Part shown: piece by piece, positions 1 through 64,000 of the stretch
How the letters are laid out: each line of letters starts with the position of its first letter
How positions within the stretch are numbered: position 1 is the stretch's first letter
DNA from: Branchiostoma floridae
Taxonomy: Eukaryota > Chordata > Leptocardii > Amphioxiformes > Branchiostomatidae
Reading direction: 5' to 3'
Length of the DNA stretch: 64,000 nucleotides
NCBI RefSeq assembly: GCF_000003815.2
Contig: NC_049993.1
Span: 3,666,518-3,730,517 of the forward strand
Program-made: the position numbers and the translations under genes
The notes under the pieces: model-generated
The model's input: only the letters and a program-made list of their open reading frames with translations
What the model was told of the DNA's origin: nothing
The model's database searches: none

Positions 1-842
1 ATAGATATATATATATATAATGGCTAATGTTCTGACAAGAAAAAAAAAAAAAAAAAAAAAAGGAGCGCTCGGGAACCCGCCGCAACTACCTGCCACGCGT
101 CTTAGAGAGTGCGTTATATATATGTGATTGTGTGTGATTGTGTGTGTGAGTGAGTGTGGTTCTAACGCGTAGAGGTCTTTTACGTGTACGTGTACCAATA
201 TCTAAATTATTTCTGACCATTACTTTGCAAGCGACGCCTAGTGCCTTCATGTAAAAGTGCTACCTAGGGAAGGAAGAAAAAACAGGGACAATTGATCTGC
301 GACCTGGGGTGTGCGGGTCAACTTGTTCTGCGCATGCTGGAAGTCAGACAACCACTTCTTTCTAATTGAAATACGAAGGGAACAATTATTAAACATTTTG
401 ACAATGTCTTCGAATAATTACGGCATGTGGAACTCAACCCACTCATGTCTGATCACAGTTCACCCGTATCATGATCATGACTTATTACCTGCTTGAAAAA
501 AAGCAGGTATTGATTTTGGTTGGGGTAGTGATTCCAGACCGATATCTTTAGAACCTCTGAATGGATTGCGATCACGTTTGCTATAGGGATAGAATGTATG
601 AGGCATTGTGCTATAGCGAGAATTAGAAGTTTGCTGCTGTTTTGTGGGGTTCTTTAAAAAAAAATATTTACACCCCTTTTTTTTTACTTTTTTTTAGTAG
701 AGTGGTCCCAGTAACTGATAGCCAGCTGGGCAATTAGGCACCCCTGTCAGACACCACTGTGTGCGGGGTGAATCACTTATATACACATTAGGGATATGAA
801 GCCGATGGCTGCACAGATCCACAATTAGTATAAAAAGTAACT
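1..842. other. Noncoding, low-complexity stretch
   Basis: No reading frame here resembles a known family. It holds a poly-A run near 39-61, TG-rich simple sequence near 120-160 and AT-rich DNA. A 22-base string at 777-798 recurs exactly at 1329-1350, and the sequence just before both copies is loosely similar, so a short direct repeat brackets the MITE at 851-1283. Confidence 0.6.
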
Positions 843-850
843 GTGCTTGC

Positions 851-1283
851 TAGGGCTGGGTATCGGTAAAGCGTACCGGTACAAAACCGGTTTTTCTTAT
901 TGGACCGGTCCAGAAAAACCGAACCTGAAAAAATTCGGTGGACCGGATGTTGGACCGATTAGAAAATTAACATGTTATTTTATCAGGTATTCACACGTTT
1001 TGGCGCTTGCAGGTGGAAGAAAATAACAAGAGTGAAGTAGAGTAGAGTTTATAGTAATTTCTACCACGTTTTACAGCCAATCGTACAGGTGCAGTTAGCG
1101 TTGTAGGATTTTAAAACGCCAATGTAAGTCTAATAATCCACCAAACAGATTTCTTTGTAGTGAAATGGACCATTGGTAAGACTCATACTGAATCAGGTCC
1201 AGGTTCAGGTCCGGACATGGACCTGATCCTCTGGACCTGAACCGGACCTGGACCTGAATTTTCTGTACCGGTACCCACCCCTA
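851..1283. mobile_element. hAT-type non-autonomous MITE
   Basis: A 433-bp element. The left end reads TAGGGCTGGGTATCGGTA and the right end is its inverse, TACCGGTACCCACCCCTA, giving terminal inverted repeats of about 18-20 bp. The 8 bases before it (843-850) and after it (1284-1291) are both GTGCTTGC. An 8-bp target duplication with TAGGG-type ends is typical of the hAT superfamily. The interior is rich in GGACCTG/CAGGTCC words and has no ORF, so it would depend on a transposase supplied elsewhere. A truncated second copy lies at 46207-46289. Confidence 0.8.
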
Positions 1284-1446
1284 GTGCTTGCCGTGACCAT
1301 CCCTGTCACCTATGTATGGAATGAACCATTATATACACATTAGGGATATGTGCCAGGTGCAGGTGTAACAATAGGAAATAAAAAGGAATGGTGAGGTCCT
1401 AGAAAGTGTAGTTTTGGGTATACTATTACCATAGGTAGATATATAG

Positions 1447-1569
1447 NNNNNNNNNNNNNNNNNNNNNNNNNNNNNNNNNNNNNNNNNNNNNNNNNNNNNN
1501 NNNNNNNNNNNNNNNNNNNNNNNNNNNNNNNNNNNNNNNNNNNNNNNNNNNNNNNNNNNNNNNNNNNNN
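1447..1569. other. Assembly gap (N run)
   Basis: 123 unresolved bases. Apparent ORFs across it are not real. Confidence 1.
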
Positions 1570-2061
1570 TCACCGAGACGGGGGCCGATACTAACGGCCA
1601 AACACCTTTGAGCTTTTGTTGATGTCACACTTCCGTTCCGGACGTGTGACCTAGGCTTTAGGTCATTTTGAGTTAATAAGGATCAGAGAACTATGTCAAA
1701 AGCTTGCTGGTAAGCACTTAATTTATTTTTTGTACGGATATTTGGTCATAAACATGTAACATAATGTTGAATACCATCACAGATGAACTGACAATTGGGT
1801 GAAATACGGTAAAGAACCACTGGAAAAATAACTCAGGGTAAATGGAACAAGTAAAACTTAAAAGAGACCTTGCGGAGATGGGTTGCACATGGGTGGGCGT
1901 GCAACGGCTAGCAGTGGACAAAACAGCATGGCGAACAATGACGGTCCGCCTCAGTGACCAGAATTGACATGCGGCGAGGATTATGATGATGATGAAAACT
2001 TAGCGGTAGACATCTATAAAAATGCGAGCAAATCATCATTTTTTCCTGCACAATCCTCCTA

Positions 2062-2220
2062 ACAGAGCTTTTTTTTCCTGGCACAACATCGCTAAGGAAT
2101 AAGCTTCCACGGACCTGCTTCCACATGAGTTACAATCTAAAACTGTTTAAGTCAAAGGTTAACAGACATCTTTCTTCACAATACAGTATTGTAACCCAAA
2201 ACGCTTCAGTGGCTCAATGA
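2062..2220 (+). mobile_element. LINE reverse-transcriptase C-terminal remnant
   Basis: An open stretch of 52 codons to a TGA at 2218. It contains a pattern like NKLPRTCF...LFKSKVNRHL, which resembles the segment of the form WNxLPxx...FKxxLxxHL that ends many Jockey/CR1-group LINE proteins. AATAAA-like signals follow near 2250. The upstream 1570-2061 stretch shows nothing recognisable. This is a small relic, and the family call rests on one short motif. Confidence 0.4.
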
Positions 2221-2263
2221 GCTTTGTTTTGCAGTGAACGCTAAGTAAATAAAGAAAATAAAA

Positions 2264-2702
2264 TAAACTGCAAATGCAGTCGAGCTACAATGGAACTACA
2301 AAGTTTTAGTTTAACACCCTTGCTACAGTCGTTGATTTTAATTGACAGATAGATCTTGTGGAACGGAGTAAGTAACGAAAGCTTTAGCGCCTTTATCTGC
2401 TTCTTTGAACTCCAAGGGACATTTCTATTATGAACTTTAGAGGAAAATACTCAAGCAAGGCTGACAGTGTTTGTTATTGTTTTCTACGTGTGGATACCAA
2501 AAAAGACTAATACAGTCCCAGTGTAAATTCAATTCCTTTATTTCCATATTTCATTTCCATATCTATAACTCACATCATTCAATAACTACATCATTATAAC
2601 AGTGCCTTTCTATTTAAGGTAAATATTGAGTCACTCATAAAGGTAACATATTGCTTCAGGTTATGAAAATGATTAAAATTTATTTCCTCAATGCATGTCA
2701 TC

Positions 2703-2780
<78 letters not shown>

Positions 2781-2782
2781 CA

Positions 2783-2816
<34 letters not shown>

Positions 2817-3769
2817 ATGGAGTCAGTTTTGCATTTATAATGGTAATAGCTACAAAGCACAGTATATGATAATTGACAATGTAATGAGAAATCACACCTG
2901 ACAATGCCACGTCTCCTTACTATTGAAATGATTAATATATTAATGAATCTTCATAATAATGACATTAATATTTAGACTACACATTTGCAGATACCTATAT
3001 ATATATCCAACCGTACTAATATTTTAGTACACTGTTTAAAAGATTCAAATTGCATTTTGAATCCCCTGTCTCACCCATTTCGTTAAGATGGTCTACTGAA
3101 ATTGACATTTTGTTTAATTGTTTAACTTTTATATGTTATAATATTAATTATCATATTGCTGTTATTCTCATGGTGAGTAAAGGCGCGTGATAATTTAGAT
3201 GTAGAAAGATCTAAATGATCGTGGCTTTCTTCTACACGGCCAAGAATACATTTTCTATTTTACATATCATATCATATCATATCATATCATATTATATCAT
3301 TATTCTTTTTTATACGGAAAAATTTCGTCCACGAGTTAAGATTTTTTCAACAATGTGTTTTCTTACAGAAGAAGAAGAAAGAAGAATTTTGCTATACATG
3401 TCTAGACTTATTTTTTTATGAAATAATAAAAAACTGTACTCCTTGTGAGAATTTTTATGGAAAGAATCTTCGAGTTATTTATTTATCTATTTTGGAATTC
3501 TTAATATAAGATAATTTGTCCCCTTGGTTAGAAAAACAAAAAATATTGTAAACGGTATGATATAATCATTGCACAATTCATTTCCATTTGGTACTATACA
3601 TCCATGTATAATCCCATAGCTTAAGAGTTATGAGTTTGAAACAGATTGGTTAAAGAACTTTTAAATGTCTCACACCCTTGTTTCTAACTCGGTGCTTATT
3701 GGCTTATTGTTACACTTCGTACCGATTTCTTTATCTGTATTAATATAGCGGGTATAACTGCCCTCCGAC
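2264..3769. other. Noncoding AT-rich region with microsatellites
   Basis: A long (ATT)n tract runs from about 2702 to 2815, broken once by CATCAT. A short (ATATC)n tract lies near 3263-3300. No gene seen. The poly-Leu, poly-Ile and poly-Asn frames over the tract are artefacts of the repeat. Confidence 0.7.
2702..2815. repeat. (ATT)n microsatellite
   Basis: About 38 units of a trinucleotide, nearly perfect. Confidence 0.95.
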
Positions 3770-4012
3770 GTAACACACCAGCTTCGCAGGCACCCGGTGC
3801 GGCAGCAGCTGGTTATATTACACTGAACGACGAGTCACACCTAACCTTTGCACATCTATCTGCAAGCGTTCTTTAAAACTATCCAGAGAAGATGCCCCTA
3901 CTGTGCTACTTAGTGATAACAAATTCCACTCTACGACAGTTCTGGGAAAGTACGAATTTTGGAACGCATCAATTCTAGGTTTGTAACTCTGATCTAGGAT
4001 TGATGTGGTCAA
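3770..4012 (-). mobile_element. LINE 3' end fragment
   Basis: Read on the minus strand it gives YKPRIDAFQNSYFPRTVVEW followed by SLDSFKERLQ. This is the usual end of Jockey/L2-like LINE ORF2 proteins (pattern NSxFPRTxxxWNxLP...SLDSFKxxL). The following residues, with LLPHRVPAKLV, also fit amphioxus-type LINE ends. There is no reverse-transcriptase core here, so it is a 5'-truncated scrap. It ends about 55 bp beyond the P450 stop codon. Confidence 0.65.
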
Positions 4013-4043
4013 AAATTCGTATTTTCCTAGAACTGTCGTAGAT
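3929..4043. repeat. Inverted repeat of LINE 3' sequence
   Basis: About 50 bp around 3931-3982 recur in inverse orientation at about 3991-4042 with a few mismatches (both contain CGACAGTTCT and its complement). The arms are two opposed copies of the same LINE coding end. Confidence 0.7.
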
Positions 4044-4067
4044 TCCATACACATTCATTGGTTGAAG

Positions 4068-7000
4068 CTATCCACGTGGAACTGCGCACAGTTCAAAGTG
4101 GGGCGCCAGATTGACAATGTTACTCATCTCATAGGCTCCCAGCGTGGACGGCTTAGGTGCGCCCTCTGGCAGATGAAATGTGAAACGCTGCATCAAGGAG
4201 ACGAACAACAAGAAGAGTTCCATCTTTGCCAGCTGTTCACCAAGGCAAGTTCGGGGGCCTAAAGAAAAGAATAAAAACCATTAGGTCACACCCGCTTTAT
4301 TTTATTGATCACATCCTCTTGAGATCCCAAACTAAAGCACAGGGGTAAAAGAAAGAAGGAAACAAAATCCACCAAAAATGCTGCCAAACCACAGGAGAAA
4401 TCCATCCTTTCCTAGACTTGTCTTTTGTGCACCACTAGTAATACTGTAAGAGACAATTGTTGCCATTTCAATCATGTTTATATTGCCATTATTGTTGAAA
4501 GAGGAGAAACAAGTGCGCTGTGCCCGGACCATGTGCCCCGTTACCCTGGGAAGTAGATCCTCTCACAAGCATAGAACTCTGCTCGACAAGGGGATGCTCT
4601 TGAGTCACATGTGGCCACGTTTTTTTTAAAACAGGTTAAAATCAATGACATCCATAAAATAAAGTTATTGTGGCCTTATCCATAATGTCCCTGTGGCTCA
4701 ACTGGTATCAGCCTCACAATTGCGTTGTCTATCTAGAGGCACCGGTGGTGCAATTTTTCGGTAGATACAATAATCAAACTGATGCGTTTATATGTTCAAT
4801 AAGTTATCTTGAGTAGGCTATTGTGAGATAAAGTGCTGGAAGTGAAGATATATCCTGCTTCTAGATCTGAAGCTTTTTAAACTGGTTGTATACACCTGCT
4901 GCTGTGAACATGTAAAACTCTCCCACGGTGCAAAATCTGCTTACACAATAAGCAAGAGTGCGAAAAGCTAGCAACTGGACAGTGATTGCCTAATGTCGGT
5001 GACCTGCTAGCATTTATTTGATTGGTCCTCGCTACTAAATGTCAAATTGTCTACACGGTGGGCTTTCACCCTAACCACCGGAAGACTACAACTTATCTTT
5101 GAAATATCCTCAGTGACTCACCCATAGAGAACGGGACGAGCGCCTCGTGTTTGACGAAGTTTCCGTCCTGATCAAGAAAACGTTCCGGTCGGAAGGTGTT
5201 CGGTTCCGGGAACAGCTTGGGGTCCATGTGCACGGACCATAGGTTGGCCTGTAACACATCACGAAACACATGAACACAAGTTGATCTTTAACGCATCACG
5301 AAACACATGCACACACGTTGATTTGTAACGCGTCACGAAACACATGAACACAAGTTGGTCTGTAACGCATCACTATAAACATGAACACAAGTTAAACTGT
5401 AAAGCCTCACGAAACACATGAACACAAGTTGACCTGTAACGCATCACGAAACGAATGAACACAAGTTGATCTGTAACGAATCACGAAACACATAAACACA
5501 AGTTGATCTGTATACATGTAACGCATCGCGAAACACATGAACACAAGTTGATCTGTAACGCATCACGAAACACATGAACACAAGTTGGTCTGTAACGCAT
5601 CACTATAAACATGAACACAAGTTAAAGCGTAAAGCCTCACGAAACACATGAACACAAGTTGGTCTATAACGCATCACTATAAACATGAACACAGGTTAAA
5701 CTGTAAAGCCTCTCGAAACACATGAACACAAGTTGATCTGCAACGCATCACGAAACACATGCACACACGTTGATCTGTAACGCATCACGAAACACATGAA
5801 CACAGGTTGATATGTAACGCATCACGAAACACATAAACACAAGTTGATCTGTGTCGTCTAAAAAATAAATAAAAGGAAAATATGAGATTATAACCATCAC
5901 TGTTTATACCAAGATTATTGCTTCCTGAGGAATGTTGTAGCCATTGAGGGTGGTTTCCTTGGACGGTGCGTGCCCAACACTCAGTGGCGCAACGGGTTTC
6001 ATTCGCTAGGCTTCCGCTAGGGTCGCTGTTATGTAGGGCAGCAGGTTCCGTTGTGCGTAGGACGGCGTGCTCTGTCCCAGTACAGAGTCTATCTCCTGAT
6101 GAACCTGTGGTTATGATACGCATATTTACAGGTTTGGGATAGAAAACATGTACTGTTTTCGTTGGCATGTATGGGCGCCGCCATTTTTTCCGCGGTGTAT
6201 GACGGGTTAGTGTGTTATATGAAAGTATTTGATGGGATAGCGTGGAGATGTGGTTTTGTCGGAAACGGCAGGACGGCAAGAGCCACAACCATGAAGGCTG
6301 AGTGTTTTGTATCGAGGGATTGGATAGGATGGATAGGATGGCTAAGAAATGTGATATTGTGGTCTTGTGTGTTTAAGTAGATTTGACTATATCTTCAGAT
6401 CCAACACCTATCATAATGATAAGGTAAGTACATAAAAGATTTGTAATTATAAAAAAAGACAGTGATTCTCAAGTTTAGCCCTACCCGATTGTATAGAACT
6501 TCTTTCTTATTATTCTATATTGTTTAATTAGTAGAATCTTATTATTCTATATCGTTTGATTAGTAGAATCCTATTACCCTATATTATTTGATTTTTTAAG
6601 ATGTATTATGTATTCTCTTTTTTGTTGTAGCTTATAGTTGACCTTACAAGAGTTACAACTGTACTTTTTGTCATGTAAATAAAGCTTGCTGTTGTTGGTG
6701 TTTGACGTCACTGATGTATGACGCAATCTAGCTTCCGCCATGTTGTTATTTAAGTTAAGGCAAAGGCTTAGAGGGCTTTGTAATTTGTACCCTATGTATT
6801 TGTAGGGAGCTTTTCTTGAGATACTGGAATTTTCGAGCTGAAACTTGCAGGCAATAATTTTTTTTTAGATTCTTTTTTGTTGTTTGGTGTCGTTTGTATC
6901 ATACTTTTCGTTCCCCAGAACTGCCCGGCCGTGCCCCGGTTTGGACATGTGACGTTGGCCAAAACTACAAGAAGGGAAGCCATTTCAAAATGGGTCTGTT

Positions 7001-10000
7001 GCGACAAAAAATGAATAAGTTCGTCCAATACTCTTTCTGCGGTAACGTTACTAAAACAGATCTAGAACCAATCTCCAACGCAGGGACACCCAACGGCGAA
7101 ACCACCTGTTTGAATGTATCCTGCTTTCTCAACCGTCACTCTTAGTTCCTGTGGGCGTAGCCACAAACCAGCTGTCAGTCAATCAGAGAATAGGCCTTTC
7201 AGTTTCAAAAGGGATTTCGCATATATAAGGGTAACCCTTTAATATTTATAAGCAGGGCAGTCAGGAACCAAGAGTGACGGTTGAGAGAGCAGGATACATC
7301 CTGACAGGCGGTTTCGCCGTCGGATGTCCCTGCGTAGAAAGATGTCTGAAACTTACCTTTTCCTGGATGTCTGGGTTGATCATCATGTACAGCAGGGCCC
7401 AGTGAGTGGTGGCGCCTGTAGTATCGGTACCGGCCAGGAACAAGTCTATCAGTACCTAAAGGTGTAAAATAAATAAGCCGACAATAAATCAAACATGTAT
7501 CAACGTGTTTCTTCCTTTCTTTTACTTCTTTTCCCTTCCGTCATTTTTAATGTCTTTAGTACCTTCCTTCCGTTCCGTCCTTTCTTATTTCCTTCCTTCT
7601 TTCTTCCTCCCCTAGGCTGGAGCTCATTCCTTACTTCATTTTCTATATTGATCCATCTATTCATTCATTCATTCATTCATTCATTCATTCATTCATTCAT
7701 TCATTCATTCATTCATTCATTCATTCATTCATTCATTCATTCATTCATTCATTCATTCATTCATTCATTCAAGTTGAACGCACCTCTTTCAGCTGCCTGT
7801 CGGCGAAATTCTCCCGAGCTCGTACATCCGGGGCCCTCTGTTGCTGCTCCAAGAGAAAGGCGTCGATAAAGTCCCGGATGTTGTTGGGGTCAAAGGTCAG
7901 CCTGTGCTTCTCTATCCGTTCCCTGCAGAACTCACGGAGCGCCTCGTACAGTTTCCCTGACGTTTCTATCAAGGAAGCCCCACTGGGCTGGATGTATCGA
8001 AACACGGGGTGAATCATGTAAAGCATATCACCGACAGTGGGCTTACTTGTAATAGCGGTGTTCAACATGCCTATAAGTCGAAGAAAATCGGGGTTGTCAT
8101 ATTCAAGGCGATCCCCAAAGGCAATGGAGAAAATGATGTTACAAACGGTGTTTTGCAGCATGATTTTTACGTCGAATGGTTGTCCGTTTTGCGACAATAT
8201 CGCATGAACTAGCGCGTTGGCTTCCTCGTTGACCTTGCCCTCCAAACTCCGCTTGCCGACGCCGAAGTCACGAAGAGTCATCAGGGTGAATTTGCGCAGC
8301 TGTTTCCATCGTTGGCCGTAGACTGCGAAGATCACACCTGAAAATAAACGAGACTTGCATTTTTACCTGCATGAAATGGCATGGAGGTTATGTTTTACCC
8401 GGCGTTTGTCTGTGTATCTGTGTGTGTGTCTGTCAACAAGATAACTCAAGAACGGCTTGGTGGATTGGTTTCATACTTGATATGTTGGTGGGGTGTGATG
8501 AAAGCTGGAAATTATTAGATTCATTTTGGGCCCCCTAGCGGCTTCCCTTGGTACTGCATCGTAATTTCTGGTGTTGCTATCTCGTGCTCTGAACAAGCTA
8601 TGGTCACGATTTTTAGTTGTTAGACAGCTCTTGTGTTTCGAAAGAAGTGACATGAGTTTGGACCCCTAGCGGCTAGTGTTGTGATAGCAGGGGTATTTCT
8701 GTCAAAAACTTTTGAAGGGGATATAACTCAAGAAATGAACTAATATTGTGTCCAATAAAAATACTTTCCTCAATTTCTTTTAATAGCTCATTTGTAAGCA
8801 TACCAGAAAAATAAAGCAGGCACATGACTTGCCGTAAGAGAAGGTTGCTTGCGTAATCTTTCTTGTTTCATACACGGTAAACAGCATTATGACTTTACAC
8901 ACAGAATGTGCTATATGTACGGACAGATTGAATTCCATTATAATTCAATTGAAGACATATATTAAACGTCCTATCTGTCGATGTCCCTAAACGATGACAA
9001 GTAGTAATTTTCCCTTCAGTAAAGCGAGGAATTTGGTGTTAAGTGCCTTACGGTTTCCTAATGGCACAGTGTTGGAGCATATCAGAGGACTCAAAACCAG
9101 GACCATCGGGCTTAGATTTTATACGGTCAAGCTATGTGACGTCAAGAAGATGCTACGCGACGCAAAGAGATTGTCACGTTTTGAAAAAAAAATGTCCAAA
9201 ATGTTTCCAAAACTTTGGCCACATAAATAGTTTGTTATATTACCGCAAAATCCGACGGAAACTGACACCTCAAAATTTGAAAATTATGCAGTCGTTGTAG
9301 GCAGGGATTTGGTGCCAATTTTTGGCGGTGGCGTTGGCTAAGTGGTCGTTGTGAAGAGGTCACGTAATGCTTACGTCAATGGAGAAAATTTTGGGAACCG
9401 AGAGATAGCGGTAGTAATGGCCAGGTGGTCGCTAAGAAGAGGTGGACCTTGGGCAGGTTTGACTGTACCTCGAAACAAACACGTTGTTCTTGACACTATT
9501 GCTAATGGCCTACCTTTCCATTCTTTATTCAAGAAATTAAGAGTTACCGTCAGCTGTGATGCCGTCCCCACGTAATTTCGCAACTGGTGAATGCGTTTTT
9601 CGACTAGAGAAATCCTCAGCTCTCTTGACCAGGGCGGTCCGGATAGTCTCGTACCCAGTCAGGACGATGGTAGGAACCCGGCCAATCCAGACCGTCATGA
9701 CGTCACCGTATTCTTTGGATAGATCCATGAGAGTGGCAGGAAGAAAGGTCGACTGGAAATAGATGAGAAACAAGACTGGCAATGATTTTTATGGTAGAAA
9801 AAATGCTAAGACTTTACTTCCAACACTGAATTAAACTATAGTGACATATACCCCTCTAAAGTTTTGGTCACTCTCCGTCGGCCTTGTTCACAGAATGGCC
9901 CTTTCTATCTCCAGCAGTGACGTCAGGAAGACACCACTTTTGCAGGATGGGGTCTTAAATATCAGGAAGTCTTATGTCACTTCTAGAGATAGAGAGGGTC

Positions 10001-11265
10001 ATTCTGTGAACAAGGTCGAGGGAGATTGACCGAAAAATTAGAGGGGTAAGTCCCTATAGTTTAATTCGGTGTTGGAAGTAAAGTGTTAGCATTTTTTTAT
10101 AATGTATTCAACCAACACAGATGAACTTCCATGCTAAGATAACGTTATTGTGATGATGACGATGGTCAGTGCATAGTTCCTGAGGTACTTTTTTTTCTCC
10201 CTGTAGAGATTTTCCTGGGAACTAAGATTTTAAACAAAACATCCATGTGAGGTAAAATCCATGTGGGTACATTTTTGTACAATTCCTGGAATTCCTGTAG
10301 ACAGCACACGATACTTCACAAATAGACTCGCACATGAGGCGTCGCCAAAAAGTATATCAAAGTAGTAATTACAAATAGTAACCTTTAACGTAAAGGTGGT
10401 TTAAAGCAGTTGGGAAGTGGAATGTTTTCCATTGTGATTAGGGCATGGTATTTGAAGGTGGATTAACTGACATTGTAACATGAATCTAAGAAATTTACAG
10501 CTGAATTTTGGAAACTCGAACGTAATGTAGCACTATCAGCTCCACCCGTTAGGCGTCGCCAAAATATCAATTTCTTATCAATAGGTTTCAAATATAACAT
10601 CAAAAACAACCAGGATTACCCAACCAACCAACCAACCAACCATATACGATGGCAATCAAGGGTATGGCGGAATACGTGTCAAAGGACACCTTTTCAAATA
10701 CGCACATGTCACGGCGGGGTTATGCCGCCCCTTACGGGGTGACATGCCCTTTCGTGTGGCTGATTCGGTATGGAGGTTCGCCAGGCCTCCATCCGGGTGA
10801 TTTGAAGTGAATCGCCAACTCCAGACACAAGAGTTTGCTCCATCTCACACCGCACCATCGTACACGTGGGGGCTCTTACACGTACATGGACTCTGACTCT
10901 CCCCATACACGGGACCTACATTTAACGTCCTATCCGAGGGACGGCTCTAGCCGAAGTTAGGTACTCGTCAAATTTGGCGCAGGCACTTTTATCCCCCCTC
11001 CCCCCAGTCTGGATAGGTTTAACTGCCAAGGCTTGCCCTGCAAGACTAAAGAGGCTAGGAGCAAATGCAATGGCTTGCTTACCTTGGCTAACATGGGACC
11101 GTTTCCGAGAAGCGGCCACCCCCATGGTCCTGGTGGTAGGTTCCTAGGTCCCCGAATATACAGATATGTCAGCACACACACACACGCCACCATAAGTGTT
11201 GGGAGATCGGCATATTGACGACCAGCCCTCAAGACTTCCAGAAAAGTGTTCATCTTTAGTAACAT
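4068..11265 (-). CDS. CYP2-type cytochrome P450, seven exons, one in-frame stop
   Basis: A microsomal haem monooxygenase of the CYP2 type, which would oxidise lipophilic substrates at the ER membrane. Exons on the minus strand are 11265-11083, 9752-9548, 8337-7784, 7455-7357, 6104-5910, 5248-5122 and 4258-4068. All junctions have GT-AG ends and phases that join exactly (518 codons including the stop). Visible parts: N-terminal membrane anchor (residues about 21-37), the PPGP hinge (44-47), C-helix WxxxR (140-144), I-helix AGTDTT (322-327), the PERF-type meander segment in exon 6 (FRPERF), and the haem loop [11 protein letters not shown] with Cys459. Start: ATG at 11265 or, 12 bases on, ATG at 11253. 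Oddity: codon 380 in exon 5 is TAG (forward CTA at 6006-6008), inside the K-helix, where LEVQR-like residues are expected (read AEA*R). Everything else looks functional, so this is a very recent pseudogene, a polymorphic null allele or a sequence error. The substrate cannot be inferred. Confidence 0.9.
4259..5121. other. Intron 6 of the P450
   Basis: No coding sequence seen. Near 4688-4740 a stretch (TGGCTCAACTGG) matches a tRNA-type A box without a clear B box, possibly a worn SINE. Confidence 0.5.
5249..5858. repeat. 37-bp minisatellite in P450 intron 5
   Basis: About 16 units of roughly 37 bp with the core CTGTAACGCATCACGAAACA and spacer ATGAACACAAGTTGAT. Some units are variants (CACTATAAACATG). 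The array starts directly at the 3' splice site of P450 exon 6. On the gene strand every unit reads ...GTGATGCGTTACAG..., nearly identical to the true acceptor (GTGATGTGTTACAG before GCC). It is not CRISPR: units are contiguous with no unique spacers. Confidence 0.95.
7079..7334. repeat. Hairpin: 73-bp inverted repeat in P450 intron 4
   Basis: 7079-7151 and 7262-7334 are near-perfect inverse copies (about 8 mismatches), separated by 110 bp. Both arms contain GACGGTTGAG and GGATACAT. The right arm ends 22 bp from the donor site of the I-helix exon. It may be a foldback MITE; no clear target duplication was found. Confidence 0.85.
7659..7770. repeat. (ATTC)n microsatellite
   Basis: About 28 tetranucleotide units in P450 intron 3, ending 13 bp from the donor site of exon 3 (7784). 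Confidence 0.95.
8395..8705. repeat. Dispersed repeat, copy 1 (family with 55070-55340)
   Basis: Contains ATAACTCAAGAACGGCTTGG, then GGATTGGTTT, GTGTGATGAAA and CCCCTAGCGGC in order. The same words in the same order occur at 55070-55340, and a more diverged set at about 40795-40915. No terminal repeats or ORF seen, so the class is unknown. This copy sits in intron 2 of the P450. Confidence 0.7.
9801..10096. mobile_element. Foldback MITE in P450 intron 1
   Basis: The first and last about 120 bp are inverse copies (left TGCTAAGACTTTACTTCC, right its near complement GGAAGTAAAGTGTTAGCA) around a short centre, about 295 bp in all. Both arms include the words CAGAATG and TAGAGGGG or their complements. 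No ORF. The class is not identifiable from the ends. Confidence 0.8.
10320..10600. repeat. Dispersed repeat segment with GGCGTCGCC motifs
   Basis: The string AGGCGTCGCCAAAA occurs at 10337 and 10552 here, and again near 56611 beside a tRNA-like relic. It lies in P450 intron 1 and has no coding potential. Confidence 0.4.
10610..10975 (-). mobile_element. Retroelement 3'-UTR-like repeat, copy 1
   Basis: A (CCAA)n tract at 10621-10640 is followed by a segment ending with ACGGGACCTACATTTAACGT and TCCGAGG. The same tail (ACGGGACCTCCATTTAACGT) lies at 50140-50160, where the low-coordinate end carries a (TTTG)n tail. This suggests LINE or SINE 3' sequence on the minus strand. No coding sequence. 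Confidence 0.45.
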
Positions 11266-12094
11266 ATACGCCAAGCTGTGAATAGATACAGAAAAAGTTG
11301 TGTGAAAACATTACAATTTGCATAGAGTTTCTTCTCTGCTGTGTCATTTGGTTTGTTATGATATGCTCTGTAGTAGTCTCACACCAAATGCCATAGATAT
11401 GGCCGAGACGGGGTATCGAGTTATGATTTACATAACCTTATATGTAACTCCTGTCTTACAACAACCCAACACTAGGAATGACACATTCGGGAGCAATTAC
11501 TGCATATTTCACTCCATCTCCTCAACGCTATACCAAAATAAATGGACTGAAAAACAAAAGGCTCGGATATAATGACTGAATATTAAAACATTTTCTTTGA
11601 ATTTTGCCTCCTTGATACGAGTATTTCTTGTATTTTCAATATCAATGATTCATAACAAAGCACAAACTCATGTCCAGGTTACATGTGGATGGCACTGGAA
11701 AGGTCCATTTTCACACGGAAATATATGCAAATTTAGACTGGGATGATTATATATTGGTCCTTTTTTTAGTGGTTAAGTGTTTTTGGACTGGTCCATTTAA
11801 CAGTAGGTATCACCAAAAGAAGAGTCTATTCCCGCAGGGGAAAAATCAATAATGGGACAGACAATTATTTCATGGGTGAAATATTATATGCTGTATTCGG
11901 TCACAATAATAAGACAACCAGCAGCTACTTTTCCAAGGCTATTGAAGAGAGTCTTGCCTAATAAGAAGCTCACAATTCATACAAAGATTACTGTATATAG
12001 GGCATGTGTAATCTGTGTTATTTTTCATGGCGGTGGAATGTGGTCCCTGGTTTCAATTAGGAAAAGATACTGAACAAGCGCAGTCTGCGTCGAA
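11266..12094. other. Noncoding region upstream of the P450
   Basis: Includes the expected promoter side of the P450 gene (minus strand). No TATA box is evident close to the start. No other gene seen. Confidence 0.5.
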
Positions 12095-14620
12095 TTCAAA
12101 ATCCTACTACAAACTTCGGCAAAGATATAAAGGGTGGAAAACACGTTTTTAGATCCTTACGTACCTGAGATCAAATTGCTGTGTCTTCCCACTTGGAACA
12201 CAAAGGTCGAAAGGGTACGTTTGACTATATAATATGTAGATAAACCACTCTCTGGAGCTGCTCATTTCTCTACAGGGGTGCATAGGTTTGATCCCAGTGT
12301 TATACATTGCACTTTAGTGACAAATTTGGCCTTAAATGATGCTGAAGAGATTAGAAATATCAATTTGCAGGTTTTGTAGTCAACAAACATTTGAAGACTC
12401 ATATTTAAAGTGTTTTGTCGGGCTTTATTTCTTATGTGTACGGCAGTTGTGTGAATGTTTGGCACAGTTCGTATATATAGCGGCATGAGCATCCAATGCG
12501 CAGTGACTAGTGACGGCAGTGGTTCAGCGCTACCGACATTATTGTTAAAATAATGTTTTTTTTTTTTACAAAAATGAAAACGTGAAGTGAATATGTATGA
12601 CCTGAATATGGAAATCAAAGATATGCGCATGGACTTGTACTTTCTTAATCAGCATAGTCAGTAGCAACAAACACGGCGTACTGCAAAATAATATCAGCAA
12701 AAACTTCATGCCATATTCGGGCGGGTACCATATTAGGGCACGTCCCGTTAACTTAACAAGAAAATTGAGCATCTTCAATATTTTGGGTACAAAAAGAACT
12801 CTTTGTTTAATGGTGTTTTGTTTAGAGTGGTGTTTGCCCAGAATTAAACTGCTATGGGGGGGGGGGGTGGCAATAAGTAGCATCTCTGTGATGTCTTGTA
12901 TAATCTGGCCTCTTGCCAAGAGAAAGCTTAAGTTAAAACATCAAGAAGCTCTAATGGTAACGTATTCATTATGTGTTTCCTCAAATGAAGAAAGCACGCG
13001 TTCACCAGTCGAACTTATGTTCCACCACCGTGTACAACTGCTCCATGTAACTTTGCCAACAGAAGCGAGGTATCACTCCTTGGTCATCACAAATGACCAA
13101 ACCCCATGTAGCTCTGCAAACAGAAGTAGTGGGTCACCTGTTGGTCAGCACGAATGTCTAAACTCCATGTAACTGTGACAACAGAAGCGGCAATCATCTG
13201 TTGGTCAGCACAAATGACCAAACTCCATGTAACTCTGTCAACAGATGCAGGGGTCATCCATTGGTCATCACTGATAAGGCACTTGGTGTCCAGATAACAA
13301 TGGCCCGGCAAACCTGTTGTGTAACCACGTGTGCTCTATTTGCTAGTGGTATAAGAGCTACTGTTAAACGAAGCTTTTATCATTAACAACTTTAACCCGC
13401 AAACCACCCGTAAAAAGTTGTATCTATCTAGCTCGAAGCCGGTTACGGTTACAACCGTAAATAGGGGTACAAATACAGTTTTTTTGTGGGAATACAGTTT
13501 TTTTGTGTGACTCTATGTATAGCTTCATTAATCTATGTGGGACAGTTACACATGATTAAGTGAGAATAAGTCTAGCTCAGTATCATAATTTTATGCAAAA
13601 GATCATGGGGACCTCATTGTGCACTAACACTATTCAGACCGGGTAAAGTTGTTTTTATGCCTGAACCAACTTTAAGTCACATAGCCCCTGAAAAGCTTAT
13701 GCTAGGGCCACCAAACGTGGTCCCTTTTGAGAAAATGTTGATTGCAAGCAATTTAAGTGAATAGAATAAGTTAATCATTTTTCACGTTGCCATGGGAACG
13801 GAATTATGACAGGCATATTTATTATGCAATTTTCTAATTTGTGGGTTAAACTTTCAAGTTTTAAGGTTTTCTTGGCAAAACACACTTGTTCATGACATCT
13901 TATGAAATTCAACGTAAATTTTACGATTCAATATTCATAGTTTATGCTAATTTGATGACGTCATCAGTCGATATCCAAGATGGCGGCCAATTTAAGCTAA
14001 ATGACGTCATAGCGTCGTCATATAACATGACAATGACCCAAAAGTTGTTACGATAACTTCGTTGCACATGTACATCATTCTCTGAAAATTTCGTGTTCAT
14101 ACAATAAGCAGTTTAGGCGTAGGACTCAAAAGTTTGTTTAAAAAAATGCTGGGGTCAGTTTTGACCCCACTGGACCATACATAAACTTTCTAATCAACAA
14201 TGAGCCAATCTCTGTAAAAACGTATGAGAAGTTATAAGACATATATACAAACAAACTCATGGGAGGACATTTGTTTTCAATCAGAAATGTCATAATGGGA
14301 CATATGAATATACGCCTGGGGTCACTTTTGACCCCATACTGTGGTTTGAGGGTTGAAAAATTCATGTAGGTGTGTAGGTCTGAAAGGTAGATATGACAGT
14401 TACAATATTTGTTTTGATATTATCATATATCCAGGCGCCGTGGACCAATCAGAAGGTCTAGCTTGTTTTATGTTGGTTATGACGCCGTAACACATAGATT
14501 CCGGCAAGCCCGGTGCGTATCGCTCCTTCTGATTGGTCAGAATTAATCGACACCGCAGTGTCGATGTCGATTCATCCATTCAAAGTAAGGGATATGCAGG
14601 TAACTTGCAACGTTGTCCGA
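12095..14620. repeat. Segmental duplication, copy A
   Basis: Colinear with 16750-19310 but diverged and with different insert lengths. Shared landmarks in order are: an about 200-bp block at 12100-12320 (matching 16770-16985, including CACAAAGGTCGAAAGGG); the 57-bp minisatellite at 13020-13290; CAAACCTGTTGTGTAACCAC at 13309; a piggyBac-MITE-like start CTATTCAGACCGGG at 13628; and GTTGGTTATGACGCC at 14473. On the minus strand the first block ends in CTCAG followed by GT, so it may hold an untranslated or short first exon; no protein family is recognised. Two palindromes of the form GGGGTCANTTTTGACCCC lie near 14153 and 14319. Confidence 0.65.
13020..13290. repeat. 57-bp minisatellite, array A
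   Basis: About 4-5 imperfect units containing TTGGTCAGCACAAATGACCA and CCATGTAACT...CAACAGAAGC. The related array B at 18480-18650 is followed by the same flank. Confidence 0.85.
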
Positions 14621-14918
14621 AATTTGTCGACAGCTATTGTCGGAAGTTGTCAGAACCCTGAAGTCATCGGAAATTAAGTGTGACGTAGTCTTATCCTAAC
14701 TTCGTACATTTCGGCCATTTCTTGACATGCATGATATCCGCATGGCCACCTCGTGTTCGTACACTAAAACAAGTCCAAAGGTTGCCTTATTCTCATCTAA
14801 CTGGGTCATGCTCTGCATCATACGGCCTTCACACTGAAACCAAATTACCAGGAATCAAGCAGAACCAGGCAGAATTAAGTATTCGAATTCGTGCCACATT
14901 CGGGTAGGAATTTCAAAT

Positions 14919-15363
14919 GGGCCTTATATCACCTTCACACGAGAAGGAATGAGCAAAAATGCCGGCAGAATAAAAATTTATTTTCTATTCCTTGGAATTC
15001 ATTGTGTATTTTAGAAATATTCACTGCACCCCAGATATTCTTTTGGCCACATTCTGACAGGATTCAAAGTGGCTTACCATTTCGCTTCTCCATCGACTGA
15101 GATAAGAATGTTTCTGATAATGTTGGAATGCCGTAGAGTGCTTTACTTTTAGAATGCACTTTGAATGCCGTTCTATATTTCTCCACTTCAAATGCACCTC
15201 GGCCGTTTTTAGCATGCCATAAACCTTTGGACCAGCCAAAAGAACGGGCGCAAATATCTGTGATGCAGTGAGAATTTCTAGAATACACTATGACTAAGAA
15301 TAGCAAGGAATCTGTGTTCTGACGGCATTCCGGCTCGTTCTTGCTCTTGGGAAGGGGCCTTTC
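14919..15363. mobile_element. Long-TIR foldback MITE, copy A
   Basis: The two ends are imperfect inverse copies over 100 bp or more (left CACACGAGAAGGAATGAGC, right GCTCGTTCTTGCTCTTGGGA; inner words GTGTATTTTAGAAATATTCA and its complement). The same element occurs at 20832-21293. The right end reads GAAGGGGCCTTT. No ORF. Confidence 0.75.
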
Positions 15364-15439
15364 AGGGGCCTCAGAATCAACAAGCGCTGGGGCAATAGGT
15401 AACCCGCCGGAGACAATAACTTTTGCTCACGTTATCACG

Positions 15440-16345
15440 ATACAAATCTACCCCTCCCAGAGGATTGTACTCACTCGAGCTCGCCCTACCAGCCTTTCAT
15501 CTGTTCTATAGCAGCAATGGTAAGTCGCTATTATTTTGAATATTGTTGTTGGAACTAGATAAACTATTTCAACGAAAAACGGGGGGGGGGGGTCGTCGTG
15601 GTAAATCGTTACAAGAACGGATTGGTAAGTAGGATGCTTCTTGATGTAAACGACAGTGCAGTATCTCTAGTTGAAATTGGGACTTAAATACCCCGCACAT
15701 AAGGTAAAGTCCTCTATACATGTTTGGGTCTGTACGGGTAATTCGTTAAGGAAGGGCAGCAGCATCCACACATAAAACAAGAAAAGTGTTCATGATTTGC
15801 AATTTTTACCTCTTAGCTCTAGAAATAGAGACTAAAATATAACGTACATAAGGTATAGTCCTGGATACGTTTTGGGTCTGTGCGGGTAATTCGTTAAGAA
15901 AGGACAGCAGTATCTACAAATATACGTAAAAACAAGAAAAAAAGACAACATTTGTGCAACATGCGAGGCTATTCCTACACAAACATGCTATCCCTCCCAG
16001 ATTGTTGTGACACGTACTCCATACTTGTTATCTTATATAACAGCAATTATGGTAAGTGTTTATGATTTGCAAATTTTTACCTGTTATCCCTAGAAATAGC
16101 TCAAGAAAACAAAAACTTATAATGGCCTCTTTAAAAGACGAAATGGTTTGAGCCTAAATGTCTTTGCTAAATACACGCGCGTCGAGGTGAATAGGTTATG
16201 AAACGATCGGTAAACACAAGGAGGTTGAAAGGAGGCTCCCCAATGTGAACGGCAGTGGTCAGTGCAGCACCTCTAGTTAATATAGAGACTTGAATACCCC
16301 GAACATAGTCCTAGATATCTTTAAGGGTCATTACGGATTATTTGA
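15440..16345. repeat. Repeated module array (ATG|GTAAGT modules)
   Basis: Two clear copies and one partial copy of a module also found at 20460-20735, 21395-21700, 39385-39560 and 40040-40450. Shared words are ATTGTRCTCACTCGA, CAGCAATGGTAAGTCGCTAT, CGTGGTAAATCGTTACAAG, CCCCGCACATAAGGTAAAGT and GGGTCTGTACGGGTAATTCG. In several copies an ATG is followed immediately by GTAAGT, like a first coding exon that ends after the start codon. No downstream protein is recognised, so gene fragments or a transposon are both possible. Confidence 0.55.
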
Positions 16346-16375
16346 ACCTCTGTTACTGAGTCACGATGGTAAAAT

Positions 16376-16475
16376 NNNNNNNNNNNNNNNNNNNNNNNNN
16401 NNNNNNNNNNNNNNNNNNNNNNNNNNNNNNNNNNNNNNNNNNNNNNNNNNNNNNNNNNNNNNNNNNNNNNNNNNN
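16376..16475. other. Assembly gap (100 N)
   Basis: Exactly 100 N, the usual placeholder for a gap of unknown size. Confidence 1.
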
Positions 16476-17483
16476 CAATATAAGATTTTATTTATGTAAC
16501 AAAATCGCAGTAATATAGCAAATAAATGTGAAAAAAACATAGAACCAAAAATAGTGATTTTTGGCAAAACTGCCTGTCAACAAACGGTTGCCATGGCAAC
16601 AAGAAAAAAATGGAAAATTTGTCAAACTTAGTAAAATTGTTGCCAACAACATTTTAGGAAAACTCACTAAATTTGGTGGCTCTAGCGTAAGCCGTTCTGG
16701 CGTTATAGGACATCGAAGTTAGCGCAGGCCTCAAAAGCCCCCCCCCCCCCCCCGTCTGAATAGGTTTAAAACCCTACTAGAAACTTTGGCAACGATTCAA
16801 AAAACGGCGGACAACACGATTTGAAATCCTTACCTGAGATCAAAATTGTCGGGGCCTTCTTTTCGGAACACAAAGGTCGAAAGGGACTGTTTAATGTGGA
16901 TAGGCACCTTTAACTTGAGGAGGGACTCATTTCGCTACCGGGGTGGGTAGGATGTACTTCATTGTTTTACATTGTACATAAGAGACTTGACCATTTTATC
17001 ATACGGAAAAGTTACCTTAATTAACATGAGCTAGTTATGTTGATTATGCCCCCGGGTGGATTGGATACTTGTCGATCAAATAAATCGAATAAAAAAAAAA
17101 CAAAGTATTACCCATCCCCTATGATCTCATAGTGATTGAACATTCCTAAAGGTTGATCATTGTCGGTCCTCGACCTAGTTTTGGCATGTGAAACGTGGGA
17201 GTTGGCTAATACCCTGTTACATTATCTACGATCTTCGGCGTATCGATGGCAGATCGGCCATATTCAAGATCGACAGAGGGTTTTGCATATTTTTCGGGGA
17301 AAATACGCAAAGGACAAAGCCGTCCCTTTTACACATAAGCCATACTTGGTACCTTGTACAGTTGCTGTGCATTAAGTTATTGTTATAAGCGAGGCTCGGG
17401 CGATTGTCGCAGGAACGTCGTCCAATCGATTTTCGCCAAATGTGACATGGGTATAATCGAGCAGCTATTTGCCCGTAATTTTT

Positions 17484-17535
17484 GATGAAGAACTTTATTG
17501 CACGACAATTGTACACGGTACAATGTATGGCAGTA
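17484..17535 (-). mobile_element. LINE 3'-UTR scrap
   Basis: CTTTATTGCACGACA...GTACAATGTATGGCA matches the 3' UTR of the LINE at 59825-59875 (GTTTATTGCACAACA...GTACAATGTATGGCA), in the same orientation. Confidence 0.6.
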
Positions 17536-18479
17536 GCTATTACTCAAAGTACAAAATAAAAATATACGTTAGAACATAAAACATCCAGGCAGAAATGTAG
17601 TCTTTGAGTCACTTTGGTACTCATTGCCATGCATAAAATAATTGCCTAGCAACAGTTGCCATGTAAAAGCAGGTTTATACTGGCTCAACCACTAGAATTT
17701 GTCTCTATTGTTGTACTGAACACGTATGCCAAGTTTCATGCTTTTACCATAATTTGAGCATTTTTTGCTTAGATTAATCCTAATTATTATAACAAAAAAG
17801 GTTAACATAATTTTTTATTAAATCTAGAGACCTCAATACGATAGTAATCGCCCCGGTTGTAGGCGTATGACTGTAGATTTTGAACCACATACTCCGAAAA
17901 TGACATCTTCTCTTTTCGGAGTGCTGCCGGTGTTTCTCAAAGTACGTTCTGTTCTTGGCGGTCGTGGTAAACATGTCAAAACCCTGGGTAACTTTAGGTC
18001 TCATTGATGTATTACTCCGAGTGGGTATCCTGAAAGAGATCCGAGCCAAAAAATAAACGGCTGCATGGACAAGCGTTTTAGCGGTGATTAATTCCCTTTT
18101 AGCCAGCGGAACTGATCTCAAAAGTTAGATTGATGAAAGCTCGTTTGTAACTGAAAAAAATTAGCAGGTAAAGTTGTGCAGCCGCGCGCTAGGTCGGAGG
18201 TACACAGTCCTGGGTTCTGAGTGGTGCGGTTGTACACAAGCAGCGAAAAAGTGCTTTTTGTGGGGATTAACTAATCGTAGTTTGTAATTGCTATCAAAAA
18301 AGAACATACGTATATTTGACGTTGGCAATTTTATTCCACGATATATGGTAAATGTGCTCAACATAGAATGACAAATCTGCTAAAATTTCACTTGGCTTCA
18401 TTATGAACGTGCCCATGTAAACCACGAAGTATAACATAGAAGTCTATGGGAAAAAGAAATTCATCAATGAGACCTTTAC

Positions 18480-18650
18480 CACCCGACCGGAGATCAATCC
18501 TTGGTCAGCATTTAAGTATGTACAAACCCCAGTAACTGTGCCATCAGAAGCGGGGGTCAGCCTTTGGTCAGTATTAAGTATGTACAAACCCCAGGTAACT
18601 GTGACAACAAAAGCGGGGGTCAGCAGTTGGTCAGCACTGATAAGACCGGT
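18480..18650. repeat. 57-bp minisatellite, array B
   Basis: About three units with GCGGGGGTCAGC and TTGGTCAG words, homologous to the array at 13020-13290. Confidence 0.8.
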
Positions 18651-18726
18651 AACGTTATTCAGATACCGGGTCCAACAAACCTGTTGTGTAACCACATACC
18701 GTACGTACTGACTTATCCCGTGTTAA

Positions 18727-19052
18727 CCCTATTCAGACCGGGGAGGGGGGGGGGGGGGGTATTGACAACACAAGTCTTAACAAAAATTATCATTCTGAAA
18801 TCTGCACTTGCTGTTACATTCTGTAGCATGACTTGAAGTTGATACCCTTATTTCATGGGTCCGGCCGATACAATCAAATTGATGACGACATAATTACGTC
18901 ACCGTAGCGTCTTATACTTTTCAGATATTATGTCCACATCATTTTCTATACATTTGGGGGCCATACGACACGTCGTTTAACAGTTGTAGGACTTAAAAGA
19001 AGAGGGCCTCCCCCCCCCCCCCCCCCAAAAAAAAAGCCCGGGCTGAAAAGGG
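18727..19052. mobile_element. piggyBac-type MITE
   Basis: A 326-bp element flanked by TTAA on both sides (18723-18726 and 19053-19056). The left end reads CCCTATTCAGACCGGGG and the right end CCCGGGCTGAAAAGGG, its inverse with mismatches. TTAA target sites and CCC starts are hallmarks of piggyBac. The inner flanks are long G and C runs. Related ends are seen at about 11018, 13628 and 16765. Confidence 0.65.
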
Positions 19053-19184
19053 TTAAAAAAAAAAAAAAGGGATTGAATGCATATTATCATATAACCCGGG
19101 GCCCCGGAACAATCAAAAAGCCCCGTTCCACGTTGGTTATGACGCCCTAAAACTTCCATTCCGGGCAGGGAGGGGCAAATTAAC

Positions 19185-19268
19185 ACCAGGGGGGTTAATT
19201 CATTTTGAAATAACACCCGGGGGGTTAATTCATTTTTAAATGACACCGCGGGCGGGGTTAATTCATTT
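19185..19268. repeat. Three-unit minisatellite
   Basis: Three units of about 32-36 bp sharing GGGGTTAATTCATTTT followed by CACC-type words. Confidence 0.8.
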
Positions 19269-19310
19269 TGACATCAAAAGGGAACGAAAGAAAGGTATAT
19301 GCAGGCATTG

Positions 19311-20459
19311 GCCAATAAAAAGGAGCAAAACATATGCCGGAGCAGACTGCAAGGGGGAATGGCTCCTTCTGTTAACATTGATAATGAGTTTTGTTTTTCT
19401 AAAAAGCCTGCAATGTTTCGAATATTTTCTGTGGAAATTTTGGTTTCAAAATGCAATCTGTAATCTCCTTACATATGTATGTACCAAATGTGAACTTTCA
19501 GAAATTCGACAAAGGAATTCAAGTTTGGGTAGGCTATATGATAATAACTTTAATGCCCCGCCTTATCCTCATAAACCACCTCGTTCGCTACGCTCACTCG
19601 GCGGTTTATTCGGTGGTTATCGCACCTGACCAGGGATTATCTCATCATATACACCTCGGGCCGGGGCATCAACCCTTTATTATTCTCCCCATGGCCTACC
19701 CTATGTGCTAGTGGTATAAGACCCACAACTTTACAATTGTTTTAACAGGACACATTTAAATTAAAATCAACGTCCACCCCTATAAAGAAGGTGATGGGAA
19801 GTCTGAAAGGTAAATATTTGATAGGGTATTGTTTACTTCTCAATTGTCAACAAGAGAGGAATGTCAGTGGGGTTATCTTAATTATTACTTTAATAACCAC
19901 ATGGGTATTTCAAAGTGATATGAAGGTAAATATATTCATATTATGTTAACTTTATTTCTTCACTATGTCTTGTTGTGACCTGTACTTTTAGCCTGGTGTG
20001 GTGAAATTGTGCCATAAATGTCTTCATTAATCAAGTAAAAGCCTCGCCTCACAATTGATCACCTCATGTGGGCACACAGAAAACAAGAAAGTCCATAGGT
20101 CGCCTAATTTTCTTACCTAAGTGGGTCAAATACTGCATTAGTGATGAGAACATGGCAGGCACTCTTCAGTTAATAGCTGAGTCTGTTCAGAAGATTTTGC
20201 AAATCTATGGGTTGACTCCGCAAACGTTTCTCGTCTTTTGTATTGCCTTTCTCCTGGGATAAGCCTTGTTTTTATTTGCTTTCTCACCGGGGGCTCTAGG
20301 CGCATGTGCTAATTGTTACGTCACCCCTCCGAGGGCCGGGTTTGAACAATTTCAGGACTCTGCTCATCTTAATGCATGCACTCTGTATATCACGTCTTAA
20401 CCAATCAGACGTGTGATATAATTGCATAATCTCGCCCAGAAGGCTTGATAAAGGAACGC
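19311..20459. other. Noncoding region
   Basis: No coding sequence recognised. CGCTACGCTCACTCGGCGG near 19587 is a low-complexity dispersed string. Confidence 0.5.
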
Positions 20460-20464
20460 CTTGC

Positions 20465-20606
20465 TATATAGACCTTGTTATCACCCAGTTCTCCTCAGTT
20501 CAGCGTGAGATACCTTCGACGGTATCACTGTAGGAATATTCCACTTCCAGCAGATTGTGCTCACTCGAACTCTGCCTCCCAACTTGTACTAACACTAATG
20601 GTAAGT
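20465..20606 (+). promoter_or_regulatory. Possible promoter and first exon of a repeated module
   Basis: TATATA at 20465, a CAGTT-type start region about 30 bp on, then about 110 bp ending in an ATG at 20598 followed directly by GTAAGT. The layout looks like a TATA promoter with a short leader exon. Related but less complete copies end at 15519 and 16051. The gene it would serve is not visible, so this is an inference. Confidence 0.3.
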
Positions 20607-20831
20607 CGCTATTATTTGTAATTTTCCTGTTAGAACTATCTATACCATATTTCAACGGGGGGGGGGCTTCGCGGTTAATCGTTGCAAGAAATGATTGGTA
20701 TACAATACGCCCCTTGAGGTAAACGACATTGCAGATCGCGTGCTGTTCCCTGGCCGGTTATATTCCTCTGGCCGGCTCACTCCTCTATTTGTTCCATTTC
20801 TACGATTTTTCCAGCGATCCGGAGTCTAGAG

Positions 20832-21293
20832 ACTACTTCACCCGAGAAGGAACGAGCCAAAAAGCAGTCAGAATGAAAATTCTTGTCTATCTTAGCAATT
20901 TGTAGTGTATTCTAGAAATTCTCACTGCATTCGAGATATTCTTTTGGCTACATTCTGGCAGGATTCAAACTGGCTTGCCGTTTCAGTTCTCCATCGAATG
21001 AGATAAGAATGTTTCGAATAATGCTGGAATGCCGTAGAATGCGGTCATACTGCGGTCCGAATAGTTAGAATACACTTAGAATACGTTTCGAATTCCGATC
21101 AATATTTCTCCACTTCAAATGCACCTCAAAAATTTTATTCAGTCAAAAACTTTCGGGCCAGCCAAAAGAACGGGCAAAAATATCTGGAATGCAGTGAGAA
21201 TTTCTAGAATACACTACGAATTCCAAGGAATAGAAAATATTTTCATTCTGATGGCATTCCGGCTCATTCTTGTTCTCGTGTGAAGGGGCCTTT
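20832..21293. mobile_element. Long-TIR foldback MITE, copy B
   Basis: Same family as 14919-15363. Left end CTTCACCCGAGAAGGAACGA, right end TGTTCTCGTGTGAAGGGGCC. Shared inner words include GAGATAAGAATGTTTC, GCTGGAATGCCGTAGA and CAGCCAAAAGAACGGGC. Confidence 0.75.
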
Positions 21294-21394
21294 ACCTGAT
21301 CCACTATCGCCAGGTAGGACTGCGGCAACTGAATGCATAATCGAACAACTAAATATGGAGACAACATTTTGTGCTATGATTTTTCTTTAAACCC

Positions 21395-21897
21395 TTGTAA
21401 AAACATACCAATCTTTGGAGATTGTGGTCACTCCTCCTAAATACTTCCTATACCCTAACAGCATGATGTTAGGTGCTCATATTTCGGACTTGTTTCAAGT
21501 AGTAGCAACATGGAAAACTTGCAACGTCCTTGAAAAGACAGGGACGCGTCGTGGTAAATCATTACAAGTAGCTCCCAAAAAGTAAACAACAGTACAGCAT
21601 ATTGTCTTGAACTGTACTTTTAAAATGTTTTAAATGCCCCGCACGTAAGGTAAAGCTTTTTTTTTCAAACTTGTATGAGTTTGTATGGTTTGTCTGTTGA
21701 ATTAGGAACTGCTGCATTGAAATGTATTCACAAAATAAGACAAACAGTGGAAACCTTTGACTTAATGCTCCTGTTACTGCTGTACTTTATTTTAAACAAA
21801 GTCTTCTTCGATACACAACCTTCCTTTAAATCTTCGGCAAGCGTTTCGACGATCATTTGTCACCTTCATCAGTACAAAAAGAAACAAATACTATACA
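21395..21897. repeat. Repeated module copy on the left flank of the Polinton
   Basis: Carries GATTGTGGTCACTC, CGTCGTGGTAAATCATTACA and CCCCGCACGTAAGGTAAAG, as in 15440-16345. The right flank (39385 onwards) carries further parts, so the Polinton landed inside this repeat neighbourhood. Confidence 0.5.
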
Positions 21898-21903
21898 GAT
21901 GGT
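21898..21903. repeat. Polinton target-site duplication, left
   Basis: GATGGT, repeated exactly at 39239-39244. Six-base duplications are standard for Polintons. Confidence 0.9.
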
Positions 21904-22095
21904 AGTAGTATAGTAGGGACACGCTGACTATTATTATTCAGGCGGTGCAAGGTGGTGCAGGTCAGAGGTTATCGTCTGACGGCCTAGTCTAGGGGTATTT
22001 TTCTGAGCTCTGGGTAGGGGTGAAACAGGGGTCAAGTCGACCTTTTGACCCGACAAGGTAACTATGACGACACCCCCCCCCCCGCCCATCTTGTG
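21904..22095. repeat. Polinton terminal inverted repeat, left
   Basis: Inverse of 39053-39238. Begins AGTAGTATAGTAGGG and ends near CCCATCTTGTG. Differences are a few substitutions and the length of a C run. Confidence 0.95.
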
Positions 22096-22145
22096 AGACA
22101 TGCCCTTATTTGGCAAAAAAGGAGCAAGACTGCGCTATAAAAAGA

Positions 22146-22847
22146 ATGGCACAAGGCATCCTACCCGAGTTCCCAGTGAACAGCCTGGGGGACGCCAAGC
22201 TTGTTAGCAGCATGTTCAAGACCAGAGCCGTCGAAGATGACCCGATGGAGATAGACGAACCGTGCGCGACTTGCGAGCAGCAGCAAGAGGGCCTCACTTC
22301 GATATACTCACCATGGAACAAATCGTGGGAATTACGACTGCCGATAGGTGGGCAGGCGTACCTGACTGTAGGACTTTTCAGGGATAAACCGACGGTTTCA
22401 GTTCGACAGTTCTATCGTCCCAACCCGGCCGATCTTTACGACATACGGCCCGGGAATCAGGCAATGGTCATGACCCCCGAACAATGGCAGGCCCTCAAAC
22501 GCAACATGTCGAATGTATCTGCAGCGCTGCTGGATTTCAGGTTTGCAGCGACGTCACACAACACGGCAACGTTCTTGCCTCGCTGGTTTCACTTGGACGG
22601 TGTGCTGTACGCCGTTGTGGGGCTCTTCGGCGGGACCCGGATCGTGGGCCTGGGCGAGTTCTTCCTGCCAAGACCAGGCGAGGCCCCCGACAGCATCTTA
22701 CCCGGCACGAAAGGGATCAACTTGAATTCAGACCAGTGGAGCAAATTGTTAAACACAGTGGGAACGGTCGACCGGTCGCTGGTGGCCCTGGACGACGCAA
22801 AGAAAAATTATATTTGCAAAGACTTAAACGATAGGGGGCTATTTTGA
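22146..22847 (+). CDS. Tandem PC4-like domain protein 1 (Polinton cargo)
   Basis: A 233-residue protein with two copies of a fold resembling the transcription coactivator PC4/Sub1, a single-stranded DNA binder. Copy 1 lies at about residues 62-125 (TVSVRQFYR, then MTPEQWQALK). Copy 2 lies at about 147-212 (GTKGINLNSDQW). Human PC4 has the same order, with IREYW and GRKGISLNPEQWSQLK. The N-terminal about 60 residues are acidic and probably disordered. A TATA-like CTATAAAAAG sits at 22135, so the transcript may start inside this frame and translation at the next in-frame ATG, 22212. It is paralogous to the protein at 23624. Likely role, by inference: binding replicating single-stranded DNA or tuning transcription. 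PC4-like proteins are not part of the standard Polinton gene set as I know it. Confidence 0.75.
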   Translation: MAQGILPEFPVNSLGDAKLVSSMFKTRAVEDDPMEIDEPCATCEQQQEGLTSIYSPWNKSWELRLPIGGQAYLTVGLFRDKPTVSVRQFYRPNPADLYDIRPGNQAMVMTPEQWQALKRNMSNVSAALLDFRFAATSHNTATFLPRWFHLDGVLYAVVGLFGGTRIVGLGEFFLPRPGEAPDSILPGTKGINLNSDQWSKLLNTVGTVDRSLVALDDAKKNYICKDLNDRGLF

Positions 22848-22911
22848 GTGTTGTGGTCTTGACGAAATGGATATATATGTCAACCGGTAACATCTGCTGA
22901 GATCAGTCTTT

Positions 22912-23409
22912 ATGGATACGTTGAAAGCACAAACAACAGACGTCTTTCGTCAGTTATTATATCACAAAGCCCCAGACTTGTTTCCCCGACACCGGCGACG
23001 CCCCAGTTCTGCGGTGTACGTAAAAGTAGTACAATGGGTGGATGCGATCTCGGCGGACGAGGAATATGAAAAGATTATCGACAATTTCATGGCCAACGTA
23101 CCCAACGCGAGGGATGGGCTGAAAATGGTACTCGAAAAAGTACTGCAAGAGGAACGATTAAACTGGGGTCGACTCGTTACCGCAATGTCTTTCGCCGTGG
23201 ACGTGTGTACGCACGAACGGTATGAAAGAAATACCGACGCCATCTCCACCGAGGTAGCAACGTTGATTTGCGACTATGCGGGAAAATGGTTGTTACGCCA
23301 ACGTGGATGGGACGGATGGCTTGAACGTCGGCGGCACGACAAGTACCCGTCGTTTGTACAGTGCCTCTGTTGGTTTCTCACTGCACGCGTTTGCATCATC
23401 GTGACGTAG
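22912..23409 (+). CDS. Bcl-2-like apoptosis regulator (Polinton cargo)
   Basis: A 165-residue protein with the signature of the Bcl-2 family. A BH1-like segment at about residues 77-98 contains LNWGRLVTAMSFAVDV, where NWGR is the family hallmark. A BH2-like segment at about 126-137 reads WLLRQRGWDGWL. A weak BH3-like stretch lies at about 41-55 (VDAISADEEYE). A short hydrophobic tail at about 146-165 (FVQCLCWFLTARVCIIV) could anchor it in the mitochondrial or ER membrane. The length is typical of compact viral Bcl-2 proteins. The gene is intronless and lies between the two PC4-like genes on the same strand. Viral Bcl-2 proteins usually block host cell death, and that is the likely role here, though pro- or anti-death function cannot be read from sequence alone. 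Confidence 0.75.
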   Translation: MDTLKAQTTDVFRQLLYHKAPDLFPRHRRRPSSAVYVKVVQWVDAISADEEYEKIIDNFMANVPNARDGLKMVLEKVLQEERLNWGRLVTAMSFAVDVCTHERYERNTDAISTEVATLICDYAGKWLLRQRGWDGWLERRRHDKYPSFVQCLCWFLTARVCIIVT

Positions 23410-23623
23410 CATCGTGATGCCCGAGCATGTTAAAACACGCCCACGTACGGTACGCTGGTTGGCCGATGCTCTGTGCAAGACGGATTTGTATTTACATGAG
23501 AGGATGAACTGCACGCCGATTGGATGGGGCAGAAAACGAGGGCCTCAAAAAGGCAGACCCGCCGCGATCTAGCGCACCTACGGATCTCCGCAGCCTCGCT
23601 GACGACCAAGAACACGACGAGCC

Positions 23624-24382
23624 ATGGACGACTCAGTGATTTATCCGCAAGATCTCCAATATTGGAGGACACTGCCCGCGTACACCGGGCTTTCTAAGCC
23701 TCCACAGGCGGACGCAGCGACGCAGACGTCACCCCGGCACGACGGAGCCCGGCCGCCGCCAACTGCGGACGTACCAGACTCTTGGCGCGCGACCGACTCA
23801 GCCCCGACCGTTCAACAACCCCCGACATCGGAGGTTCAGGTTATCAACGAGGTCGACCGAGTAGAAGTCAGGTTCCCTCTCGGCGGAGACGTATTTATTA
23901 CCATCGGCCGTTATAAGGGGAAACCGCTGGTGGCTGTGCGGAGGTTCTATCGACCATGTCCCGGGAAAGACGTGTGGAAGGCCGGTAAACAAGGGCTGGT
24001 CCTAGCGCCAGAGCAATGGCTGGCACTCAAACGCAACATGAGCAGCGTGTCGTCAGAGCTCCTGGCTTGCGGGTTTTCATCCATGCACATATCCTACAAG
24101 TACAACGGGAGCACGTTCCCACCCAGCCGTTTTGACCTGGGAAACCAACGATATGCCATCGTGGAGCTGTTCAGAGGGGAAGCGGTCGTGAATCTACGAG
24201 AGTTTTTCAGACCGGATGCAGATCACGACAAACTTCTCCCGACCAAGAGAGGGCTCAACCTATCAGCGCCGCAGTGGGATGTCCTGGAGGAATGGGCAGA
24301 CAAGATCGATGCCGTCCTGAAAACCGTCCTTGAGCAGAAATTGCTGTCCAGCAAAGGCCTGGCCGAAATCGCGAACCAGTGA
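23624..24382 (+). CDS. Tandem PC4-like domain protein 2 (Polinton cargo)
   Basis: A 252-residue paralogue of the protein at 22146. An 80-residue proline-rich leader is followed by PC4-like copy 1 (about 80-143, LVAVRRFYRP and LAPEQWLALKRNMSSV) and copy 2 (about 168-232, VVNLREFFRP and KRGLNLSAPQW). Copy 1 is most like copy 1 of the neighbour and copy 2 like copy 2. The double-domain architecture therefore arose first and the whole gene was then duplicated. Function as for its paralogue: single-stranded DNA binding or transcription control, by inference. Confidence 0.75.
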   Translation: MDDSVIYPQDLQYWRTLPAYTGLSKPPQADAATQTSPRHDGARPPPTADVPDSWRATDSAPTVQQPPTSEVQVINEVDRVEVRFPLGGDVFITIGRYKGKPLVAVRRFYRPCPGKDVWKAGKQGLVLAPEQWLALKRNMSSVSSELLACGFSSMHISYKYNGSTFPPSRFDLGNQRYAIVELFRGEAVVNLREFFRPDADHDKLLPTKRGLNLSAPQWDVLEEWADKIDAVLKTVLEQKLLSSKGLAEIANQ

Positions 24383-24733
24383 TTTGTCACGAAATAAACT
24401 TCATGTGGTACAAACATGGGCAAAGATCTCATTGAAGTGTCTGTGTGTGCAAGTCATTTTATTGCTATAGTAGGTTCGTTCAATAAGCGTGTAAGAGAGA
24501 GAGAGAGTAGGATAGAGAGAGGCGCATGTGCATAAAAGAGGTGCATCTGCATAAAAGGGCTAGCGTTCTAACGAAACAGTCAGTCTCAGAGCTGGAGAGG
24601 CACAAATAACACGTATGGGTTGTCTTCCCCAAATCGCGTTCTTGGGCGAGCACTTTTGTGAGATAGTAGACCGCGTTCATTGCGCGTGCATGTGTATGGG
24701 AGGCCGAATATTTACGTTCTTTCGTGGTTTGGG

Positions 24734-25915
24734 ATGGTTTCCAAGAATCCCGGGAAGAGGAGGAGAACGAAGGCGGGAGGGGGAAGCAAGCGCTACCCCA
24801 CCAATCCTGCCGAGGAATGGCACGACGTCCTCCATAGGGTTTACTACGACCCCAGACATCCTGCAGGGTACGGTGGAGTAGGACGGCTCCATCGAGCCGT
24901 GCGTAACAAGTACGGAGTCACCCGAAAACAAGTAGAAGCGTGGTTGCGTTCTCAAGACACACACACCTTACACAAGCCCATCAGACGACGTTTTCAAAGG
25001 AATCGCGTGATAACCGGAGGAATACACGATCAGTGGCAGGCTGATCTCGCCGATATGTCATCCCTCTCTCGGCAGAATGACGGGTATCGCTATCTCCTGA
25101 CCTGCATAGACGTATTTTCTAAATACGCGTGGGTCGTTCCCATCAAAGACAAGACGGGCCCCACCTTGGCAAAAGCCTTTCAAACCATCATAGCCGAGGA
25201 CGAGCAAAAGCCCAGGTGCCTGCAAACGGATCAAGGCACGGAGTTTCTCAATCGACACGTCCAGTCTCTATTGAAGAAGGAAGGGATCAAATTCTTTACG
25301 ACATTTAGTGTGGAAACCAAAGCCAGTGTGGTGGAGAGGTTCAATCGTACGCTGAAGACGAGAATGTGGAAATATTTCACCGCAAAGAACACGCACCGGT
25401 ACATCGACGTCCTGAGCGACCTGGTGTGGTCCTACAACCGCTCCTACCACCGCAGCATCAAAATGGCTCCCATCGAAGTGAACGAGAAGAACGAGGGCCT
25501 CGTGTGGCATACCCTGTACGGAGAAGATGACATCTCGAAACCTCGGAAAGGGAGAAAACAACCGCCGTCGTTCAAATTTCGAGTCGGAGATTCGGTTCGA
25601 ATCAGCAAATCTAAACTGCGCCTGGAAAAGGGCTATACGCCTAATTGGACCACAGAGATCTTCATCGTCTCCGAACAAATTGCCCGCCGGCCTCCCGTTT
25701 ATCGCGTGAAAGATTACGACGGAGAAGTTTTGAGAGGGACGTTTTACGAAAAGGAGTTGCAGAAAGTTACGAAAAAAGACGACGACGTCTATCAAGTAGA
25801 GGACATCCTGGACACGCGAAGGCGAGGCAAAAAGAAGGAGTTCTTTGTGAAATGGAAAGGATATCCGGCCAAGTTTAATAGCTGGGTGAGAGAAGAGGAC
25901 ATGGTTCCAATATGA
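24734..25915 (+). CDS. Polinton integrase with chromodomain
   Basis: A 393-residue retroviral-type DDE integrase, the enzyme that inserts the element. The catalytic core has D104 (DQWQADLADM), D166 (QTDQGTEF) and E201 (VVERFNRT), with exactly the D-35-E spacing. A basic N-terminus (KNPGKRRRTK) precedes it. An SH3-like basic segment follows (FRVGDSVRISKSKLRLEKGY), then a C-terminal chromodomain (about 345-393; FFVKWKGYPAKFNSWV), which may guide insertion to modified chromatin. The start is the first in-frame ATG. Two CATAAAAG TATA-like boxes lie at about 24530 and 24551. Confidence 0.95.
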   Translation: MVSKNPGKRRRTKAGGGSKRYPTNPAEEWHDVLHRVYYDPRHPAGYGGVGRLHRAVRNKYGVTRKQVEAWLRSQDTHTLHKPIRRRFQRNRVITGGIHDQWQADLADMSSLSRQNDGYRYLLTCIDVFSKYAWVVPIKDKTGPTLAKAFQTIIAEDEQKPRCLQTDQGTEFLNRHVQSLLKKEGIKFFTTFSVETKASVVERFNRTLKTRMWKYFTAKNTHRYIDVLSDLVWSYNRSYHRSIKMAPIEVNEKNEGLVWHTLYGEDDISKPRKGRKQPPSFKFRVGDSVRISKSKLRLEKGYTPNWTTEIFIVSEQIARRPPVYRVKDYDGEVLRGTFYEKELQKVTKKDDDVYQVEDILDTRRRGKKKEFFVKWKGYPAKFNSWVREEDMVPI

Positions 25916-25966
25916 TAAATATCGACGCACGCCCGCACATCGGGCATTGCTCAGACGTACCTCGCC

Positions 25967-26770
25967 ATGGCCAATTCGTTTTACGTCACTCTCCCCAGCG
26001 ATGGGAGTATGGACGTCTTTCAAGAAAACACGGTCACGAATTATCGGACCAAACTGGCTCAGCCCGTAGAACTGTCGGGAGAGTGGGAGGTGGGGCTCGT
26101 CGAGATACAATATCCTCACAGCTGGCTGAACGTTCGGGAAGGCGAAAACACGTTGGTGTATTACATGGTGGACGAAAAAGACGAAGGAAATGGTCGGGAA
26201 TACGAGATCGTCAAAATCTCCGCGGGGCACTACAAGGACGTTTTGCAACTCTTGAAAAGCCTGAACGAGGCCGCCTCCATACGTTACCCTAGCCTCTTCA
26301 AGCAACACGACATGTTTGCTTATGACAGCATCACGAAAAGAGTGACCATGGTCCTGCCTCCCATGGCGCAAAATTCGACGACAACGAAGACTTATCTGAC
26401 GGGGCCATTGGCCGAAAAACTGGGATGGGGAGTAAAAGGCGCCATATACGGAAGCTGGGTACAGGCACCACGTCCAGCCGACCCCGACCTGGGCTTTCAC
26501 TCCCTGTACGTGTACGGGGATGTCGTGCAGCATCGTCCGATGGGTGGACAGAAGGTCCCTCTGCTGAGAATCGTCAAAATCGAGGGCCAAGACGGGGACA
26601 TCGTCGATCACCCTATCCCCACGCCGCACTACATACCCCTGGCCAGGAAACGGTTCGAAACGATTGAAATCGATATAAGGAACGACCTCGGCGAACCCGT
26701 GCCATTTGTGCAAGGGCGAGTGATCGTAACACTTCACTTCCGACAGAGGCGGTCTTCCTACTTTTCCTAG
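25967..26770 (+). CDS. Polinton minor capsid (penton-type) protein
   Basis: A 267-residue protein matching the single-jelly-roll penton or minor capsid protein of Polintons by its start (SFYVTLPSDGSMDVFQENT), by the typical WEVGLVEIQYPHSW segment and by its place before the major capsid gene. It would form the capsid vertices. It overlaps nothing, and the next gene begins 3 bases after its stop. Confidence 0.8.
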   Translation: MANSFYVTLPSDGSMDVFQENTVTNYRTKLAQPVELSGEWEVGLVEIQYPHSWLNVREGENTLVYYMVDEKDEGNGREYEIVKISAGHYKDVLQLLKSLNEAASIRYPSLFKQHDMFAYDSITKRVTMVLPPMAQNSTTTKTYLTGPLAEKLGWGVKGAIYGSWVQAPRPADPDLGFHSLYVYGDVVQHRPMGGQKVPLLRIVKIEGQDGDIVDHPIPTPHYIPLARKRFETIEIDIRNDLGEPVPFVQGRVIVTLHFRQRRSSYFS

Positions 26771-26772
26771 AT

Positions 26773-27183
26773 ATGACTGGACAGCGAGGAGGACAGTTGC
26801 CGGTGTATTACGGACGGTCTATGCAGCGTGGTTACGGGTTGGGAGGGATTTTTCGCGGTTTGCTCAGATCCGCCGTACCCCTACTGAAACGAGGGGCCCA
26901 AAATGTGGGAAGACAGGCTCTAAAGAGCGGTATGGATTTAGCTCAAGACGTCTTAAACGGTCAAGGGGTCAAACGCGCTGCCAAACGTAGAGCCGGCGAG
27001 TTTGGACAACGTCTGTTGTCTGGGCAGAAAAGAGCCAGGGTGCGTGCACCAGTGGGGCAAAACAAAGGAAGAGGGGCGGGCAGGGGAAAGAAGCCATTAA
27101 AACGTGGAACGAGACCGCGCACAGCCAGTCGCAAGAGAGCCGGTGCACAGCGCGGACGTACCTCTCCCGATATCTTCAGCTAG
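26773..27183 (+). CDS. Small basic virion-type protein
   Basis: 136 residues, strongly basic and rich in Gly, Arg and Lys. The N-terminus has a GYGLGGIFRGLLR segment and an amphipathic helix (LKRGAQNVGRQALKSG). The C-terminus is an Arg/Lys-rich tail (KRGTRPRTASRKRAG). Similar small genes sit between penton and major capsid genes in Polintons and resemble adenovirus core or membrane-lytic precursors (pX or pVI), which the viral protease cleaves. That role is inferred from composition and place. Confidence 0.6.
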   Translation: MTGQRGGQLPVYYGRSMQRGYGLGGIFRGLLRSAVPLLKRGAQNVGRQALKSGMDLAQDVLNGQGVKRAAKRRAGEFGQRLLSGQKRARVRAPVGQNKGRGAGRGKKPLKRGTRPRTASRKRAGAQRGRTSPDIFS

Positions 27184-27199
27184 TCACGATATAAACGAC

Positions 27200-28537
27200 A
27201 TGGCCCACATTCACCCCCTGTCGTGTTCCTGCACCAAATCAGAATTGGATCTGTTTGAAGTACCACCAACTCAGACGACCATAACGGACGGTAGATGGGT
27301 AGAGTATCATCCGGTGGCCAGTCTCGCCGAGTCTTCCCCGATAGAATTTGACATTCCTGGAGCGGGAGAAGAATTTACGGACCTTTCCCAGACGAAATTG
27401 TACGTGAAAGCCAAGATCGTTCTCCCTAACGGCAACGACCTGCCGGACAACGCCAAGGTAGGCCCGGTAAACCTGTGGCTTCAATCGCTCTTCTCGCAAG
27501 TCACGGTTACGGTCGCAGGCAAGGACATAACGGATTCCACTAATTGCTATCCATATCGTGCCTACCTGGAGACGCTGCTAAACTTTGGGTCTGAAGCAAA
27601 GCAAACGCAGCTGACCTCTGAACTTTTCTATCAAGACACGCCGGGACGACTTCACTTGGTCGACCCCTACCCGAACCCGGCAGATCAGGACGCAGTGGCA
27701 AATGAAGGATTGGTGAAGCGTGCCAACATGACCCGCAACAGTCGCGAAGTGGACCTCATAGGACCGCTACACGTCGACCTGTTCCATCAAGACCGCTATT
27801 TGCTCAGCAAAGTCGACGTTAAAATCAAGCTGCACCGATCGAAACATCAATTCTGTCTGATGTCGCCTGGAGATCAGTTCAAAATTGTCATCACGGAGGC
27901 TGCCGTCTTTCTGAGAAAGGTCAACCTGTTACCCACCTATCAGCTGTCCATCGAAAGTCAACTCAACAAGCAGACGGCCAAGTATGCCCTTAAAAGGGTG
28001 CAATTAAAACCTTTTACAATTCCCCGTGGTAATCATTCAGTGTCGAGCGACAATCTGTTCCTGGGACAGGTCCCCAAACGCGTGGCGATCGCTCTGGTGG
28101 ACAACGCAGCATTCCAGGGGTCTTTCGGTACCAACCCCTTTAACTTTCAACACTTTAACTTGAACTACATCAGTCTCTGCGTCAATGGGCAGGAGGTGCC
28201 TCACAAAGCGCTGACACCCAACTTTGCCGAGGGACAGTACGTCAGATCCTACATGAACTTGTTTGGAACGACAGGCAAGCAAGGGCAAGACAGCGGGAAC
28301 CAGATCGCGAGAAGTGACTACGACAAGGGCTTCACGGTGTGGTGTTACGATCTAAGTCCTGACCTCTGCGGCCTCGGTGGGGACCATTTTAACATAATCA
28401 GACAGGGAAACCTTCGCCTGGAGCTGCATTTTGCACAGGCTTTGGATCAAACGGTGGTGGCGGTGGTCCTCGCTGAATTCGACAATCTCCTGGAGATTGA
28501 CAGGCAGAGAAACATCAGCTTTGACTACAGCAACTAG
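27200..28537 (+). CDS. Polinton major capsid protein (double jelly roll)
   Basis: 445 residues from the ATG at 27200 (MAHIHPLSCSCTKSELDLF). It shows the recognisable Polinton capsid features: VPPTQTTI near the start, IEFDIPG..EFTDLSQTKLYV, the VNLWLQSLFSQVTV segment, and the C-terminal GNLRLELHF..LVVAVVLAEFDN-like strands (here VVAVVLAEFDN). Host genome annotations often call such proteins F54H12.2-like. It would assemble as trimers to form the icosahedral shell. The protease gene follows after 2 bases. Confidence 0.9.
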   Translation: MAHIHPLSCSCTKSELDLFEVPPTQTTITDGRWVEYHPVASLAESSPIEFDIPGAGEEFTDLSQTKLYVKAKIVLPNGNDLPDNAKVGPVNLWLQSLFSQVTVTVAGKDITDSTNCYPYRAYLETLLNFGSEAKQTQLTSELFYQDTPGRLHLVDPYPNPADQDAVANEGLVKRANMTRNSREVDLIGPLHVDLFHQDRYLLSKVDVKIKLHRSKHQFCLMSPGDQFKIVITEAAVFLRKVNLLPTYQLSIESQLNKQTAKYALKRVQLKPFTIPRGNHSVSSDNLFLGQVPKRVAIALVDNAAFQGSFGTNPFNFQHFNLNYISLCVNGQEVPHKALTPNFAEGQYVRSYMNLFGTTGKQGQDSGNQIARSDYDKGFTVWCYDLSPDLCGLGGDHFNIIRQGNLRLELHFAQALDQTVVAVVLAEFDNLLEIDRQRNISFDYSN

Positions 28538-28539
28538 AG

Positions 28540-29085
28540 ATGGACACGAGACAGATGTACGCCGTCTTGCGGAGCGACAAGAACACGGCACCTCACCTCC
28601 GCGGAGTCTTTGCTTCAGATCGGCTTCCGAGGCGTGTACGGGTCTACCCGAGCGCTTACGTCGTTAATACTGACCCAAGCAATAAGCCCGGACAGCATTG
28701 GCTGGCCATCTATTTCGACGGGGAAGGACGGGGCGAATTCTTTGATTCTTATGGCCGTGCACCTAATCTGTATCCCCGCCCTATACTAAGATTTTTGCGG
28801 AGAAATACGCGCCTTCCGTGGCTTCGTAACCAGCGCCAGATACAAGCTAGACTGTCTACCACCTGTGGGCAGCACTGCCTGTTCTACCTCTTGCACAGAT
28901 GCAGAAATATTCCGATGACTAACATAGTCGATATGTTTAGCAGTGACTTAGAACTGAACGATGTATCCGTAGCAGAGTTTATAGAGCGTCATTTTGATAT
29001 AGATGCTCCCGTTGTCGACATTGAGCTCGTCATGCGACAGATAGCGAGAACCCTTGAAGACTTTGATCGAGCGTTTAACGACTAA
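28540..29085 (+). CDS. Adenain-like cysteine protease
   Basis: A 181-residue maturation protease of the adenovirus-protease family. Catalytic set: His53 (GQHWLAIYFD), Asp69 (FFDSYG), and Gln111 and Cys113 (TTCGQHCLFYL). It would trim capsid and core proteins during assembly. It ends the rightward gene block, and an AATAAA at 29158 lies shortly after. Confidence 0.9.
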   Translation: MDTRQMYAVLRSDKNTAPHLRGVFASDRLPRRVRVYPSAYVVNTDPSNKPGQHWLAIYFDGEGRGEFFDSYGRAPNLYPRPILRFLRRNTRLPWLRNQRQIQARLSTTCGQHCLFYLLHRCRNIPMTNIVDMFSSDLELNDVSVAEFIERHFDIDAPVVDIELVMRQIARTLEDFDRAFND

Positions 29086-29317
29086 CGTATGCATGGTTAA
29101 CCATATACTATATGATATAGCTTTAGAGTGTAGTATTGACTGTAGCAAGTTGTTATGAATAAATATCATGAAAACGTACATCGGTCATAGCGTGGTTTCT
29201 TTTCCGCACACACCCAATCACACACACACACACAATCGCACACACAAATAAATGGAAAACCAGTCTCTATATCTAGGCCCGCGTCCGAATCACGGGAAAC
29301 TTTACTTGTTAACGCTA
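29086..29317. other. Convergent intergenic space inside the Polinton
   Basis: An AATAAA lies at 29158 on the plus strand, and a (CA)n tract runs over 29220-29245. It separates the rightward and leftward gene blocks. Confidence 0.6.
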
Positions 29318-30133
29318 TTAAGTCCACGACATTTCCGAGAAGCTCCCTTTTGCAGATGACGTAGTGCCTGCACTGCCAACTTTCCACTTCTTTCCTGGGA
29401 TTCTTTGAGCGACAACACGACGTCGCTTGGGTTGGGGTGTTGGGAGGACGTCTTCGCTCTCTCCGTCTGACAGATCTTCACCACGGGCGGTGCGGCTCTT
29501 GTGACGTTGGATCACGGACAGCCGGGTCGGGTGCCTGATAGCGGCTTCCGGCGCATTGATGCGTGCCAGGCCCCTGGCGAAAGATTGCCAGCCGGTGGGA
29601 TTGAACCCGTGCCTCCTTTGCATCGCGTCTCTAATCAAGTCGGACACATTTGAGCCTGGGACCACTTGTTTGTTGTAGAGCAACTGTCCCTGATCGTTAT
29701 AACCGATGATGTCACCGCCCTTGTGTTTGATGACGTTGAGCATCTGTCGTGCGCGAGCTTTCATGGTCTTGGGAAAGGCCTCCAGTATGCTCTTGTCTTC
29801 TTTGCCGCCGGCTGCGGGGGTGCTGGGGGACTTTTCATCCGTGGTGGCGTCCGTGGTAGCGGTGTTGGTGACGGTAGGAGGTGAGGACAATACCCTGACC
29901 GTGACGGGCTCTGTGCGACGCTTATCTCTGTACGTCAAATAACGCTGCAAGAGTTGTTGGTACAAGGTAGCTTTCTCGTCGTCCGGAAGATCGGGTCGTT
30001 CCATCACCGATTTCATTTCCTCGTCCAAGGTAACGGCGGTCTTGACCAGGGGAGAGGTCTGTTCTTGTTGCTTAGCCTGAATCGTTGATAGCAATTCTTG
30101 CGGCACGAGTGCCATCTTTCTGCTGTGTTCCAT
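29318..30133 (-). CDS. Conserved Polinton protein of unknown function, 271 aa
   Basis: Not assignable to an enzyme family. The N-terminal half is polar with likely helices (DEEMKSVMERPDLPDDEKAT) and a Thr/Ala/Pro-rich linker. A compact region at about 130-185 (AFPKTMKARARQMLNVIKHK and FNPTGWQSFARGLARIN) and a basic tail (QPKRRRVV) follow. Proteins with the GWQSFARGL-type segment are common next to Polinton ATPase and polymerase genes. It probably belongs to the virion or replication set. Confidence 0.6.
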   Translation of the reverse strand: MEHSRKMALVPQELLSTIQAKQQEQTSPLVKTAVTLDEEMKSVMERPDLPDDEKATLYQQLLQRYLTYRDKRRTEPVTVRVLSSPPTVTNTATTDATTDEKSPSTPAAGGKEDKSILEAFPKTMKARARQMLNVIKHKGGDIIGYNDQGQLLYNKQVVPGSNVSDLIRDAMQRRHGFNPTGWQSFARGLARINAPEAAIRHPTRLSVIQRHKSRTARGEDLSDGESEDVLPTPQPKRRRVVAQRIPGKKWKVGSAGTTSSAKGSFSEMSWT

Positions 30134-30148
30134 GACGACAGAGCGGCG

Positions 30149-30484
30149 TTACTTCCGTCCACCTCCAAATAAGGAACTAATTGCATTAATAATAGGACTG
30201 AGTAGAAGAGACAGGAACCCACCCTTCTGGATCAACGTCTGTCTTTTCTTGGTCAGGGGAACCTTCTTATCGCCAAGCTGACGCAGAGTGGCTTTGTGCC
30301 GAGCCAGACCTTTCTTCTGGGCCGGTGTGAGACGAACGTTGCCCTTCAAGACGTTGTGCGTGCAGTCACAAATCGATTTCAAGAGATCGTTAGGGGCGGA
30401 CGACAGAATGGCTTTTCGCAATTTCGGGTTGGCCTTGCTCAACACCCGGAGACAATCGGCGTGACGATGTAACCTCTTCGACAT
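30149..30484 (-). CDS. Small conserved Polinton protein, 111 aa
   Basis: Basic, with LTPAQKKGLARHKATLRQL and a C-terminal hydrophobic stretch (FLSLLLSPIINAISSLFGG) that could be a membrane or amphipathic helix. Similar small proteins with NVLKGN..LTPAQKK recur in Polintons and in many animal genome annotations. Function unknown. The start is the first in-frame ATG (30484). Confidence 0.6.
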   Translation of the reverse strand: MSKRLHRHADCLRVLSKANPKLRKAILSSAPNDLLKSICDCTHNVLKGNVRLTPAQKKGLARHKATLRQLGDKKVPLTKKRQTLIQKGGFLSLLLSPIINAISSLFGGGRK

Positions 30485-30528
30485 CTTCGGCAAAATGAGA
30501 CCGTGGTGTGGACGAACGGAACGTTTTA

Positions 30529-31176
30529 TCACTTTCTCAGGTACACTTGGGGTTGCGGCGTCAGCATGTTGGTTCTCACGCGCAGGTCCTCAGGCGTTTC
30601 GGGATGGAGGTCAAGGAAGAGATGCCCGTACGTCGTCTTATTCACGGCGTCTTCGTAACACTCTCGAAGAAATTTACCGTGCCCCGGGTACATTTGCCGC
30701 GCTAACGTGGTGATCATGCTTTGATCCCTTGGCGATTTGAACAGGACGATGTAACTGGAGTTTAGAGAAATGGTTCTTAGGCCTTGAAAGAACAAATTCT
30801 GAACGAGAAAAATCACCGACAAGTCACGATGACGGCTGGCTCGGGTAAACAGTTTTGTAACTCTTTGATCCGTATCCTTGGCCGACTCAATCATGAGATC
30901 ATCAATCACTAGCGCGTTGCGGCATGACGGCTTAATGACGTCATTCCAATTGTTGGGAAGGCCCTCTACGAACTGAACTTTTGACCCTAGTTTCGAAGTC
31001 AGCTCGCGGTGGATCTTGTCCTGAAACTCCGAGTACAGCCATACAACGTGTTCAAAAGGCCCGGGATCAAGCCAACTGGCTCCCGTCGTCAGTAGTTTTT
31101 GAGCAAAATAAGATTTTCCAGAGCCAGAACAGCCCGCTAGAACCATTCGACATGGATGGTGTATTCTCGCATCCAT
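30529..31176 (-). CDS. Packaging ATPase (FtsK/HerA type)
   Basis: A 216-residue P-loop ATPase that would drive DNA into the capsid. Walker A is GCSGSGKS (residues 15-22). Walker B is ALVIDD (88-93), followed by a conserved helix and LSVIFLVQNLF, which fits the sensor region. This is the standard Polinton genome-packaging motor. It lies just downstream of polymerase B on the same strand. Confidence 0.9.
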   Translation of the reverse strand: MDARIHHPCRMVLAGCSGSGKSYFAQKLLTTGASWLDPGPFEHVVWLYSEFQDKIHRELTSKLGSKVQFVEGLPNNWNDVIKPSCRNALVIDDLMIESAKDTDQRVTKLFTRASRHRDLSVIFLVQNLFFQGLRTISLNSSYIVLFKSPRDQSMITTLARQMYPGHGKFLRECYEDAVNKTTYGHLFLDLHPETPEDLRVRTNMLTPQPQVYLRK

Positions 31177-31254
31177 ACCCGCAAATGACGTCAAGTCTGG
31201 CCAGCAGTACTATTTATGCGTCTACTATACTATTATAATGACACGCTAGCCTCT

Positions 31255-34200
31255 CTAAATATCGAGAGGGAGAGTGGTGACCCCGTCATGCTTAACCTTT
31301 CGTTTTGGATAGAAGTACGAAAAGGCATCGCGGATTTGCGTGTACGTGTGTATTTCGCTCTCGCGCACGCGAAACCCTTTGTTGATGCCCTGGCCGCTTT
31401 TCTTGGTCTGCAAGACGTTCAGGTACTTGAGGTGGTTAATGTCGTTACATCGTTTGCTCACCCCTTTGCAACTGAACTTGTCCTCATTCGTGTCATCTCC
31501 GCCGAAACAGTAATACGTTTTACTGCACAGACCGACTATACCGCTCCCGGACCATTCTTCTTTGAACAGCCCGGGAGTGCGCTTGTCGTAAGCCGCGTTC
31601 TGCTTGGTGTCTGTTCGGGGAAACCAGTCAGATTTCTCGCGGTTGTACGACTCCCGCATGTCGGGTTTGATCACGGCCTCCAGCTTGTCCGCCGAGATGG
31701 CGATATAAGCGGAGTCCGTGTCCATTTCACAGTACTGGAAATCGGACACGTCCACGAACTTCAACATGAAGTCGTAGTAAAAGGCGAGCATACGCAATTT
31801 GGCGTATTGGTAAACGAAGAAGCCAATTTGCATGGGAAGGTTAAACTTGATGGTGCGCTTCGCCGACTCAATTTCAAAGAAATTGTCGTCGTTGACCACG
31901 ATCAGATGCCGAAACCGCAAAGTGTTGATCTTTCGAGTGGCGGTCACGACGTCTTGGCAATACTCGACGTCTGTTTGTTTTTCTTTGTTGGTGACCGTCT
32001 TGCCGTAACCCGAATTACCGATCAGCTTCATGGTGTCGGCGATGATCTTCTTGGCTTTGTCCTCGTCGCCCTTGCGCCTCGCATCGCTAACGGCATCTCC
32101 GAAAGCTTTAAAACTCGGCTTGGGTCTGTACTCCATCACCTGGTAGATGCGAGTGACCTTCAAGCCGTGGTCGAGATACCAGTTGAGCAAGGGCGAAGCC
32201 AAGAGGATCTTTTGACCGAACATACTACCGATGAGCGATCGCCTGGGCTTGGACATAATGCGATGCTTCTCGGCGTACTCCTTCATGTGCTCGCCAATGT
32301 CGTCGATGGAAATCTCGACGTTCTTAAATATCGGAGGCATTTCGGCGAAGCGCGACTTGAGATCCGCGGGGACCTCGATGTCGCATTCCACCGTTCCAAA
32401 CAACTCCTTCGAGCGAACAGCCTGGAGGACGCGTTCGCCGGTCATGTCGGGAAGATGTTCGGTGGGAGTCTTGCGGCCTTCCAAGAAAGACGCCAATCGG
32501 ACGTCGGCTCTTACCAAGTTTCTCCACTGACATTCCCACATTTCGGTGACCGTATACCCACACGCTCGCAGGTACTCGGTCGTTTGGGCCGTTTCCGCCC
32601 GCAAAGTCGCGAAAGACTTGCCGCGACGATCGTTGAAGACTTGGCCTCTGGTCAAGGAGCAGGCGTGACCGTGCCAATAGCAGCCGTGAAACTGAAAGAT
32701 TTGCCCGGTGTCCGAACAGAAACCGTCCACCGGAATTCGACGTGACCCGATGCGCTTTTCGGTGCTATTGAATTTGTGGCGAATGGCGAGCTTCCGCTCT
32801 TGGGCCACCCAGTCTAACCAGTCGACGGCCATTCGTCCCCACTGAGGTGTGGAATATTCTCTTTCGAACCCCGTGTCTTCTCTCCGCCGAATGTAATGGC
32901 CGGAGGGCATGTCCTGCATCAGGGCCCACAGATATAACGCATTCGCGTCGTAGCCAATGACCTTTTGACAAGGTTTCGGTTCCCTGCCCGACAATGTCAT
33001 CTCGTCGGCCCTGATGTAGGTCTTGCCCTTCTCGTGGTACCTATGAAAGATGATGCTGGGTCCCCCCACTATGTTGTCTTTATACAATCTGTACACGTCT
33101 TCATTGTCTGGAACAGTAAAGTAAGTATCGCGCGGCAGGTTCATGAAAAGGTACTTAAGTGTTAGACCCGGGACGCTAATGCCGTCCTTAAACATGTCGA
33201 TGCCCTTGTCCTGGTAGAACTCTGTCATCTTCTGCACGGCTTCCACCATGGGGCTAACGTCCTTGTTGTTGTACCTGTAGGAACAAAGATTAGTCGTGAT
33301 TTGTTAAGTCCAACCGCTCCGCTCAATCTAGGTTATCGTCTAGGTGTTACGAGATAACGTACAACGACCTACCATATCAAGAAGTCCCTCATGGTCGTCA
33401 TGCCCTGCTCTTCCCACACGCGCTGACAGTACAGATAATCCTCCTCCGAGATGTCTGACTGGCGTAGGTTGCTATGGAAGGCGGCTCGTGGTGGCAGCCG
33501 CGTGTGCTCCAACTTGTCCAAGCTGTCCATCCATTCGTACCTGTCATGTCAATGGGACAAAAAATAACACGTCATAGCACGCTCTAACACAATGTCGGTC
33601 ACATCACATCAGAATGCAAACAAAAGAAGGCCGTCTACTTACGGAAAGAATCCCTTTGTCTCCTGGCAGCCGTACGCCTTCAGCAGGATCGAGTAGGAGA
33701 AGCCCGGCGCCACATAATTGATGAGATCCAGGAATTTCAGGTCGTCCGTTTCAATCGACATGTACGTGTTGTTCTTCTTGATGGGGCGGAGTTTGCTGGT
33801 CGATCGCAGCAGCAGCGGGAGGAACACTTTTTTGATGGCGTTAAGGTCATACTTCCCACCGTTGAAACTAAGGACCACCAGCTGACTCATGTACTTGGTC
33901 AGTTCCTCAATCAGTTTGGTCATGTAATGTTCTTTCCGGCGTTTTTCTTTTCGCTTCGCCTTGTCAACTATGTCTTTCGGGGATTCTTCTTCCGTTTCTT
34001 CTTCTTTTTCCTCTTTCTCCAAATCCCTTTGCCGAATTTCTTCCATCTTGAGCACCGCCCAGTGAAACTTTTCCAACAGAAGGGAGTACGCCTTACGACT
34101 GATTTGCTGTAGGAAATTCAACAAGTCTTCAGCCACTTTTGTCGGGTCGCCTTCGGACACGAAACATTCTGGGTCGGTGTAGTCAGGGACGTTTGAGCAG

Positions 34201-35846
34201 ACGCTCACGCTCAAGAGTTCGTGCGCCGCCTCCCACGTCATCTTGTCCGTCTTTTGATCAGTCAGTGGTTTTAGAAGACATTCTATATCGAAGCAGGCGC
34301 GGTAGGGATAGTAACGATCTTCTTCGGGGATGACGATCCCTTCGTCCTGCAGCTTTTCAAAGATGGTCTGCGGTAGATGGTAGGCGCCTCCCGGATACTC
34401 CTTGTTCACCTTACCGTCGCACGTGCGAATGTGCCTTTCGCAATGACCGCGGTGCGGCCATCTCTTTCCGCATTGCGGACACGCGTATGACTTGGCGTAA
34501 GTCTTAAAGTCCTTAATGTAACTGTAATGTTGCTCGCAGAGATTCAGATACATCGTATTATTGTGTGTAGACAGGGGACGCCTCACCAACTCCGCAAAGA
34601 AATCGCCATCTTCGGCGCCTTCATCGTTATTGTGCTGTAGAGCATAGACGTACACGTCGACCTCGAACAATGTCTCTATGTCCTCTAGATGTTTGAGAGA
34701 CACGCCTTTGAACTGCCTGGGCGTTTTACCCACCCACGCCAGGTACTCTTTGAAGAGTTTTTTGGTCGTACCTTCCAGTTTGGTGCGATCGCATTGTCGA
34801 TGGAGTGCCAGGCACCTGAAAAAGCAGAGATTGTCCGTGTACGGGCCGTTCGTTCCGCTATAAAGGGCGATGATGGACCTGCTATTCCTGACGTAGTCTG
34901 TCAGCGTCCCGGGGGCACCGATGGGATGGTCTTTGATCTTGTGGACGTAAAACGTGACGTTCACCATCTTCTGCAGGACCGTTTTGCTGTTGGGGCGCTC
35001 CTGGCGTGCCTGCTCCATGTGATCGACTTCTTCGATCTTGTCCAGGAACCGTCGAATACCATCCTCGTTTTCCACTTGGACAGGTTCTGGCAAAAACCCG
35101 TTATTATTTTCACAAGGGTAAAAATATCGCAGTGCCCCCGTTTCCCCGTCCTGGAGAATGAACCCGAACGACAGGTTGATCTTAAAGACGGTTTGCTGGT
35201 CGCCAAAAATGGCCCATACGTTGTCGGCCAGATCGCTAGGATTTTCGGACTCCAGTCTAAAGTTGTACGTGTCCTGGATGTTTTGTCCCCGCTTGAACTG
35301 CGTCCTGATCATGGACCATTTCTGTCTGTACAGATTTTGGACGGCCCCGGCATCGTCTTGGGGAATCAACTCTTCCGACACGTCCTCCGGATCTTCCGCA
35401 AAAGGAAACTCGTCGTCGTCTCCTGCGGGTTGAATGTGGCGTCGTTTCGCTCTGGGCCCGTCTGCTGTGGAAACCCTCTTTTGTGGACGGGAGGTAGACG
35501 CCACGGGGTGTGTGGCTTCTCTGTGCACCTGCACGGCGTGGGCAGTGTCAAACGCCACGTTGCACGGCTGGCACCAGAACGTGGGGCCCGGCTTGGGTGT
35601 ATCGTGCAGCCGCCGATGTTGCAGTAGGTTGTCCCGTCTAGGAAACTTTTTGCCGCAAAAATCACACTCGTGCGTGGGTGCGTTCGGGTCGTGGGACTTT
35701 TGGTGACGCTTGAAACTGTCGAGACGGTTAAAGGTTTTGTCGCAGATCTCGCAGCGGTAGGTCGTGGTGTCGTGGGACTTTTGGTGACGGGTGAGACTAC
35801 GTTTTTGGGCAAAGGTTTTTCCACACGTATCACAAGTGAAAGCCAT
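31255..35846 (-). CDS. Polinton DNA polymerase B (protein-primed)
   Basis: A family B polymerase that copies linear DNA from a protein primer. The N-terminal part has four C2H2-type zinc fingers (first FTCDTCGKTFAQKRSLTRHQ), then an OTU-like module with YTDNLCFFRCLA and LNLCEQHYSYI, then another C2H2 finger. Exonuclease motifs follow: FDIECLL (Exo I) and SFNGGKYDL (Exo II). The palm has motif A (YDANALYLWAL), motif B (LIGNSGYGK) and motif C (MDTDSAY), then the KTYYCF segment. The coding sequence appears split by two short GT-AG introns near 33.3 and 33.6 kb, with a probable leader intron upstream. The start is the ATG before AFTCDTCG. A TATA-like box lies near 36.6 kb on the minus strand. Confidence 0.95.
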
Positions 35847-36249
35847 GGCTGTTTGACGGTAGTGTCGATCATTGGTAGGTTCTGAAAGAACATACAAAGC
35901 TTTGGTTGAAAAGCTGAATTCGTATCTACTCGCCCCTCTGGTTGTTTCACCAGTGCTTTTGTCATGTTGACCACACACTCATCAGTATTCCGTGACAAAC
36001 AAAGCAAGGGCTGATATTGCATCGGTGGTCTTTTGTCACCAAACAAAACTGGTTTGCCGGTACGGAATACTTGTTTCGGTATAGCGGAGGAAACGTTCGG
36101 TACAAAAACTGTGACACACGTACTGTTACGTTTCAATATTGGTAAAGACATACGTAGCATTCGACATAACAAATACTGATGATATAGCTTATCACATAAT
36201 CTAGCGTGTATAGTTTTACTAAAAAAATTACTACAGCCATGACACAACA

Positions 36250-37351
36250 ACTACAAGAGTTTTCGTACCGACACGAATCCCCTAGTGTTAAACATAACTC
36301 GACACTCCACACGAAAGCTAAACGAAAATGCCCTGGTACAATCCTTGAACAGTTTCTTCAAAACACGTTTTGTTGCAGAGAAAATATTGTAACATATAGT
36401 CTAGTTTTACACTGGTTATAAACAACTGTCGCTTGTTTGAGCGATTCTATCAGATGATCAAAGATATGTAGAAAGTGTTTTTCCACTTACCGAAAGAACG
36501 AGACGCTCCGTCCGTAGCGGTACTGCGGTAATTAATCCGGGGCACAGCTCGGGTATAATCCAAAGTACGGGGTGACCACCACGTTAACTGACCAGTGCCT
36601 CGCTCGTGTTCTTTTTATACTGAAAAGCTTGGCTGGCCCGAATATTGGCATGTCCGTTCACGTTGAATGATGCACTTCCGGTGGCTGTTCTCCCTAAGAC
36701 GGAAACAAAGCGGCCGTGCCACTTCCGCCCAAGTGAAATCAGTGAGGCGAAACGGTGACAAAACGGTGAACCTCTCCCCGCTCTGCGCTGGCTCTCTATG
36801 GCAAGGCGTAGAACCCTTTTGATGATGTTGTTGATAAAGTCAGTTACATTTCCGCCTTCCCTCCCAATTTCCAGAAGACTGGGCCGGCCATGTCACAGTG
36901 TACGGCAAACGTTAAGTCCGGCAAGCGCTTAATTCCCCGTTCGTTGTCTTATCTTGGTGCACCATGGGCCGTGGTCGCTGCCGTACGACCTCTCCTTGAA
37001 GGAGCCCGTTAGTTCTCATGTCTCTAACCACGTTAGCGGTGTGCACACAGCTGGGTCTATTGTCCCTCCCCGTCTTTTGTGTCCTGTTTTCCGGCGTAAC
37101 ACAATGGCTTCAATACACTGTGCCCGGGGATAAAGGAAAGTCTCCGACTTTCATCTGGGAGGGCGGGCGGCTCAATTGTGTTGGACCAACCCCCCTCTTG
37201 AAGCTAGAAAGTGATGATGCAGTGACACTGTGTGTTGGTAGCTTGTGTCATTCACTCAGTGTTGTTGGAAAATAACTGGTTCTGTATGTTTCAGTCCGGC
37301 AAGAGAGTGCGTTAAGGCGGAGTGGGTGTCCTCAAGTGGGGTTTTGTGTTC
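36250..37351. other. Noncoding part of the Polinton right arm
   Basis: Holds the polymerase promoter side, then about 700 bp without a recognisable gene. ACGTAACACAATGGC-type words occur near 37096 and 37640. Confidence 0.5.
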
Positions 37352-37560
37352 CTAGTGATGTATTGATGTATGGCTATAGATACCAGTCCGTGGAAGGCCT
37401 TGTAGAACTAGCCTAGACTGACACCGCCTTTCTTGCAGGGTCGGCCAGCCCAGCTTGTTCTGTAGGTACGACACGCTGGTGGTGTTCCTGTAGTCCTTCA
37501 AGACATACCTAGCAGCTCGTTTCTGTACACATTCTGTTTTGTCCATTAGCACATTTGTAT
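37352..37560 (-). mobile_element. LINE reverse-transcriptase C-terminal fragment inside the Polinton
   Basis: The minus strand gives CVQKRAARYVLKDYRNTTSV followed by LGWPTLQERR. This is a standard segment beyond the RT core of Jockey/L2-type LINEs (xVQRRAARFVxxDYRxxSSV..LxWPxLxxRR). It is a short truncated scrap, 380 bp upstream of the reductase gene. It shows that LINE-bearing DNA, probably host-derived, is present in the element's right arm. Confidence 0.75.
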
Positions 37561-37804
37561 TGGCATATTGACGCTTCTGTGGGTACAGTTAGCTGTTCCA
37601 AGGCGTATGCACACTAAGCCGGGGTTGCCACTTGTTTCCGACGTAACACAATGGCAGTGTTCAGCGTCGGTGAGGTCAGCTCGGGGCCGTGTTTTGGTGG
37701 GTGGTTGTCATAGTTACCTCGGTGGGCCAGAAGGTCAGCCTGACGGCCGTTTCACCCCGACCTGAGCTAAGAAACTACCTATTCCCTAAACTCTACATGT
37801 CTGG

Positions 37805-37850
37805 ACCAATCAGAGGACCGACTCGTATCATACAATATATATACATATAT
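37805..37850 (+). promoter_or_regulatory. Likely promoter of the reductase gene
   Basis: GACCAATCAG (CCAAT box) at about 37803, followed 35 bp on by a TATATATACATAT stretch. The ATG at 37941 lies about 100 bp downstream. A CCAAT box with TATA is common in S-phase gene promoters. Confidence 0.4.
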
Positions 37851-37940
37851 GCAAATATATGGTGACATGCTGGGGTATATCTAATGGTATGAGGGTGCTA
37901 GCGCTCGCTTCATTTTGTGAGTCACACACACAACCGCAAG

Positions 37941-38978
37941 ATGCTTTCAGCGCAGCCACCGAAGTCTAACCAGCTGTCCGTACTGAAGGTCTCTGTAGAC
38001 CGAGAGAAGCAGTGTGAGCCCCTACTGCGTGAAAACTCCAGACGCTTCGTCATTTTTCCCATCCAGTACCACGACATCTGGCACATGTACAAGAAGGCCG
38101 TAGCATCATTCTGGACAACGGAGGAAGTTGATCTCTCTAAGGACTTGGCGCATTGGGAGAGACTAAATGACAACGAAAAACACTTCATCAAACACGTCCT
38201 GGCATTCTTTGCAGCTAGTGACGGTATAGTCAATGAAAATCTGGTTGAGAGATTCACCAAAGAGGTGCAGGTGACTGAGGCAAGGTGCTTCTATGGCTTC
38301 CAGATAGCCATTGAGAACATCCATTCTGAAATGTACAGTCTCTTAATCGACACCTACGTGAAGGAGCCACATGAGAGAGAGCGTCTGTTCAGTGCCATTG
38401 AGACCATACCGTGTGTACAAAAGAAGGCTGACTGGGCCCTGAAGTGGAGTGGCGACGAGGGGAGCACTTGGGGGGAGCGTGTAGTTGCGTTTGCCGCTGT
38501 GGAAGGGATCTTTTTCTCGGGGGCCTTCGCAGCAATTTTCTGGTTAAGGAAAAGAGGACTCATGCCGGGGCTGACTTTCTCCAATGAGCTGATCAGTAGA
38601 GACGAGGGTCTACACACCGACTTTGCCTGTCTTATGGTCAGCTACCTGGTCAATAAGCCTAGTGAGGAGCGCATTCACCAGATTATCGACGATGCTGTTA
38701 AGATTGAGCAAGAGTTCCTGACGGAAGCTCTTCCCGTGAGATTGATTGGGATGAATCAAGACCTGATGAAACAGTACATTGAGTTTGTCGCAGATAGGCT
38801 GCTGGGAGAACTCATGTGCAGTAAGATTTACAATAGCGAGAACCCCTTTGACTTCATGGAGAACATTTCTCTGGAGGGAAAGACCAACTTCTTTGAGAAG
38901 AAGGTGGGAGAGTACCAGAAGATGGGGGTGATGTCTTCCTCTGAACAGCAAAAGTTCACGTTGGATGCTGCCTTTTAA
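37941..38978 (+). CDS. RRM2: Ribonucleotide reductase small subunit (R2), intronless, inside the Polinton
   Basis: A 345-residue class Ia R2 subunit, which holds the di-iron tyrosyl-radical cofactor and works with R1 to make dNTPs. All key residues are present: D94 (SDGIVNEN), E125 and H128 ([12 protein letters not shown]), radical Tyr132, E188 ([10 protein letters not shown]), E222 and H225 (RDEGLHTDF). The C-terminal tail FTLDAAF, which docks on R1, is kept. The sequence is very close to animal RRM2 and RRM2B over its whole length. The N-terminus is short and lacks the KEN degron of vertebrate RRM2, so it should not be removed outside S phase, like p53R2. There are no introns although animal RRM2 genes have many. 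AATAAA follows the stop at 38989, and no R1 gene is in the element. It lies inside the right inverted repeat, so it is element cargo. Confidence 0.95.
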
Positions 38979-39052
38979 AAGTAGAGAATAAAAGAACGAA
39001 AAAATCAGACGGTCGTTGTCATGTGTTTTTTTTTTCTTTGTGACAACTAGAC

Positions 39053-39238
39053 CACAAGATGGGAGGGGGGGTTGTCATAGTTACCTAGGAGGGTCAAAAG
39101 GTCGACTTGACCCCTGTTTCACCCCTACCCAGAGCTCAGAAAAATACCCCTAGACTAGGCCGTCAGACGATAACCTCTGACCTGCACCACCTTGCACCGC
39201 CTGAAAAATAATAGTCAGCGTGTCCCTACTATACTACT
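39053..39238. repeat. Polinton terminal inverted repeat, right
   Basis: Inverse of 21904-22095, ending in TATACTACT. Confidence 0.95.
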
Positions 39239-39244
39239 GATGGT
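39239..39244. repeat. Polinton target-site duplication, right
   Basis: GATGGT, matching 21898-21903. Confidence 0.9.
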
Positions 39245-39384
39245 CGTCAAAACGTCTACTGAATTATTAAACGAAAGTTGCGTAACGAAGAAGACCTTGG
39301 TCAATTGGTTAACCATCCTGATGAAAGTATTGACGGAAAAAGACAACCTTTTACCTGAAATCTCTAACTCGTGATACCACTGAG

Positions 39385-40450
39385 CAAACATACCATCCCT
39401 CGCAGATTGTGGTCAATAGTCCTCTATACTTTTTATGGCGCATAACAGCAATCTATGTGTTCACGATGCGAGGTATATCTCTTTAGAGCTGACTAAGCCT
39501 AGCTATAGCGAAACAAAAAAAACAAACTTGTGACAGTCTTGAAAAGATGCCTAAAGCCACAGCAAGTAAATCTTATGGATAACATCCGTGCGCTTATTAA
39601 TTTTCGCCTGATTTCAGATTAAAAAACAAGAATATTTTTTTCCTCTTCGGGGAAAGTCAGATACACCAAAATAGGTTGTGTTGTAGCCTAATAATCATAC
39701 TTGTAGAAGTGACACTAGGGAGGCAGCCATGACTATAGTTGCAGAAACAAAACTTGTTGGATAGTTGTAAAGGTGTCACCAATATGGAAGCCATGAATAT
39801 AGTTGCCAACGTGGCAAGTGATACCAGCATACCACACTAGTGTCACTTTTGTAGTTGACTTCTTTAAAACAGGGATGAATGCCTTGTTAGTTGTGATGCA
39901 ACGCTTTGGCACTTCAAATCTTGTTATTATTTTGAAAATTTAGCCATTTTTTTTACTCATCTCATTATTTTTGCACTCTGCATAGGGTGCCATGCAGGGA
40001 ATTTACTTACTTTGGCCTAATGTTCTTTTGTAAATACACCATTGTTTAATCAGGGAAGCGTGGTGGTAAATAAGTTTTGTGAAGCAAGGAGGCCCCCTTT
40101 AAGTACAGTAAACGATATTGCAGTAGTGCCACTTACAATAGAGACTAAAAAGCCCCACACGTAATGTATAGTCTTGGATCCCTTTATACTATAATTATAG
40201 GTCAGTACGGGATATTTGAACCACTGTTTCTATGTAATGACAAAAGCATCTACATTGTATAAGCGAATAAAGAAAACGAAGACAATATTTGTGCTCCAAT
40301 ATCTCATATTACCATTATATAAACAGACCGTCCATAGCAGCTTCTGGTCACTGATGTCCTTTTTTGTACGGACTTTTTCCCTGTTAGTGCCTCCTATAAA
40401 TATAACAAAAAGCAAATTGTAACGGCCCTTAAAAATGATATGGTTTTAAC
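39385..40450. repeat. Repeated modules on the right flank of the Polinton
   Basis: Words shared with 15440-16345 and 21395-21700: CAGATTGTGGTCA, TCTTGAAAAGA, GGTGGTAAATAAGTTT, CCCCACACGTAATGTATAGT and GGTCAGTACGGGATATTTGA. No gene recognised. Confidence 0.5.
39705..39852. mobile_element. Small MITE-like palindrome
   Basis: The left end AGAAGTGACACTA is matched by its complement TAGTGTCACTT at the right end, about 148 bp overall. Class unknown. Confidence 0.35.
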
Positions 40451-40552
40451 TTTATTTTCATGATTAAATGCACCGTATTTCTAACAGGGGCACATGTCGA
40501 TAAGTTATTACATGATACAGTCATTTATTTGGAGGAATCATCACTGTGTGGG

Positions 40553-40565
40553 CCTCCTCTCTCTC

Positions 40566-40607
<42 letters not shown>

Positions 40608-40668
40608 TCTCTCTCTCACTCTCTCTCTCTCTCTCTCACTCTCTCACTCACTCTCTCTCTGTGTGTAT
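40553..40668. repeat. (CT)n microsatellite followed by (TG)-rich tract
   Basis: A near-perfect CT tract, then GTGTGTATGT-type sequence to about 40745. Ser/Leu-rich frames over it are artefacts. Confidence 0.95.
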
Positions 40669-41400
40669 GTATGTGCGCATGCGCACGTGTGTGTGTATTT
40701 GTCTGTACACATGTGTGTCTGTGTTTACTGTATGTATATGTGTGTCCAGTCCTTTAGAATATCTGTGAACAGTAATACATAATAACAGGTAGATGGACTG
40801 GGGTGATATTAGGTATGTGGGTACGTCAAGATCAAGCCTAGTCTCCCTGGCGGCTATCCTTGGCACAGCACCAGAATGTCTGTGCCTTGTATATTTTTTC
40901 CTGAACATGAACATGTATATCCATTGTTAGATTATGATCTAAAATTACTCATCATATCGCACAATTTATTTTGTAAGATCTTTCTAGTTTGTTTCCTGGC
41001 TATGACTTTTGAGGGGCGTTTCATTCCTCACTGATCGCATATCTGCTAGTGGTGAGAGGTATGCTTGAGGCAGTTGTTATGTACTAAGTCTTTACCCTGC
41101 TCTCAGAGGAATGCCCTGTTTTAAGCTTATATATATATATAGTAATAGTACTGGGTATAGTTCTTACATTATTGTTTAAAATTATTTGAGTACCTCCTTT
41201 TCGGTGTACTATTACTAACTTATAGTTTGTATATGACTGTGTAAAGTTTTTTTTTGTACCTACATAATTTGTAACATTTGTAAATTAGATGTAATTCAGT
41301 GCAGACAGAACTCTGACACTGCGATTTCTGTATAAATATCTATCTATCTTGTACTGAAGCTATGCCGTTGTTGTTTTAGGACGGAGACGTACTGTCCCGG
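40669..41400. other. Noncoding region upstream of the acetyltransferase gene
   Basis: Includes a diverged copy (40795-40915) of the 8395/55070 repeat. A polypyrimidine/AG acceptor (TGTTGTTTTAG) lies at 41369-41379, so an untranslated first exon may lie upstream. AT-rich otherwise. Confidence 0.4.
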
Positions 41401-44312
41401 ATGACTGTAAGAGACGTCAGTCACGACGACTACGAGGTCGTTATGAACATGGCGTCCCCGGATACCTTTCGGGACGGCTTTGACTACCTGCCGGCCAAGT
41501 TTCACAACTATGTGGACGATCCAGATACGATGTTTCTCCTCTGGGAGGTCGATGGAGAAGTGGTAAGAGTTTGTTTGTTTGAACCTTTGTTTATTCATAA
41601 AAGCTTTGGGTTTCACCACGTAAAGTACGGCGTGCCTCAGGGATCAATACTTGGGCCCCTCCTTTTCATCATATACGTTAACAATATTCCTGAATGTCTC
41701 CAGTCTTGTGACATGTCAATGTATGCAGATGATACTGTGATCTTCTACAGTCATAAGAAATCCACCAACGGTCGGTGTGGAGATAAACTATCTTCTCTGC
41801 CGTTTTTTTTCTTCTTCTGGGAGAAGTGTGCGTGAATGTAGTTAACGCTAGTTCACATTTAGCCGTTGGGTAACGTATCTCCGTTGCTTTTAGAAACAGG
41901 GTATTTGGGGATATCACGTCGACAAACGTTGGTTCCAAAGTGCAATATATTGCATTCTTAATGTACTACCCGTCGGCTTGATGTACCTAGTAAATACCCC
42001 GTTTTGAAATACAACGGATATAGTTTTAGCCTCCGTTGCAGTCTTCGGAACGGGGCTTGGTTTTTTTTTGGGGGGGGGGGGGGGCGTTGGTTCGCGATTT
42101 TCAAGGTTCTCTTGTGCCGGAAAGGGAGTTTGCAGTGGAAGGGAGTTTGCTGTGATAGAGATTCTTTTCCACCTCCGGGATTAGACGGTGCCAGCCCGTA
42201 TTACCNNNNNNNNNNNNNNNNNNNNNNNNNNNNNNNNNNNNNNNNNNNNNNNNNNNNNNNNNNNNNNNNNNNNNNNNNNNNNNNNNNNNNNNNNNNNNNN
42301 NNNNNNNNNNNNNNNNNNNNNNNNNNNNNNNNNNNNNNNNNNNNNNNNNNNNNNNNNNNNNNNNNNNNNNNNNNNNNNNNNNNNNNNNNNNNNNNNNNNN
42401 NNNNNNNNNNNNNNNNNNNNNNNNNNNNNNNNNNNNNNNNNNNNNNNNNNNNNNNNNNNNNNNNNNNNNNNNNNNNNNNNNNNNNNNNNNNNNNNNNNNN
42501 NNNNNNNNNNNNNNNNNNNNNNNNNNNNNNNNNNNNNNNNNNNNNNNNNNNNNNNNNNNNNNNNNNNNNNNNNNNNNNNNNNNNNNNNNNNNNNNNNNNN
42601 NNNNNNNNNNNNNNNNNNNNNNNNNNNNNNNNNNNNNNNNNNNNNNNNNNNNNNNNNNNNNNNNNNNNNNNNNNNNNNNNNNNNNNNNNNNNNNNNNNNN
42701 NNNNNNNNNNNNNNNNNNNNNNNNNNNNNNNNNNNNNNNNNNNNNNNNNNNNNNNNNNNNNNNNNNNNNNNNNNNNNNNNNNNNNNNNNNNNNNNNNNNN
42801 NNNNNNNNNNNAGAACGATTTTTTTTTTTCTTTTTGTGTATTCTGTCGTCTTCTAAGTCATACTTTTACGTAGTACGCAATATCTAAATCATAAAAGAAA
42901 ATTGGAGAAAATAACAAAACAGTGACGCAGGAAATGAACCCCACAGTGCCGCAAGTTTGACGCAAGTGCGGCGAGAGTGCACCTTAAGCGGTCATACGAT
43001 GATCAATGACTAGTTTCGAAACCCAAGTCCAAGGATTAAAAAAAAACAGTCTGATAAGGGTTTTAAATTCCCTTTACCTTTTGTTTTCCTTCCTTAGGTA
43101 TTCCTTCATGTGCTGTTCTTGCAAGACGGTGGGCAAGTAATCTGTCTTAAAACCATGCGCGCTGCGAAGAAATGGCAAGGCAAGGGTGTGTCAAAAATGT
43201 TCATGGCAGCAACGACGCCACGTGCTGTGGTGAGTTTTATCATTTTTTTTTTAAATCATTATCTATTCATTAGTACCAACACAACACAACAAAACAAAGT
43301 CAAATCAACTTGTCCCAAATCATAACTCAAAACAGAAATAAACTCAAATATTGATAATGAGTAAATCATGCCTCTGTGCTTCTCTAGATTTCCCCCTTTT
43401 GTTGCAATCAAATACTCTACTTCTTGAAAGAAGTGGACGTACTTAATAAAGGACTTGGAACTTAAGTGTCCGGACTGTCTGCTTTTGTAGATAAACATCT
43501 TAGCTAACAGGATTATGAGATTACCAATAACAGGGGCCCCCGATTTAAGTTTCCAAAAATTACATTTAAAGAGTTAAAAGGTTTAAATGTTGTCTTTTTT
43601 TCATGAACAAAAATTGAACATCATCCCAAAAAGAGATCAACTGGGGGCAGTCCCAGAAGACATGACAGTATGACTGTATTTTGGAGTAAGAGTTTTCTTT
43701 TACACAACCAGTTTTTCTGACCTACTGGAATTTCGTTGTCTGTCAGACATCTTTCTCAGAGCTTCTAACTGGAGTTCTGCTTCTCGCCGCTATATCATGT
43801 AGCGATGTAGGTGGCGCTTTTGCGGCGAGATCTACCAACCTGTTGAAACTATTTTCGGATGACAGTATGTGTCTTCTTCTAAATGACAGGTGAAGATTAT
43901 TGAAAAGTTAGGGCGGCTCCCCAACTTACTACATGCGGTGACAGACATCGAGCGCCCCGACATGGGAACTCTACATGTACATGGTACTGGCAATGCACGG
44001 AGAAGGCTGAACGCTGGGTCTGTGATTGTAAGTATGGTGAAATGGGCTGAGGTTTAAAATGGAGGTAATAAAATCTTATAGCGTGTGTTTATTTCTGTGT
44101 GTCATGTCATGTATGTGTGTAGGTGTGTGTGTTTGCCTGTGTAGGCGTAATTTGTTTGTGTGTGTGATGTGTACGTATGTATATATGTGTGTATATATGT
44201 GTATGTGTGTGTGTGTGTGTGTAATGTGTGCATATGTATATGTGTGTGTATATGTGTGTACCTGTGTGTGCGTGTGTGTTATGCGTGTATGTTGTATATG
44301 TTTGTGTGTGTC

Positions 44313-44348
<36 letters not shown>

Positions 44349-45158
44349 CGAGAGAGAGAGAGAGGGGGGGGAGAGAGAGAGAGAGAGAGACCCATGAAAT
44401 TTCCACAAAGAGACCAATGCTGCTTTGTGCATATTTGTTGGCATAAACTTTATTTATTCGTATTAGCAAACAGCCCTGCCGGACCCCAGGTACGAAATCT
44501 GACTGTGGGAAAGAAATGATAAATCTGAAAGCACACACCATCATCATCATTAACGCTCGCAATTTCTACTTTGTCTCTACAGAACACCATGCAATTTCGC
44601 TGCTGGGACGCAACTACCGCGAGGGACCGACTGAGTGCTCTCCAAATCTCCCTCCCGAACCTCGCCCCCTACCGGCCTACTGGCGACATCCACCGCCTGC
44701 TACCACCCTCCTTCTCCGCTGACGTTCTGTCCAAGGGCCTGGTGTTTGTTGACTGGGATCCGCACAACCTTTCTGAGTCCAACATGAATAAGTTTGTAAA
44801 AGCAGGTTGCTACATCCTTGTCGACTCGACCGAACCGGCCGCCAGGAGTCTTAGTTTCGGCGGGAGTTACATGACACCCCGTGGCAGGGTGTATCACATA
44901 GACATACACTGTAAGGACGAGGGTTTATGTAAGGCTCACATCATAACCCACGTGAAGAACGCATGTAGTCAGTACACAGGCATGATAACGTTCAATGTTA
45001 TGGTGATTGATAAGGGGTTAAAGGATGTAGTGATACAGTTTTGCGTGCAGTATCTGCAGTTCCAACATCTTCCGCATGACCATACTTTTGTTCATAATGA
45101 CCTTGATCTTGGAGCTTACCAGAAATCGGCAGAACCTGTACCTCAGTCTAAATATTGA
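41401..45158 (+). CDS. NAT16: NAT16-like histidine N-acetyltransferase, four exons
   Basis: A GNAT-family acetyltransferase related to vertebrate NAT16 (histidine N-acetyltransferase), which transfers acetyl from acetyl-CoA to free histidine in the cytosol. Exons are 41401-41562, 43098-43229, 43890-44027 and 44583-45158. All junctions are phase 0 with GT-AG ends, giving 335 residues against about 370 in human NAT16. Exon 1 has the family start (DYEVVMNM and FDYLPAKFHNYVDDPD). Exon 2 has acetyl-CoA motif A (MRAAKKWQGKGV, R75, G82, G84). Exon 4 carries the NAT16-type C-terminus (LVFVDWDPHNLS, SLSFGGSYMTPRGRVYHIDI). The start is the first in-frame ATG, just after a possible acceptor site. Intron 1 contains a LINE scrap and a 606-base gap. 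The substrate is inferred from family similarity only. Confidence 0.85.
41629..41765 (+). mobile_element. LINE reverse-transcriptase core fragment in NAT16-like intron 1
   Basis: Codes YGVPQGSILGPLLFIIYVNN followed by MSMYADDTVIF, the RT motifs around the catalytic ADD of Jockey/CR1-group LINEs. It is in frame by chance with the preceding exon read-through. It is a short scrap with no endonuclease. Confidence 0.85.
42206..42811. other. Assembly gap (606 N)
   Basis: Within intron 1 of the NAT16-like gene and flanked by a poly-G run and poly-T, which may have caused the break. Confidence 1.
44058..44395. repeat. (TG)n then (AG)n microsatellite
   Basis: A long TG-rich tract (44100-44348) followed by (AG)n with a G run, in intron 3 of the acetyltransferase gene. 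Confidence 0.95.
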
Positions 45159-48108
45159 GACATAACTCAAAAGGAGATGACAGAATACGAGAAGTTTAAA
45201 CTTGGTAGGATTATTTGTTGTAAGCCAATAGCAATGTAGTAATTTGATTTTTAGCAATAATGTAATACATGACGAATGACGAAAGCAAAACTAGAAAGGC
45301 AACATTTTTGAAAAAAATGCAGGATGTGGGCGAAGGGAAAAAAAAGCAAAAATCGCAGGAAAAGAAGCAACAAGAAAGGCAACATTTTCGCGAAAATGCA
45401 GCAAAAAGAAAAAGTGTGGTTTTTAAAAAAAACACTGGCGACGTGAGAATTAGTAAGAAGGTAACGGCGGTACGGTTTGGACTTTTTCGTTAAAGTAGGT
45501 ATTGAGAAGTCTTAACCGAAGTAAGTAGCTGGACTGGTTACCATATAACTGTGTTCAAAAGTGCTGTAGTCTAAATTTGCTCGTCATCTTTAGAAATCAT
45601 GACGTAAAGTGCAAGTAATCATCACTGTCTTTTAACTCTGATAAAAAAGTGTCTGTACTATGTTATATTGACGTCATGCGTGATGTAAGGTGAGGTCAAT
45701 TTACACACTGTAACACAGCCTTGGACAAGGTAGCGTAGGCCCCCAGAGAGGCCGGTGAAGGAGTCTAGCAACATCAACGCTTTGAATTAGTATGGATAGA
45801 TACAGAGAGGGATGCAGTTTGGAATTTGTCAAAGACGTCTCATATCAAACGCATCACGGCCGAGGCTTTTCGTCTGTCTCACTACAACAAGCACTCCACC
45901 AGCAGTAGCCGCGGGATCAAAGTACCAAAGTCTTACCTAGTACAATAGCTGCATGTGAACACACCGCCACAGTTGAATCGCATACACTGTATAAATAGCC
46001 AATTACAGATTCTCGTCATTAATTATTGAAATCAAGTTATAATTTGCTTAATCACCATGCTATTACGTACACATTTAACTAAACTACCTGCATACTAAAT
46101 ATGATGGAAAGTCGTCGTTATTCTGTTTCGCTATCATCCTTAAAATAGTTAAGGGAACAACGCCCCCGTAGAGCAAGCTGCTGGGGGATGGGGGTGGTGA
46201 CCTACCAGGTTCAGGTCCGGACCTGGACATGATCCTTTGAACCTGAACCGGACCTGGGCCTGAATTTTCTGTACCGGTACCCACCCCTAGTAATTTCCGA
46301 GACCTTCCGATACACGTCCTGAACGCCGACCCGATTACGTACGGTCGCGTGCGTGGGCCACTCTGAGCTAAAACATTGAAATTCTAGTTTTAGATCATAA
46401 CGTTATATCCTCTTCTAATACTCTCCTCTTGTTGGGGGCACAATTCCGTCCCGTCTCAAGCCCCGGTGCACTCATACCTTATACTTATACTCGTAGCCTG
46501 TGGTGTGTCACGACTTTTTTTTCAAAACGTATGGGCATGCAACATATCCTGTCAGCTTGCGGGGAGACAAAACTTCCCTCCCGTCTCAAGCTCCGCAAAC
46601 ATTTCTGCATTTACAGTATGTAGTTCAATTATTGTGCATGCAAATTGTGGTACTATTGCTTTCTCTCCCTGAACCTACACGTGGGTCTAGGTGGGCCCCT
46701 GACCGATCAGATCGGGACCTTCCCATCCATGGCCCATTCCCATACCCCTAGTCCTCGCCTCTCGCTGATAGTGTCGCTTTCTGAGTATGGTCATCAGTGA
46801 TGGGTAGAGCTATAATTTTGGACCCTTGACTTTCTTTGAGTGGGTCTTGCATGCTAATAACCAAGACAGCAAATACGAGTTTCACTGTACTCTTAAAAAA
46901 AAAAAAACACCATCGTGGTAACGCACCAGCCGCTAACAGTCACCCCGTACGATTGATGGCAGTAGGAACAGTGTGACAGCAGTACAGATAGCAGAGATAA
47001 CATCTAACTGATCAGCGATAAGCGGGAACAGGTAGTAGGTCCAGTAGATAAGAACGGGGGACAACCTGTTTCCACGAAGTCGTTGGGTGAGACATAAGGT
47101 CTCGTTCCTGTATTACTCCGAGTGGGAATCCCGGACGTGTACGTTTGTTTATCCTGAGTAATGCGGTCAGCGGTTCACGAGAGGAAAACCCCTCTTTGTG
47201 GATAGTATTTACGTACAGTTATGGTCGGTCGGATTTTGGGGACATTTTTTGTATTGATTACTGGATAAGTGCTCTTGCAATAGAAACTAAAACATCTCCA
47301 GCAGAACTGTTTTTTTAATAAAAGTTGCATAATGAAGCGTTATTTTAAATTAGACAACAAAAGTCCGGTATGAGGCCATAACTAACACCATATGAACACC
47401 GCGTCGACAACACATTGGTGGGAAGGTAATGACGGTGGTGGTGGTTTTTACATTAAAACGGGTTTTCGCGTTCCGACCATGTACATGTACCATTCAAGGA
47501 AATAACAAGTATCTGTATCAATTGTGAAAATGCGTCACATATTAACATTGTGCGTTATATGCACCTTTCCTATTGCTACCTTCACTCCTAGTATTACATC
47601 CGTAGCATGTACTCGTTTCCTCATTAATCATGCAAGTTATGTGCGACTTAGAGTAATAATAGTAATTCGTCGTACTCGTCTCTGATCAAACTACCCACGT
47701 GCCAAAATCATTAACTTCCGTTCGTTTGTTTTCGACTTATATCAAGTGATAGAGGTGTTCAAACATGACAGAAGAACCTGAAGAGATTTAAAAAAAAAAC
47801 AAGAAGAATACAGCAACAATGTATTTCCTGTTGGAAAACATAATTAAACACCGTGGAATAAACCCCACCATGAACCACTACACACAAAGCTCCGATAAAG
47901 AACCCATCACGTTTATCGAAAAGAGAAGGGTTCCTCCCGGTTTGAATGAAGTATAAACCTGATGTGTTACGCCATGAGGCGGTTTACTGCAATTTAAGCA
48001 ATACAAACAAACCAGTCTGGGTGTTCCCGGAATAATGTGCCCGCCAGCAAGATCGGTAAAGAGAAGCCATGTATCAGCTCTGTGTCCTGCTGCCAAACCC
48101 GCCATGGG
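45159..48108. other. Noncoding region
   Basis: 3' flank of the acetyltransferase gene and beyond. Lys-rich frames at 45269-45493 show no family resemblance. A piece of the hAT MITE lies at 46207-46289. No gene called. Confidence 0.5.
46207..46289. mobile_element. Truncated hAT MITE copy
   Basis: About 83 bp matching 1200-1283, ending TACCGGTACCCACCCCTA. The left part and the left end are missing. Confidence 0.8.
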
Positions 48109-48540
48109 TCCCGTACATGGAAGTTGGTTTGAACTTGGAGAACGAACGCATGGGGAAAGACGATGATTTTTCCAGGATCTACGGAATGGGCGTTTGTACA
48201 GGAGGAATTAGTAAATGGCCCAAGAACGCAACTGGATAACCTACAGAACCTGGAAAAGTAATGTTTTTGTTTCTATCTATTTGTATAGCTCACATCTTTG
48301 TATCGTTAGATGTTCTACAAATCTTTGAAATGTTGAATCAATGGGAGATTTTTTTTAGATTCTTTTCGTGTTTTTTTTTCATGTATTACGTTAATACTAT
48401 CAAGAAATATCTATTGATGATAGTGATCAACTTGCAAAGTAAATGTACATACAACAGGGCACTTTACAAAGCTTTAGTTCTATGAGTTCATCAGAGTCTG
48501 TCATATCTGATGCTGGCACATAAATCCTCATATGTTCCCC
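48109..48540. repeat. 430-bp direct repeat, copy 1
   Basis: Matches 51255-51690 over its length. Shared strings include AAGAACGCAACTGGATA, CTACAGAACCTGG, ATCAAGAAATATCTATTGAT and ACAACAGGGCACTTTACAA. No ORF is conserved between the copies past the first about 40 codons (NATG..PTEPG). Class unknown. Confidence 0.85.
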
Positions 48541-49942
48541 CAAAGTTTTCGTTTTTATTTCTATATGAGGCCACAGTTCGTGCAAGGAAGGGCAGTCCAC
48601 TGTTAGTGCCCGGTGACATTTGTCTGAAGTAACTCTGTTTTGTAGTTAACACAACGCAATGTCCTAATGTAAGATTGTTCTGAAGGATTAATGTCCTGGT
48701 GACTTGTCATTATCTTGGTAATATCTGTGTCATATAGCTCTGTTTGTGTGAATATTATCTATGTGGATAAACTGTATACAAGAACAAAGGATCCAGTGAT
48801 CGAACATTATTTCTGCTTGATAATATAGATATTTAAGGACGTTTAAAGCAGAACTGTAGTCGTTACACCCCTTAAAATGCTTAAGAACAATGCCCCCGCA
48901 GAAGAAGCTGCTAGGGAGGGGATGGGGGTGGGGGGCTACACAACTTCTTCCTCACATCAAAAGCTATTTGCCACCAAAATATCAAGACCTCACATCCAGG
49001 ACAAAGATACAAAAAGCGAAAATTCTTCTGCAATACCAAGGTCACATACCAGGGAGTTACGTTGACCACAAAACCTGGGAACACAAATATCTGGAAACAC
49101 AGGCACACACACAGCCACACCGAAACAACACTGCCTCCATTTTCTATGGAGGTAACAACGGATAGAACTTGGCTGTACTGTTAGGCAAAGACGGTATGAA
49201 ATCGTTCTTTACATCAAACGCAAAGGAGACACAACACAGACCGGGCAAGAAACCACGGCTCCTTTTAGGACCATGTGACGGAGTCATCTGGAAGGATTTA
49301 ACCGGCCTGCAGATTTCAGATTAGAAGTAAGGCAAGTAAGTCAGGAGAGACAGACCAGGGGGTAGAGGGCCTGGCGCAAGGACTAGTCAAGAGCTGTTGT
49401 ACGTAAAAGGAATAAAAGTGTTGTCGTGAATCCATGTAAATATGTACAGAATAAAATATTCTATCACAACACTGCCTCACACACGTATGGAACAATGAAA
49501 GTAAAACAATGTCAAACCCGAGCCGGTCATGATCATGGAAGGACACAACAGTGCTTGTAGTTCCACAACTAATATCCTAACCGTTTTTATAGCGATATTT
49601 CACATATATCACATGTTTATGAGTCCCGGTATGAAGTGTAGCGGATTTGTTAAGTTTAGTTATCAATTATGCAAATTAGATATCGATTTGTATCTAACCA
49701 TGTAAATCGTCATTTAATATATCTATATATCTATAAAAAATATGACGACCCAATAACTCGTTGTTGAGTTATTATGCTTGAATTCTAGAGCAAAACCCAT
49801 CCCTGCAGTTCCAAAAAAGCCGATAGGAGGCCCAACACACAATTACATTCTCCCCAAGAGCCGGGGGAGGGGGGTATTGTCCAGGATTCATTACGCCTGC
49901 CTACAACCGCGACCGAAGAGAAGAAGAAATCGTGTCTACTAC
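48541..49942. other. Noncoding region
   Basis: A GC-rich patch at 48885-48940 resembles 46150-46195 (both CCCCCGYAGARSAAGCTGCT). Short frames over 48877-49165 have no recognised relatives. Confidence 0.45.
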
Positions 49943-50280
49943 TTTGTTTGTTTGTTTGTATTGCACATCCGGTAACTGTCGCATGTGTAACACACCAGGT
50001 TTGTACTGGAAAGGGCAGGCTGCATAGCCCGTAACAGACTTAACTGATCCGCTCACACGGGGTAAGACCCGGTCTACTCTTTTCGATAAGTGTGTGGTTT
50101 CTTTTACACGCTCAGGGTGTGGCTGTCCTCAAACACGGGACCTCCATTTAACGTCCAATCCGAGTCCGAGCCGAAGCTAAGTTCTCATTTTCACCTGAGT
50201 GACGGAGAGTCGTGTAATGTGCCTTTTCCAAGGGCACAACACCGGTGACAGGATCGAAGCTTTCGAAGCTTAGACCACTT
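49943..50280 (-). mobile_element. Retroelement 3'-UTR-like repeat, copy 2
   Basis: Begins with (TTTG)n TATTGCACATCCGGTAACTG, which on the minus strand is a 3' end with a short tandem tail. Contains ACGGGACCTCCATTTAACGT, shared with 10900-10940. Probably the end of a 5'-truncated LINE or SINE. Confidence 0.5.
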
Positions 50281-51254
50281 GGGTCTGAGCTGAACAAAAT
50301 ACGGCTTTTAAAACTAGAAAATAAAACTTTCTAGGATCGTAGGACATCTTTTAGATATTTTCTCTCTCTCTGATGGTAAACTCAAATATTTACTACTTTT
50401 TGGTACTTCCCTTTGCAACTATTCCACAAACTGTTTGATTATGTCTTCAACTCAGAACTTCATTGTGCAAACTGGCCATTTATAACCATGTTTTTTTTTC
50501 GTGACCTCTATTTCCGGGGGGGGGGGGGTACCAGGACTTGCGCTTCCATCAGTCAATACACTAGTATACCATTTGCACAGATTTACTGCATCTTGTCAAT
50601 CATATGTTTTTCGTATTTTCTTTTAAATAGCGGCACCGAAATAAGTTGTCTTAACTTGAGTGGGCCGCTACTTGGCTGTTATTTTGCCTTCATGTGTTTG
50701 TTCAATAAAAAAAAATACGGCTCACTACACCATTCTACTAACATATAAATGTCACCCCTCCCCCGACTGTAACCTCTGCTTTGTCATGATTAGTGCGACA
50801 TGCTTTACCCTAGTTAAATAAAGAATAAACAAACAAACAAACAACAATTTTGATCTGGATTTACACTGTATCTTATTTCAAGTTAGGGTTCTGTCACATC
50901 TTGGCTCCATATGGAAACCTCCGAAATTCATGACGCAGGGGCATTTGCCTGCTGACCAGCACTCTATAGACGTCTGAGGAAGACAGTGCCTTGTGCCCTC
51001 TTGAGACGGTCGACAGAGGCGGCTCGCTCAGAGAATGACATGATCAATGGGCATGTGGTTTTGATAGTCTGTCCCCGTCGGTTACATAAACAGGAGTGAT
51101 GGTAGGACAGGTCAGAACAGATAGATGAGAGAAGAGAGGGGAGCTAATAAATCGACTCTGTGCGAATAAGTAATAGTTAACCGATGGTAGTGGCCAAATT
51201 TCTGTGTAAGCACCAGGCCCGCCCTGGGGGTTTCTACTCTCCCCGAGGGCAAAC
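50281..51254. other. Noncoding region
   Basis: AT-rich, with G and T runs and an AAATAAAGAATAAA(CAAA)n tail at about 50814-50845 that looks like another retroelement 3' end on the plus strand. No gene seen. Confidence 0.5.
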
Positions 51255-51690
51255 CCGCCATGGGGCACAAGTGGGTTTGAACTTGGAAAACTAACGAACG
51301 AACTTGGAGAAGGACGATGATTTTCCAGGATCTAGGAACGGACGTTTGTACATGAGGAATTAGTAAATGGCCAAGAACGCAACTGGATATAAACCTACAG
51401 AACCTGGAGGTAAATGTTTTTGTTTCTACATTTGTATTTGTATATTTCACTTCCTTGTTTCGTTAGATATATTACAAATCTTTAAAAAATCGAATCAATG
51501 GGAGAGTTTCTTTTTAGATTCTGCTTTTTTTCATGTAACGTTAATATTATCAAGAAATATCTATTGATGATAGTGATCAACTTACAACGTAAATGTACAT
51601 ACAACAGGGCACTTTACAAGGCTTTAGTTCTGCATTTAGAGTCTGTCATACCTGTTGCTGGCACATAATTGATCATATCCTGATAATTCC
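51255..51690. repeat. 430-bp direct repeat, copy 2
   Basis: Partner of 48109-48540, roughly 85-90% similar by eye, same orientation, about 3.1 kb away. Confidence 0.85.
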
Positions 51691-52186
51691 TTATACATTC
51701 TCCAGTTTTCCTTTTTTGTTTTGAGGTCACAGTAAGCATGCCTGTTTTGAAAGGTCGGCTGTTTGTTGTTGAATAGGTTCATCAGTCACAGTTGTTTGTT
51801 GATATTAGCTGGTGAGGCTTCTACCCCGTGTTGACTCGGGGCAAAGAATACAATGTAGCAGAGTATCACATAAACATATTCTAGCTATATTTATGTAATC
51901 AGAACGAACTTCCCTGATAAAAATATGGGCTCAGTTTCAAGAGGTAGAAATATTGTTGAGACGCCTTTTGCCTAGCCTGACGACACCGATCTCAATATTA
52001 TATCAGGGTAACGGATGGGGTGTTTCTGTTGTGGAATTTCCTTAGGGACAATGCGTTGTTGGCTCTAGAGCCGAGGAGTTGATCTGTGTGGGTCATGGAA
52101 AAAGCCTAGCAACCAGACCAGCAGTGACGAGGCGTGTAATTATTTTTGCACGAAAACCCATCGAAGTCACCCAACTTCGACAGTAT

Positions 52187-52340
52187 TAATGAATGAATGA
52201 ATGAAAGACCTTTATTGTACATTCATGCCTCGACGGGCTAGGTACAGGTATTAATGTGTCTCAGGTACAGTGTACGTCTCTTGATGTGATATCTAGTACA
52301 GCTGTTCCCAAAGATGTGTCCCAAAATGCAAAGATGTCGG
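52187..52340 (-). mobile_element. LINE 3' end with (TGAA)n tail
   Basis: TGAATGAATGAATGAAAGAC followed by CTTTATTGTACATTCATGCC. A tandem tetranucleotide tail next to a TTTATTGTACA block is typical of 5'-truncated CR1/L2-group LINE ends; orientation minus. The preceding 51691-52186 shows nothing recognisable. Confidence 0.5.
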
Positions 52341-55069
52341 ACATAGAGCACATGTGACAAAAATACTTCGCTACTTTCCCACACTGAGTGGCACTAATGA
52401 TTTTCGCTAATAGTGAAAGAACTTGAGATCACCGTTGTGAACCCGAAAGTAAAACTCAGGGGCACCCTCGCAGAGTCACGGAGTCACCAAAAATTGCCGC
52501 TTATATACACCTATAAAACTAAGATTACGCTGGCTCTTGGTACAATAATTTGCCTAAGAGGAGTTGGGCCTGTTCCCTTCTAAGAAATGGTACCTTCATC
52601 ACAGCTCTCTATTCACCAGCTACTGACCATACCATAACCCACAAGAAAGGCCGCTCGGGTTGGGTTGACACCTTGCCGGGAAGATTTTTACGTTTCAACA
52701 TAAACACCTGCAATGTGTGACTTATGTGGGTGCAAGCTTCAAGTTCGTGAGACATAGCCCGAATGCAAAATGTTTGTTTGCTTCGATGATATTGGCTGTA
52801 TGATGTATCATAGGTGGGGTGGGGCCCGTGGGATTTCCAAGGAAGGTGTGTATCACTGATGACATATCTAGGTCAAACCGAGTTGGTTACATGAGGTCAA
52901 ACAACAAACAGATCCTCCAGGATGCTGAATCAGCCCAACAGTTGGGCGACATCTGGGCGACATCTGGGCGACATGTGACCACTCAGTTCATCAATCCTCT
53001 AGTATTGAAAATAGCAAAGGCGATTCTCATAAGTGATTGGTCAGCGATAGGTCAGCTGCGGGCTTGTGGCCAATCAGACGGTGAACCTGAAAGCAGTCAT
53101 TTCGTGTTCAGCTATCTGTTTTTCAGTACAGATCAAGTCGTCAGCGGGTCGAGTCGGTGACACCGGAGCGGGCTGGCAGAGCGCTTCTGGAGCAGCCCAG
53201 GCCAAGGCACACAGAGGCGCGGCAAGATGAACTCACTGCCCTGGGAACCGGCTAGCTCGTTGGCAAGAAATTTTTTTCGGGGTATCAGGCAGTTATTCCC
53301 GCCTACATAGATGACCACTCGGGGGGCATGGTGATTTAGCGGGGAGTTCTTGTCTTGTTGGTCTCGACAACTTCCCGGAGTGCTATTTCTCGGTCGACGG
53401 GTTACGGGAATGACTGCCCGGCACCCCAAGATAATTGCTGGTCCACCGTCCGACCAACCGACGAGCTGACATGTCTCAAGGTATGTTATGACCTGAATAT
53501 CAGATCCCAGTCCAATCTCAAAATATCTATCCTGTGTGGATATTTTTGAGATCGGACTGGAGACTGACTGATATTTAAGCAAAGTTGTGACTTCTAAATG
53601 TATGTAATTTACATTTTTTTTGTAATTTTTTTGTAATTTGTGAAGAAATCCGTCATTTCAAACACTGTTCTCCAAGGGTAGACTAGTACCGACCCAGTCT
53701 GCTAAGCATCATTCAATCATGGGCCTGTTTCTGGTACCCTGTCTTCTTCTCCGTCCCTTCGACTTATCGCCGCCCAGGGTCAGCGGGGTAGCTAATTGAA
53801 ATCAACCGTTACCCCGTAAACAACCCCCGTGTCCGCTCATCTGCTTTAAGGTAAAGTGAATTCGTAGCTCGAAAGATATTTTTAATGGTGTGTTATCGGT
53901 GACGATAAACGTGCTATAGTTGCAATATCACAAATGAGGATGGGACTAGGTAAGGTAAAGTAAGTCTGTATTAGAAATGAATCACTTCTTGCAAGCTCTG
54001 GTTATTTTGGGACTTTGAGGATTCTATTTTCTTGCTTGATGCGTATATCTTCGACTGTGAATTTTTTCATACATATCTATTTGTTTTCCGTCTTGAGTTG
54101 TGGTATGGCAGTCTTGTGTGGCTAATTTGTTTCCACCGGTAAAACGTTTTCTCTACGTGGTCCACAGTTTTAACTTAAGTTTTGCAAATTGTATGCTCGA
54201 GCAAAGTATAGATGGTCACAGACTCTGTTTTTATTTCAAGTTGTTCGTCAGCAGGCTGGAATCGCCCTAAGTTTTTGGAAAGTGTTCAGCGAATTTTAGC
54301 TCAGACGTCAATATAAACTGCCCTGCGTGTCAGTATGGCACCAAAATGCCTATTCAAGTTCATATATCTATCAGTAAAGAACATCTTGAATTTTCTTTGT
54401 GTCAGAAATACGATGGTTATACCGTTCATGTCGCGTACCGTCCCTGTCCCGATTCCTGGCGAAGAATAAACACGGGATCGAAAACACGTTTTCCACAGCC
54501 GCTGTGAGCCAGGCATGGGGGCGACCAGGGGAATTCCGGAAGGGGAATTTGAACTGAATTGTCTTACTCCATCTCACCGTAATGATCCAACCCCAGTCGA
54601 ACAGATGGACGTTTTTACGCAAAATGGCTTACTCTAATTGGTCTTTTTTGTTTTCGTGGTCGCTATTAAACAAAACGCTTTGCTCAGAATGACCATACCG
54701 GCTTGGCCGCGCCTGCCTCATCTCTTGATTAGTACCGCTTGTGCCCCTTGTGTGTGAGGGACCGTTCGCTAATGCTACGACTAAAATAAAATAATGTTCT
54801 TTTTACTTACGTTGTAAATGTTCTTTGGAGCGTGATCCATTGTATCAACTAGTTTTATAAATTGTATGCCGTCATCCGAGCGAGTGACCCAGTTGTAATT
54901 TTGCTACTGGCTCAACATTACTGAAGTATTGATTATCACTTAGATATTGAATTTTTTTAGTTGCTCTTTGGTCGATTTTTTGCTAGATAACTTCAGTATA
55001 TCTGTTTATTTAAAGTTTCAGCTACTTTTAATCGTGTTCGACCGACCTTTTCAACCTATTCAGTAGTGT
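52341..55069. other. Noncoding region
   Basis: No secure gene. Contains three tandem ATCTGGGCGAC words at about 52948-52975 and a GC-rich, CpG-rich patch at 53040-53480 with two CCAAT motifs (ATTGGTCAG and GCCAATCAG), which could be a promoter with a leader exon ending TCTCAAG|GTATGT at 53480. No protein family is recognised downstream. Confidence 0.35.
53495..53576. repeat. Strong hairpin
   Basis: Arms of about 38 bp (left AATATCAG...CAATCTCAAAATATC, right its near complement) with a tiny TGTG-type loop. Confidence 0.75.
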
Positions 55070-55340
55070 TTACTTGTCTGTGTACAAATAACTCAAGAAC
55101 GACAGGATGGATTGGTTTTGTACTTGGCGCGCTGTTATGACCAGGTGTGATGAAAACTGGAAATAATGAAATTTCATAAGCCTCCTAGCGGCTTCTTTTG
55201 GTTCGGCAGCGAAACTCCCGGTTCTGATGTCTTATGTCTGAATATTCTATGGTCACAACTGTGGGTGGTCATCAGATCTTGTGCTTTGGAAGAAATGAAA
55301 ATGACATAAGTTTAGGTCCCCTAGAAGCTAATTCTGGAAT
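55070..55340. repeat. Dispersed repeat, copy 2 (family with 8395-8705)
   Basis: ATAACTCAAGAACGACAGGA, GATTGGTTTTGTACTTG, GTGTGATGAAAACTGGAAAT and CCTAGCGGCTTC in the same order as at 8395-8705. Confidence 0.7.
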
Positions 55341-56640
55341 TACAGCGTCGTTTTTGTAAATAATACATGTATTGTCCGAAGAGGATTTGCTCAAGACGGA
55401 AATAATGGATTTTCATGTTATCCGGTTTTGGTAGGTGTACAAAGTGAAATTTTATGAACACTTTATGCAGAAAAGAAGAACATTTGTTTGATTAGTGAAA
55501 AAAAATCTTCAATGTATCTCTTGTCCCGCGAACAAAGTATGGCCTTGACATTTGAGTAGCAGATAGGGTTTAACGTCAGGACAAAGTGGGGCGGGTTGGG
55601 GCCCCCTTGTCTCGTAAAGCTGGAAATATAAAGCCCAATCGGACGATGTATTTGTGATTTTGTTGAGCTAGGTAACATATAGTTCATATGTCATTGCTAG
55701 TCATTGTAATTTATCATAATCAATTAACAAACATATGACCATCAACATTTAAAACATCGATGAAGTCTGTAAACATAATTGGCTCACACACTTTGCTTTG
55801 CATGTGACCTGCAAGAAGAGCATACCTGCATAAAAGGTATTGTAACAAGCAGATTAATGGCATTTATTTATTTATGTGTTTTTGTCTATTTGTGTCCACA
55901 GGTACCCCGCAGGTCTACAGAAGGATTCACTGGCCAGCAAGAATCCCAGTTGCGGATGAATTGGAGTACCGATATATCCCAACAAATATCAAATGTGACA
56001 TCATCATGAAAGCAAAAAAAAAGAGAAATCAATGAAATAGCAATATTCAGGTAACGCACATGATACAAAACACACCAAATAAATGAAAACACCCATACAA
56101 AACATCACTTCCATCACACAGTAAGGCTAAGTAAAAGTAAGGCCAGCATCATGTAGTCACGGTCAGTCTGAGTTAAATGTCCACCGTACCGTGCCCAATG
56201 TAAGGAAAATCTCATCTCTGCATCTTTTATACTTGACATATCAAAAACAGTTTTCAAAACGGCATCTATATGAACCAGTGTCCATTACAGGGCCAGGCGT
56301 AACATTACTCATTATACGAAAGCCTATCTAAAACAACAACAAGCAGTTGTGACATTTTGGTCTAAATTAACATGCAGAAAGTTAATATGAAATATCTTTA
56401 AAAAGCTGTAATATAGAGTTTAATAGTGTGCACAAACAAACTCTAACCTTGTGGCTATTCCATGCCCCAAGATTAGAGTTCCTCTCTTCTTTATGTAAAG
56501 ACCGGTCCCGCAAAATGTAGGCAAAAAAGAATTCCCTAGGGAATGCATGCGTGGAATTTTTAGAATTCCTGGCAACTCAATCGCAGTGCTATAAGAACGG
56601 CTCCGCCCCTGAGGCGTCGCCAAAAAAAAAATTAAAAAAC
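55341..56640. other. Noncoding region
   Basis: AT-rich, with no gene recognised. A good acceptor-like site at about 55860-55901 precedes a 36-codon frame, but it has no family match. Confidence 0.4.
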
Positions 56641-56713
56641 ATTGTCTGTCCACGGATTCGATCCCAGAGCGTTGGCTTACCACGCGTGAACAATCCCATT
56701 GAGCCAGCGCTAC
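56641..56713 (-). repeat. tRNA-derived relic (SINE or tRNA pseudogene)
   Basis: On the minus strand TGGCTCAATGG fits the pol III A box and GGATCGAATCC fits the B box, at tRNA-like spacing, followed by a T-rich run. The acceptor ends do not pair, so it is not a working tRNA. An AGGCGTCGCCAAAA string, shared with 10337 and 10552, is adjacent. Confidence 0.45.
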
Positions 56714-58804
56714 AACATGTTACGAGCGCACGTTTTAACAAGTATACAAATGTATTGCGTTGCTTGAAAAAACCCGCGAGCCTCCGCTGGCTATTTTTCT
56801 CGCTTATAATCGAAGGTATTTCACTAAAACTTGGACAGAATACTAGAATATTTTTTGTGGGGCATTTTTATGTTGTTATTTAGCCGATTAGATGCTCTGA
56901 ATTTGCTGCATTTTCAACGTTTTTCGGCCCCGTAACCGGTTCTACCCAACGTTCAATACCCCTACTTTTTGTGATACTGCGATGCCGAGTGCCATTTTGT
57001 GACCTGTGCGTTGATAGGTTTACCCCTGACGTATCCACCAGACAGTCAGAATGTTAGCCAATCAAAAAGCTGGAAACGTGGACTGCATGCTACAGGTTCC
57101 ATTTTTTCTGAGTTTTGATTGGTCGGGTGGAATATCTGTAGAGAACACTAAATGTGTGGCTTCGCCCACATAACTATGACATATACATATGGATACTGGG
57201 TGTGACCCTTATGGTGGTATCTTACTGCACTTGAGAAACCGGTGATGCACTGCGAGGTTTGTTTACTGCGGTGTTGTTGTGTTATTTTCATGGAACAAAG
57301 TTTGTCATGATACTAATTATCATTTTCATCCTTGTCATCTAAATAAGCATGCGACTATACACCAAAAATACCTTATCTTCTATGTTCTTAATTTTTATAT
57401 CCGCCAATAAGGATAAAGCTGCAATATTTAAACAAACAATCAGCCGAGAAGTATGATGGTGATTACACAGGATCGTTAGATGATCCCAGTATGGCTGAGC
57501 AAAATTTCACACTGACATTTTCCAAAATATAACTGTCAATGTTATTACATAGTAATACGTAGTTCTCTTTTCATTATGTAACATACGGGCATCTTCTATG
57601 AAATGTTGCTATTTGTCTTAAAAATCAAGGTCAAAGTAGCTATCTCAAAATGGGGAATAGTGTACACAAATTTCGAACTTGTCATAGCTGTTTATATTAT
57701 TAGAAATGTCATAGTGAAAGAAATACAATTGTTTTTATGTCATCGAAATCGGACATACCGTTAGAGATTTATGGCAAATCAAAGGCATAAATATTGCGTC
57801 TTAATTTGTAAGGTAAAATCGATAAAATCATCTAATTAACTATGCAAGATTACAATACTCTGCAGTCTTACAAGATACAATGGAAAAAGGTTGGTATACG
57901 AAACATGCTGAATTGAAATATCGTCATGAATTGCAATTCTAGTTCAGAAATGATGAACAATCCTTATTGATTGAGTACCAGGGGTAATAAAATCTGGTAG
58001 TTAATATACAAGACCACCATATTATATCCCTATTCTTGAAGATACAAGGAAAAATGGTATACAATGGTACATGCTGAATACAAACCTGGTCTTAGAATTA
58101 TCATTTTGGTAATTTTAAGACCAATACAAGTAGCCTGGGTGCCCAGAAGAAACAGCAGAGAAGCGATATAACAGTTATATAGTGTATACTAAATGTTAGA
58201 TCCAGAAGCGACTGTATATAGTATATGATGAACGTCGGAGCGAACTACTTTCTCGATGGTTCCCTGGTTACAATACAAGTGGGTTGCGTCATTACTGCAT
58301 CCCAAACTTGACTTAGTCTGTATATAGTATTACTGCAGAACAAAAATACTGTTGCATGGGATACCAACTAAACTTAGGAACTACGGCAGGCAAATACATT
58401 CACATACTGCAAAAAACAGGGAGCGCCCACTGCAGAAAGTACCCTTAAAAATCTAGAAAAAAATTGACCAGAAATCAATTGCTGATGATATCTACAAAAA
58501 CTGCCAAATTAGTATTTGCATCTTTGACCAAAATATTAACATTGTACATTGGATTTTTAGGGATGGAGAACTACTTTGGTATAAAGAGGCGTAGCTCTGG
58601 ATAATCATGACGCCATAGAAATATGAATAAGATTTTGTCATGTAATCAGGTGCGAACTATAGAGAGAAAAATCAAAGAGCCATGGATAACACTAAGTAGC
58701 ATTTTTAAGACATCCCCAGAAGTCCTCAGCCTGACCAAGATCATACTTTAAGTATTACAAATCTTTCGATAAGGATGCATTTGGCCGTGGTGTCAAGCGT
58801 TGTC
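56714..58804. other. Noncoding AT-rich region
   Basis: No gene seen. Two inverse CCAAT-type motifs (AGCCAATCAAAAAGC at about 57056, GATTGGTCGGG at about 57117) lie in a slightly GC-richer patch. Confidence 0.5.
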
Positions 58805-58986
58805 CTAAGCCAATGGCTCAGCAACGAGCTTGAACTTCTTGGCCGCATGGGAGGCGCCGTTGAATCCTATGGTGGACGGTCTATCAGCGCCCTCTGGCAG
58901 TTTGAAGGTGAAGTGCTGCAGCAGGGACGTGATGAGGAGGAAGAGCTCCATCTCCGCCAGTTGTTTTCCCAGGCACATGCGCGGGC
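58805..58986 (-). CDS. Cytochrome P450 (CYP2-type) terminal exon, partial gene
   Basis: One exon coding the haem-binding end of a second P450. After an AG acceptor and a split Gly codon it reads PRMCLGKQLAEMELFLLITS and ends at a TAG (58805-58807) after KLVAEPLA. The exon start phase and length (182 against 191 bases) match exon 7 of the P450 at 4068-11265, to which it is clearly paralogous ([18 protein letters not shown]). No upstream exon of this gene is visible up to 59810, and beyond that lies a LINE. The gene either continues past the window or this is an orphan exon. It has no internal stop. Confidence 0.85.
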
Positions 58987-59810
58987 CTGTGCAAGATTAC
59001 ATACGAAAAGAAAAAGAAACAAAAACAGAATGGATATCAAAATTCAACTAATTAAACTACATAGAATAATAAAATTCTACTATACAACCTCCATAAAATT
59101 AGGTGGCTAAACATGTATTTACCTATATTAGCATTATGATAGCCATCGGATCTAACGATACAGTCAAATCTACGTAATTAACGTTAGTATTTTGAAATCT
59201 GTTGTATTTGGAACATCAATAACATATTAGGGCACTTTCAATTTTCAATTTGTTTTGGACAAAATGGACAGAACCTGTGGTATCTTCCGGTTTCAATATG
59301 TTAGTGACCTGTTACATAAGACCTAATTTCCTTCTCCCAAGTCAGTCAGCAAGCAATTTTAAGAAATCGACAGCATAAAGTATTGTGATAATGTAGAAGG
59401 TGGCAGGATGACAAAAGATAGAGTCTAAAATATGAAGTATTTCACCTAGAATAGTTTATAATACAGGCTTACCCCCTATGGTAGAATTCATTAAAAGTTT
59501 TGAAATGATTCTGTCTATTTTTCAAAACAATTTTACCTGTCTTATGAATATAACGTTATCAGGATTTCTCTTGCATTTCTCATGTTAGAATTAAAGATGG
59601 CATGATTTTTTTTCTAATCTATCAAACTATAGATCTTTAGCAGTGCCTGTAGTGTCTGAGTAGTGCGGTGCAGTTTGGGTTTAGTCATTTCTTCTTGGGC
59701 AGATAGGGCAAATATCCCAACGTTTGTTTAGGAGATTTGGGGTTAATTATTTACCAGATGGACAAATCATGTTTTCTTCATGGGCTAAAAACATCTTTAT
59801 AACATTTTAT
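58987..59810. other. Noncoding, probable P450 intron
   Basis: AT-rich with no recognisable exon. Confidence 0.5.
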
Positions 59811-62800
59811 AGTCAAGTCAAGTCAAAGTTTATTGCACAACAGTTGTAAAACGGGTACAATGTATGGCAAACTTAGGTAACGTTATAATGCATAAGGCAA
59901 CTAGTAATATACTAGTAGTAGAAGTAACAATAGATGAAGGTTATGCAATGTTCGAAGGAACATAGTGTATGATGCATCGATGTGAAACAAATCTAGAATG
60001 TTGCTACAGACTATTTGCTAATAACATGAACTATTTGCTAATAACATGAATCTAATACATACTACATTCAGGCTCGATTTTATACATACTGCATTCGGGC
60101 TCCATTTTATACAAGCAATATGATGAAGAGGAGACACAGCGAGGATCTTATCGTCTAGTATATTACATTACTATGACAATGTTCACAAATTAAGTTGATA
60201 TCATGAGGTTTCTTTTCTGCATGGATGTATATATGTATTGACCTACGTAAACGGAAACAGTGTCGGGACATGACATAAGTACATGAAATAGCTCTCTGTT
60301 TGTCTTTGGTAGTGATTTGTACTTTATCGTCTGCATTAATTTAGCTCTTTCTTCTATGTAAGTCGGACATTCTATCATGAAATGGCATTCATCTTCTACG
60401 CCTTCTTTGCATGTTGGACACAGTCTCTGGCTTGCTGGGACATTATTGTGACGGCCTTTTTCAATTTCTAACTGGTGTGAAGCAATTCTCAGTTTTGTTG
60501 TATTGGCTACGAAGGATTTGTTTTGGACCGAAAGCAAGTATTTCTCAATCTGGAATTCAGATTTTATTTTTGAATATGTCTCGAGTTTACTGGAACTTTT
60601 GATTTTTTGTCGCCAGCTGGATAGAAACTCGTCTTTAAGGCGCTCCTTGAACATGTTTCCAAAATAGTTGGCGCTAATGGTAGGGTTCAGCCAAATATTT
60701 TGGAACCCATGTCTGCAGAGTGTATCTCGTACATGTATAACCCAGTCTTGTTCTAGTCTTACAGCTTCATTATATGCCTTTTTCACTATTCTGTCATTCG
60801 GAAGGCTGTTCAATCTTATCCAATATTTAACCAGTTGAGTCTGAGTATCTATGTATAGCGGGAACATGCCCAATTCTCCCCTTACGGCAGCGTTAACTGA
60901 ACTTTTGGGGACGCGGAGAAGTATCTTGCAGAAGTTTAGAAGAACATATTCTAGGTCGGAAACCTCGTAAGAAATCGGAGGTTGGATAACCGTAATGTTT
61001 TGTTTTGCTAAAGTATTGGAATGGTATATTATCTGTAACTTATCGTTGTACTTGCTGAGTCGAATCAGAACCGGACGGTTAGATGGTGGGTCGGATTTTT
61101 TACCGACACGATTAACTCTACGGATATTAACATCCGATCCTAGTATCGGAGATATAATGTTGGATACTATTTGTCTTATGTTTTCATTTGGATATTCCGT
61201 TACTCCGTTAAGGATGAGATCCCGTGATTGAACTGTTGTTCCCAGTATCTCGCTACAATAAAGCAAAATTGGTTTGACTAAACTATTAAATAAATCAAGG
61301 GCTAGCGGAATGGATGGGTTGTAGTTTGATAGAAGGAGGGATCTAAGTTTGAAAGAAGCCCGGAGGGCTTTTATTCTGAGTTGTTTTGTTGCACGCTGAA
61401 ATGATCCGGAGGGTGTTATATCTACCCCCAGATAGGTATAGAAGTTTGCAATGTTTAAAACCTGTCCTTGTGATTGGAAATTTGAGTTTTTGTTGTTAGC
61501 TGTTCGACCATTTTTGGAAAAAATCATCACTTTAGTTTTGTCTCTATTGATTGCTAGCTTCCAGAGTGAGCAAAATCTGTCCAGTCTTTTTAGGCACTCT
61601 TGAAGACCCTTTTCTGACTTTGAGAGGAGGACAAGGTCGTCTGCCCATAGGAGACTGTTAATTGGAGTATTCTCGAGACTGACAGGATCACATAATGATG
61701 AAGACAACTCGGATGGAAGGTCATTTATGAAAAGGTTGAATAGAAGGGGGCTTAGGTTACACCCTTGGCGTACGCCGCACGTTGATTTAAAGTAGTCTGA
61801 TAGGCCATTAGGAGTTTTAACACAATATTTTACGTTGGAATACATGGATTGTATGATTCTGAAGAATTGTCCACCTATGCCTGATGATAACAGTTTGTAG
61901 TACAAGCCATCTCTCCAAACAGAATCGAACGCTTTCTTGAAATCAACAAAGCACGCGTATAACTTGCCACCAGGTTCAGACAACTGTTTGTCGATGATAG
62001 TCTTAAGCACGAAGATGTTGTCACTAGTCCGGAAATTTTGTCTAAATCCGGATTGGAAAGGAGTCAATAGATTGTTATCTTCTAGAAAGTGCTGCAGACG
62101 GTTACTTAATATGAGAGTGAACAATTTTCCAACGCAACTAGAAATCGCGATCCCTCTATAATTTGACGGATTGGATGTATTGCCACTTTTGTGTATGGGA
62201 ACGAGAATGTTTTGACTCCATTGGTGGGGAAATGTACCGGACTGGATGGCGAGATTGAACAGTTTCTTCAGTGGCATGACAAGTTGGTTTGCGCCACATT
62301 TTAGCATTTCGTTGGTGATGGAGTCTGTGCCGCAGGCTTTACGACACTTTACTTTATGTAGACCGGCTATGATTTCGTCTTCTGAGATGTCGTAGTCCAA
62401 GGGATTCCCCGTTTTATTTGCAAGGATTTTGATAATAGTTTCAGTATGCTCTTTATTTCCTATGTCAACTTGAATATTACTTCCCGTTGTCTGAAGAAGA
62501 TCTGGGTCTTTCTGACCGACATGTTGATGGAAATCTGTGTCAGCTTCATTACTTTTGACAAGGTCGTTTAGGTTTTTGAAGTGAGATTTCCATTCTTCGG
62601 GGCTTATATTATTATTTTCATCTTGTTTATCATTTCCATCCTGGTTTTGAATTTTCATTTCTCTCCAAAATTTTTGTGGGTCTGATTTGCTAAGTTTATA
62701 AAGATCGTTCCATTGCCTTTCTTTGAAGAGTTTTCTTTCTGTTTTAATCTTTTTCTTGTAAATCTTGAGGTTGTTAAAATAGGCATGGCGAAGATCGAGT

Positions 62801-64000
62801 TTCCAGGGACATTTAGAGAATTCTGTAGCTAAATGATTGATTTTCCGTTTGAGAGCAGCACATGACTGGTTGAACCATGGTTTATTTTTGTTTTTTCTTT
62901 TCTTTTTCTTTTTGTGGACAATCTTTCGTAATGACTTGTCGGCAACATGTATGATAATGTCTTCGATTTCTTTCACGGCACCTTCTACGGTCGAGAAAGG
63001 CTTATCCATAAATTTCTGTAAATCTATTAGAGTTGAGCGAGCTTGTAATGTCTCTAAGAATTTCGCTTTTGAGTCATCATCCCAAATGTATTTACTTGGC
63101 AGAGGATTAGTCAGGGTTTGAACCTTTTTTATGTACGGTGAATAATTTGTGGAAATAGAACAAGACAGTAAACAATGGTCTGAAAACACAGAAAAGTCGT
63201 TCACTTTCAAATACTGAACTTTGGAAAAAAATTCCGAACTAACAATGAAGTAATCAACTACACTTGAACCATTGTACTTGTGGCAGGTGAATTTACCGGA
63301 TAAGTCTCCTGCAACCCGGCCATTTAGGATATTAAGATTGGCTGCCGAACAAAGGTCAATTAGATTATTACCATATCTATTAATTGTTTTGTCGTAACTC
63401 GATCTCTGAGGCGTGTCTTTTAGATCTATGGAGTCGTGGTTTAGGCAATCATCTTCAATTACTGTTTCCTGAAGGGACGCTGTTCTGGCGTTAAAATCAC
63501 CAAGCAGCATGACATTACCTTGATTTGAGAATTTGCATATGTCATCTTGTACGATATCAAATAGGGAATTGTTTTTCGTTTCTGGGATTGATGAGTTTTC
63601 CGGAGAGAAATACACACAGCCGACAAACAGATCTTGCTGTAGGCCAAAGAATATCTTATCTAACTTACACCAGAGGATATCTTTATGTTTTGACGGTAGT
63701 TTTGTAAGGCCTTTGGTGAGTTTGTTTTTGAACATTATGACTATCCCGCCTGAACTTCTTTTAGCAGTCTTTTTTACATCCCTATCACTTCTAAAATAAT
63801 TAAAAGATTCTATTCTACATTTTTCCCCTGGCTTGAGCCAGGTCTCCTGGAGGCAAACAAAATCATATTCTTCTAATCTAGAAACGAACTCTTCATCTTG
63901 ACATTTCCTCCTAAGACCACCTTGAACGTTCCAAGAACAGAACTTAAGTGCTACCTTTTGGATAGACATTCTTGGGTCAAAGGTGCCGAATTGGGAAGCC
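59811..64000 (-). mobile_element. LINE (non-LTR retrotransposon), 3' end complete
   Basis: The 3' end carries a short tandem tail (AGTCA)n at 59811-59828, then an about 360-bp 3' UTR whose TTTATTGCACAACA and GTACAATGTATGGCA words recur at 17484-17535. ORF2 follows, and the element runs past the window edge on its 5' side. Any ORF1 would lie beyond 64000. Confidence 0.9.
60190..63969 (-). CDS. LINE ORF2: AP endonuclease and reverse transcriptase
   Basis: 1259 residues with no stop or frameshift. The endonuclease at about 1-270 has all APE-type motifs: FCSWNVQGG, CLQETWL, GDFNAR, DYFIVSS and SDHCLL. The RT at about 560-830 has NYRGIAIS, FVDFKKAFDSV, GVRQGCNLSPLLFNLFINDL and the catalytic LLWADDLVLL. 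The C-terminus has a Cys-rich finger, CPTCKEG...ECHFMIECP. It nicks target DNA and copies its RNA in place. The clade is within the CR1/Jockey-like assemblage; I cannot fix it further. An open frame this long implies a recent insertion, possibly a mobile copy. Confidence 0.95.
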   Translation of the reverse strand: MSIQKVALKFCSWNVQGGLRRKCQDEEFVSRLEEYDFVCLQETWLKPGEKCRIESFNYFRSDRDVKKTAKRSSGGIVIMFKNKLTKGLTKLPSKHKDILWCKLDKIFFGLQQDLFVGCVYFSPENSSIPETKNNSLFDIVQDDICKFSNQGNVMLLGDFNARTASLQETVIEDDCLNHDSIDLKDTPQRSSYDKTINRYGNNLIDLCSAANLNILNGRVAGDLSGKFTCHKYNGSSVVDYFIVSSEFFSKVQYLKVNDFSVFSDHCLLSCSISTNYSPYIKKVQTLTNPLPSKYIWDDDSKAKFLETLQARSTLIDLQKFMDKPFSTVEGAVKEIEDIIIHVADKSLRKIVHKKKKKRKNKNKPWFNQSCAALKRKINHLATEFSKCPWKLDLRHAYFNNLKIYKKKIKTERKLFKERQWNDLYKLSKSDPQKFWREMKIQNQDGNDKQDENNNISPEEWKSHFKNLNDLVKSNEADTDFHQHVGQKDPDLLQTTGSNIQVDIGNKEHTETIIKILANKTGNPLDYDISEDEIIAGLHKVKCRKACGTDSITNEMLKCGANQLVMPLKKLFNLAIQSGTFPHQWSQNILVPIHKSGNTSNPSNYRGIAISSCVGKLFTLILSNRLQHFLEDNNLLTPFQSGFRQNFRTSDNIFVLKTIIDKQLSEPGGKLYACFVDFKKAFDSVWRDGLYYKLLSSGIGGQFFRIIQSMYSNVKYCVKTPNGLSDYFKSTCGVRQGCNLSPLLFNLFINDLPSELSSSLCDPVSLENTPINSLLWADDLVLLSKSEKGLQECLKRLDRFCSLWKLAINRDKTKVMIFSKNGRTANNKNSNFQSQGQVLNIANFYTYLGVDITPSGSFQRATKQLRIKALRASFKLRSLLLSNYNPSIPLALDLFNSLVKPILLYCSEILGTTVQSRDLILNGVTEYPNENIRQIVSNIISPILGSDVNIRRVNRVGKKSDPPSNRPVLIRLSKYNDKLQIIYHSNTLAKQNITVIQPPISYEVSDLEYVLLNFCKILLRVPKSSVNAAVRGELGMFPLYIDTQTQLVKYWIRLNSLPNDRIVKKAYNEAVRLEQDWVIHVRDTLCRHGFQNIWLNPTISANYFGNMFKERLKDEFLSSWRQKIKSSSKLETYSKIKSEFQIEKYLLSVQNKSFVANTTKLRIASHQLEIEKGRHNNVPASQRLCPTCKEGVEDECHFMIECPTYIEERAKLMQTIKYKSLPKTNRELFHVLMSCPDTVSVYVGQYIYTSMQKRNLMIST

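Follow-up and report, generated by a model that had tools for sequence, protein, structure and literature searches.

The window, a 64-kb stretch of amphioxus DNA, contains a Polinton-type element of ∼17 kb at positions 21904-39238. Its terminal inverted repeats (TIRs), located by end search and BLAST at 21904..22095 on the forward strand (starting with AGTAGTATAG) and at 39053..39238 on the reverse strand, are 93.75% identical across 192 columns of the BLAST alignment. The outermost 25 nt are exact at both ends of the element and were found nowhere else in a search that allowed up to 3 mismatches. The hexamer GATGGT borders the element on either side (21898..21903, next to the left TIR starting at 21904, and 39239..39244) and was read directly as a target-site duplication (TSD); TIRs with a 6-bp TSD, the criterion for Polintons/Mavericks, are present in the window element and in other copies. 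The G+C content of the element (22200-36250) is 51.7%, as compared to 40.2% and 39.3% in the flanks, which resemble animal nuclear DNA and hold both a P450 match and a reverse transcriptase of LINE type. The P450 match lies at 7769-8335; an ORF with a Hisat_C domain is found at 44571-45158 and an open LINE-type ORF of 1259 codons at 60190-63969.

Next to the right TIR, at 37941..38978 on the forward strand, lies an intronless gene for a ribonucleotide reductase (RNR) small subunit, R2, of 345 aa (ATG at 37941, stop codon at 38976-38978), assigned by Pfam, alignments and tree. The Pfam profile Ribonuc_red_sm is covered in full (E 3.6e-116). A first-pass annotation of this DNA had placed a complete R2 between the polymerase and the right inverted repeat, within the target duplication, and an intact class I ORF is indeed found there. 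An AATAAA on the same strand (38987..38992) starts 9 nt past the R2 stop codon, and the GC3 of R2 (0.626) is inside the range of the other element genes (0.541-0.702). Upstream of R2, at 37699..37774 on the forward strand, the inner TIR segment recurs as a diverged copy in direct orientation (80.5% over 77 columns, E 4e-14). Such a TIR-like match just before R2 is present in 7 of the 15 other copies read, and may be a former right end or have a regulatory role.

The other forward-strand genes are, in order, a PC4-like (transcription coactivator p15) protein (22110..22847; Pfam PF02229, E 1.3e-12), a Bcl-2 family protein (22912..23409; Pfam PF00452, E 9.1e-11), a second PC4-like protein (23624..24382; PF02229, E 5.9e-22) and a retrovirus-type integrase with a chromodomain (24680..25915), in which both rve (E 5.2e-13) and Chromo (E 2e-11) score above the Pfam cutoff. 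The Bcl-2 homologue matches PDB chains of Mcl-1 and A1 from E 1.1e-7 and contains NWGRL and WDGWLE, which we take to be BH1-like and BH2-like motifs; tblastn matches it at 71-94% in six copies (L055, L063, L064, L067 in pieces, L068 and L069) and at 33% in L060. Two ORFs without a match in Pfam or PHROG follow: one of 267 aa (25967..26770), a minor capsid candidate by position only, and one at 27104..28537, a major capsid candidate by position and size, for which a single-sequence structure model was uninformative (mean pLDDT 30). The last of this series is an adenovirus-type cysteine protease with a weak match (28540..29085; Pfam PF00770, Peptidase_C5, 19.5 bits, below the cutoff of 21.3).

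The reverse strand encodes an A32-like packaging ATPase (30529..31194; Pfam PF04665, Pox_A32, 25.1 bits, cutoff 22.8) and a PolB-like polymerase in two parts. The C-terminal part (31255..33249) matches DNA_pol_B_2 at 21.7 bits, below the cutoff of 25.8, and has 10 other full-length matches at ≥95% in the genome; the PolB assignment follows mainly from its position and this genomic family. The N-terminal part (33639..35978) carries C2H2 zinc fingers (zf-C2H2, E 8.5e-18, 3 stretches), and two candidate GT-AG introns of 98 nt (33275..33372) and 102 nt (33541..33642) were read directly on the same strand, between the two parts. Neither the capsid candidate nor PolB found a relative when searched against viral contigs. 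Polintons are usually described with a gene set for replication, integration and virion formation, and their defining traits include a protein-primed PolB and double jelly-roll major and minor capsid proteins. The window element resembles the Polintons/Mavericks of animals (adintoviruses, class Polintoviricetes) in its rve integrase, A32-like ATPase, PolB-like gene, weak adenovirus-type protease match, TIRs and 6-bp TSD, and differs from those described in carrying a host-derived R2.

Aligned with PDB chains that we take to be mouse RRM2 and human RRM2B, the window R2 is identical at 255 of 324 and 250 of 322 positions, in both cases without gaps. It has the residues aligned to mouse D139, E170, H173, Y177, E233, E267 and H270, as well as to W103, D266 and Y370, whose roles in R2 function we presume. 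The metal ligands and radical tyrosine noted in the first-pass annotation are all there, every checked position being kept in the mouse alignment, and all 16 copies agree with one another and with host RRM2 at the ten active-site positions examined. The R1-docking tail noted there is also present, reading FTLDADF in 15 of 16 copies and in the host, but is altered to FTLDAAF in the window copy; this D344A change is the sole private amino-acid change of the window R2 in the core. The gene is intronless and lacks the KEN degron, as had been stated. Since host RRM2 as modelled also lacks KEN (DREN is found at the end of its exon 1), the missing KEN cannot by itself be attributed to the element. 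A Pfam scan of 14 ORFs of the window element (R2 included) showed no R1, in agreement with the description of an R2 without R1.

R2 in related elements of the amphioxus genome

A search of the assembly (513,431,437 bases in 431 contigs) yielded 73 R2 matches. We compared 16 copies, the window R2 and 15 others (14 full-length and one starting at residue 38), using one arm only of a palindrome. None of the 16 contains an internal stop, although as best-scoring matches they are biased toward intact genes. In 11 of the 16 copies, including the window, PolB N-terminal sequence (≥287 aligned residues) precedes R2 in the opposite orientation, and an outer TIR is found 260-478 bp past R2 in 14 of the 16. 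Many of the remaining R2 matches are fragments, often in inverted pairs. By eye we counted 13 inverted pairs, palindromic elements with two right ends. L059 (2147-8688) is almost wholly palindromic and L054 is palindromic from 1976. Because L059 has its own 6-bp duplication (GTCCAA), palindromic forms may integrate; near-perfect palindromes may also be assembly products.

With the C-terminal half of PolB as query and identity ≥93%, we identified 14 PolB loci, 12 of which have R2 on the expected side. The gene thus recurs on the same side in other copies, a check that the first-pass annotation had proposed. At one locus (C12:19.85 Mb) the link is less sure: R2 is ∼11.6 kb from PolB, with no PolB N-terminal part in the piece read. 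At L073 (C12:5.27 Mb), a deletion running from the TIR-like segment to the last codon has removed R2, leaving the stop codon and 3′ sequence in place. At L072 (C16), the matching sequence ends ∼77 bp before an assembly gap, so this locus is counted as neither R2-positive nor R2-negative. No R2 match accompanies three PolB loci that are more distant (68-71%), either in the 9-kb stretches read on that side or in the genome search, and two of these loci have an end-like motif (2/17 mismatches) 2.2 and 1.2 kb from the PolB match. In these data, R2 is the mark of one Polinton lineage.

The TSDs of the elements differ: GATGGT in the window, ACTACC on C158, GACGTA on C17, GACGCG on C11 and, allowing one extra AGT at one end, GGCCGG on C9. 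The 6-bp TSDs agree in 5 of the 6 elements with both flanks readable, the C4 element being a mismatch; in the remaining elements, one end was not found or the flank consists of N. Separate insertions with different 6-bp TSDs counter the reservation in the first-pass annotation that R2 might be absent elsewhere and misassembled here. The triplet AGT is repeated at element ends (L064 near 2212, L047 near 5390), and in the C9 copy the two ends read AGTAGTAGT and AGTAGT, a pattern that might arise from sliding-back during protein-primed replication.

Probable origin of the element R2 from host RRM2

The host RRM2 gene (L042, C2:25.89 Mb), modelled from splice signals and homology, has 12 coding exons and encodes 411 aa. 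Exons 2-5, whose lengths are multiples of three, encode an N-terminal tail and are absent from the window R2. In the 14 copies aligned, the exon 1 sequence runs straight into exon 6 with no extra codon: the host exon 1 segment MLSMHSPKSTQSVQQDFSALKISADRENQ has a 24-letter counterpart in the window, and the exon 6 sequence reads DEPLLREN in the host and CEPLLREN in the window. The window R2 is identical to host RRM2 at 279 of 320 positions (87%), as compared to 275 of 320 between host and mouse RRM2. The element gene apparently was copied from spliced host RRM2 mRNA.

The protein tree, of 41 rows, unites the Polinton R2s with host RRM2 in one clade (96/88) that excludes the other R2 gene of the host, three R2s from mammals and 28 from viral contigs. 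The placement of the Polinton R2s that the first-pass annotation left to phylogeny is thus with amphioxus RRM2, and the eight Polinton R2s used in this tree are one clade (100/100). At synonymous sites the copies have diverged from the host by 1.08-1.67, close to saturation, as against 0.07-0.28 when the window is compared with the other copies, which makes the capture appear old in relation to the copies examined. The other R2 gene of the host (L043, 2353-3667) is divergent, ∼69-70% identical to the query, and tandem exon-end repeats adjoin it.

Large viruses were also considered as a source of R2, and found no support. The R2s of 33 viral-contig loci reach 69% identity at most, and the 28 of these loci placed in trees, which hold no poxvirus, herpesvirus or iridovirus R2s, fall outside the clade of animal and Polinton R2s. 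Five viral loci (L027, L028, L029, L031 and L033), partial or weaker, were kept out of the trees. Other element genes were sought by tblastn in the 33 viral R2 loci, and none was found except for one PolB match (29% over 107 aa, L012).

One intact, intronless R2 is longer than the others (L057, C13:9.118 Mb). Between its exon 1 and exon 6 sequences it has ∼36 residues that resemble host exons 2, 3 and 5 (VVKNVIGENRCQTITRSQDVEEVRKQL in L057, VARKVLGESQSQNIIRSSDIKEIKKQV in the host), with no support from this copy for host exon 4. The score of this tail against host exons 2-5 was reached by ∼5 of 1000 shuffles; a host-like 5′ leader, with a score reached by ∼18 of 1000, is only suggestive. L057 has parts of the R2 leader and 3′ end in common with the window. 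No terminal repeat or PolB is near it in the flanks read, where the sole Polinton part is a left end ∼10 kb off, facing away (L060). L057 could be what is left of an older element, or else a retrogene close to the donor.

The placement of L057 differs between trees. In the DNA tree it is basal with weak support (86/63), and the AU test does not reject (p 0.111) a grouping of L057 with the 11 copies that fall outside the group of the window. The protein tree nests it among copies of that kind (starred branches, 99/94 and 100/86), which would mean that the tail was lost more than once. The exact exon 1-exon 6 junction suggests capture as an exon-skipped isoform, and later loss of the tail is as likely, because L057 keeps a tail like exons 2, 3 and 5.

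Selection, alternatives and proposed function

Across 120 pairs of the 16 copies, the dN/dS of R2 (mean dN over mean dS) is 0.107. The first-pass annotation had called for this comparison across copies, and the value is well under 1, indicating purifying selection. For the 11 copies in which PolB N-terminal pieces were also read (55 pairs) the R2 value is 0.111, as compared to 0.217 for the PolB N-terminal pieces themselves (66 pairs of 12 copies). Variants common to ≥2 R2 copies are 28 nonsynonymous and 64 synonymous, and private variants are 22 nonsynonymous and 40 synonymous. On the evidence of these comparisons, R2 is under purifying selection and has been kept intact. These values also bear on whether R2 is a functionless passenger, a processed retrocopy of RRM2 that inserted by chance near the right repeat of a single successful element and was carried along as that element multiplied. 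R2 is intronless and terminal, the related element L073 has lost it, and many other genomic matches are fragmentary, often in inverted pairs, all of which a passenger would explain. The low dN/dS, also relative to PolB on the shared copies, the invariance of the ten active-site positions and the open frames of all 16 copies (best-scoring matches, which favours intact ones) argue against it, and we consider a passenger improbable. It seems distinctly unlikely that R2 acts mainly by disturbing host RNR as a competing or dominant-negative subunit rather than by supplying dNTPs. The docking tail is altered in the window copy, and a dominant-negative phenotype of an altered viral R2 is described in PMC2900304; against this, FTLDADF is kept in the other 15 copies and the catalytic residues in all 16, as expected of an active enzyme.

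Selection for a host function could likewise keep copies intact, had the host taken over R2 as a cell-cycle-independent, p53R2-like subunit. The intact L057, outside any recognised Polinton, fits such a takeover. We judge it very unlikely, as intact R2 adjoins PolB at 11 loci, beyond a domestication at one locus, and the host already has RRM2 and a second R2 gene. That the association of R2 with the element is an assembly artefact is hardly credible: gaps are found near some loci (L072, L073) and near-perfect palindromes may be products of assembly, but the same arrangement recurs at 11 loci and four further elements have TSDs unlike that of the window.

We think it highly probable that a Polinton lineage captured host RRM2, as a spliced, intronless copy adjoining the right terminal repeat, and kept it across many insertions as a functional R2-only subunit pairing with host R1. 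Sequence comparison establishes the features from which this explanation starts (R2 at 12 of 14 loci, kinship with the host gene, missing introns, the exon 1-exon 6 junction, purifying selection and the active site); passage through an mRNA, pairing with host R1, dNTP supply and escape from turnover we infer. The element R2 most likely forms a tyrosyl radical as cellular R2 does, and its C-terminal tail most likely docks on host R1, a predicted pairing. The hybrid enzyme would raise dNTPs for the element's own polymerase, and the missing N-terminal tail (host exons 2-5) probably loosens cell-cycle control of R2. The host has the motif REN where exon 1 ends, at most a candidate degron. Two observations count against the explanation: the deletion of R2 in L073, by which R2 may be dispensable for some spread, and the D-to-A change in the R1-docking tail of the window R2.

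An element that brings R2 and relies on host R1 is the best-supported reading. As stated in PMC2900304, R2 is short-lived and limiting in mammals and R1 longer-lived, most chordopoxviruses encode R2 only, the R2s of vaccinia and other chordopoxviruses form complexes with host R1, and vaccinia replication depends more on R2 than on R1. Like the R2-only chordopoxviruses and vaccinia with its F4 (PMC2900304), the window element has an R2 close to animal R2, no R1 seen, and a docking tail, which reads FTLDADF in 15 of the 16 Polinton copies. Unlike chordopoxviruses, it integrates, measures 17 kb, belongs to another virus group and carries an R2 from its own host lineage; for the Polinton R2, pairing with host R1 is predicted only, and our trees contain no poxvirus R2s. 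The Polinton R2 has the active site and exon 1 of the cellular RRM2 in the same genome, and differs from that gene in being intronless and 345 aa long, without exons 2-5 in the window copy. It resembles p53R2 (RRM2B), in which the N-terminal KEN-box stretch is also missing (PMC2900304). p53R2 itself is a mammalian cellular paralogue and falls outside the clade that host RRM2 forms with the Polinton R2s.

In titles and abstract openings of the literature, which leave out key adintovirus papers so that an earlier notice is possible, we found no animal Polinton with R2. No word beginning with ribonucle or reductase occurs in the main texts of PMC11071296 and PMC11071308, and none beginning with reductase in PMC6431247. 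The same literature yielded nothing linking adintovirus with Bcl-2, or the KEN box with cyclin F and p53R2.

A broader reading, which we hold tentatively and with somewhat less than even confidence, is a programme for resting cells, in which integrating viruses would combine a host-R1-dependent, tail-stripped R2 from spliced mRNA with a Bcl-2 homologue that delays cell death. The capture and tail-stripping of R2 would then have occurred perhaps more than once, and such a programme, if true, would be a close convergence with poxviruses. Adenoviruses may descend from the Polinton group (PMC11071308). The capture of R2 itself has left an unusually clear record: the donor gene sits in the same genome, introns have disappeared, tail exons are lost and a copy with part of the tail is extant. 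A stably kept, host-derived enzyme of dNTP synthesis would show a Polinton lineage acting on the nucleotide metabolism of its host. The case favours the idea that the Polintons of animals lead a viral life and are not passive transposons, and makes the dNTP needs of Polinton replication testable.
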